NCBI GenBank assembly: GCA_017695025.1
Contig: JADILX010000125.1
Span: 1-36,187, forward strand
DNA: 36,187 bases
Source: Candidatus Cryptobacteroides excrementavium
Lineage (GTDB): Bacteria; Bacteroidota; Bacteroidia; Bacteroidales; UBA932
Reading direction: 5' to 3'
A program made the position numbers and the translations under genes. How positions within the stretch are numbered: the first letter of the stretch is position 1; the number at the start of each line of letters is the position of its first letter. Positions 1-36,187 of this stretch are shown here, piece after piece. The notes under the pieces are model-generated. The model was not told the DNA's origin. It saw nothing but the letters and a program-made list of their open reading frames with translations, and ran no database searches.

Positions 1-30
1 TATCAATCGATATATGTAATAATTTATAGA

Positions 31-80
31 GCAAATGAAGAGGAAAAACTTGGTGTCCCCTTCGTTTGCTTTATTTTTAT
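31..80 (+). terminator. Probable Rho-independent terminator of an off-window gene
   Basis: The arms GCAAATGAAGAGG and CCCCTTCGTTTGC pair over about 13 bp with one G-U pair and one mismatch, and are followed directly by TTTATTTTTAT. The T-rich tail lies on the plus strand, so it would end a plus-strand gene lying left of the window. No coding region is visible in bases 1-190. Confidence 0.55.
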
Positions 81-111
81 CTGCTACCTCAGAGGTGATT
101 CATTAAATAAT

Positions 112-153
112 ATAAAAATACCCGACTTTACATTCTTGGGTGTAAAATCGGGT
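112..153 (-). terminator. Terminator downstream of tRNA-Ser
   Basis: The arms ACCCGACTTTACAT (120-133) and GTGTAAAATCGGGT (140-153) form a stem of about 13 pairs with one mismatch and a short loop. Read on the minus strand the stem is followed by ATTTTTATATT. It sits about 40 nt beyond the 3' end of the tRNA-Ser gene, so it most likely ends that transcript. The plus-strand side is also fairly T-rich (GTTTAATTT), so it may work in both directions. Confidence 0.65.
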
Positions 154-190
154 GTTTAATTTGTAAAACATTGATTTTCAATGTTTATTG

Positions 191-278
191 CGGAGAGATC
201 GGGATTCGAACCCGAGATACGATTTTGTCGTATACACGCTTTCCAGGCGTGCCTCTTAAGCCACTCGAGCATCTCTCC
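191..278 (-). tRNA. tRNA-Ser (anticodon GGA)
   Basis: On the minus strand the gene begins GGAGAGATGCTCGAGTGG and ends with TCTCTCC plus discriminator G, giving a perfect 7-bp acceptor stem. The anticodon stem CACGC/GCGTG encloses the loop CTGGAAA, so the anticodon is GGA, reading UCC and UCU. A long variable arm (TATACGACAAAATCGTA) is the hallmark of a class II serine tRNA. The T arm contains GGGTTCGAATCCC. The 3' CCA is not encoded. The track ORF 171..512 overlaps the gene and is spurious. Confidence 0.96.
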
Positions 279-335
279 AATGAGGGTGCAAATATACTAT
301 TAATTTTTATTTGCACCAACATTTGTCATCCGGCG

Positions 336-818
336 TTATTCTTCTGCTGTTTCTTCTGCTGCTTCAGCCTGTCCTTCCGTTACGGCAGGGGTTTCTTCTG
401 CCTGCATGGAAAGTTCCATGACCACATTGCCTTCTGCATCGCAGATCTGGATCTGTCCTTCAGATGTTTCTTTGACGGAAGCCGCATTGTTGACAGCGTT
501 GAGCACCTTTGACTCGAGTTCCATCAGTTCCTGAGGACCGGCCATCATGGTTGTTGCCACTCCGGTGAAGGAGAGTTTGCTTCCGTCCTGTGTATAGGCT
601 CCGTTCATGATATTGCATCCTGAGTTGCCGTGGATACGGCCTTCAGCGGAGTCGAATCTGATGAAAGGTGTGGCTTCTGCCAGTGAGTCAGGGAGTGAGA
701 CCTGTTCTCCGGCCACAGAAGTGACCGTCCATGTTCCGTCCAGTTCCGGCTGGGCGCAGCAGGCGGAAAGCATTATGGCCATTGCCGCCATTGCTGATGC
801 TGAAAAAATTTTTTTCAT
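336..818 (-). CDS. META-domain lipoprotein (HslJ/DUF306-like)
   Basis: This is a 160-residue protein with an N-terminal lipoprotein signal: a KK start, a hydrophobic stretch and lipobox LSAC, with the lipidated Cys at position 20. Residues of about 26 to 115 match a META domain (the HslJ family): LDGTWTVTSVAG opens it and a GNSGCNIMNGAY core follows, with FTGVATTMMAG further on. Known members are small beta-rich envelope lipoproteins of unclear biochemical role, sometimes linked to stress or antibiotic tolerance. The C-terminal 25 residues are an unusual tail rich in Glu, Ala and Thr, probably disordered. It is transcribed towards the tRNA-Ser gene, with 57 nt between them. The start is well fixed by the signal peptide. 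Confidence 0.85.
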   Translation of the reverse strand: MKKIFSASAMAAMAIMLSACCAQPELDGTWTVTSVAGEQVSLPDSLAEATPFIRFDSAEGRIHGNSGCNIMNGAYTQDGSKLSFTGVATTMMAGPQELMELESKVLNAVNNAASVKETSEGQIQICDAEGNVVMELSMQAEETPAVTEGQAEAAEETAEE

Positions 819-883
819 GTCTTATGGTTGTTTTAAAGTTCCGGGGGTGATGTATAGCAAAAAATAAACCAAAGACAGCCGGT

Positions 884-930
884 ATGACATAAAAAATCCG
901 GGGACTCAATCTCTCGACCCTTCCCCGGAT
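884..930 (-). terminator. Orphan hairpin with T6 tail, minus strand
   Basis: A perfect 8-bp stem, ATCCGGGG (896-903) and CCCCGGAT (923-930), has a 19-nt loop. On the minus strand it is followed by TTTTTTATG, the form of a Rho-independent terminator. No minus-strand gene ends here; the region upstream on that strand is the divergent intergenic space and then the plus-strand YhhN gene. It could be a leader attenuator for the META lipoprotein, or the 3' end of a small RNA. Confidence 0.5.
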
Positions 931-1093
931 ATTTCGTTGTCAATCCAATATTTATGTTTAACTAAAAATCATTCTCCTCACCATTATGCGAACACCATGC
1001 CAAAATTTGAAAACATAAAAGAAATTTTGTTTTTCCGTAGGGTATGATGTTTTGACGGGAAAGATTAACTTTACAGAAAAATTTCATCGGATC

Positions 1094-1786
1094 ATGTTCG
1101 GAAAGGGAATGACAGTAGGGGAAAAGGAAAGATTGGCAGTCATCGGTTCGGCCATGTATGTCATTCTGTCCGTACTTTATTTTCTGCCGTGGGATATACC
1201 TTACAAGGCGGTATTACCTGTGGCTGTTGCCGCTGCGTTTTCTTTCTGTATCCTGCCGTGGCAGATCTGTTTTGCCATGACCGCTTCTGCGATAGGGTGT
1301 ATATGTGGGGTGGCGGGCAATTTCTTCATCCAGATTGAATTTTTTGCGCTGGCGCATTTTTTCCTCATGCTGTTTTTTGTCCACAGATGGTTCCATGACG
1401 GGAATGCGTTTGTCCGGGCAGGCGGCAAGTATCCGGAGACAAGGATTGTCCGGATAGCGGCTATGGCTGTTGCGGTCATCGGCCTTCTTGTCTTTGTGAT
1501 GGTAAGGATTGTATTTGATGCCCCTGCCGGTGTCATGCGCGGATGTATAGCATTCTATGCTGTCATTGTGTGCATGATGCTATTCTGTTCCCTCGCACAG
1601 CGGAGCAGGTCATATGCCGTGGCGGCATTTCTGTTTGTATTCTCTGATGTAGTGGCAGGCTGGAATGCTTTCATTGAAGATGTCCCTGCAAAGACATATC
1701 TGATAATGCTGCCGTACTATGCCGCACAACTTGTCGTCTTTATGAGGGCTGCACATCTGAAAGTCTTCAGGCTGCATCTGAAATGA
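1094..1786 (+). CDS. YhhN-family membrane protein (lysoplasmalogenase-like)
   Basis: This is a polytopic inner-membrane protein of about 230 residues with roughly eight hydrophobic segments. The C-terminal pattern FVFSDVVAGWNAF...PYYAAQLVV is the recognisable part of the YhhN/TMEM86 family, whose animal member hydrolyses the vinyl-ether bond of lysoplasmalogens. The bacterial function is mostly unproven, so the activity is an inference. The ORF track opens at a TTG at 1052. ATG codons at 1094 and 1109 are better candidates; I chose 1094, but 1109, directly preceded by AAAGGGA, is equally possible. It stands alone and converges on the malic enzyme gene with 31 nt between them. I see no clear terminator in that gap. 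Confidence 0.7.
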   Translation: MFGKGMTVGEKERLAVIGSAMYVILSVLYFLPWDIPYKAVLPVAVAAAFSFCILPWQICFAMTASAIGCICGVAGNFFIQIEFFALAHFFLMLFFVHRWFHDGNAFVRAGGKYPETRIVRIAAMAVAVIGLLVFVMVRIVFDAPAGVMRGCIAFYAVIVCMMLFCSLAQRSRSYAVAAFLFVFSDVVAGWNAFIEDVPAKTYLIMLPYYAAQLVVFMRAAHLKVFRLHLK

Positions 1787-1817
1787 CTGCTGCCACCCGG
1801 CTTCTTTGAAAGGGCTC

Positions 1818-3089
1818 TCACCCCCTGTCCAGATGCCTGAGATAATGTCTGTATTCATCCCAGTCAGTCACAGCCTTTCTTGCGGCACCGGAGTCCATGG
1901 CGGCCTTGGCAACTGCGGCCGAGACGGTTTCAAGCAGTCTTTTGTCAAGGGCTTTCGGGATGATATAGTCCGGGCCGAAACTCAGGCTCCCGGCATTGTA
2001 CGCCTTCAGGATTTCTTCTGGGACAGGCTCTTTTGCAAGATCTGCTATTGCCCTGACGGCAGCGAGTTTCATCTCATCGTTGATTGTTGTCGCACGTGTG
2101 TCGAGCGCCCCTCTGAATATATACGGGAAGCCGATCACGTTGTTGACCTGGTTGGGGTAGTCGCTTCGTCCTGTGGCGATAAGGGCATCAGGGCGTGCTT
2201 CCCGTGCGTCTTCGTAACTGATTTCAGGGTACGGATTGGCAAGGGCCATTATGACAGGCCTGTCCGCCATGGTCTTGACCATGTCCTGCGTAAGTACTCC
2301 TGCCTTTGAAAAGCCGGCGAATACGTCCGCTCCTTCAATGGCTTCCTGCAAGGTGTGCAGGTCTTTTTCTGTGGCAAATCTTTTCTTCTGCGCGTTGAGG
2401 CCTGTCCGGTCAGCGCGTATGACTCCCTTGCTGTCGCACATCACGATGTTTTCGGGCCGCACTCCGGTCTTGATGTACAGGCTGGCACATGCTATTGCTG
2501 CTGCTCCAGCCCCGTTTATTACCATCCTGATGTCCTCTGCTTTTTTGCCTGTGATTTCAAGGGCATTCATCAGTGCCGCAGAAGTGATGATTGCTGTCCC
2601 GTGCTGGTCATCATGCATGACAGGGATGTCGAGTTCTTCAATGAGCCGCTTTTCTATTTCAAAGCATTCCGGGGCTTTTATGTCTTCGAGGTTTATCCCT
2701 CCGAAAGACGGTGCTATGCTTTTAACCGTCTCGACAAATCTGTCCGGGTCGGTCTGGTCGATTTCTATGTCGAATGCGTCTACTCCGCCAAGTATCTTGA
2801 AAAGCAATGCCTTGCCTTCCATCACAGGCTTCGCTGCCGCAGCCCCCTTGTTCCCGAGGCCGAGTATGGCGGTGCCGTTGGATATGACAGCCACGAGGTT
2901 GCCTTTTGAAGTGTAGTCATATGCTGCCTCCGGATTGTCTGCTATGGCCAATGTCGGAGCGGCGACTCCCGGTGTATATGCCAGGGAGAGATCTTCCTGT
3001 GTATCTGTGGGTTTTGTCGGTCTTATCCCTATTTTCCCGGCTGGATATGCCCTGTGGTAATCCAGCGCTTTCTGGTCTATTGAATTCAT
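1818..3089 (-). CDS. maeB: Malic enzyme, single-domain (NAD(P)-dependent)
   Basis: It would oxidatively decarboxylate malate to pyruvate in the cytoplasm. Family motifs are clear: the catalytic Tyr in SLAYTPGVA (about residue 39), the Lys in KALLFKILGG (about 94), metal-binding residues in NLEDIKAP and VMHDDQHGTA (136-137 and 160-161), and the nucleotide loop INGAGAAA (191-198). The track ORF begins 27 residues earlier, but MNSIDQKALDYHR is the usual N-terminus, so the start is placed at 3089. At 423 residues it lacks the C-terminal phosphotransacetylase-like domain of the roughly 760-residue MaeB proteins common in Gram-negatives, and it ends at its own stop just after the catalytic domain. 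It is separated from the upstream patatin operon by a strong terminator. The coenzyme cannot be read confidently from the sequence. Confidence 0.9.
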   Translation of the reverse strand: MNSIDQKALDYHRAYPAGKIGIRPTKPTDTQEDLSLAYTPGVAAPTLAIADNPEAAYDYTSKGNLVAVISNGTAILGLGNKGAAAAKPVMEGKALLFKILGGVDAFDIEIDQTDPDRFVETVKSIAPSFGGINLEDIKAPECFEIEKRLIEELDIPVMHDDQHGTAIITSAALMNALEITGKKAEDIRMVINGAGAAAIACASLYIKTGVRPENIVMCDSKGVIRADRTGLNAQKKRFATEKDLHTLQEAIEGADVFAGFSKAGVLTQDMVKTMADRPVIMALANPYPEISYEDAREARPDALIATGRSDYPNQVNNVIGFPYIFRGALDTRATTINDEMKLAAVRAIADLAKEPVPEEILKAYNAGSLSFGPDYIIPKALDKRLLETVSAAVAKAAMDSGAARKAVTDWDEYRHYLRHLDRG

Positions 3090-3121
3090 GTCCGTCTCAT
3101 TTAAAGGCCGCAGGTGAGTAT

Positions 3122-3159
3122 CAAAAAAAATGCCGGAGTCGCGTATTGCGATCCGGCAT
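3122..3159 (-). terminator. Terminator of the polyprenyl synthase-U32-patatin operon
   Basis: ATGCCGGA (3130-3137) pairs perfectly with TCCGGCAT (3152-3159), and TCGC/GCGA extends the stem inside. Read on the minus strand the hairpin is followed by a run of T residues (TTTTTTTGA). It lies just past the patatin stop codon and before the malic enzyme gene. The malic enzyme promoter would have to lie in the roughly 35 nt after it, or overlap its T-run; I see no exact TAnnTTTG there. Confidence 0.85.
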
Positions 3160-3187
3160 CTGCCTGTCATGGGCCAGGCATGATGTA

Positions 3188-4198
3188 CTACACCTTTCGC
3201 TTTCCGGCTTCATATGCATCAAGAGCCTCTTTCATCTTTTCCTGTCCTACGGCAGAGATTTCCTCGGCCTTGGCATAGTCGACTATTGCCCCGAAGTCAT
3301 CGAACGGCATGTTGACAAGGATGTCAGGCGTGATCATTTTCAGGGCAAGGCGCGTGTTGACGTGGTTCATCAGGCTGAATGTCCTGCCGAGAACATTGAA
3401 GTAGTTCCTTTCCTCGTTGAAGAGTTCGTCCTGTTTAGGGTCCTGTTCAAACATATGCTGCAGCATCCTGTACCCTTCATTTCGGGCAAGCACAAGTTTT
3501 TCTTTCAGGGACATGCTGTCATTGTGGCGTACAGAATCCAATACTTCCTTTGTCTTTTGTGAACTGGCCTTGTCCCTTGCCTCTTTTTCTGCCTCGTTGT
3601 TGGCGTCATCGATGAGTATCTGCCTGACTTTATCCACGTCTATATCATTGACATTGATGGCAACCATGATGTCTCCCTCGGTCCTGGCGACCCTGTCCAT
3701 AGGCATCACATTGGCTATGCCTCCGTCAATCAGTGTCCTGTAGCCGTATTTGACAGGCCGGAAAAGCGACGGTATCGAGATGGACGCCCTTATGGCCTGA
3801 AAAAGGTTCCCTTTGTCGAATACGACTTCTTCGCCTGTGTAGAAGTCGGTCGCAACGGCCTTGTACGGAATATTCAGGTCTTCGATGTTGACGTCCGGTA
3901 CGATTTCTTTTAATGCCGCAATGACTTTGTCCCCGTTGACAAGATGGTTCCTGCTGATGGAAAAGTCCATAAGGGAAAATACTTTCCATGCGCCAAGGGA
4001 AAATAGCCACTCCTTTACTTCCGGAAGTTTCCCGGCGGCATAGATGCCTCCGATGAGTGAGCCGATGGATGTTCCTGCTATGGATGTGATTTCATATCCC
4101 CGGGACAGGAGTTCCTCGATGGCCCCGATATAGGAAAATCCTCTCGGGCCCCCGCTGGACAGTACCAGCGCAACTTTTTGTTTTGTTTTTTCAGCCAT
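3188..4198 (-). CDS. Patatin-like phospholipase
   Basis: This is a 336-residue cytoplasmic serine lipid hydrolase of the patatin/RssA type. The glycine-rich oxyanion loop SSGGPRG (about residues 14-20), the nucleophile elbow AGTSIGS (Ser44) and the catalytic Asp in LIDGG (Asp158) form the complete Ser-Asp dyad. The C-terminal half is helical and charged and belongs to no domain I recognise. The track ORF starts at 4228 with MDRIHIKCNAMAEKTKQK, which would overlap the U32 gene by 19 nt. The internal Met at 4198 directly before the family core is preferred and leaves an 11-nt gap. It is the last gene of a three-gene operon. The substrate is not predictable. Confidence 0.88.
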   Translation of the reverse strand: MAEKTKQKVALVLSSGGPRGFSYIGAIEELLSRGYEITSIAGTSIGSLIGGIYAAGKLPEVKEWLFSLGAWKVFSLMDFSISRNHLVNGDKVIAALKEIVPDVNIEDLNIPYKAVATDFYTGEEVVFDKGNLFQAIRASISIPSLFRPVKYGYRTLIDGGIANVMPMDRVARTEGDIMVAINVNDIDVDKVRQILIDDANNEAEKEARDKASSQKTKEVLDSVRHNDSMSLKEKLVLARNEGYRMLQHMFEQDPKQDELFNEERNYFNVLGRTFSLMNHVNTRLALKMITPDILVNMPFDDFGAIVDYAKAEEISAVGQEKMKEALDAYEAGKRKV

Positions 4199-4209
4199 GG
4201 CATTACATT

Positions 4210-5475
4210 TTATATGGATTCGGTCCATATGTAGACTTTGTCTGAACGGCGGAGTTTACCGTCGCACCCTTCCAGAAGCGAAGCGTCTACAGGGATGGAA
4301 CAATATTCTCCCTTGACAGCCTCGCTGACAGGTTTCAGGGCCACGCGTATTTCAGGCACGTCCATTTCCACTACACCGGTAGACGGCCCCATGACAAGTA
4401 TCCTGTCCCCTGTCTTAAGTGGTGCTGACTCGACAAGGATTTCCGCCACCCCGATTTTCCCGAACCAGTTGGTGATTTTTCCGCTGTATACTTTCTTGCG
4501 TGTAGCCTTGCTGCCGTAGACTTCGCTCCATTCCCCGAGCCGTGCCCCCTGGTAGTATCCGTCCCAGAATCCCCGGTTGAATACCTCGGAGAGTTCCTGT
4601 TTCAGTTCTGCCGCCAGTTCAGGGGAGTACCGTCCTTCGCATACGGCATCTGCCGCACGCCGGTAGCATGAGGCAGTACGTTTCACATATTCTGCCGAAC
4701 GGGCCCGGCCTTCAATCTTGAATACTGTCACTCCGGCATCTATGATCTTGTCCATGAATTCGATGGTGCACAGGTCTTTGGGAGACATTATGTATTTGTT
4801 GTCCACTACAAGCCTGTTGCCGGTTTCAAGGTCGGTGACCTCGTATCCTCTGCGGCATATCTGGTAGCAGGAACCTCTGTTTGCCGAGGCACCATACTCG
4901 TGGAGACTCAGGTAGCATTTCCCGGATATCGCCATGCACAACGCCCCGTGTGCAAACATCTCGATTTCCACAGGCCTCCCTGACGGGCCTTTTATCCCCT
5001 CTTCCCTGATGCGCTCTTTTATCTCCTTGACCTGATGCAGGTTGAGTTCGCGGGCCAGTACGATGACATCTGCATACCTTGAGTAGAATTTCAGCGCCTC
5101 GAAGTTTGAGACGCTGAGTTGGGTGGATATGTGTACCTCAAGACCGATTTCTCTCGCGTAGAGTATGGCAGCCATGTCGGACGCTATCACAGCCGTGATG
5201 CCGGCTTCCCTTGCGGCGTCGAGAGTCTGCCTCATGTCTTCAAGGTCGTCGTTGTAAAGGACGATGTTGAGGGTGAGGTAGGACTTTACCCCGTGTTCCC
5301 TGCAGATGCTGCAGATTTCCTTCAGATCCGACATCCTGAAGTTGTTGGCGGAATGCGACCTCATGTTGAGCCTTTCGACCCCGAAATATACAGAGTCTGC
5401 CCCTCCCTGTATGGCTGCATGCAGGCATTCGAAATTGCCGGCCGGGGCCATTATTTCCAAGTCTTTCCTTGTCAT
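4210..5475 (-). CDS. U32-family protein (peptidase U32/TrhP-like)
   Basis: This 421-residue protein carries the U32 signature EMFAHGALCMAISGKCYLS at about residues 172-190. The N-terminal barrel begins LEIMAPAGNFECLHAAIQGGADSVYFG, and a small beta-rich domain with KTGDRILVMGPSTGVVEM ends it. Cysteines at 180, 187, 203 and 207 lie where relatives such as UbiU/UbiV bind an iron-sulfur cluster. Despite the peptidase name, well-studied single-copy relatives (TrhP/RlhA types) act in hydroxylation of tRNA or rRNA bases, so an RNA-modifying role is more likely than proteolysis; this is inference. Its ATG overlaps the stop of the polyprenyl synthase by the tetranucleotide ATGA, showing tight co-translation. 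Confidence 0.88.
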   Translation of the reverse strand: MTRKDLEIMAPAGNFECLHAAIQGGADSVYFGVERLNMRSHSANNFRMSDLKEICSICREHGVKSYLTLNIVLYNDDLEDMRQTLDAAREAGITAVIASDMAAILYAREIGLEVHISTQLSVSNFEALKFYSRYADVIVLARELNLHQVKEIKERIREEGIKGPSGRPVEIEMFAHGALCMAISGKCYLSLHEYGASANRGSCYQICRRGYEVTDLETGNRLVVDNKYIMSPKDLCTIEFMDKIIDAGVTVFKIEGRARSAEYVKRTASCYRRAADAVCEGRYSPELAAELKQELSEVFNRGFWDGYYQGARLGEWSEVYGSKATRKKVYSGKITNWFGKIGVAEILVESAPLKTGDRILVMGPSTGVVEMDVPEIRVALKPVSEAVKGEYCSIPVDASLLEGCDGKLRRSDKVYIWTESI

Positions 5476-6488
5476 CTGTTTCTTCCGAGAAGTTTGTCCG
5501 CATATCTGTGCAGCATCTCGTAGCGGACTTTGCCCAGCCCGATGAGTCCCGCATGGTCCATTGCGGTCGCATGCTGCTTTATGATTTCATACTTGGCATC
5601 TTCATCGACACCGATTGCCTCATATATTTCCCTTACTCTCTTTATTTTGGCAAGTCTTTCCTGTTCGTTTGCCACAGGCATGTGCATGGCGGTGAGAAGA
5701 GCCTTTTTCCCGAACGAAGGGTCTATGACCCCGGACTTTTCCATCTCCCCGCTTTTTTCAAGCGCCCTTGTCAGCAGCCAAGACTTCTTGTTGTTGACTA
5801 TGTCGCCGCCGATCTTCTTGCCGAATACCGACTGGTCTCCGAAAGTGTCGAGATAGTCATCGGTAATCTGGAATGCAAGCCCGAGATTGTATCCGAACCT
5901 GTAGAGGCAGTCGCATGTGTGGGCGTTTGCCCCGGCAATCATCGCCCCCATCTTGGCAGAGCAGGCGATGAGGACGGCCGTCTTCAGCCCGATCATCTTC
6001 ATGTACATCTCCATAGGGACTTCTTCCTTTCCCTCGAAGTCCATGTCATACTGCTGCCCCTCGCATACCTGGGCTGCCGTAGTGTTGAACAGTTCCAGAA
6101 CCTGTGGCAGGACGGCTGCAGGTGACATGGATATGCGCCTGTAACTGTCTATGCACATCACATCTCCAGAGAGGATGGCAGTGTTCCCGTCCCATTTCCT
6201 GGCGACTGTAGGCCTGCCGCGGCGCATGTCCGCATTGTCCATGATGTCATCGTGGATGAGAGTGAAACAATGGAATATCTCTATAGCCGCTGCCGGCTGA
6301 AGTATCTCTTCCGTAAAACTGTCCTTGAACAGGGACCATGTGAGAAGGCAGAGCCGCGGACGCACATGCTTTCCTCCGAGGGTTATCATGTATCTTAGCG
6401 GGTCATAGAGTCCGGCCGGCTCGGCGTTGAATTCCAAATTGTCGAATAACTCTTTCAGGGTATCTTCGATCTGTGATTCGCTGATCAT
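5472..6488 (-). CDS. Polyprenyl (farnesyl/geranylgeranyl-type) diphosphate synthase
   Basis: This 338-residue trans-isoprenyl diphosphate synthase would extend allylic diphosphates with isopentenyl diphosphate in the cytoplasm. Both Asp-rich motifs are present: DDIMD at 80-84, followed by MRRGRPT, and DDYLD at 210-214. GGKHVRPRL (38-46) is the IPP-binding region. The first motif is the short DDxxD form with Phe75 five residues before it. That combination does not settle chain length, so C15 or C20 product is open and no ispA symbol is given. It is the first gene of the minus-strand operon and is divergent from rsgA across 99 bp. Confidence 0.88.
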   Translation of the reverse strand: MISESQIEDTLKELFDNLEFNAEPAGLYDPLRYMITLGGKHVRPRLCLLTWSLFKDSFTEEILQPAAAIEIFHCFTLIHDDIMDNADMRRGRPTVARKWDGNTAILSGDVMCIDSYRRISMSPAAVLPQVLELFNTTAAQVCEGQQYDMDFEGKEEVPMEMYMKMIGLKTAVLIACSAKMGAMIAGANAHTCDCLYRFGYNLGLAFQITDDYLDTFGDQSVFGKKIGGDIVNNKKSWLLTRALEKSGEMEKSGVIDPSFGKKALLTAMHMPVANEQERLAKIKRVREIYEAIGVDEDAKYEIIKQHATAMDHAGLIGLGKVRYEMLHRYADKLLGRNR

Positions 6489-6510
6489 AACATATCTTTT
6501 TTACAACAAA

Positions 6511-6518
6511 CAAAAATA
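6511..6518 (-). promoter_or_regulatory. -7 element, polyprenyl synthase operon
   Basis: On the minus strand this reads TATTTTTG, an exact match to the Bacteroidetes -7 consensus TAnnTTTG, 22 nt before the ATG. No TTTG stands at the expected -33 spacing, so it is a half-supported promoter. Confidence 0.45.
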
Positions 6519-6557
6519 ATAAATTTGAGTTGAAATAGGAACATCAATTTTTAAGAG

Positions 6558-6565
6558 TATATTTG
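6558..6565 (+). promoter_or_regulatory. -7 element, rsgA-MATE operon
   Basis: TATATTTG is an exact TAnnTTTG match, 22 nt before the rsgA ATG. No good -33 element is visible. Together with 6511-6518 it makes the 99-bp gap a pair of divergent promoters. Confidence 0.48.
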
Positions 6566-6587
6566 CGCAGAATCCAGATGATATGAC

Positions 6588-7547
6588 ATGGAGAACAATT
6601 CGGCCTCAGTAGTCAAGCATACAGGCAGCCATTATCTGCTTGCCAGGCTTCCGGAATGGAGGCTTTTCCCTGCCGTACTCAGGGGCAGGATCCGGCTCAA
6701 GGGGGCTTCCTCGACCAATCCCGTCGCTGTCGGGGATATCGTTGACTTTGAATTTCCGGAAGATCTTGCAGACGGGGCCATGCCCTCTGTCGAAAATCCT
6801 GCTGTCATCACTGCCGTCCACCCAAGAAAGAACTATATCATACGGCGTTCTACCAATCTTTCCAGACAGTCCCATATAATTGCAGCCAATCTCGACAGGG
6901 CTTTTATTGTCGTGACCATGGATTTCCCGGAGGTGAAACTTGCGTTTCTGGACAGGATACTCGTGACGTGTGAGGTCTATGGCATCCCGGCCGTGATAGT
7001 TGTCAATAAGACTGATCTGTATGACGGCTGCCTGAAGGAGAGGCTGGAGATTTTCCGCAGCATATATGAGGGCGCCGGCTATCAGGTGGTGGCGGTGTCT
7101 GCTGTCACCGGGGAAGGTGTCCCGGCTCTCAGGGAGATGTGCATGGACAGCCTGTCCCTTTTTTCCGGAGTGTCCGGAGTCGGCAAGTCATCGCTGATAA
7201 AGGCTCTTGACCCTTCGCTCAATCCGAAGACAGGGGAGATTTCAACGGCTCATCTTCAGGGGAAACATACAACTACTTTCTATGAGATGTACCGTCTTGC
7301 CTCAGGCGGATATATTGTGGATACTCCTGGTATAAGGGGGTTCGGGCTTGTGGATGTGTCTAAAGAGGAAATAGCCTTGTATTTCCCTGAGATGCTGAGG
7401 GTTTCGGGACGATGCAGGTTCACACCGTGTACACATACCCACGAGCCGGGCTGTGCTGTCAAGGAGGCTGTTGCCTCCGGAGAGATAAGCGCAGAACGTT
7501 ACGGGTCTTATCTCGGCATGCTTGAAGAAGGGGGGAAGTACAGATGA
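6588..7547 (+). CDS. rsgA: Ribosome small-subunit GTPase RsgA
   Basis: This is a 319-residue circularly permuted GTPase that helps 30S ribosomal subunit maturation. The order of G motifs shows the permutation: NKTD (G4, 140-143) and SAV (G5, about 171) precede GVSGVGKSS (G1, 194-202), GKHTT (G2, 225-229) and DTPG (G3, 245-248). An N-terminal OB-fold (about 10-85) precedes the GTPase domain. A C-terminal zinc knuckle has Cys276, Cys281, His283 and Cys289. All catalytic parts are intact. Its stop overlaps the MATE start by ATGA, so the two are translationally coupled, though no functional link is evident. Confidence 0.96.
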   Translation: MENNSASVVKHTGSHYLLARLPEWRLFPAVLRGRIRLKGASSTNPVAVGDIVDFEFPEDLADGAMPSVENPAVITAVHPRKNYIIRRSTNLSRQSHIIAANLDRAFIVVTMDFPEVKLAFLDRILVTCEVYGIPAVIVVNKTDLYDGCLKERLEIFRSIYEGAGYQVVAVSAVTGEGVPALREMCMDSLSLFSGVSGVGKSSLIKALDPSLNPKTGEISTAHLQGKHTTTFYEMYRLASGGYIVDTPGIRGFGLVDVSKEEIALYFPEMLRVSGRCRFTPCTHTHEPGCAVKEAVASGEISAERYGSYLGMLEEGGKYR

Positions 7548-8962
7548 GCCGGAGGCAGCGGGGTCTTGACAATGAGATTCTGAGACTGGCCATACCGAGC
7601 ATTCTGGCCAATATCACTGTCCCTCTTGTCGGACTGGTGGACATGGCCATAGCAGGACATCTTGATACGGCGGGCTCTTTGTCTGCCGCTTCCCTGATAG
7701 GCGGGATTGCTGTCGGTTCGATGCTTTTTGACCTGCTCTACTGGAATTTCGGCTTTTTGCGTGTTGGTACAGGTGGCCTTACGGCGCAGGCATTCGGAAA
7801 AGGCGACATGAGGGAGTCTTCAGAGATTCTGGCGAGGGCGCTGTATCTGTCTCTGGCATGCGGGGTGTTTCTGATAGCGGTGCAATGGCTATTCGTCAAG
7901 ACGGCATTTCTTGTGGTAGACTGTTCTCCTGAGGCGGAGATGCTGGCATCGCGATATTTCTTCATAAGGATATGGGCAGCACCTGCTACGTTGAGCCTTA
8001 TGGCTTTCAAGGGATGGTTTATCGGCATGCAGGACGGCGTCAGCCCTATGATGACAGACCTGACAGTCAATATTATGAATGTCGCGGCAAGTCTTCTTCT
8101 TGCCAGAGGCGCAGGAGGCTGGCCGGGAATAGGTTTTGACGGTATAGCCTGGGGGACTGTAGCCGCTCAATATACCGGCCTGGCATGCGCCTGTCTTCTG
8201 CTGTTTCTGCGGTATAAGGACAGGATTGGCGGCAGTTGCCGTGTCCTGAAGCCGGTCTTGCTTTTCAGGGGTACAGGAAGATTCTTCAGTATGAATCTCG
8301 ACCTTTTCATCAGGTCGCTATGCTTTATAGTGGTCTACATAGGATTTACCGTATTTGCCGCAGGGTACGGTGATGTCGCTCTTGCATCGGCCTCTGTCCT
8401 GATGAAACTGATGATGCTCTTCTCGTATTTTACGGACGGTTTTGCCTATGCCGGGGAGGCATTGACGGGGAAATATATCGGAAAGAAAGACCTTGGCTCC
8501 CTGAGAGGGACGGTGAAAAGGATTTTTGTCTGGAGCATGTCTATAGGAGCCTTGTCAATGGTCGCCTATGCTTTCGGGACTGTTCCCATGCTGCATGTCA
8601 TGACATCTGATCCTGATGTGATAGAGATGGCTTCCCGTTATGTCCCGTGGATAGTCCTTATGCCTTTGGCGGGCTGCGCTGCTTTTACATGGGACGGGAT
8701 CTATATAGGGGCAGTGGCTGCAAGGCCTATGCGCAATTCCATGCTGTGGGCGACAGCCGTGTTCTTCGTCTGCTGCTATGGCTTTCTTGTCCTGTCCGGC
8801 AATATCCATACGGCCCAGGCAGATGCCGCTCTTGCCCTGCACGGGCTGTTTTTCGGGTATCTCGCCCATCTTGCAGCGCGTGCTGCCGTTCTGTCAGCAG
8901 GATACAGGAAGAAGATATTGGGTATCATATGTTGTACAGGCAGTTCAGGCAGTTGCAAGTAA
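7544..8962 (+). CDS. MATE-family efflux transporter (DinF-like)
   Basis: This is a 472-residue inner-membrane protein with about twelve hydrophobic segments arranged as two homologous halves. The N-terminus EILRLAIPSILANITVPLVGLVDMAIAGHL is the first helix of the MatE domain, and its wording is typical of the DinF branch. MATE proteins export cationic drugs or organic molecules using sodium or proton gradients; the substrate here is unknown. It starts inside the last codons of rsgA. Its TAA stop lies within an 18-bp palindrome that also overlaps the promoter of the next gene. Confidence 0.9.
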   Translation: MSRRQRGLDNEILRLAIPSILANITVPLVGLVDMAIAGHLDTAGSLSAASLIGGIAVGSMLFDLLYWNFGFLRVGTGGLTAQAFGKGDMRESSEILARALYLSLACGVFLIAVQWLFVKTAFLVVDCSPEAEMLASRYFFIRIWAAPATLSLMAFKGWFIGMQDGVSPMMTDLTVNIMNVAASLLLARGAGGWPGIGFDGIAWGTVAAQYTGLACACLLLFLRYKDRIGGSCRVLKPVLLFRGTGRFFSMNLDLFIRSLCFIVVYIGFTVFAAGYGDVALASASVLMKLMMLFSYFTDGFAYAGEALTGKYIGKKDLGSLRGTVKRIFVWSMSIGALSMVAYAFGTVPMLHVMTSDPDVIEMASRYVPWIVLMPLAGCAAFTWDGIYIGAVAARPMRNSMLWATAVFFVCCYGFLVLSGNIHTAQADAALALHGLFFGYLAHLAARAAVLSAGYRKKILGIICCTGSSGSCK

Positions 8963-8970
8963 ACTTGCAA
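8953..8970. promoter_or_regulatory. Perfect palindrome, candidate operator
   Basis: TTGCAAGTAAACTTGCAA is a perfect inverted repeat (8-bp arms, 2-bp centre). It covers the MATE stop codon and the -33 element of the next promoter. That position suits a repressor operator. As RNA it could also form a 6-bp hairpin, but no T-run follows, so a terminator is unlikely. Confidence 0.5.
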
Positions 8971-8995
8971 TGCTCTCGGCTTCTGCGTATCTTTG
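8964..8995 (+). promoter_or_regulatory. Promoter for OPA transporter (and perhaps malQ)
   Basis: CTTG (8964-8967), a 20-nt spacer and TATCTTTG (8988-8995) match the Bacteroidetes -33/-7 pattern (TTTG, about 19-21 nt, TAnnTTTG). The predicted start would leave a leader of about 50 nt before the ATG at 9053. Confidence 0.62.
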
Positions 8996-9052
8996 CCGGG
9001 CGTGGCCCGTCAGTGTTCTGGCGTGCTCCCGACCCGGTCTTATTGAAATGAA

Positions 9053-10426
9053 ATGAGCCTATACAGTTTTTACAGAATCAGCAAGCCCTCGGCTGAAAAA
9101 GTGCCTCCGCAGGAGGTAGACAGTACCTATAGGAAAATACGGTCCAGAACATTCTGGGGGGCAGTGGTGGCATACAGCCTGTACTATGTCTGCCGGCTGA
9201 GCCTGAGTATTGTCAAGCAGCCTCTCATCGACGGCGGGATATTCACTGCCGGCCAACTCGGAGTAATCGGTTCTTCCCTGCTTTTCGTCTATGCCGTCGG
9301 AAAATTTATGAACGGCTTCATAGCGGATTATTGCAATATAAAACGGTTCATGGCCACGGGGCTGCTAGTATCGGCAGTGGCCAATCTTCTTCTCGGCCTT
9401 CTCGGCCTGTTCCATGGGGCATCAGGGACAGTTTCTGCGGTGTTTTTCGTATCGTTTGCCGTACTGTGGGGGATTAACGGCTGGGTACAGTCCATGGGGT
9501 CGCCACCGGGCATTATCAGTCTGTCCCGCTGGTTCCCGCTTTCCAGGAGAGGTACCTACTACAGTTTCTTCTGTTCCAGTCCATATCTCGGCGAGTTCCT
9601 TTCATTCATCATTGTCGGTCTCATTGTAGGTGCCTTAGGATGGCAGTACGGGTTTATATTCGCCTCTCTCGGCGGCTTTGCCGGAGCAGCAATAATCATT
9701 TTCTTTGTGAGTGACACTCCTGAGAGCAAGGGGCTCCCGTCAGTCCAGGAACTTTCAGGGGAAGAGATGAAGGCAGAAGACAGGATGAGGACTGTCGAGA
9801 CACAGAAATCTGTGCTCAGGCATCCCGGCATCTGGATTATAGCCGCATCCAGTGCCTTTGTCTATATAGCCAAGTACGCCATCGCCAACTGGGGCGTGCT
9901 TTTCCTGCAGAAGGAGAAGGCATTCTCCCTGGAGTCTGCCACGCAGATAATAGCCTTTTCCGCGGCCCTCGGTGTGCTCGGCACCATCCTGGCCGGCTGG
10001 CTTTCTGACAAGGTGTTTAAAGGCAGCCGGGTCATTCCGGTGATTATTTCCGGTCTTCTGAGTTTCATCTCTTTTGCCCTTTTCCTTTTTGCCGGAGGGG
10101 GATATGTCGCCAACATCATCTATGTGTCTATGTTCAGCCTTGCTGTAGGTGTGCTCTATTGTATAATTGCCGGACTTATGGCCATGGACATCGTGCCGAG
10201 AAAGGCCACAGGGGCGGCGTTGGGTATTGTCGGTATATCGAGTTATGTCGCTGCCGGCATCCAGGACATTGCCAGCGGCTATCTGATACAGGGCTATACT
10301 GAGGGAGCAGCGGATATGGCGGATGCGGTCTACAACTTTACTCCGGTTTCGCTCTTCTGGCTTTTTGCCATGTTCGTCGCATTTGTTCTGCCGGTCGTCA
10401 CCTGGAACAGGATGAAAAAAGTATGA
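9053..10426 (+). CDS. OPA-family MFS transporter (GlpT/UhpT/UhpC-like)
   Basis: This 457-residue membrane protein has about twelve transmembrane segments. FWGAVVAYSLYYVCRLSLSIVKQPLI and the loop RWFPLSRRGTYYSFFCSSPYLGE mark the organophosphate:phosphate antiporter family, which exchanges sugar phosphates or glycerol-3-phosphate for phosphate. Enterobacterial UhpC of the same family is a sensor rather than a carrier, and Bacteroidetes proteins like this are often named after it, so transport and sensing are both open. It is followed after 28 nt by malQ, which suggests a role in glucan or hexose-phosphate metabolism. The ATG is preceded by an A-rich stretch, GAAATGAA, rather than a strong Shine-Dalgarno. 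Confidence 0.88.
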   Translation: MSLYSFYRISKPSAEKVPPQEVDSTYRKIRSRTFWGAVVAYSLYYVCRLSLSIVKQPLIDGGIFTAGQLGVIGSSLLFVYAVGKFMNGFIADYCNIKRFMATGLLVSAVANLLLGLLGLFHGASGTVSAVFFVSFAVLWGINGWVQSMGSPPGIISLSRWFPLSRRGTYYSFFCSSPYLGEFLSFIIVGLIVGALGWQYGFIFASLGGFAGAAIIIFFVSDTPESKGLPSVQELSGEEMKAEDRMRTVETQKSVLRHPGIWIIAASSAFVYIAKYAIANWGVLFLQKEKAFSLESATQIIAFSAALGVLGTILAGWLSDKVFKGSRVIPVIISGLLSFISFALFLFAGGGYVANIIYVSMFSLAVGVLYCIIAGLMAMDIVPRKATGAALGIVGISSYVAAGIQDIASGYLIQGYTEGAADMADAVYNFTPVSLFWLFAMFVAFVLPVVTWNRMKKV

Positions 10427-10431
10427 TTGTA

Positions 10432-10439
10432 TATATTTG
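10432..10439 (+). promoter_or_regulatory. Possible -7 element before malQ
   Basis: TATATTTG matches TAnnTTTG exactly and lies 15 nt before the chosen malQ ATG at 10455. There is no fitting -33 element, and the leader would be very short. It overlaps the TTG the ORF track uses as start, another reason to prefer 10455. Confidence 0.38.
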
Positions 10440-10454
10440 AAAAAAACTTCAACC

Positions 10455-12794
10455 ATGAAATTGATAACACATGTAGAATATAAGACTGTCTGGGGACAGG
10501 ATCTTTTTCTCAGATGGAATGACCGGCTGTTCCCCATGACATATTCCGGGGAAGGGGTCTGGTCTGCGGCCATTGACCGGCTTAAGGCCGGCCAGGCTGT
10601 CGAGTATCGCTATGAGGTGCATTCAGGAGGGGTGTGCATACGTTCCGAGTGGGCTTCACATAAGGCGGTACTGCCTTCTTCTGAGTCAAGGTCCGGATGT
10701 GTTGAACTGCAGGACTGCTGGCACGATGTCCCGGAAGACCTGCCTCTGCATTCATCTCCGTTTGCCGAAGGTGTGTTCCGGCTTGATGGCAGCCGCCCAT
10801 GGAAAGCAGCCGGTACAGCCATCCCGGTATTTTCATTGCGCTCCGGGCAGGGTTTCGGTATCGGTGAGTTCAACGACCTGAAACTTCTTGTCGACTGGGC
10901 CGCTCTGACCGGCCAGAAGATTATCCAGATTCTTCCTGTGAATGATACTACAATGACAGGGACATGGGAAGATTCATATCCGTATAATGCCAACTCGAGT
11001 TTTGCCCTGCATCCGCAGTTCATCCATCTGCCTGCCGCAGGGGTCGGGGAGGACGAGGAATATGTGCGTCTGAAGGATGAACTGAACTCTCTTCCGGAGG
11101 TGGACTATGAAAGGGTCAACAGGGAGAAGCACAGGCTTCTGAGAAGAGCCTTTGATGTCTGTGGCGCCAAAGTGCAGGCAGAGTCGGCTTACAGAAGGTT
11201 TGTCAGGGACAACTCTTCCTGGCTTCTCCCATATGCGGCATTCTGCGTGCTGAGAGATGAGTTCGGGACAGCGGATTTCTCCCTCTGGAAACGTGCCGGT
11301 GTCTCCGGAAAATCCATGTCAGGCAAGGCGCGGGACGGGAAAGTGCCGGAGGACTTTTCCGTATATGATGAAAGTGCTGTAAAAAAATACTCGCAGCAGC
11401 ATAAGAAAGAGATTGGTTATTATTGCTTTGTGCAGTACCAGTTGCATCTGCAGTTGCTGGAGGCAAGAGACTATGCCAGGTCGAAAGGGATAGTGTTCAA
11501 GGGAGACCTTCCTATCGGGGTGAGCCGCACGAGTGCAGATGCATGGGTGGACAGGAGGCTGTTCAAAATGGACTCCCAGGCGGGCGCACCGCCGGACGCA
11601 TTCTCTACCGAGGGTCAGAACTGGGGGCTTCCGACCTATGACTGGGATGAGATGTCGAAGGACGGGTATTCATGGTGGAAATCGCGGCTGAGGAGCATGT
11701 CGCAGTATTTTGATGCTTTCAGGATAGACCACATACTCGGTTTTTTCCGTATCTGGGAGATTCCGATGACTGCTGTCCATGGACTTCTGGGCCATTTCAA
11801 TCCTGCCTTGCCGTATTCATCTGAAGAACTCGGCCGTCTCGGTTTCGACATGGAGGACGGGAAATACTCAGAGCCTTATGCAGACGGCTTCCTTGTGGAT
11901 GGCATTTTCGGTGAATATGCGGAAGAAGTGAGGAAGAAGTGCATGAAAGACGGAAAACTGAAGAAAGGGTATTCTACACAGAGAAAGGTCCTTGAGAAAT
12001 TCCCGGGCAATGACAGCAGGTCGCGTGTCCTCAGGGAAGGTCTCATGCATCTTCTGGACAATGTCCTCTTTGTGCCGGATCCTCACCGTAAAGGCTACTG
12101 GCACCCACGGATAGCAGCCCAGTATACATATGCCTATTCCCTTCTTGACGAGTATCGCCGCCGTGCATTCGACAGGCTGTATGACGACTTCTTCTATAGC
12201 AGGCACAATGCATTCTGGAAAGAGTCTGCCATGAGAAAACTGCCGTCTCTCCTTTCTGCTACAGGGATGCTCGCCTGCGGAGAGGATCTCGGAATGATTC
12301 CCGGCTGTGTGCCTGATGTCATGAAGGAATACAGCATTCTTTCGCTGGAGATACAGCGTATGCCGAAAGACCCGCGGCAGACGTTTGCCGACCCGGCCCT
12401 GTATCCGTATTGCTCTGTCTGCACGACATCTACCCATGACATGCCGCCTCTGAGGGCCTGGTGGGAAGAAGACAGGGCTGTGACAGCGCGTTTCTGGCAT
12501 GAGGTGCTCGGCGGGGAGGGCGATGCCCCGTGGTTCTGCGAGCCATGGATATGCCGGCGTATTGTCGGGATGCATCTCGGATCGCCTGCCATGCTGGCCA
12601 TTCTTCCTCTGCAGGACTGGCTTTCAATGGACGGGGACCTCAGGCTTGAGGACCCGTCGAAAGAACGTATCAATGTGCCTGCAATACCCCGTTATTACTG
12701 GCGCTATCGCATGCATCTTACTCTGGAAAGTCTTCTCGGGCAGAGTGATTTCAATGCTTTGGTGAAAGATATGGTCTTGTCATCCGGCAGATAG
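10455..12794 (+). CDS. malQ: 4-alpha-glucanotransferase, DPE2-type (GH77 with one CBM20-like domain)
   Basis: This cytoplasmic enzyme transfers glucosyl or maltosyl units between alpha-glucans. Residues of about 1-100 look like a CBM20 starch-binding domain (VWGQDLFLRWND...VEYRYEV). GH77 begins near residue 118 with FSLRSGQGFGIGEF. The nucleophile is Asp425 in FDAFRIDHILGFFR, the acid/base Glu610 in ACGEDLGM and the third carboxylate Asp662 in TSTHDMPP. The 185 residues between Asp425 and Glu610 far exceed the roughly 50 of E. coli MalQ and point to the insert of the plant DPE2 type, which uses maltose and glycogen-like acceptors. DPE2-type proteins usually carry two CBM20 domains; only one is seen here. 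The track start is a TTG; the ATG six codons later is preferred, giving 779 residues. Confidence 0.92.
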   Translation: MKLITHVEYKTVWGQDLFLRWNDRLFPMTYSGEGVWSAAIDRLKAGQAVEYRYEVHSGGVCIRSEWASHKAVLPSSESRSGCVELQDCWHDVPEDLPLHSSPFAEGVFRLDGSRPWKAAGTAIPVFSLRSGQGFGIGEFNDLKLLVDWAALTGQKIIQILPVNDTTMTGTWEDSYPYNANSSFALHPQFIHLPAAGVGEDEEYVRLKDELNSLPEVDYERVNREKHRLLRRAFDVCGAKVQAESAYRRFVRDNSSWLLPYAAFCVLRDEFGTADFSLWKRAGVSGKSMSGKARDGKVPEDFSVYDESAVKKYSQQHKKEIGYYCFVQYQLHLQLLEARDYARSKGIVFKGDLPIGVSRTSADAWVDRRLFKMDSQAGAPPDAFSTEGQNWGLPTYDWDEMSKDGYSWWKSRLRSMSQYFDAFRIDHILGFFRIWEIPMTAVHGLLGHFNPALPYSSEELGRLGFDMEDGKYSEPYADGFLVDGIFGEYAEEVRKKCMKDGKLKKGYSTQRKVLEKFPGNDSRSRVLREGLMHLLDNVLFVPDPHRKGYWHPRIAAQYTYAYSLLDEYRRRAFDRLYDDFFYSRHNAFWKESAMRKLPSLLSATGMLACGEDLGMIPGCVPDVMKEYSILSLEIQRMPKDPRQTFADPALYPYCSVCTTSTHDMPPLRAWWEEDRAVTARFWHEVLGGEGDAPWFCEPWICRRIVGMHLGSPAMLAILPLQDWLSMDGDLRLEDPSKERINVPAIPRYYWRYRMHLTLESLLGQSDFNALVKDMVLSSGR

Positions 12795-12832
12795 ACATCT
12801 GTCCGGATGTCTGGCACATGACAACAGAAATA

Positions 12833-13591
12833 CTACCGGCCTTCGAGCCAGCGGAGGAAATCTTCGGTGCGTGACCGGCTTACCATCATCTCGACAGGAC
12901 TTGCGGGGGCGGATTCTATCTTGAGTCTGCTCCCGATTTTCATTATACTCGAAATAGCCTGCATGGAAATGATGCAGTTGCGTGATATCCGGAAGAATTT
13001 TTGCGGATTGAGCTGGTCCATGGCTATGTCGAGAGAGAAATCGACTACATATTTCCTGCCTTTGAATGTAACAAGCCATGTCGTCTTGTCCTCAGAGTAG
13101 AACCATGCTATTTCGTCTGTCTTTACAGGGACAATGGTGTCGTTGATTTTCACAAGGAACCTCTCTTTTGCATGTCTCGGGGCTGTATCATGAAGAAGCC
13201 CTTTCTCCGGACGCGGACCCGGCACTCCTTTTGAGATTCTGGAGATGCATCTTTCCATGGCTCTTTTCAGGGCCTGCTCATCTACCGGTTTCAGCAGATA
13301 GTCGATGCTTTCCACCTCGAATGCCTTCACGGCATAACTGTCGTAGGCTGTGGTCATTATCACATTTGCCCTGATGTCGGTCTGGCTGAAGATGTCGAAA
13401 CAGGTGCCGTCTGAAAGTTCCACGTCCATGAAGATGACGTCGGCCCTGTTTTCCGGCTGGCCAAGCCACCTGAGAGTTTCTGTCACAGACCCGGTCTCTC
13501 CCGCAATTGTCACATCCGGGTATAGCCTTTTAAGTGTGTTGGCAAGACTTTTCCTTGCCATCAGTTCGTCTTCGACTATCAATATGTTCAT
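12833..13591 (-). CDS. LytTR-family response regulator
   Basis: This 252-residue regulator has a receiver domain (1-120) and a LytTR DNA-binding domain (about 148-250). The receiver has the acidic pair Glu7/Asp8 and Glu9, phosphoacceptor Asp56 in IFMDVELS, Thr80/Thr81 in the switch region and Lys101 in YLLKPVD. The LytTR part is recognised from RFLVKINDTIVPVKTDEIAWFYSED and FFRISRNCIIS. LytTR proteins bind pairs of 9-bp direct repeats. Such a repeat is found at 15111-15140 in front of the starch locus, so this protein is its likely ligand. Its ATG is 4 nt after the kinase stop, so the two form an operon. It converges on malQ. Confidence 0.93.
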   Translation of the reverse strand: MNILIVEDELMARKSLANTLKRLYPDVTIAGETGSVTETLRWLGQPENRADVIFMDVELSDGTCFDIFSQTDIRANVIMTTAYDSYAVKAFEVESIDYLLKPVDEQALKRAMERCISRISKGVPGPRPEKGLLHDTAPRHAKERFLVKINDTIVPVKTDEIAWFYSEDKTTWLVTFKGRKYVVDFSLDIAMDQLNPQKFFRISRNCIISMQAISSIMKIGSRLKIESAPASPVEMMVSRSRTEDFLRWLEGR

Positions 13592-13595
13592 CTCA

Positions 13596-15029
13596 TCAGA
13601 CAGTTAAAGGGTTGTTGTCAAGCAAAGGTATTGTCACTTTAAATTCATGGTCGTCGCACAGGATTTCTATCTCCTTGCCGGACATGAATCTGTATTGTTC
13701 CTGCAGATAGCGGAGCCCTACTTTGGTCGTGGGCCCGGCGCTTACTTTTGGGCGGCGGATGTTGGAAACGGACAGATGTCCCTCCCCGGCGGCAATCCTT
13801 ATCTGCAGCATCCCGTCCCCTCCCACGCGGTTGTGCTTTATGGCATTTTCTATCAGCATCTGTATTGAGCATGGGATTACATGTTTCCGGCATCCGAGGT
13901 CTTCGGGTATGTCGGTCACAACGCAGAATCCGTCTCCGAACCGTTCTTTCAGCAAGTCTACATACATTCCGACAAAGGTCATCTCGTCTTTCAGCGGGAC
14001 GCTCTTGCTGTCGTTCCGTAGCATGTATCTGTAGATGCATGCAAGTTTGTGTATATATGAACTGGCATGTTCTGTCTGGCCGTCCTGCACGAGGCAGTCC
14101 AGGATGTTGAGGGAGTTGAAAAGGAAGTGCGGATTGACCTGCCTGCGGAGTTGTTCATACTGGAACTGTGCATAGTCGGCTTTCCCTTTGGCTTCATACA
14201 TCGCGCTTCTTGTCTCAAGCGCATAGTCGATCATGTATACTATGGAATAGCATATCAGATATAGGGCGAGTGCCGCGACAAAGAGTTGCATGAATCTCTG
14301 GGCCGAGAAAGGCACTGATGTGTCCTCTGCGAAGATCCCTGTCCCTGCGGCAACGGCCATGGCCGAGGAAGTGGCGATGGCGGAGAGAAGTGTGGCGGCT
14401 GTCTTTGCAAGGGAGGACCAGTTGCGGCATTTTGTACGCAGGTATCTGACTGTAAGGATGACAAGGCACAGTATCATGACCAGTATCCAGGAATTTGAGA
14501 AGATACTGTCGGCTATTGTCAGTACATTGTCATCATATATCCAGTTGCTGGAGAAGGGAAGTGTCAGCATCATGCGGAACAGCAGTACGATGGCGAGTGC
14601 GCATGCCAGCCATAGTATGTGCTGTTTCCTGATGGTTTTGCCGGGGGGGGCATGTTTCCCTGTATTGTCCGATGTCTGCTGTCTGGAGTTTCGGCTGAAG
14701 ACAGTCAGGAACCCGAAGATGCCCCATCCGATGATTTCCGTTGTTGCAAATGTTGCCAGGGAATGTATGAGCAGTTCAGAGCCGGAGACCAGCGACAGGA
14801 GTCTGGCCCCTGATGTACCGAGCAGAAATCCGAGGACATTGGTCACGATGACTCCGGCTGCTGTCAGTTCGACTTTTGCTCCCAGCCGGATACCCAGCAG
14901 AACAACCATCATGATGGTCAGCAGGGTAAGCCATATCTCATCCGACACCCCGGTGTAGCGGCAGACCAGTACGGTCGCCACATGCAGCAGTGCGAACAGA
15001 TGTATTGTCTTGTCTACCCCGGCTTTCAT
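13596..15029 (-). CDS. LytS-like sensor histidine kinase (His_kinase family PF06580)
   Basis: This 477-residue kinase has an N-terminal membrane region (about 1-270) with six to eight hydrophobic segments and no large periplasmic domain. The phospho-accepting His301 is in QVNPHFLFNSLNILD, the signature of the LytS/YehU class, and the ATP-binding part has the N-box IENAIKHN (393-400) and TKVGLRYLQEQY. Sensing through membrane helices suggests a small or membrane-associated signal; its identity cannot be read. Codons near residues 127-129 contain a run of eight C (14643-14650, seen as G8 on the plus strand), in the linker between the two groups of membrane helices. It partners the LytTR regulator and is divergent from the starch transporter. 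Confidence 0.92.
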   Translation of the reverse strand: MKAGVDKTIHLFALLHVATVLVCRYTGVSDEIWLTLLTIMMVVLLGIRLGAKVELTAAGVIVTNVLGFLLGTSGARLLSLVSGSELLIHSLATFATTEIIGWGIFGFLTVFSRNSRQQTSDNTGKHAPPGKTIRKQHILWLACALAIVLLFRMMLTLPFSSNWIYDDNVLTIADSIFSNSWILVMILCLVILTVRYLRTKCRNWSSLAKTAATLLSAIATSSAMAVAAGTGIFAEDTSVPFSAQRFMQLFVAALALYLICYSIVYMIDYALETRSAMYEAKGKADYAQFQYEQLRRQVNPHFLFNSLNILDCLVQDGQTEHASSYIHKLACIYRYMLRNDSKSVPLKDEMTFVGMYVDLLKERFGDGFCVVTDIPEDLGCRKHVIPCSIQMLIENAIKHNRVGGDGMLQIRIAAGEGHLSVSNIRRPKVSAGPTTKVGLRYLQEQYRFMSGKEIEILCDDHEFKVTIPLLDNNPLTV

Positions 15030-15050
15030 TTTTTTTCAGTCTTGTGGCTT

Positions 15051-15081
15051 CAAATTTAGACTTTTTCAGCGTAAGGGCAAA
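15051..15081 (-). promoter_or_regulatory. Promoter of the LytS/LytTR operon
   Basis: On the minus strand TTTG (15078-15081), an exact 19-nt spacer and TAAATTTG (15051-15058) match the Bacteroidetes promoter consensus at every defined position. The ATG is at 15029, leaving a leader of only about 15 nt. This is the best promoter in the window. Confidence 0.78.
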
Positions 15082-15110
15082 AATCAATTTGATTTCATCC
15101 TTAAAATATC

Positions 15111-15140
15111 ACCGTTCGTCACATCTTTTTATCCGCTCGT
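15111..15140 (+). promoter_or_regulatory. Candidate LytTR-binding direct repeat
   Basis: ACCGTTCGT (15111-15119) and TCCGCTCGT (15132-15140) lie in the same orientation with a 12-bp spacer. The first fits the published LytTR half-site pattern [TA][AC][CA]GTTN[AG][TG] at all nine positions and the second at eight of nine. The shared core is CCGYTCGTC, 21 bp apart, so both copies face the same side of the helix. The second copy ends 10 bp before the -33 element of the SLC45/sus promoter, a position that suits activation. Confidence 0.62.
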
Positions 15141-15150
15141 CTTTCTGCTT

Positions 15151-15181
15151 TTTTATATGGTGCCGACAATTTATATTTTTG
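15151..15181 (+). promoter_or_regulatory. Promoter of the SLC45/sus operon
   Basis: TTTT (15151-15154), a 19-nt spacer and TATTTTTG (15174-15181) fit the Bacteroidetes pattern, with one mismatch in the -33 element. A weak -33 next to the LytTR repeat is what an activator-dependent promoter would look like. The ATG is at 15210. Confidence 0.62.
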
Positions 15182-15209
15182 TCTCACCACATTAATTGAA
15201 GACACTGAA

Positions 15210-16631
15210 ATGAAAAAGCCAAGGTTGTCTTTCGGACAGATCTGGAATCTCAGTTTCGGATTTCTGGGCGTGCAGATAGGATATTCACTGCAGAATTCCA
15301 ACACATCCTCGATTTTCGAGTCATTAGGTGCAGATGTCAGCCACCTGAGTTATTTCTGGCTGGCGGCTCCGCTTGCCGGCATGATCATACAGCCCATTGT
15401 CGGCATGTTTTCTGACGGGACCTGGACAAGGTTCGGCCGGAGAATCCCGTATATTCTTGGAGGGGCGCTTGTCTCGACTGTCGCCCTGCTCCTTATGCCC
15501 AACTGCCCGGTGCTTCTGGCTATTGCCCCTCTGGCAATGGGGGCGTTCATCCTCCTTTTCATGGATCTTTCGTTCAATGTGACCATGCAGCCGTTCCGGG
15601 CTCTCGTGGCGGATATGCTGGATGATTCCCAGAAGACGCAGGGATATGTGGTGCAGACTTTTCTGATCAATCTCGGTGCCGTGATCGGGGCATTCCTCCC
15701 GCTGATGATGACGTGGTTCGGAGTCCCGGACGAGGCTGCTCCAGGCCAGGTGTCGAGGCATATTGCATATTCATACTATGCAGGAGGCATCATCCTCCTT
15801 CTGACTGTGCTTGTTACTTCGTTCAAAACCAAGGAATATCCTCCACAGGAGTTTGCTGAATACAACGGTCTTGACTGTGAGCCGGGCAAGGGAGACGGTG
15901 CAGAAGTCCATTCTGCCGGAGAAGACCATCCTGCCGGAGAAGGTATCCCGCAGGCAGCAGGTCCTGACAAGAAGCCGGGATTCCTGTCGCTCATGCGAAA
16001 TATCCCGAAGGTGATGCTCCAGTTGGGGGTGGTCCAGTTTTTCTCATGGGCTGCGCTTTTTCTCATGTGGACCTATCTGAAACCGGCAATTACAGGGGTC
16101 GTTACTGACCCGGCGACAGGACAGGTGCTTTCTGACGGGGCGACACAGACATGGGTGGGCGTTCTGAACGGCATATATCCGATACCGGCATGTCTGGTGT
16201 CCATTTTCCTGGGCCGCATAGCCGCAAGATACGGCAATAAGACTGTATATGCCCTATGTCTTCTTTGCGGGGCACTTGGCTTTGCCGGACTGATGTTCAT
16301 TCACAACCAGTATCTGATGATGCTGCCTATGGTTGGAATCGGCATAGCATGGGCCGGCATTCTCGCAATGCCGTACTCCATACTTTCCCGGGGTGTGGAT
16401 GCCAGAAGCATGGGCGCATATATGGGAATATTCAATTTTACCATTACAATCCCCCAGATTGTCATCGGGCTTACCGGCGGACTGATAGTGAAACAGGCTT
16501 TTGGCTCTGATGCAGGTCTCATGCTGGGGCTTGCCTCCGTCTTCATGCTCTTCGCGGCAATATCAGTTGCCTTTGTGCGCCAGACGGATTCCGGTCAGGC
16601 GTGCCATGTTACAGAGAAGAAACAGTTATGA
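15210..16631 (+). CDS. SLC45/GPH-type MFS sugar transporter (maltose or glucose uptake)
   Basis: This 473-residue inner-membrane protein has about twelve transmembrane segments. LSFGQIWNLSFGFLGVQIGYSLQNSNTSSIFESLGA and GMFSDGTWTRFGRRIPYILGG are typical of the SLC45/sucrose-symporter group of MFS carriers, which are found in Bacteroidetes starch loci and likely move maltose or glucose with protons. The hydrophilic loop near the middle (about residues 215-255) contains a short repeated SAGEDHPAGEG-like stretch. It is the first gene after the promoter and LytTR site. Only 32 nt separate it from susC, so it is probably the first gene of the sus operon. A near-consensus TACATTTT at 16632-16639 could give susC extra initiation. 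Confidence 0.87.
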   Translation: MKKPRLSFGQIWNLSFGFLGVQIGYSLQNSNTSSIFESLGADVSHLSYFWLAAPLAGMIIQPIVGMFSDGTWTRFGRRIPYILGGALVSTVALLLMPNCPVLLAIAPLAMGAFILLFMDLSFNVTMQPFRALVADMLDDSQKTQGYVVQTFLINLGAVIGAFLPLMMTWFGVPDEAAPGQVSRHIAYSYYAGGIILLLTVLVTSFKTKEYPPQEFAEYNGLDCEPGKGDGAEVHSAGEDHPAGEGIPQAAGPDKKPGFLSLMRNIPKVMLQLGVVQFFSWAALFLMWTYLKPAITGVVTDPATGQVLSDGATQTWVGVLNGIYPIPACLVSIFLGRIAARYGNKTVYALCLLCGALGFAGLMFIHNQYLMMLPMVGIGIAWAGILAMPYSILSRGVDARSMGAYMGIFNFTITIPQIVIGLTGGLIVKQAFGSDAGLMLGLASVFMLFAAISVAFVRQTDSGQACHVTEKKQL

Positions 16632-16663
16632 TACATTTTTAAAAATAATATTATAATAACCCT

Positions 16664-19600
16664 ATGAACAGAATTCTTTCCTTATTTGCGGGGCTTGTGC
16701 TTTTCGGTATTTTTGCCCCTCCCGTATCTGCCGATGGCGGATATGAGGTGAAAGGAGTCGTCTATGATCAGCTGGGGCCGGTCATCGGTGCCACGATTAT
16801 GGAGCAAGGGACTTCCAACGGAACATCATCCGGCCTTGACGGAGACTTCATCCTTGTCGTGTCCGGGCCGGATGCAGTGGTGGAGATCAGTTGCATCGGT
16901 TACAAGGCATTGTCGTTCAAGGCATCTGAACTTCCGGCCTCAATCACATTGCATGAGGATACGCTTTTCCTTGATGATGTGGTGGTCATCGGTTACGGCA
17001 CTGTTAAGAAAGAGGATATGACGGGCTCGGTCACTGCCATCAAGTCTGAAGAACTGAACAGGGGAGCGGTGGTCTCAACCCAGGACATGCTGAAAGGCAA
17101 GGTGCCGGGTCTGCAGATTATCCCTGGAGACGGCGGTCCGGGCTCGGGTTCGACAATCCGTATCCGCGGTGCTGCATCCCTGAATGCCTCCAATGACCCG
17201 CTCATCGTGATAGATGGGGTCCCTATCGCTGTGGACGGCGGTGCAGGAATGGCCAATCCTCTTGAGACCATCAATCCGAACGATATAGAGTCCTTTACCG
17301 TGTTGAAGGACGCATCTTCCGCTGCCATCTACGGCTCACGTGCCTCTAACGGTGTCATCATCATCACCACAAAGAAAGGCAAGGGCTCAAGGCCGCAGGT
17401 AAGTTACAGCGGAAGCGTGAGCGTGCAGACAAATTCAAAGCGCATTCCTACGATGACTCCGGGCGAGTTCCGCGACTTCGTAAACACAACGTTCCCTGCC
17501 GGGACACCGACAGGCGACTATATCCAGGAGCATATGGGTACTGTGGATACTGATTATCAGGATATGGTTTTCCGCACAGCCATTTCGCATGACCACAACG
17601 TGAGCCTCAGCGGAAACGTGAAGGAAAGGATGCCGTACAGGGCGTCAGTTGGCTGGACCAGCCAGCAGGGTACCCTCCATACATCCAAGTACGACCGTGG
17701 TACGGTAGACATCAGCCTGTCACCGAATTTCTTTGACAAGCATCTTACTGTCAGCCTCTCGGGACGTGGAGTGTACACTGACCAGACGTATGCGAGCGGG
17801 AGTGTGGTAGGTGCGGCGGCATTTTTCAATCCTACCCAGGACCCTTATTTCAGGAACGATGACGGTTCGATAGACTATACAACGACTAACGGATTCTGGA
17901 ACTATGGTTCCGGACGCGGAGAAAATTTCACCCCGAACAACCTTCTTGGGGCAGGCCCCCTGTCACAGTTGTTCGATGTGGAAAACTGGGGAAAGGCCAT
18001 GAGAATGATAGGCAATGTGTCGGCGGACTATAAGGTCCATGGCTTTGAGGCCTTGAAGTTCAACCTCAGCCTTGGCCTTGACATGTCGAAATATACTGCA
18101 TACAGCGGAGTGAACCCTGGCTCATACCAGGCCTATGCCGATACTGAGAACAGAGGGATAGGCCAGCATTCAGAATCTGTCAATTTCCGCCGCAACCAGG
18201 TCCTCGAGTTCTACGGCAACTTCAACAAGGAGTGGGGGATACACCATCTCGACCTGATGGCCGGATATTCATGGCAGCATTTCTACAGTTCTGACCGCAG
18301 TGTGACCTATTTCAATGTCACAAACGAGCAGAAAGGCGATGACTCCCGTTATCCGCGCAACAGACAGGAAAGTTACCTGGTCTCTTTCTACGGGCGTATA
18401 AATTATTCCATCGACTCCAGATACCTGTTTACGTTCTCATTGCGAAATGACGCATCGTCGCGCTTCTCGCCTGACACGCGCTGGGGTCTCTTCCCTTCCG
18501 GAGCCTTTGCGTGGAACATCAAGGAAGAGCAGTTCCTTAAGAACTTCTCTCCGCTGACACAACTTAAACTCCGTCTCAGCGCCGGTCAGACCGGTCAGCA
18601 GGAAATCGGAAGCAATTATCCGTATATGGCCATATATAATGTGTCTTCGGATGTCTACAAGCAGTATTACATGGGAGATGCCGGCTATCAGTTCTATGTC
18701 ACTCCGGGAGCCTATGATCCTGGCATAAAATGGGAAACTACTACCACCTATAATGTCGGGGTCGACTTCGGCTTTTTCAATGACAGGCTCACGGGTAATG
18801 TGGATGCGTATCTTCGCCAGACCGACGACCTCTTGAACAGCGTCATCATACCTGTGGGAGCCAGTTTCGGAAATACCGTACTCACAAATATCGGTTCGAT
18901 GCAGAACAAGGGCCTGGAATTTTCCATCAATGCTATTCCTGTCCAGACTGAAGACTGGCATCTGTCCATAGGATTCAACGGGACGTTCCAGGACACAAGG
19001 TTCACCAAACTGAACAATAGCAATGATCCGGATTATGCCATCCAGGTCGGCAGCATCAGTAAGGGTACCGGCAGCATGCTCAGTGTACACAAGGTGGGCT
19101 ATGCCCCGTATTCATACAGGACATTCCAGCAGGTCTACGATTCTGACGGAAATCCTATCCAGAATGCTCTCGTGGACAGGGACGGGGACGGCAGCATCAC
19201 TGATGCCGACCGTTACATCTCCGGCAAGAGCCCGAATGCGAAATTCTATTATGGACTGAATCTCAAGCTGACCTGGAAAAACTGGGATTTCGGGTTCAAT
19301 GGCCATGGTTCTGCAGGAAACTGGCTTTTCAATGATTTTGCATCTTCCAACTCTACCGCATATCTGGACATGAACAGCGGAAACCTTCCTAACTTTGCAA
19401 AATATGTCAAGACGACAGGCTTTACTGAAGCCAACAGCGGTGAGCAGTGGTATTCGGACATGTTTCTTGAGAATGCCTCTTTCTTCAGGATGGACGATAT
19501 AAACCTCGGCTACACTTTCAGGGATATCAAGAACTGGAACGGAGACATAAGGCTGGCGTTCAGCGTCCAGAATGTATTCGTCATCACCGGGTACAGCGGA

Positions 19601-19693
19601 GTCGATCCTGAACTGCCGGGGACTACCGGTATCGACAACACCATGTGGCCGAGGCCTAGGACATATTCACTGAGGGTGAACATTAACTTTTAA
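16664..19693 (+). CDS. susC: SusC-type TonB-dependent outer-membrane transporter
   Basis: This 1009-residue protein would import starch oligosaccharides across the outer membrane with TonB energy. A signal peptide ends at PVSA (about residue 23). A carboxypeptidase-regulatory-like domain follows (about 28-105, EVKGVVYDQLGPVIGATIMEQG). The TonB-box region DDVVVIGYGTVKKEDMTGS is typical, and a plug domain contains IRIRGAASLNASNDPLIVIDGVP and the SusC hallmark LKDASSAAIYGSRASNGVIIITTKKG. The remainder is a 22-stranded barrel ending in a terminal Phe (RVNINF). It is followed 15 nt later by susD. Starch specificity is inferred from the neighbouring amylases. Confidence 0.96.
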   Translation: MNRILSLFAGLVLFGIFAPPVSADGGYEVKGVVYDQLGPVIGATIMEQGTSNGTSSGLDGDFILVVSGPDAVVEISCIGYKALSFKASELPASITLHEDTLFLDDVVVIGYGTVKKEDMTGSVTAIKSEELNRGAVVSTQDMLKGKVPGLQIIPGDGGPGSGSTIRIRGAASLNASNDPLIVIDGVPIAVDGGAGMANPLETINPNDIESFTVLKDASSAAIYGSRASNGVIIITTKKGKGSRPQVSYSGSVSVQTNSKRIPTMTPGEFRDFVNTTFPAGTPTGDYIQEHMGTVDTDYQDMVFRTAISHDHNVSLSGNVKERMPYRASVGWTSQQGTLHTSKYDRGTVDISLSPNFFDKHLTVSLSGRGVYTDQTYASGSVVGAAAFFNPTQDPYFRNDDGSIDYTTTNGFWNYGSGRGENFTPNNLLGAGPLSQLFDVENWGKAMRMIGNVSADYKVHGFEALKFNLSLGLDMSKYTAYSGVNPGSYQAYADTENRGIGQHSESVNFRRNQVLEFYGNFNKEWGIHHLDLMAGYSWQHFYSSDRSVTYFNVTNEQKGDDSRYPRNRQESYLVSFYGRINYSIDSRYLFTFSLRNDASSRFSPDTRWGLFPSGAFAWNIKEEQFLKNFSPLTQLKLRLSAGQTGQQEIGSNYPYMAIYNVSSDVYKQYYMGDAGYQFYVTPGAYDPGIKWETTTTYNVGVDFGFFNDRLTGNVDAYLRQTDDLLNSVIIPVGASFGNTVLTNIGSMQNKGLEFSINAIPVQTEDWHLSIGFNGTFQDTRFTKLNNSNDPDYAIQVGSISKGTGSMLSVHKVGYAPYSYRTFQQVYDSDGNPIQNALVDRDGDGSITDADRYISGKSPNAKFYYGLNLKLTWKNWDFGFNGHGSAGNWLFNDFASSNSTAYLDMNSGNLPNFAKYVKTTGFTEANSGEQWYSDMFLENASFFRMDDINLGYTFRDIKNWNGDIRLAFSVQNVFVITGYSGVDPELPGTTGIDNTMWPRPRTYSLRVNINF

Positions 19694-19708
19694 TGAATTC
19701 CGGAAATC

Positions 19709-21409
19709 ATGAAAACGAGATATAATAAATTCTTATCTTTCGCAGCCGGACTGCTTGTGGCATCCGGAATGACATCCTGCATCGGAGATCTGGATACCGT
19801 TCCTCTCAACCCGAACGACAAGGTGGAGCAGAATGCGTATGGTACTGATGAAGCCGGCTATCTGCAGGGGCTGGCCAGACTCTATTTCCAGTTTATTACC
19901 AATGACACCAAGGACCTGCAGGTCAGCGATGGCGGGTCGGCGGAACTTATCCGCGCCTACTGGTCCGTGCAGGAGACTTCTACTGACGAGGCCAAATGCG
20001 CATGGAGCGATGATGCCTGGGTAAGGGCCCTCAATACGAACACATGGACCGAAGCCCAGAATGACGCTACTTATGCCGTCTATGTAAGGACATTGCAGGG
20101 GATTGTCTATATCAACGATTTTCTCCGTCAGACGACCGATAAAAAACTGGAGGAACGCGGTGTCGGCCCTGAAGTGGCTGCCAAGGTGGCGGGGTTCAGG
20201 GCGGAAGCAAGATTCCTGAGGGCATATCTTTACTGGATAGCCGTTGATACTTTCGGCAATGTGCCGTTTATCACCGAGGATTCGCCTTTCGGGATAAATG
20301 TTTTGCCTGAGCAGGGCACCCGTGCCGAGATTTTCAATTTCTGCATAGATGAACTTGAAGATCTTGTCGCTGACGGCAGTGCCATGCCGGAGGCAAGGAC
20401 GAATTATCCGCGTGCGGACAAAGGTTCCGTCTACGGCCTTCTCGCCCGGATGTATCTGAATGCTGAGGTATATACTTCCGTGCCGATGTGGGAAGAGGCC
20501 AAGGCCGCCTGCGAGAAGATATTTACAATGGGATATCAGTTGTGTCCAGACTATGCCTCCCTGTTCCGCGGGGACAACGGGGAGAATCTGGAGGCACGGA
20601 ACGAATTCCTTTTCGCGATAGCATACGATGCCGAGAATTCGCAGTCTTTCGGCGGGACTACCTATCTTACATTTGCAGCGATAGCCCAGGACGATATCCG
20701 CGAGATGGAAACTGATACTCCGGACGGGAAACAGACAGTAACGTATTATCCTAACGGAGTAAACGGAGGCTGGGGCGGCATCAGGGTTCCGTATGAGTTT
20801 GTATTGAAGTATTTCCAGGTCGAAGACACCGACTATTCTTCTGGCGAATATACCTGCACCGACAAACGCGGACAGATGTTCTGCATCGCAGGCCGGGAGG
20901 AATCGATGGAAGATGCTCTCTATGTATTCCTGAACGGATGGTCATGCCTGAAATTCAACAATGTGCCTCATGACAAGACTCCTGAGGAATACGGGGATGT
21001 AGCCGTGACGAAGGCTTACAGCGACATCGATTTCCCTCTTATCCGTCTTGGAGAGATTTATCTGATCTATGCGGAAGCCTGCCTCGAACTCAATGAGCCT
21101 GAAACAGCCCTCCAGTATCTTCAGGATCTTTCTCAGAGAGCCGGAGTAGAAGCCCCTGAAGGCTACAACAGGAACTATCTTATAGAAGAACGGGCTAGGG
21201 AACTGATGTGGGAAGGCCACCGCAGGACTGACCTTATCCGCTGGGGTGTTTTCCACACTTCCGATTTTCTCTGGCCATACAAGGGCGGAGACTCGTTCCG
21301 TGGACAGGGATTCGACCAGTACAAGACATTGTTTGCACTGCCTTTGACCGACATTACGGCCAACGGTACCCTCGTGCAAAATCCGGGATACAAGCAGACT
21401 GAAAATTAA
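19709..21409 (+). CDS. susD: SusD-type starch-binding lipoprotein
   Basis: This 566-residue surface lipoprotein forms the lid of SusC and helps deliver glycan to it. The lipobox is MTSC with Cys24, followed by IGDLDTVPLNPND, the usual SusD/RagB opening (LDTVP-NP). The TPR-like helical framework is visible in EAGYLQGLARLYFQF, AEARFLRAYLYWIAVDTFGNVPFITED and RADKGSVYGLLARMYLNAEVY. The C-terminal SusD part has IRLGEIYLIYAEACLELNE and ERARELMWEGHRRTDLIRWG. The length is close to that of B. thetaiotaomicron SusD (about 550). The susE-like gene starts 8 nt after its stop. Confidence 0.96.
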   Translation: MKTRYNKFLSFAAGLLVASGMTSCIGDLDTVPLNPNDKVEQNAYGTDEAGYLQGLARLYFQFITNDTKDLQVSDGGSAELIRAYWSVQETSTDEAKCAWSDDAWVRALNTNTWTEAQNDATYAVYVRTLQGIVYINDFLRQTTDKKLEERGVGPEVAAKVAGFRAEARFLRAYLYWIAVDTFGNVPFITEDSPFGINVLPEQGTRAEIFNFCIDELEDLVADGSAMPEARTNYPRADKGSVYGLLARMYLNAEVYTSVPMWEEAKAACEKIFTMGYQLCPDYASLFRGDNGENLEARNEFLFAIAYDAENSQSFGGTTYLTFAAIAQDDIREMETDTPDGKQTVTYYPNGVNGGWGGIRVPYEFVLKYFQVEDTDYSSGEYTCTDKRGQMFCIAGREESMEDALYVFLNGWSCLKFNNVPHDKTPEEYGDVAVTKAYSDIDFPLIRLGEIYLIYAEACLELNEPETALQYLQDLSQRAGVEAPEGYNRNYLIEERARELMWEGHRRTDLIRWGVFHTSDFLWPYKGGDSFRGQGFDQYKTLFALPLTDITANGTLVQNPGYKQTEN

Positions 21410-21417
21410 CACGATAT

Positions 21418-24336
21418 ATGATGAGACCATTTGGATATATAATGATGATGGCAGCGGCCGCCACTCTGACGTTCGGCTGCCAGCAACTCGAAGAAATGCG
21501 GCTCCTGCCGCCTGAGCAGGTCGTGCCGCCGGTTCTCAATCCGCTCGGAATAACCGAACTCGTGATTACGGACGACAATCTTGACGAGACGGTGTCCTTT
21601 GCCTGGGATGCCGCCGATTTCGGAGTACGTGCACAGGCTTCCTATACCATCGAGGCGGAATACGATGATCCTGTGTCAGGTACAGAAGGGACGAGGGTCG
21701 TCATTTCACAGGGTATTGCCGGCACGTCCTACGAGGCTTCCTATGAGGACATAAACTATATGCTCGGCCTTGCCGCCGATATGGGTGGAGCCGGAGTGCC
21801 GCTGGATACTCCGAGCGATGTGGATTTCTATGTCAGTGCATCAGTGGGAACAGGCGGGGAAAAGTATTATTCCGAGCCTGTAGACCTGAAAGTCACAGTG
21901 ATATATGCCGAGCCGAGATATCCGAAAGTATGGGTAATCGGGAAATACTGCAACTGGGAGCATGCCCGTTCGCAGTTCCTTTTCAGTTTCGACAGCAATG
22001 CGGAGTATGAAGGCGTGGTGGATTTCGGGCAGAATCATCTGGACTACAATTCCGGAACATCCGATGATGCCGGATTCAAACTGACAGGAGCGGCCAGCTG
22101 GAACAATGCTACCGGGAACTGGGGCCTCGGCGGTACTGCCCCGGAAGAGGAGGCAGAGCAGATAACCCTCTCCGTGGCCGGAGGCAACATCGCCAATGTC
22201 TACGGATACAGATACTACAGTTTTGCATTCAATACCACTACGCGCAGACTGACTAAGCAGGTCGGATTTGACAGATTCGTTGTCAAAGGCTCGGCCATAG
22301 GGGATGAGGAGCGGGAAATGACATTCGATACAGGCTCGCAGGAGTTCTATATCGATGCGGCTCTTGAGGCAGGAGACCTTCTCTTCGGGTTTGCGGACGG
22401 AGCGGAAAGGACCTGGCTCGGTTCATTGACCACAGGCATACTCGACGGAGCCGGGGCGAATCCTGTCACAGCGCCTGCCGGCGAATACAGAATCTATGTA
22501 AATCTGAATAATACGGAGGAGCGCACATATGAATTCAATGCCGGGGATTATGGCAAGGAGACTGAAGACGAGGAGGAAATCACCGATCCTACAGGTCATA
22601 CATGGGGTCTGACAGGTGATGCCATCAATGACTGGGGAAATGCAGTAGATACCGAGACCGGAGAGGCTGTTCCTGATACTCCTCTGGTCCTTGACGGTGA
22701 CTATTATGTGCGCAAGAATGTGCATCTTACTGCCGGCGAGAAGTTCAAATTGCGCTACGACAACAGATGGCAGGATGACGAGACATCTGAAAACCTCAGT
22801 TTCGGCGGCTATAATGGGGCCGAAGTCGGGCTGGAGTCAGGCAGAGGTGTACAATTGTCGCGAGGCGGCGGTAATCTCCATGTCCTGGCAGATGGAGACT
22901 ATGATATCTATTTCAACGAATCTATGGCCCTCATCCACATCCGTGAAGCAGGCTCAGAGGCTCCTGGTGCCGTTACATGGGGAATTGTGGGCTCATTTAC
23001 CGGATGGGCAGACGGAGAGGATCTGGAGATGACACGTGCCGAGGACAGGAATGCCGGATACTATGTTTACGAAGGGCTCGGCCTGACCACCGAAGATTCC
23101 TTCAAGTTCCGGAACGGCAACGCCTGGGTCTATGACTCAAGCAACCAGATAGCCGCTGGCAGCAGCGACCCTGTGTCAGTCGGAACAGCCTTGAGTCTGG
23201 TCAAAGGCTCCTCTTCGAATGATATCAAAGTGGCTGAAGACGGTACGTACGATATCATTCTTTATCCTGAGCAGGCTTTTGCATACATCATCAGTTCCGG
23301 TGCGGACTTCGAAACCCCTGCTAAAGTATCATGGGGAGTGACCGGTACCATGACAGGCTGGCTGAATGACAGGGACATCCTGATGGATTCCGAAGACGGA
23401 TATTATGTCATAAAGGGCCTTGATCTGTCTGCAGGTGCGGAATTCAGGCTCAGGTACGGGAACAATGACGGCAGCCGCAGTTATGGCCTGTCCGCGGATA
23501 CTCCGATGGAGGCTTCCCCTGATGCACATCTTCTGACATCCGGAGGACAGGGCAGAATACGGGTGAGCGAAGCGGGAGAATACGATATCTATCTTAATGA
23601 AGAATACGGAGTGATGTATATGCTCGAGTCCGGCTCGGAGGCACCGGCGCCGTTCAGTTTCGGCATCCAGTCCAACATTACCGATGGAATGCCGGACCTG
23701 ACCATGACGGCAAATGGAGAGTATTTCGTCTGCAAGAATGTCTGGTTCCCGTCGGGTGTGGACAACTGGCTGAAGGTCAGGGTAAGCAGTAATGACGGTA
23801 TCACATGGGGCGGAACATACATAGACTATGACACCAAGATCTCCGCTGTGCTGGGAGGTGATGCCATAGTCCCGACCGATGTCATACCGGGATGGTCCGG
23901 GGCCTACGATGTCTGGTTCAGTTATGACCGTCAGGAAATCTATATAATGGGTCCTGGCAAGCATCCGTCAGAGGCTGCAGGGGAGGTGTCCGAGTGGGGA
24001 ATCGTCGGACATTTCAGCGACTGGGGCAATGACAGGATGATGTCCATGGAAAGGGGTATCTTTGTCTACAGAGGCCTGACTTTTGACACGGACAATGATT
24101 CTTCTACGGGGTCCAATGCGATCAAGATCAGACTCGGAGGCGGCTGGGACAACGGCGGCAATATCGGGCCTTCCGGCAGTGATGTCAATGCTATCCCTGG
24201 TGATGCAATAACTGTCATAAATGACGGCGGGTCGAAAAATATCATTGTCCCGAAAGGAACATACGACATCTGGTTCGATCCCGAAGCCATGAAAGTCTGG
24301 GTGATGTCTTCCGGCCAGATCCCTTCCGGTTATTAG
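21418..24336 (+). CDS. Enlarged SusE/SusF-like multi-module starch-binding lipoprotein
   Basis: This 972-residue protein begins with a lipobox LTFGC (Cys21) followed by acidic residues, as in surface-exported lipoproteins. A SusE N-terminal Ig-like domain spans about 35-165. I then see seven repeated modules, beginning near residues 169 (PKVWVIGKYCNW), 287 (FVVKGSAIGD), 394 (HTWGLTGDAINDW), 519 (VTWGIVGSFTGW), 637 (VSWGVTGTMTGW), 746 (FSFGIQSNITDG) and 858 (SEWGIVGHFSDW). Most end in a DIYFNE-like or DIWF strand and an I(Y/H)I or VWVM strand. These look like the starch-binding modules of SusE (two) and SusF (three), so one polypeptide here would replace both. The fourth to seventh modules are most alike and suggest internal duplication. 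Module 6 lacks the GW motif. It would trap starch at the surface. Confidence 0.82.
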   Translation: MMRPFGYIMMMAAAATLTFGCQQLEEMRLLPPEQVVPPVLNPLGITELVITDDNLDETVSFAWDAADFGVRAQASYTIEAEYDDPVSGTEGTRVVISQGIAGTSYEASYEDINYMLGLAADMGGAGVPLDTPSDVDFYVSASVGTGGEKYYSEPVDLKVTVIYAEPRYPKVWVIGKYCNWEHARSQFLFSFDSNAEYEGVVDFGQNHLDYNSGTSDDAGFKLTGAASWNNATGNWGLGGTAPEEEAEQITLSVAGGNIANVYGYRYYSFAFNTTTRRLTKQVGFDRFVVKGSAIGDEEREMTFDTGSQEFYIDAALEAGDLLFGFADGAERTWLGSLTTGILDGAGANPVTAPAGEYRIYVNLNNTEERTYEFNAGDYGKETEDEEEITDPTGHTWGLTGDAINDWGNAVDTETGEAVPDTPLVLDGDYYVRKNVHLTAGEKFKLRYDNRWQDDETSENLSFGGYNGAEVGLESGRGVQLSRGGGNLHVLADGDYDIYFNESMALIHIREAGSEAPGAVTWGIVGSFTGWADGEDLEMTRAEDRNAGYYVYEGLGLTTEDSFKFRNGNAWVYDSSNQIAAGSSDPVSVGTALSLVKGSSSNDIKVAEDGTYDIILYPEQAFAYIISSGADFETPAKVSWGVTGTMTGWLNDRDILMDSEDGYYVIKGLDLSAGAEFRLRYGNNDGSRSYGLSADTPMEASPDAHLLTSGGQGRIRVSEAGEYDIYLNEEYGVMYMLESGSEAPAPFSFGIQSNITDGMPDLTMTANGEYFVCKNVWFPSGVDNWLKVRVSSNDGITWGGTYIDYDTKISAVLGGDAIVPTDVIPGWSGAYDVWFSYDRQEIYIMGPGKHPSEAAGEVSEWGIVGHFSDWGNDRMMSMERGIFVYRGLTFDTDNDSSTGSNAIKIRLGGGWDNGGNIGPSGSDVNAIPGDAITVINDGGSKNIIVPKGTYDIWFDPEAMKVWVMSSGQIPSGY

Positions 24337-24363
24337 AGAATACTTTAAAAGAAATACAGAAAA

Positions 24364-27006
24364 ATGAAAAGATACATAATACCGATCATCCTTACTGTCT
24401 GCGCCATCGCGATGCAGGGATGTACGGACATGGCAGAAGAACTTCCTGCCGGGACTCTGACCGTATCCAGAACCACCCTCTGGTTCGATGCCGAAGGCGG
24501 ACGCCAGATTCTCGAACTGAGAACATACGCCGGCTCATGGACCGTGTCGCAGGATGAATCTTCCAAAGAATGGTGTACCCTCGACAAGACGGAGGGCACC
24601 ACATCATCATCGTTCTATGTGGAGACGGGCGGCAACCCTGACCAGCAGAGGGAAGGCGTGCTCACCGTTTCCGCTCCCGGATGCGAGCCGGTGAAAGTGC
24701 GGCTGGTGCAGAACGGGGAGGCAGACGAGCAGATGACCCTCATTCCGGAATCTCCGGATGCGGATGAGCCGCTTACCATCATCTACAAGCCTGTCCCGGA
24801 CTCTCCTCTCTACGACTACAACGGGGAAGTCTACATACATGCCGGTGTCGTTGAGGGTGACTATTGGAAATTCACCCCGTCTTCATCCGATGTCAATATC
24901 GAGAAATGCCGGATGGAAAAGGTGGGGGACAATACCTGGTCCCTTGAAATGGAGCCTACTGTCAGGGAATGGTTCGGCTCAGGAGAGTCGGAGGTTACCC
25001 GTCTGGGCCTTCTTATCCGCAGCGAGGACCATGGACTATCCGCTTTCAAAAAGAACTATTACATAGAAGTCACTGATACAAAGTACGCCCTTGAACATTC
25101 TGCTCCTGTTGAGGAGCCAGTGCCGGACGGCTGTATCTACGGTATCAACTACGGTGCCGACGGGACTTCCGTGACATTCGTCTTTGCCGCATACAACAGG
25201 ACATGGTGGAATGAACCTGTGGGCGGCAAGACTACAAGAAGCTTCGACTACTGCTACCTCATCGGGGACTTCAACGGCTGGCTCCCGTCCCAGGAGTATG
25301 CCATGAAATGGGACAAGGAAAAGGGTGCATGGTGGTACACTCTGACAGGTCTGGATCCGACCCGCGAATACATGTTCCAGTATCTGATAGGGAAAAACGA
25401 TGCTGATGCTCAGAAAGACGGTATCGCCACACAGATGCGTCTGGCCGATCCGTTCACTACCATAGTCTATACGCAGGACGATCAGTATATCCCGTCATCC
25501 ACCTATCCGGGGATGCCGGACTATCCTTCCAACACTTCCGGTATCGTATCGGCTTTCTGTATAAGTCCGGAAGAGTACGTATGGCAGCACGATGATGATT
25601 ACGAGATCAAGGATGAGAACGATATGCTCATCTACGAACTTCTTCTGCGCGACTTCTCAGAATCGGGAGACCTGAAAGGCGCCATGGAGCATTTGGAGTA
25701 TCTGAAAGAACTCGGTGTGGATGCGGTAGAACTGATGCCGGTACAGGAATTCGACAGCAACGACAGCTGGGGCTACAACCCGTACTCCCATTTCGCCTTG
25801 GATAAGACATACGGCACAAGAGAGCAGTACAAGGAATTCATAGATGCATGCCATGGTCTGGGAATGGCCGTATTCATAGATGTGGTCTACAATCACATGA
25901 CAGGGAACGCCACCATGACCAAACTTTTCTGGAATCCCAAGACAAACAATGTCTCGGAGGAAAATCCATGGTTCAACGAGATTGCCCCTGCCGGCTATAA
26001 AGTCTTTCAGGACATGAATCACGGAAACCGGTTTGTGCGCGACTATGTGACCCGCAGCCTCGGCTATCTCATCACCGAGTATCATGTGGACGGTTTCCGT
26101 TTCGATGTTTCCGGCAGTTTCAACTGGACTGATGATGACCCGGTAGGACAGCGTAAGGAAGTCTTCGAATATTATTACAATTCTCTCGTAAACACGGCTT
26201 CGGATGCCGGTAGGCCTAAGCCGGTGGTGATTCTGGAGCATTGGCAGGGCGAGGATGAGGAGAAATATCTTGCGGATCTCGGCATGCACTGCTGGCGTAA
26301 TACGAATAATGCCTACCGCCAGTGTGCGATGGGCTATCCTGACGGAGGGGACCTTTGGAATGTATGGTCAGGAAGCAACGGTATGAGACATGGCGGCTAT
26401 GTCTCCTATATGGAGAGCCATGATGAGGAGAGAATGCAGGCAAGCATCCTTTCGTATGCTACAGCCCCGTTCAAGGAAGACGTTTCGGAAAGAGTCAAGA
26501 GAAACGCCCTTGCAGCAGCATTCTGCCTGACGGTTCCCGGCCCTAAGATGCTCTGGCAGTTCCAGGAACTCGGCTATGACGTATCCATCAACGCCGGAGG
26601 CAGGACTTCGAGGAAGCCGGTACACTGGGACTATTATGATGACCCTGCCAGGAGGGCGGTTTACGGACATTATTCCGACCTGATGGAATTCCGGCATGAC
26701 AACCCTGAATTTTTTGCCGGGGATTCACAGTTCTCATGGAAGGTAGGTTACGACAACTGGACTACGGGCCGTTTCATCACCTGCACTTCTCCTGACGGCT
26801 CCAAATCGTTCGTGGTGGCAGGCAATTTCGACTCCCAGAGCAGGAGACTGTATGTGGAAGTCCCTTCTGACGGGACATGGACCAACTATCAGAATCCGGC
26901 TGAGACCTACGCCGCATCGGCTGCCGGCGACCGCATCGCAGTCGAACTCGGACAGGGCGAATACATCCTTTTGACAAATTTCGGTTACAGTGTTGACAAT
27001 GAATAA
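24364..27006 (+). CDS. Surface GH13 alpha-amylase with BACON and E-set domains
   Basis: This 880-residue lipoprotein (lipobox MQGC, Cys20, followed by TDMAEE) has, in order, a BACON domain (about 31-118, LTVSRTTLWFDAEGG...VKVRLVQNG), a beta-rich domain (about 120-240) and an E-set/CBM48-like domain (about 255-345, YLIGDFNGWLPSQEYAM...YMFQYLIG). The GH13 barrel covers about 420-800 and a short C-terminal beta domain completes it. The catalytic residues are complete: DVVYNH, nucleophile Asp581 in GFRFDVSG, acid/base Glu625 in ILEHW and Asp687 in ESHDEER. The acidic residues after the lipid Cys suggest surface display, so it likely fills the role of SusG, although the domain set differs from SusG. 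The GH13 subfamily and the alpha-1,4 or alpha-1,6 preference are uncertain; EHW in place of the usual E(A/P/T)W pattern hints at a distinct subgroup. Confidence 0.88.
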   Translation: MKRYIIPIILTVCAIAMQGCTDMAEELPAGTLTVSRTTLWFDAEGGRQILELRTYAGSWTVSQDESSKEWCTLDKTEGTTSSSFYVETGGNPDQQREGVLTVSAPGCEPVKVRLVQNGEADEQMTLIPESPDADEPLTIIYKPVPDSPLYDYNGEVYIHAGVVEGDYWKFTPSSSDVNIEKCRMEKVGDNTWSLEMEPTVREWFGSGESEVTRLGLLIRSEDHGLSAFKKNYYIEVTDTKYALEHSAPVEEPVPDGCIYGINYGADGTSVTFVFAAYNRTWWNEPVGGKTTRSFDYCYLIGDFNGWLPSQEYAMKWDKEKGAWWYTLTGLDPTREYMFQYLIGKNDADAQKDGIATQMRLADPFTTIVYTQDDQYIPSSTYPGMPDYPSNTSGIVSAFCISPEEYVWQHDDDYEIKDENDMLIYELLLRDFSESGDLKGAMEHLEYLKELGVDAVELMPVQEFDSNDSWGYNPYSHFALDKTYGTREQYKEFIDACHGLGMAVFIDVVYNHMTGNATMTKLFWNPKTNNVSEENPWFNEIAPAGYKVFQDMNHGNRFVRDYVTRSLGYLITEYHVDGFRFDVSGSFNWTDDDPVGQRKEVFEYYYNSLVNTASDAGRPKPVVILEHWQGEDEEKYLADLGMHCWRNTNNAYRQCAMGYPDGGDLWNVWSGSNGMRHGGYVSYMESHDEERMQASILSYATAPFKEDVSERVKRNALAAAFCLTVPGPKMLWQFQELGYDVSINAGGRTSRKPVHWDYYDDPARRAVYGHYSDLMEFRHDNPEFFAGDSQFSWKVGYDNWTTGRFITCTSPDGSKSFVVAGNFDSQSRRLYVEVPSDGTWTNYQNPAETYAASAAGDRIAVELGQGEYILLTNFGYSVDNE

Positions 27007-27007
27007 T

Positions 27008-28258
27008 ATGACGCACATGTTAAAAATGTTTGCCGCTACGGTGATTGTCACCGTAGCAGCGACATTGTCCGGATGTTCCGGACAGGCTGATAAAAAAGCA
27101 TCCGTTCATCCAGACTGGTCGTACAATGCAGTCATCTATGAAATGAATGTCAGGCAGTATACTCCCGAAGGGACTTTTGCTGCAGCGGCAGAGCATCTTC
27201 CGCGTCTGCAGCGGCTTGGAGTGGATGTAATCTGGCTGATGCCGGTCTATCCTATCGGGATTGACCAGAGAAAAGGGACACTCGGTTCGTACTATGCCAT
27301 TTCCGACTATTGCGCGATAAATCCCGAGTTCGGCACGATGGAAGACTTCGAGAAGTTCCTTTCGGGGGCCCACGATGCCGGTTTCAAGGTGATTCTCGAC
27401 TGGGTGGCCAACCATACTTCACCTGATGCCGTGTGGGAATCCGAAAGGCCTGCCGACTGGTATGTCCGTGATTCTCTAGGCAATACCGTTACCCAGTATG
27501 ACTGGACTGATATAGCCGAACTCAACTATGACAATCATGACATGAGGGAGGAGATGCGGAATTCCATGCGTTTCTGGCTTGACAAGGGCGTAGACGGTTT
27601 CCGTTGCGACATGGCCTGCGAAGTGCCGATGGATTTCTGGAGAGAGACCCTGCCTGAACTCCGCCGCGAATATCCAGGGACATATTATCTTGCCGAGGGC
27701 GAGAATCCGGAGTTGCATCAGGGGGCGTTCGATGCTTCCTATGCATGGGAACTGCATCATCTGCTGAATGGCATAGCACAGGGGAAGAAAGGTGCCGCAG
27801 ATCTGGTGGCATATATTGAAAAAGATGCAGCGGCCTGTCCTCCGGAGGCTTTCAGGCTTATGTTCACATCTAATCATGACGAAAACTCATGGGCAGGAAC
27901 GGAATTTGAACGGATGGGCGATGCTGCTGAAGCCATGGCTGTCCTGACATTCACTCTTCCGAACGGGCAGCCTCTCATATACACCGGCCAGGAAATGGGA
28001 TGGAATCACAGGTTCGAGTTTTTCGAGAAAGATCCGGTGCCTGCATGGGAAGAGAATGAACATACGGATTTCTATAAGGAACTTATCCGTATCAGGCATG
28101 AGAATCCGGCTTTGGCTGCAGGTGAAAAGGGAGGAGCATTCGAGGTGGTTTCCGCGTCTGACAGTGTGTTTGTCTTTACAAGGACATTGCCGGGGAATCA
28201 GGTGACCGTATCAGTGGAAATGTGCGAACCGTGGGTCTGGGATATTTCCGTCGACTGA
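27008..28258 (+). CDS. Compact GH13 alpha-amylase-family lipoprotein
   Basis: This protein of about 416 residues has a signal peptide and lipobox LSGC (Cys23). The GH13 barrel starts almost at once (WSYNAVIYEMNVRQYTPEGTFAAAAEHL). Catalytic residues are Asp201 in GFRCDMAC, Glu230 in YLAEGENP and Asp291 in SNHDENSW, with DWVANHT as the first conserved region. There are no accessory binding domains and the C-terminal domain is short. The residues after the Cys (SGQADKK) are not strongly acidic, so it may face the periplasm; this is inference. The track uses a GTG at 26990, but ATG at 26999 or 27008 is better. I chose 27008, 1 nt after the preceding stop, giving tight coupling. Its specific product profile cannot be read. 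Confidence 0.87.
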   Translation: MTHMLKMFAATVIVTVAATLSGCSGQADKKASVHPDWSYNAVIYEMNVRQYTPEGTFAAAAEHLPRLQRLGVDVIWLMPVYPIGIDQRKGTLGSYYAISDYCAINPEFGTMEDFEKFLSGAHDAGFKVILDWVANHTSPDAVWESERPADWYVRDSLGNTVTQYDWTDIAELNYDNHDMREEMRNSMRFWLDKGVDGFRCDMACEVPMDFWRETLPELRREYPGTYYLAEGENPELHQGAFDASYAWELHHLLNGIAQGKKGAADLVAYIEKDAAACPPEAFRLMFTSNHDENSWAGTEFERMGDAAEAMAVLTFTLPNGQPLIYTGQEMGWNHRFEFFEKDPVPAWEENEHTDFYKELIRIRHENPALAAGEKGGAFEVVSASDSVFVFTRTLPGNQVTVSVEMCEPWVWDISVD

Positions 28259-28336
28259 CTGTCATCGTCATTCCGAAGGATGTTTTTTTCATCCCGGGCG
28301 AAGCCGGGGGGGGATCTGCCTTAAACCGATAATTTT
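28259..28336. repeat. REP-like intergenic element with G8 tract
   Basis: The 78-bp gap before susA contains GTCATTCCGAAGGATG, a T7 run (28283-28289) and TCATCCCGGGCGAAGCCG followed by G8 (28306-28313) and ATCTGCC. The pattern GTCATYCC...GCGAAGC...GGGATCTGCC resembles repetitive extragenic palindromes found in several bacterial phyla. The palindrome is imperfect here. I see only one copy in this window. Confidence 0.4.
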
Positions 28337-30268
28337 ATGAAATCCATAAAAAACATAATAATGTCTTCAGCCATTGTCGGAGCCATATCCTGCGGAAGCG
28401 GCACCACTTCCGGTCTGTCATCCATAGAGGATGCAGGAGACAAGATAAGGCGTGTCGAGCCGCTTTCCTGGTGGACAGGTATGAATACACCTCTCCAGTT
28501 GCTTGTGCATGGGGAGAATATTTCGGAGTACGATGTCCGTATCGAAGGCGAAAGAGGAGTGAAAGTCTCACGGGTGCACAGGGTGGACAGCCCCAACTAT
28601 CTGTTCGTGGACATAGACATTGCTCCCGGTGCCACTCCGGGTACGTACAGTCTTGTGTTCAGCCGTGACGGCAAGAGTTTCAGTTATCCGTATCAAATCA
28701 ACGCCAGAGAGAAGGGCTCCGCTTCACGCGGCAGTTTCACTACGGCCGACATGATTTATCTGATAATGCCGGACCGCTTTGCCAACGGCGACCCGTCCAA
28801 CGATTCTACGTCGGATACGGCGGAAAAGGCTGACCGGGAGGAATTCTTCGGCAGGCATGGAGGCGACCTGCAGGGAATAATCGACCATCTGGACTATATC
28901 GCCGACCTGGGAGCTACCGCCATCTGGAATACCCCGCTGCTTCTCGACGATGAGCCGGAGGGCTCATACCATGGCTATGCCTGTGCCGACTATTATCATA
29001 TCGACCCGAGGTTCGGGACAAATGACCTGTACAGGGAGTTCGTGCAGAAAGCGCATGACAAGGGCCTGAAAGTCATAATGGATATAGTCACGAACCATTG
29101 CGGTACTGCGCACTGGTGGATGAAGGACCTGCCTTTCAAGGACTGGATCCATGTATTCCCGGAGTATACGGGGACAAATGTATGCTTTTCCACCAATATG
29201 GACCCGAATGCCTCGAAGTATGACCTCAATCTGCAGGAGAGCGGCTGGTTTGTGCCATCGATGCCGGACATGAACCTCGACAATCCGTATGTCCTCAATT
29301 ATTTCAGGCAGTGGGCCATATGGTGGATCGAGTATTCAGGGCTCGACGGCTTCAGGGTTGATACATATCCGTATAATGAAAAGGACCCTATGAGCGAGTG
29401 GTGCGAGGCCATACTTGCCGAATATCCGGGTTTCAACATCGTCGGGGAATGCTGGACATCATCCATCCCGCAACTTGCCTATTGGCAGGGCGGCAATGAA
29501 AACAAGGACGGATTTGACTCGCATCTTCCTTCAATCATGGATTTTCCGTTGCAGGAAGCCATCTGGAAAGGCCTTCCGACGGATTCCCATGCCTGGGGAG
29601 AAGGCATGACAAGAGTCTATGACTGTCTTTCGCATGACTTCGTGTATCATGACCTGTCAAAGATGATGATTTTCCCGGGCAACCATGACACGGACCGTAT
29701 AGGAGATGTCCTGAAACACAATGCCGACAGGCACAGGATAGTGATGGCAATGATGGCTACCATGCGCGGTATCCCGCAGATTTTCTATGGGGATGAAATG
29801 ATGTTCGTCTCAAAGGACAGATCCCAGGGACATGGCGGTCTCCGTGTTGATTTCCCTGGCGGCTGGCCTGGGGACAGGCTTGACTTTTTCTCCGAGGCCG
29901 GCAGGGCTTCTGCGAAGGTCAGCACGGACGGAAAGCCTGTGCCGGAGGGACAGATTGCATCTCTCCACGACTATACGAGACGCCTTTTCCAGTGGAGGAA
30001 GGACAAGCCTGTCATTCACAACGGCAAGACAATGCACTTCCTGACAAGGGACAACACCTACGCATATTTCAGATATGACGATACTGATGCAGTATTTGTC
30101 TATATCAATAATTCCCGGGGAAAGAAGCATGTCCCGTGGTCACATTATGCCGAGATAGCTGAAGGCCTGCATGACGGGCGCAATGTTATTACGGGGGAAC
30201 CGGCGGAGGTTTCCGATTCGACTGTTGTCGGACCGCGCCAGGTGCTTGTGGTCGAATATAAGAGATAG
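28337..30268 (+). CDS. susA: SusA-type neopullulanase/cyclomaltodextrinase (GH13)
   Basis: This 643-residue protein has a short signal with lipobox AISC (Cys19). The N-terminal Ig-like cyclomaltodextrinase domain (about 35-130) has VEPLSWWTGMNTPLQLLVHGENIS. The GH13 barrel follows, with MIYLIMPDRFANGDPSND and GGDLQGIIDHLDYIADLG. Catalytic residues are Asp342 in GFRVDTYPY, Glu371 in VGECW and Asp451 in GNHDTDR. A small C-terminal beta domain ends it. B. thetaiotaomicron SusA is similar in length (617) and acts in the periplasm on maltooligosaccharides and pullulan. Here a lipid anchor is predicted; the residues after the Cys (GSGTTSG) lack the acidic surface-export signature, so the periplasmic face is likely. 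It is separated from the previous gene by 78 bp with a REP-like element. Confidence 0.9.
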   Translation: MKSIKNIIMSSAIVGAISCGSGTTSGLSSIEDAGDKIRRVEPLSWWTGMNTPLQLLVHGENISEYDVRIEGERGVKVSRVHRVDSPNYLFVDIDIAPGATPGTYSLVFSRDGKSFSYPYQINAREKGSASRGSFTTADMIYLIMPDRFANGDPSNDSTSDTAEKADREEFFGRHGGDLQGIIDHLDYIADLGATAIWNTPLLLDDEPEGSYHGYACADYYHIDPRFGTNDLYREFVQKAHDKGLKVIMDIVTNHCGTAHWWMKDLPFKDWIHVFPEYTGTNVCFSTNMDPNASKYDLNLQESGWFVPSMPDMNLDNPYVLNYFRQWAIWWIEYSGLDGFRVDTYPYNEKDPMSEWCEAILAEYPGFNIVGECWTSSIPQLAYWQGGNENKDGFDSHLPSIMDFPLQEAIWKGLPTDSHAWGEGMTRVYDCLSHDFVYHDLSKMMIFPGNHDTDRIGDVLKHNADRHRIVMAMMATMRGIPQIFYGDEMMFVSKDRSQGHGGLRVDFPGGWPGDRLDFFSEAGRASAKVSTDGKPVPEGQIASLHDYTRRLFQWRKDKPVIHNGKTMHFLTRDNTYAYFRYDDTDAVFVYINNSRGKKHVPWSHYAEIAEGLHDGRNVITGEPAEVSDSTVVGPRQVLVVEYKR

Positions 30269-32548
<2,280 letters not shown>

Positions 32549-32570
32549 GCCGAAGAAGTCTGTCTATTTA

Positions 32571-32626
32571 CGGATAACCTGCGCAGCCGTGGCGTTTGTC
32601 ACAGTTGCGCAGGTTGCCGTTTAATA
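32571..32626 (+). terminator. Terminator after susB
   Basis: AACCTGCGCA (32576-32585) pairs perfectly with TGCGCAGGTT (32606-32615); CGG/CCG extends the stem past a small internal loop. It is followed by TTTAATATCTT on the plus strand. It lies between the convergent susB and pflA genes. The minus side has little T-richness, so plus-strand termination is favoured. Confidence 0.65.
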
Positions 32627-32643
32627 TCTTGCGGGAATGCCGG

Positions 32644-33408
32644 TCAGTTCAGCACTACGCAGCCGAAGTATTCCTTGAAGAGAGCCTCGGCACGGGAGAG
32701 TTGTTCCTTGGTGTTGAGACAGACATTTTTGAGTTTGTATTCCTGCCCGAGTGTCTCGTATTTGTTGACACCAAGAGTGTGGTAGGGGAGTATCTCGACT
32801 CTCTGGATCATCCTGTAGCCGGATTTGTGGGCACCGCTGCCAGGAGTTCCTGTTGTCCCGAAATGTTCTCCCAAAGCCCTGATATCCTCCTCGAAATCGC
32901 TGTATCCAGGTACGAGTACATATCTGAGCCAGAATGGCTTGCCATGCTCTTCAAGCCAGGCTGCTGTCCCGAGTGTCTGTTCATTGCTGCGGCCTGTAAG
33001 TGCCTGATGTCTTGTGGGGTTGAATTCCTTGATATCAAGCAGGACAAGATCCGTAAGAGCGAACAGTTCCTCTACATCACTGTTCCACACGCCTCCGTTA
33101 GAGTCCAGACATACATTTATGCCGTTTTCATGCAACTGCCTTACAAGCGGCACAAGTGCTTTGGCCTGTACTGTCGGTTCTCCTCCCGAGAATGTCACTC
33201 CTCCGCGTTTCCCGAAGAAAGGCTTCTGCCTGACAGCCATCTGAAGGATTTCGTCGATATCAGTCTCCGTGCCTCCTTCAAACGGGATAGTGTCGGGATT
33301 GGCACAATAGAGACATCTGAACGGGCATCCCTGCAGAAAAACGACGAGCCGGAGCCCCGGCCCGTCGTATGTCCCCATTGATTCGTATGAATGTACTTTC
33401 AATGTCAT
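32644..33408 (-). CDS. pflA: Pyruvate formate-lyase-activating enzyme
   Basis: This 254-residue radical-SAM enzyme installs the glycyl radical on PflB. The [4Fe-4S] motif C-x3-C-x2-C is CPFRCLYC (Cys28, Cys32, Cys35). VHSYESMGTYDGPGLRLVVFLQGC is the typical N-terminus, and GGVTFSGGEPTVQ is the SAM-binding GGE motif. The track ORF begins 20 residues upstream, where [10 protein letters not shown] reads back into the pflB end; the Met at 33408 (MTLKVHSYES) is the family start. It lies 31 nt after pflB, so both are on one transcript. Confidence 0.95.
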   Translation of the reverse strand: MTLKVHSYESMGTYDGPGLRLVVFLQGCPFRCLYCANPDTIPFEGGTETDIDEILQMAVRQKPFFGKRGGVTFSGGEPTVQAKALVPLVRQLHENGINVCLDSNGGVWNSDVEELFALTDLVLLDIKEFNPTRHQALTGRSNEQTLGTAAWLEEHGKPFWLRYVLVPGYSDFEEDIRALGEHFGTTGTPGSGAHKSGYRMIQRVEILPYHTLGVNKYETLGQEYKLKNVCLNTKEQLSRAEALFKEYFGCVVLN

Positions 33409-33439
33409 ATCTGTCTGAAAATTCCGGGATTCCGGAAGA

Positions 33440-35668
33440 TTACATGGACTGGTGGAAAGTACGTGCAATAACTTCCATCTGATGTTCCCTGCTCAGTTTT
33501 GTGAAGTTCACCGCATATCCTGAAACCCTGATGGTCAACTGTGGATAGTTCTCCGGATGCTCCATGGCATCTTCAAGCATCTCCCTGTTGAGTACATTCA
33601 CATTGAGGTGGTGTGCCCCCTTGGTGAAATAGCCGTCCATCATGGTGACAAGATTTTCCACTCTCTCTTCAACTGTAGGACCGAGAGATTTCGGCACGAT
33701 TGAGAATGTATTGCTGATACCGTCCATGGCGTCATGATAGTCAAGTTTTGCCACGGAACTGAGAGATGCGATTGCACCGTGGCAGTCGCGTCCATGCATA
33801 GGATTTGCGCCCGGGGCAAATGCCACTCCCTTTGCCCTTCCGTCAGGTGTTGCACCGGTCTTCTTGCCGTACATCACGTTTGATGTGATGGTAAGGAGGG
33901 AAAGTGTAGGCATTGCATTCTTGTAGACAGGAAGTTTGCTGAGTTCCTTGCTGAAGAAATGCACGAGGTCTACGGCCAGGGAGTCAACCTTGTCGTTGTC
34001 ATTCCCGAAGCACGGGTATTCTCCCTGTATGTCGAATCCGTCTGTCAGACCGTCTGCATTGCGGTGTGCAGTCACTTTTGCATATTTGATTGCAGAAAGC
34101 GAGTCTACTGCGATAGAAAGTCCTGCTACGCCGTATGCAAGATTGATTTCAGGATTGGTGTCGATGAATGCCATCTGCGAGCGCTCGTAGTCGTACTTGT
34201 CATGCATGTAATGGATGATGTTCATGGCCTCATTGTAGACCCTTGCCACTTCATGCAGCACTTTCTTGTAGTTGTTGAGGACTTCCTCGAAGTCAAGTAC
34301 ATCGCTCTTGAGCGGCTCGATGCCTTCAACCATAAGTGTCCCGGTATTCTCGCAGCGTCCTCCGTTGATTGCAAGCAGGAGAGCCTTGGCGAGGTTGGCG
34401 CGGGCGCCGAAGAACTGTATTGCCTTTCCTATGGCCTGGTATGATACGCAGCAGGCGATGCCGTAATCATCGCAACTGCGTACATGGCGCATCAGGTCAT
34501 CATTCTCATACTGTATGGAACTTGTGTCTACGGAGACTTTTGCGCAAAACTCCTTGAACCCTTCAGGCAGTTCCGGGCTCCAGAGAACAGTCATGTTTGG
34601 CTCCGGGGCAGGCCCGAGGTTGTAAAGTGTCTGGAGAAATCTGAATGAAGTCTTCGTTACCTTCACCTTGCCGTCATTGAAACGTCCCCCGATGGATTCT
34701 GTCACCCATGTAGGGTCTCCGGCAAAGATGTCATTGTATGACTGCATCCTCAGATGTCTGACCATCCTGAGCTTCATCACAAACTGGTCTATGAGTTCCT
34801 GGGCATAAGACTCGTCGATGACGCCATGGTCGAGGTCATACTGTATGTAGATGTCGAGGAATGAAGATACGTTCCCGAGCGACATTGCCGCACCGTCCTG
34901 CTCCTTGACTGCAGCAAGATAGGCCATATATACCCACTGGACTGCCTCCTGTGCATTCATGGCCGGTCTGGAAAGGTCAAGGTCATAGTATGAGCCCATC
35001 ACCTTGATTTCGTCGAGGGCCCGTATCTGTTCTGCCACTTCTTCGCGCAGCCTTATGCGGGCGTCCGTCATAGGGCCTGTAAGGTTGTGCAGGTCTTCCT
35101 TTTTAGCCTCGATGAGCCTGTCTGCACCATAGAGGGCAAGCCTGCGGTAGTCACCGATGATACGGCCCCTTGAGTAGTTGTCAGGCAGTCCTGTAAGGAA
35201 TCCAAGAGACCTGAATCTCCTGATTTCCTCTGTATATACATCGAACACTCCGTCGTTGTGAGTCTTACGGTAGTGTGTGAAGATTTCCTTTACCTTAGGA
35301 TCGAGCTCGACCCCGTTTTCCTTGCAGGCTTTCTCTACAACCTTATATCCTCCGAAAGGCTTGATAGCCCTTTTCAGCAGTTCGTCTGTCTGCAGGCCTA
35401 CAATCAGTTCGTTGTCACGGTCGATATAGCCGGCCTTGTGTGACGTGATTGTAGATATTGTCTTTGCATCGATTGAACGTATCCCGTTGTTCTTCCTCTC
35501 TTCATCGAGGGCAGCGAGACATTCGTTCCATAGTTTTTTTGTCCTTTCGGACGGTCCTTTCAGGAATGATGCGTCACCTGTGTAAGGCGTGATATTCCTG
35601 TAGACAAAATCTGACACATCGATTTTACGGCTCCAGGCGCCGTCATTGAATTTCTCTCTGATTTCCAT
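33440..35668 (-). CDS. pflB: Formate C-acetyltransferase (pyruvate formate-lyase)
   Basis: This 742-residue glycyl-radical enzyme splits pyruvate with CoA to acetyl-CoA and formate under anaerobic conditions. The adjacent catalytic cysteines are Cys406-Cys407 in GIACCVSYQ and the radical glycine is Gly717 in RVSGYAVNF, 25 residues before the C-terminus, as in the E. coli enzyme. The cysteine pair and RVSGYAVNF identify it as PflB rather than a diol dehydratase or choline lyase. A good promoter (35711-35741) lies upstream. Together with pflA it points to mixed-acid fermentation, in line with a fermentative anaerobe. Confidence 0.97.
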
Positions 35669-35710
35669 AAACTGTCAGTTATATTTTTACCTCTCTTAAA
35701 TATCCGGGCG

Positions 35711-35741
35711 CAAAGATAACTGATATTTTTAATAATTCAAT
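35711..35741 (-). promoter_or_regulatory. Promoter of pflB-pflA
   Basis: On the minus strand ATTG (35738-35741), a 19-nt spacer and TATCTTTG (35711-35718) match the Bacteroidetes consensus with one mismatch in the -33 element. The ATG is at 35668, leaving a leader of about 35-40 nt. Confidence 0.66.
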
Positions 35742-35744
35742 TTT

Positions 35745-35754
35745 ATTACGTAAT
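35745..35754. promoter_or_regulatory. Palindrome just upstream of pflB promoter
   Basis: ATTACGTAAT is a perfect 10-bp palindrome ending 3 nt from the -33 element, centred near position -43 of the predicted start. That is a typical activator position. It does not match the FNR consensus TTGATNNNNATCAA. Confidence 0.32.
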
Positions 35755-35821
35755 TGTGTCAATATTTTAAACTTCCGGAATATCACGCCTGATGATAAGG
35801 GCGACTGGCCAGGCCCCGCAA

Positions 35822-36148
35822 TCAGTCCTGCGTCACTATTGACAGCCTGCTGGCAATGACTTCGTAGCCTTGTCGCTCAATGCCGTCATTCCCGGTGTAT
35901 TTCGTGCTTCTGAGCCGGCCGCAGACATATACGGGCGAGCCTTTGCCTATTTTTTCAAACTCAGGCATGCCTTTCCCGCTCCATGCCACGATATTGTGCC
36001 ATGTGGTCTCGACTGTCGCTTCCCCGTCCTTGTTCTTGTAGAGAAAATTCGTTGCAAGTGAAAATCTTGCGACCTGTCCTGTCCCTACGGTTGATACGCG
36101 TATGTTCCCTACGTTCCCCCTCAACTCGATTCTGTTCAATTGTTCCAT
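35822..36148 (-). CDS. ssb: Short single-stranded DNA-binding protein
   Basis: This 108-residue protein is an OB-fold SSB: MEQLNRIELRGNVGNIRV, ARFSLATNF, TTWHNIVAW and KGSPVYVCGRLRSTKY follow the family order. The start is set at MEQLNRIE (36148) rather than the track's 36169, because this is where SSB proteins begin. It stops soon after the OB domain, and the acidic C-terminal tip (DIPF type) that recruits other repair proteins is missing. Many Bacteroidetes carry a short SSB like this beside a longer one, so it may be an accessory copy. Nothing upstream is visible before the window ends. Confidence 0.93.
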   Translation of the reverse strand: MEQLNRIELRGNVGNIRVSTVGTGQVARFSLATNFLYKNKDGEATVETTWHNIVAWSGKGMPEFEKIGKGSPVYVCGRLRSTKYTGNDGIERQGYEVIASRLSIVTQD

Positions 36149-36187
36149 AGTCCAATTTTTTAATGTCATGTGTTCCCCGCATACGTG

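Follow-up and report, generated by a model that had tools for sequence, protein, structure and literature searches.

A LytTR-type tandem repeat array ahead of the starch operon of Candidatus Cryptobacteroides excrementavium as candidate binding site of the neighbouring response regulator

Among the regulators of Bacteroidetes PULs, SusR-like proteins, hybrid two-component systems, and ECF sigma/anti-sigma pairs have been named (PMC3878776). The stretch of DNA analysed here, further referred to as the window (36,187 nucleotides of contig JADILX010000125.1 of Candidatus Cryptobacteroides excrementavium), contains a starch operon that is flanked by genes for a LytTR response regulator and a membrane histidine kinase, and in the ORFs covered by Pfam scans of the window no further regulators were identified. 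This raises the question whether the regulator-kinase pair controls the starch operon and, if so, through which DNA element.

Genes of the starch operon and the regulator-kinase pair

The operon comprises eight plus-strand genes with intergenic gaps of -17 to 78 bp. It starts with the gene for an SLC45/GPH-like MFS sugar transporter (15210..16631), followed by those for SusC (16664..19693; TIGR04056, 752 bits), SusD (19709..21409; PF07980), a SusE-like outer-membrane protein (21418..24336; PF14292), an alpha-amylase family protein with a BACON domain (24364..27006), another alpha-amylase family protein (26990..28258), a cyclomaltodextrinase of the neopullulanase type (28337..30268), and, as last gene, a GH97 alpha-glucosidase (30332..32548). 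Hence, a SusC/SusD pair adjoins alpha-glucan-active enzymes, as in a sus-like starch PUL. A pyruvate formate-lyase-like gene on the minus strand (33440-35668) is convergent with the end of the operon.

The response regulator (12833..13591, minus strand), the proposed binder of the array described below, consists of a receiver domain (PF00072; 51.1 bits) and a LytTR DNA-binding domain (PF04397; 53.4 bits), both above the cut-off. Its phospho-acceptor Asp (D56) and receiver Lys (K101) are invariant in an alignment of 21 sequences. The protein scored below the NCBIfam cut-off for LytR and reached 87.1 bits for the BtsR equivalog NF008677, of which the cut-off is 246. The kinase (13596..15029, minus strand) contains a PF06580 His_kinase core (78.4 bits), with the N-P-H-F box NPHFLFNSLN at residues 299-308 and an invariant H301. 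Its N-terminal 280 residues gave no significant Pfam match, and a 5TM-5TMR_LYT sensor domain was not matched in the kinase even at E ≤ 10. The predicted structure (pLDDT 86.5) shows some eight long helices, which precede the kinase core and extend into it. This model resembles solved kinases in its cytoplasmic part only, the best being GanS (TMq 0.28 over the whole chain), and none of the 50 structural matches listed was usable for the membrane part. As the PF06580 core is present without the LytS sensor, the designation LytS kinase, used in an earlier sequence-only reading of this DNA, is right for the catalytic core but not for the membrane sensor; as judged from its sequence, the kinase is not a classical LytS. 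A separate short ORF seems to encode the membrane N-terminal part of the kinase in some genera (L128:4097-4447 and L020), and genus g7 has a kinase-like ORF that is oriented convergently to the regulator gene. The genome under study also harbours a second LytTR regulator-kinase pair in another neighbourhood (L143; G000:C71), the regulator of which is about 34% identical.

A tandem repeat array and its conservation

The regulator-kinase pair is divergent from the SLC45-like transporter gene, and the 180-bp gap in between contains the array. The 9-mers ACCGTTCGT (15111-15119) and TCCGCTCGT (15132-15140) are in direct orientation with a 21-bp period, exactly as the sequence-only reading had claimed. 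Overlooked therein were a third copy and the base C that follows both 9-mers, so that the conserved half-site is 10 nt long. The array thus consists of half-site 1 (ACCGTTCGTC; 15111..15120, plus strand), the promoter-proximal half-site 2 (TCCGCTCGTC; 15132..15141, plus strand), and a degenerate half-site (TGATTTCATC; 15090..15099, plus strand), 21 bp upstream of half-site 1 and in the same register. The pair 15090/15111 has a profile score of 19.6 bits. With half-sites of 10 nt and spacers of 11 nt, the array has the format of LytTR target sites, which are repeats of 9-11 nt with spacers of 11-13 nt (PMC4847170). Its pattern, with at most two mismatches, occurs once in the window versus 0.01 times expected. 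Nevertheless, a motif-free 7/9 direct repeat at 21 bp arose in 31% of the Markov shuffles of the 180-bp gap, indicating that the single sequence is weak and that support must come from comparison. A degenerate form of the half-site, defined post hoc, gave an 18/18 pair in 0 of 5,000 shuffles at any spacing of 18-24. On the far side of the regulator (9053-12794), the gene for a GlpT/UhpC-like MFS transporter is followed by that for a GH77 4-alpha-glucanotransferase, and no strong array was found ahead of them.

Genome-wide motif counts were based on IUPAC patterns with mismatches. In the organism's own genome (2.02-Mb assembly, 129 contigs), the strict pattern with at most two mismatches was found at one site only. 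Similarly, the sole exact match of the broad pattern was the array site, its other matches having one or two mismatches and a rate close to that of a reversed-pattern control, and across 30 relatives the exact matches were located mostly at the transporter promoter. This genome-wide uniqueness looks like that of a one-operon switch.

Of 400 genomes sampled from the genus, 222 encode a protein related to the regulator (E ≤ 1e-50), and 80 regulator loci made up the footprinting set. The regulator-kinase pair and transporter-SusC are arranged divergently at nearly all loci of the genus and also in G005, which belongs to another genus; this arrangement is kept even where the transporter identity is only about 38-45%. 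Across the regulator loci, the array recurs at a similar distance from the transporter start. A de novo search of 60 related promoters for a 10-nt motif that recurs with a constant period, all periods from 12 to 32 bp being allowed, was won by 21 bp, with a log-likelihood of 784 and the motif CCGTTCGTCC (next-best distance, 410); the half-site consensus across promoters approximates DCMRYTCRTC. A third copy at -21 is common, this being the clearest additional enriched offset over 63 loci. Profiles derived from one transporter clade detected the pair in all promoters of the other clade, in both directions (p ≤ 0.01), and the same profiles were at or near background on reverse strands and regulator-less promoters. 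Moreover, all 59 further loci, with promoters from named genome records outside the training set, were positive (p ≤ 0.01); those labelled 'Alistipes' have different half-sites and low scores. The latter loci (L277-L313) carry variant arrays such as ACCGTTCGGT / GCAATTCGTC / CCCTTTGGGT, again with 21 bp and often farther from the transporter start. Three half-sites were present at the locus of Alistipes sp. CHKCI003 (L242). A contig labelled Clostridia bacterium (L308) bears this Bacteroidales locus as well, probably through a binning error.

Promoter geometry, gene order and linkage with the regulator

The array is located between two promoters. The divergent kinase promoter possesses a -7 element (TAAATTTG; 15051..15058, minus strand) and a -33 element (TTTG; 15078..15081, minus strand), both consensus and separated by a 19-nt spacer. 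The SLC45/sus promoter combines a -7 element (TATTTTTG; 15174..15181, plus strand), searched for in the Bacteroidetes form TAnnTTnG, with a weak -33 element (TTTT, 3/4; 15150..15153, plus strand). The kinase promoter thereby agrees with what had been read from the sequence before. In the window, 32 bp separate the promoter-proximal half-site (end 15141) from TATTTTTG (start 15174). Exactly 32 bp was also the commonest distance between the second half-site and the -7 box (29 of 63 loci), with 31-33 bp in 36 loci, 42-44 bp in seven, and 52-54 bp in 15, several of the last with an extra copy in between. As these distance classes are about 10.5 bp apart, the regulator would meet the polymerase on the same side each time. 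A complete TTTG -33 element occurred in only two of 58 array-bearing sus promoters, versus seven of 21 kinase promoters with a recognisable -7 element, including that of the window. A weak -33 element together with a phased array is the layout expected for an activator that compensates for a missing -33 contact; it is from this promoter geometry alone that activation, rather than repression, is proposed.

The same intergenic position may also be read differently, in that the regulator would bind the array mainly on behalf of the divergent kinase-regulator operon, as autoregulation, or would repress the sus operon. Indeed, the upstream copy is only 8 bp away from the kinase -33 element, between the two promoters, and a site beside a -33 element could serve repression too. 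However, orientation and distance of the array are fixed relative to the transporter -7 box, and of the two promoters in the window, that of the kinase matches the consensus at both -33 and -7 already, whereas it is the sus promoter that lacks the -33 element. Other gene orders argue in the same direction. Elsewhere in the family, some genera have kinase and regulator pointing the same way as the transporter, and others have only the regulator divergent from it. In most of these gene orders, 21-bp arrays with a TTCRTC-like core and diverged first bases were present upstream of the transporter, several of them in rearranged loci being read by eye below the scan threshold; most of the other gene arrangements had thus not lost the repeat. 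Upstream of kinases that face a GH77-like gene in other genera, no pair reached the threshold except for a weak 22-bp pair in L136, so that kinase-proximal or GH77 control is unsupported there. As the array stays with the transporter when the gene order changes, the target kept by evolution is the transporter-sus promoter. The kinase autoregulation suggested earlier as a possibility was accordingly not supported as a conserved trait, no convincing kinase-upstream pair being found in genera with a non-divergent arrangement of kinase and transporter, although in the window's own arrangement it is possible from the position of the sites. Taken as a whole, control aimed mainly at the kinase, or repression of the sus operon, is considered unlikely.

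Several loci outside the genus differ in their surroundings. In other genera of the family (L126, L128, L131-L134, and L136), the kinase is divergent from a protein of about 880 amino acids, the start of which suggests a starch-binding domain joined to GH77, as identified by eye and not by a profile. In G579, belonging to another family, three ACCGTTYARC-like copies, 21 bp apart, precede transporter-susCD, and the regulator is on a different contig. In family f3 (G541 and G756), the regulator is near the transporter and an array was not seen under the score used.

Linkage with the regulator was assessed by means of a control set of 20 transporter loci, taken from genomes in which the regulator search had given no strong hit. 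At six of these, a regulator or kinase relative turned out to be adjacent; five carry the repeat, and the sixth (L156) reaches a p-value of 0.017 only. The repeat was found in none of the 14 control loci without regulator. Over 79 loci, it was hence present in 64 of 65 regulator-adjacent SLC45/sus promoters versus 0 of 14 regulator-less ones. The transporter tree, in which the long branch of L094 is doubtful, has at least four changes of the trait on supported branches; on the best tree there are eight. In independent pairs, repeat and regulator changed alike in 3.9 out of 4 on average and never in opposite directions; as four pairs cannot reach 0.05 in a sign test, the strength lies in the tabulated counts and the held-out scores. 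All 14 regulator-less genomes encode other LytTR proteins (one to six each) and have no repeat, by which the idea that any LytTR protein suffices was rejected. According to the sequence-only reading, the repeat should persist alongside the conserved gene pair, a check that its hypothesis passed strongly (64/65, 59/59, and the held-out scores).

These data bear as well on the idea that another regulator, such as a LytTR paralogue, SusR, a hybrid two-component system, or a LacI protein, binds the array and that the neighbour is coincidental, which is even less probable than autoregulation or repression. Two more LytTR proteins are encoded by the organism's own genome, and the predicted motifs of SusR and hybrid systems are direct repeats too (PMC3878776). 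Yet, the presence of the array tracks the neighbouring regulator and not other LytTR proteins. Furthermore, the direct repeats predicted upstream of the sus operon for SusR of Bacteroides thetaiotaomicron are 67 or 77 bp apart (PMC3878776), unlike the 21-bp period of the window array, and LacI-type sites are palindromes, one of which precedes the transporter in other families instead. In the latter families of the Bacteroidales (L320, L323, L325, and L326), a palindrome like GCAAACGTTTGA or GCAAACGTTTGCA is located upstream of the SLC45-like transporter and no LytTR array was seen, which suggests LacI-type control at these loci. Finally, that the repeat is a by-product of chance or composition is hardly credible, for a bare 7/9 direct repeat is unremarkable (the 31% of shuffles mentioned above) but held-out conservation, spacing scan, -7 phasing, and genome-wide uniqueness refute chance.

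Proposed mechanism and relation to known systems

What was established directly is that the array exists, is conserved, occurs together with the regulator, and keeps a fixed phase to the -7 box. The best reading of these observations is that the array (15090-15141) represents the binding site of the neighbouring LytTR regulator, which would activate the SLC45-susCDE-amylase-GH97 operon, with a probability of roughly 0.8. Counted against it were the p-value of L156, the altered half-sites in some distant clades, the two f3 loci without array, and the occurrence of the degenerate pattern at about chance rate elsewhere. The control of the sus operon by the LytTR protein, as put forward by the sequence-only reading, is in this way well supported by conservation, regulator linkage, and phasing, from which binding and activation are inferred.

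The membrane kinase would phosphorylate the LytTR response regulator, possibly upon a starch- or maltodextrin-related signal. Phosphorylated regulator molecules may then occupy neighbouring half-sites along one face of the DNA. From this position immediately ahead of a promoter that has a good -7 but a weak -33 element, the regulator might recruit RNA polymerase, which would transcribe the SLC45-susCD-susE-amylase-GH97 operon.

Such a mechanism would have its closest counterparts in Escherichia coli. The BtsS/BtsR (YehU/YehT) system, acting on yjiY/btsT, likewise involves a LytTR regulator and a LytS-type kinase that activate a transporter gene. Its yjiY oligonucleotide contains the half-sites GCCGCTCA, ACCGCTTA, and ACCACTCA, with starts 20 and 21 bp apart (PMC4847170), which are close to the window-type ACCGYTCRTC at 21 bp. 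However, the regulator described here is not a BtsR according to NCBIfam, the kinase lacks the LytS sensor, and the target is a SusCD starch operon instead of a pyruvate transporter. In the YpdA/YpdB system, acting on yhjX through the 10-nt tandem repeat GGCATTTCAT (PMC4847170), the LytTR regulator YpdB has a single target, namely an MFS transporter gene (PMC4847170, PMC5552118); half-site and pathway differ from those of the present locus. As for the Bacteroides systems, SusR activates a homologous starch operon with predicted direct repeats upstream, but it is a single membrane protein with far wider repeats, whereas the present system is a two-component pair. The hybrid two-component systems of Bacteroides PULs share the kinase-to-regulator logic over susCD operons. 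In these, however, a single fused polypeptide combines a large periplasmic sensor with a DNA-binding domain of the AraC type, whereas the present locus encodes two proteins, with a LytTR domain and an input part that is mostly intramembrane. A LytTR regulator of a sus operon was not found in the full-text literature searched, a scope outside which most subscription journals fall; for one Firmicutes arabinoxylan PUL, a LytTR regulator is given in a table (PMC5320581).

In this lineage of gut Bacteroidales, a dedicated LytTR switch may thus have taken over the starch operon in place of SusR or hybrid systems. Its eight-helix kinase input part would belong to no described sensor family and might read maltodextrin or the energy state from the membrane or cytoplasm rather than from the periplasm. 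This wider picture is tentative and is given somewhat less than an even chance. A LytTR route of starch operon control is not described in the literature searched. The array would constitute a specific cis-element with a clear footprint prediction, and the input domain of the kinase, which matched no known sensor domain, is a likely starch-related sensor. The switch would be shared by Candidatus Cryptobacteroides and neighbouring genera, a large group of gut bacteria, mostly uncultured, for which the present data come chiefly from metagenome assemblies.
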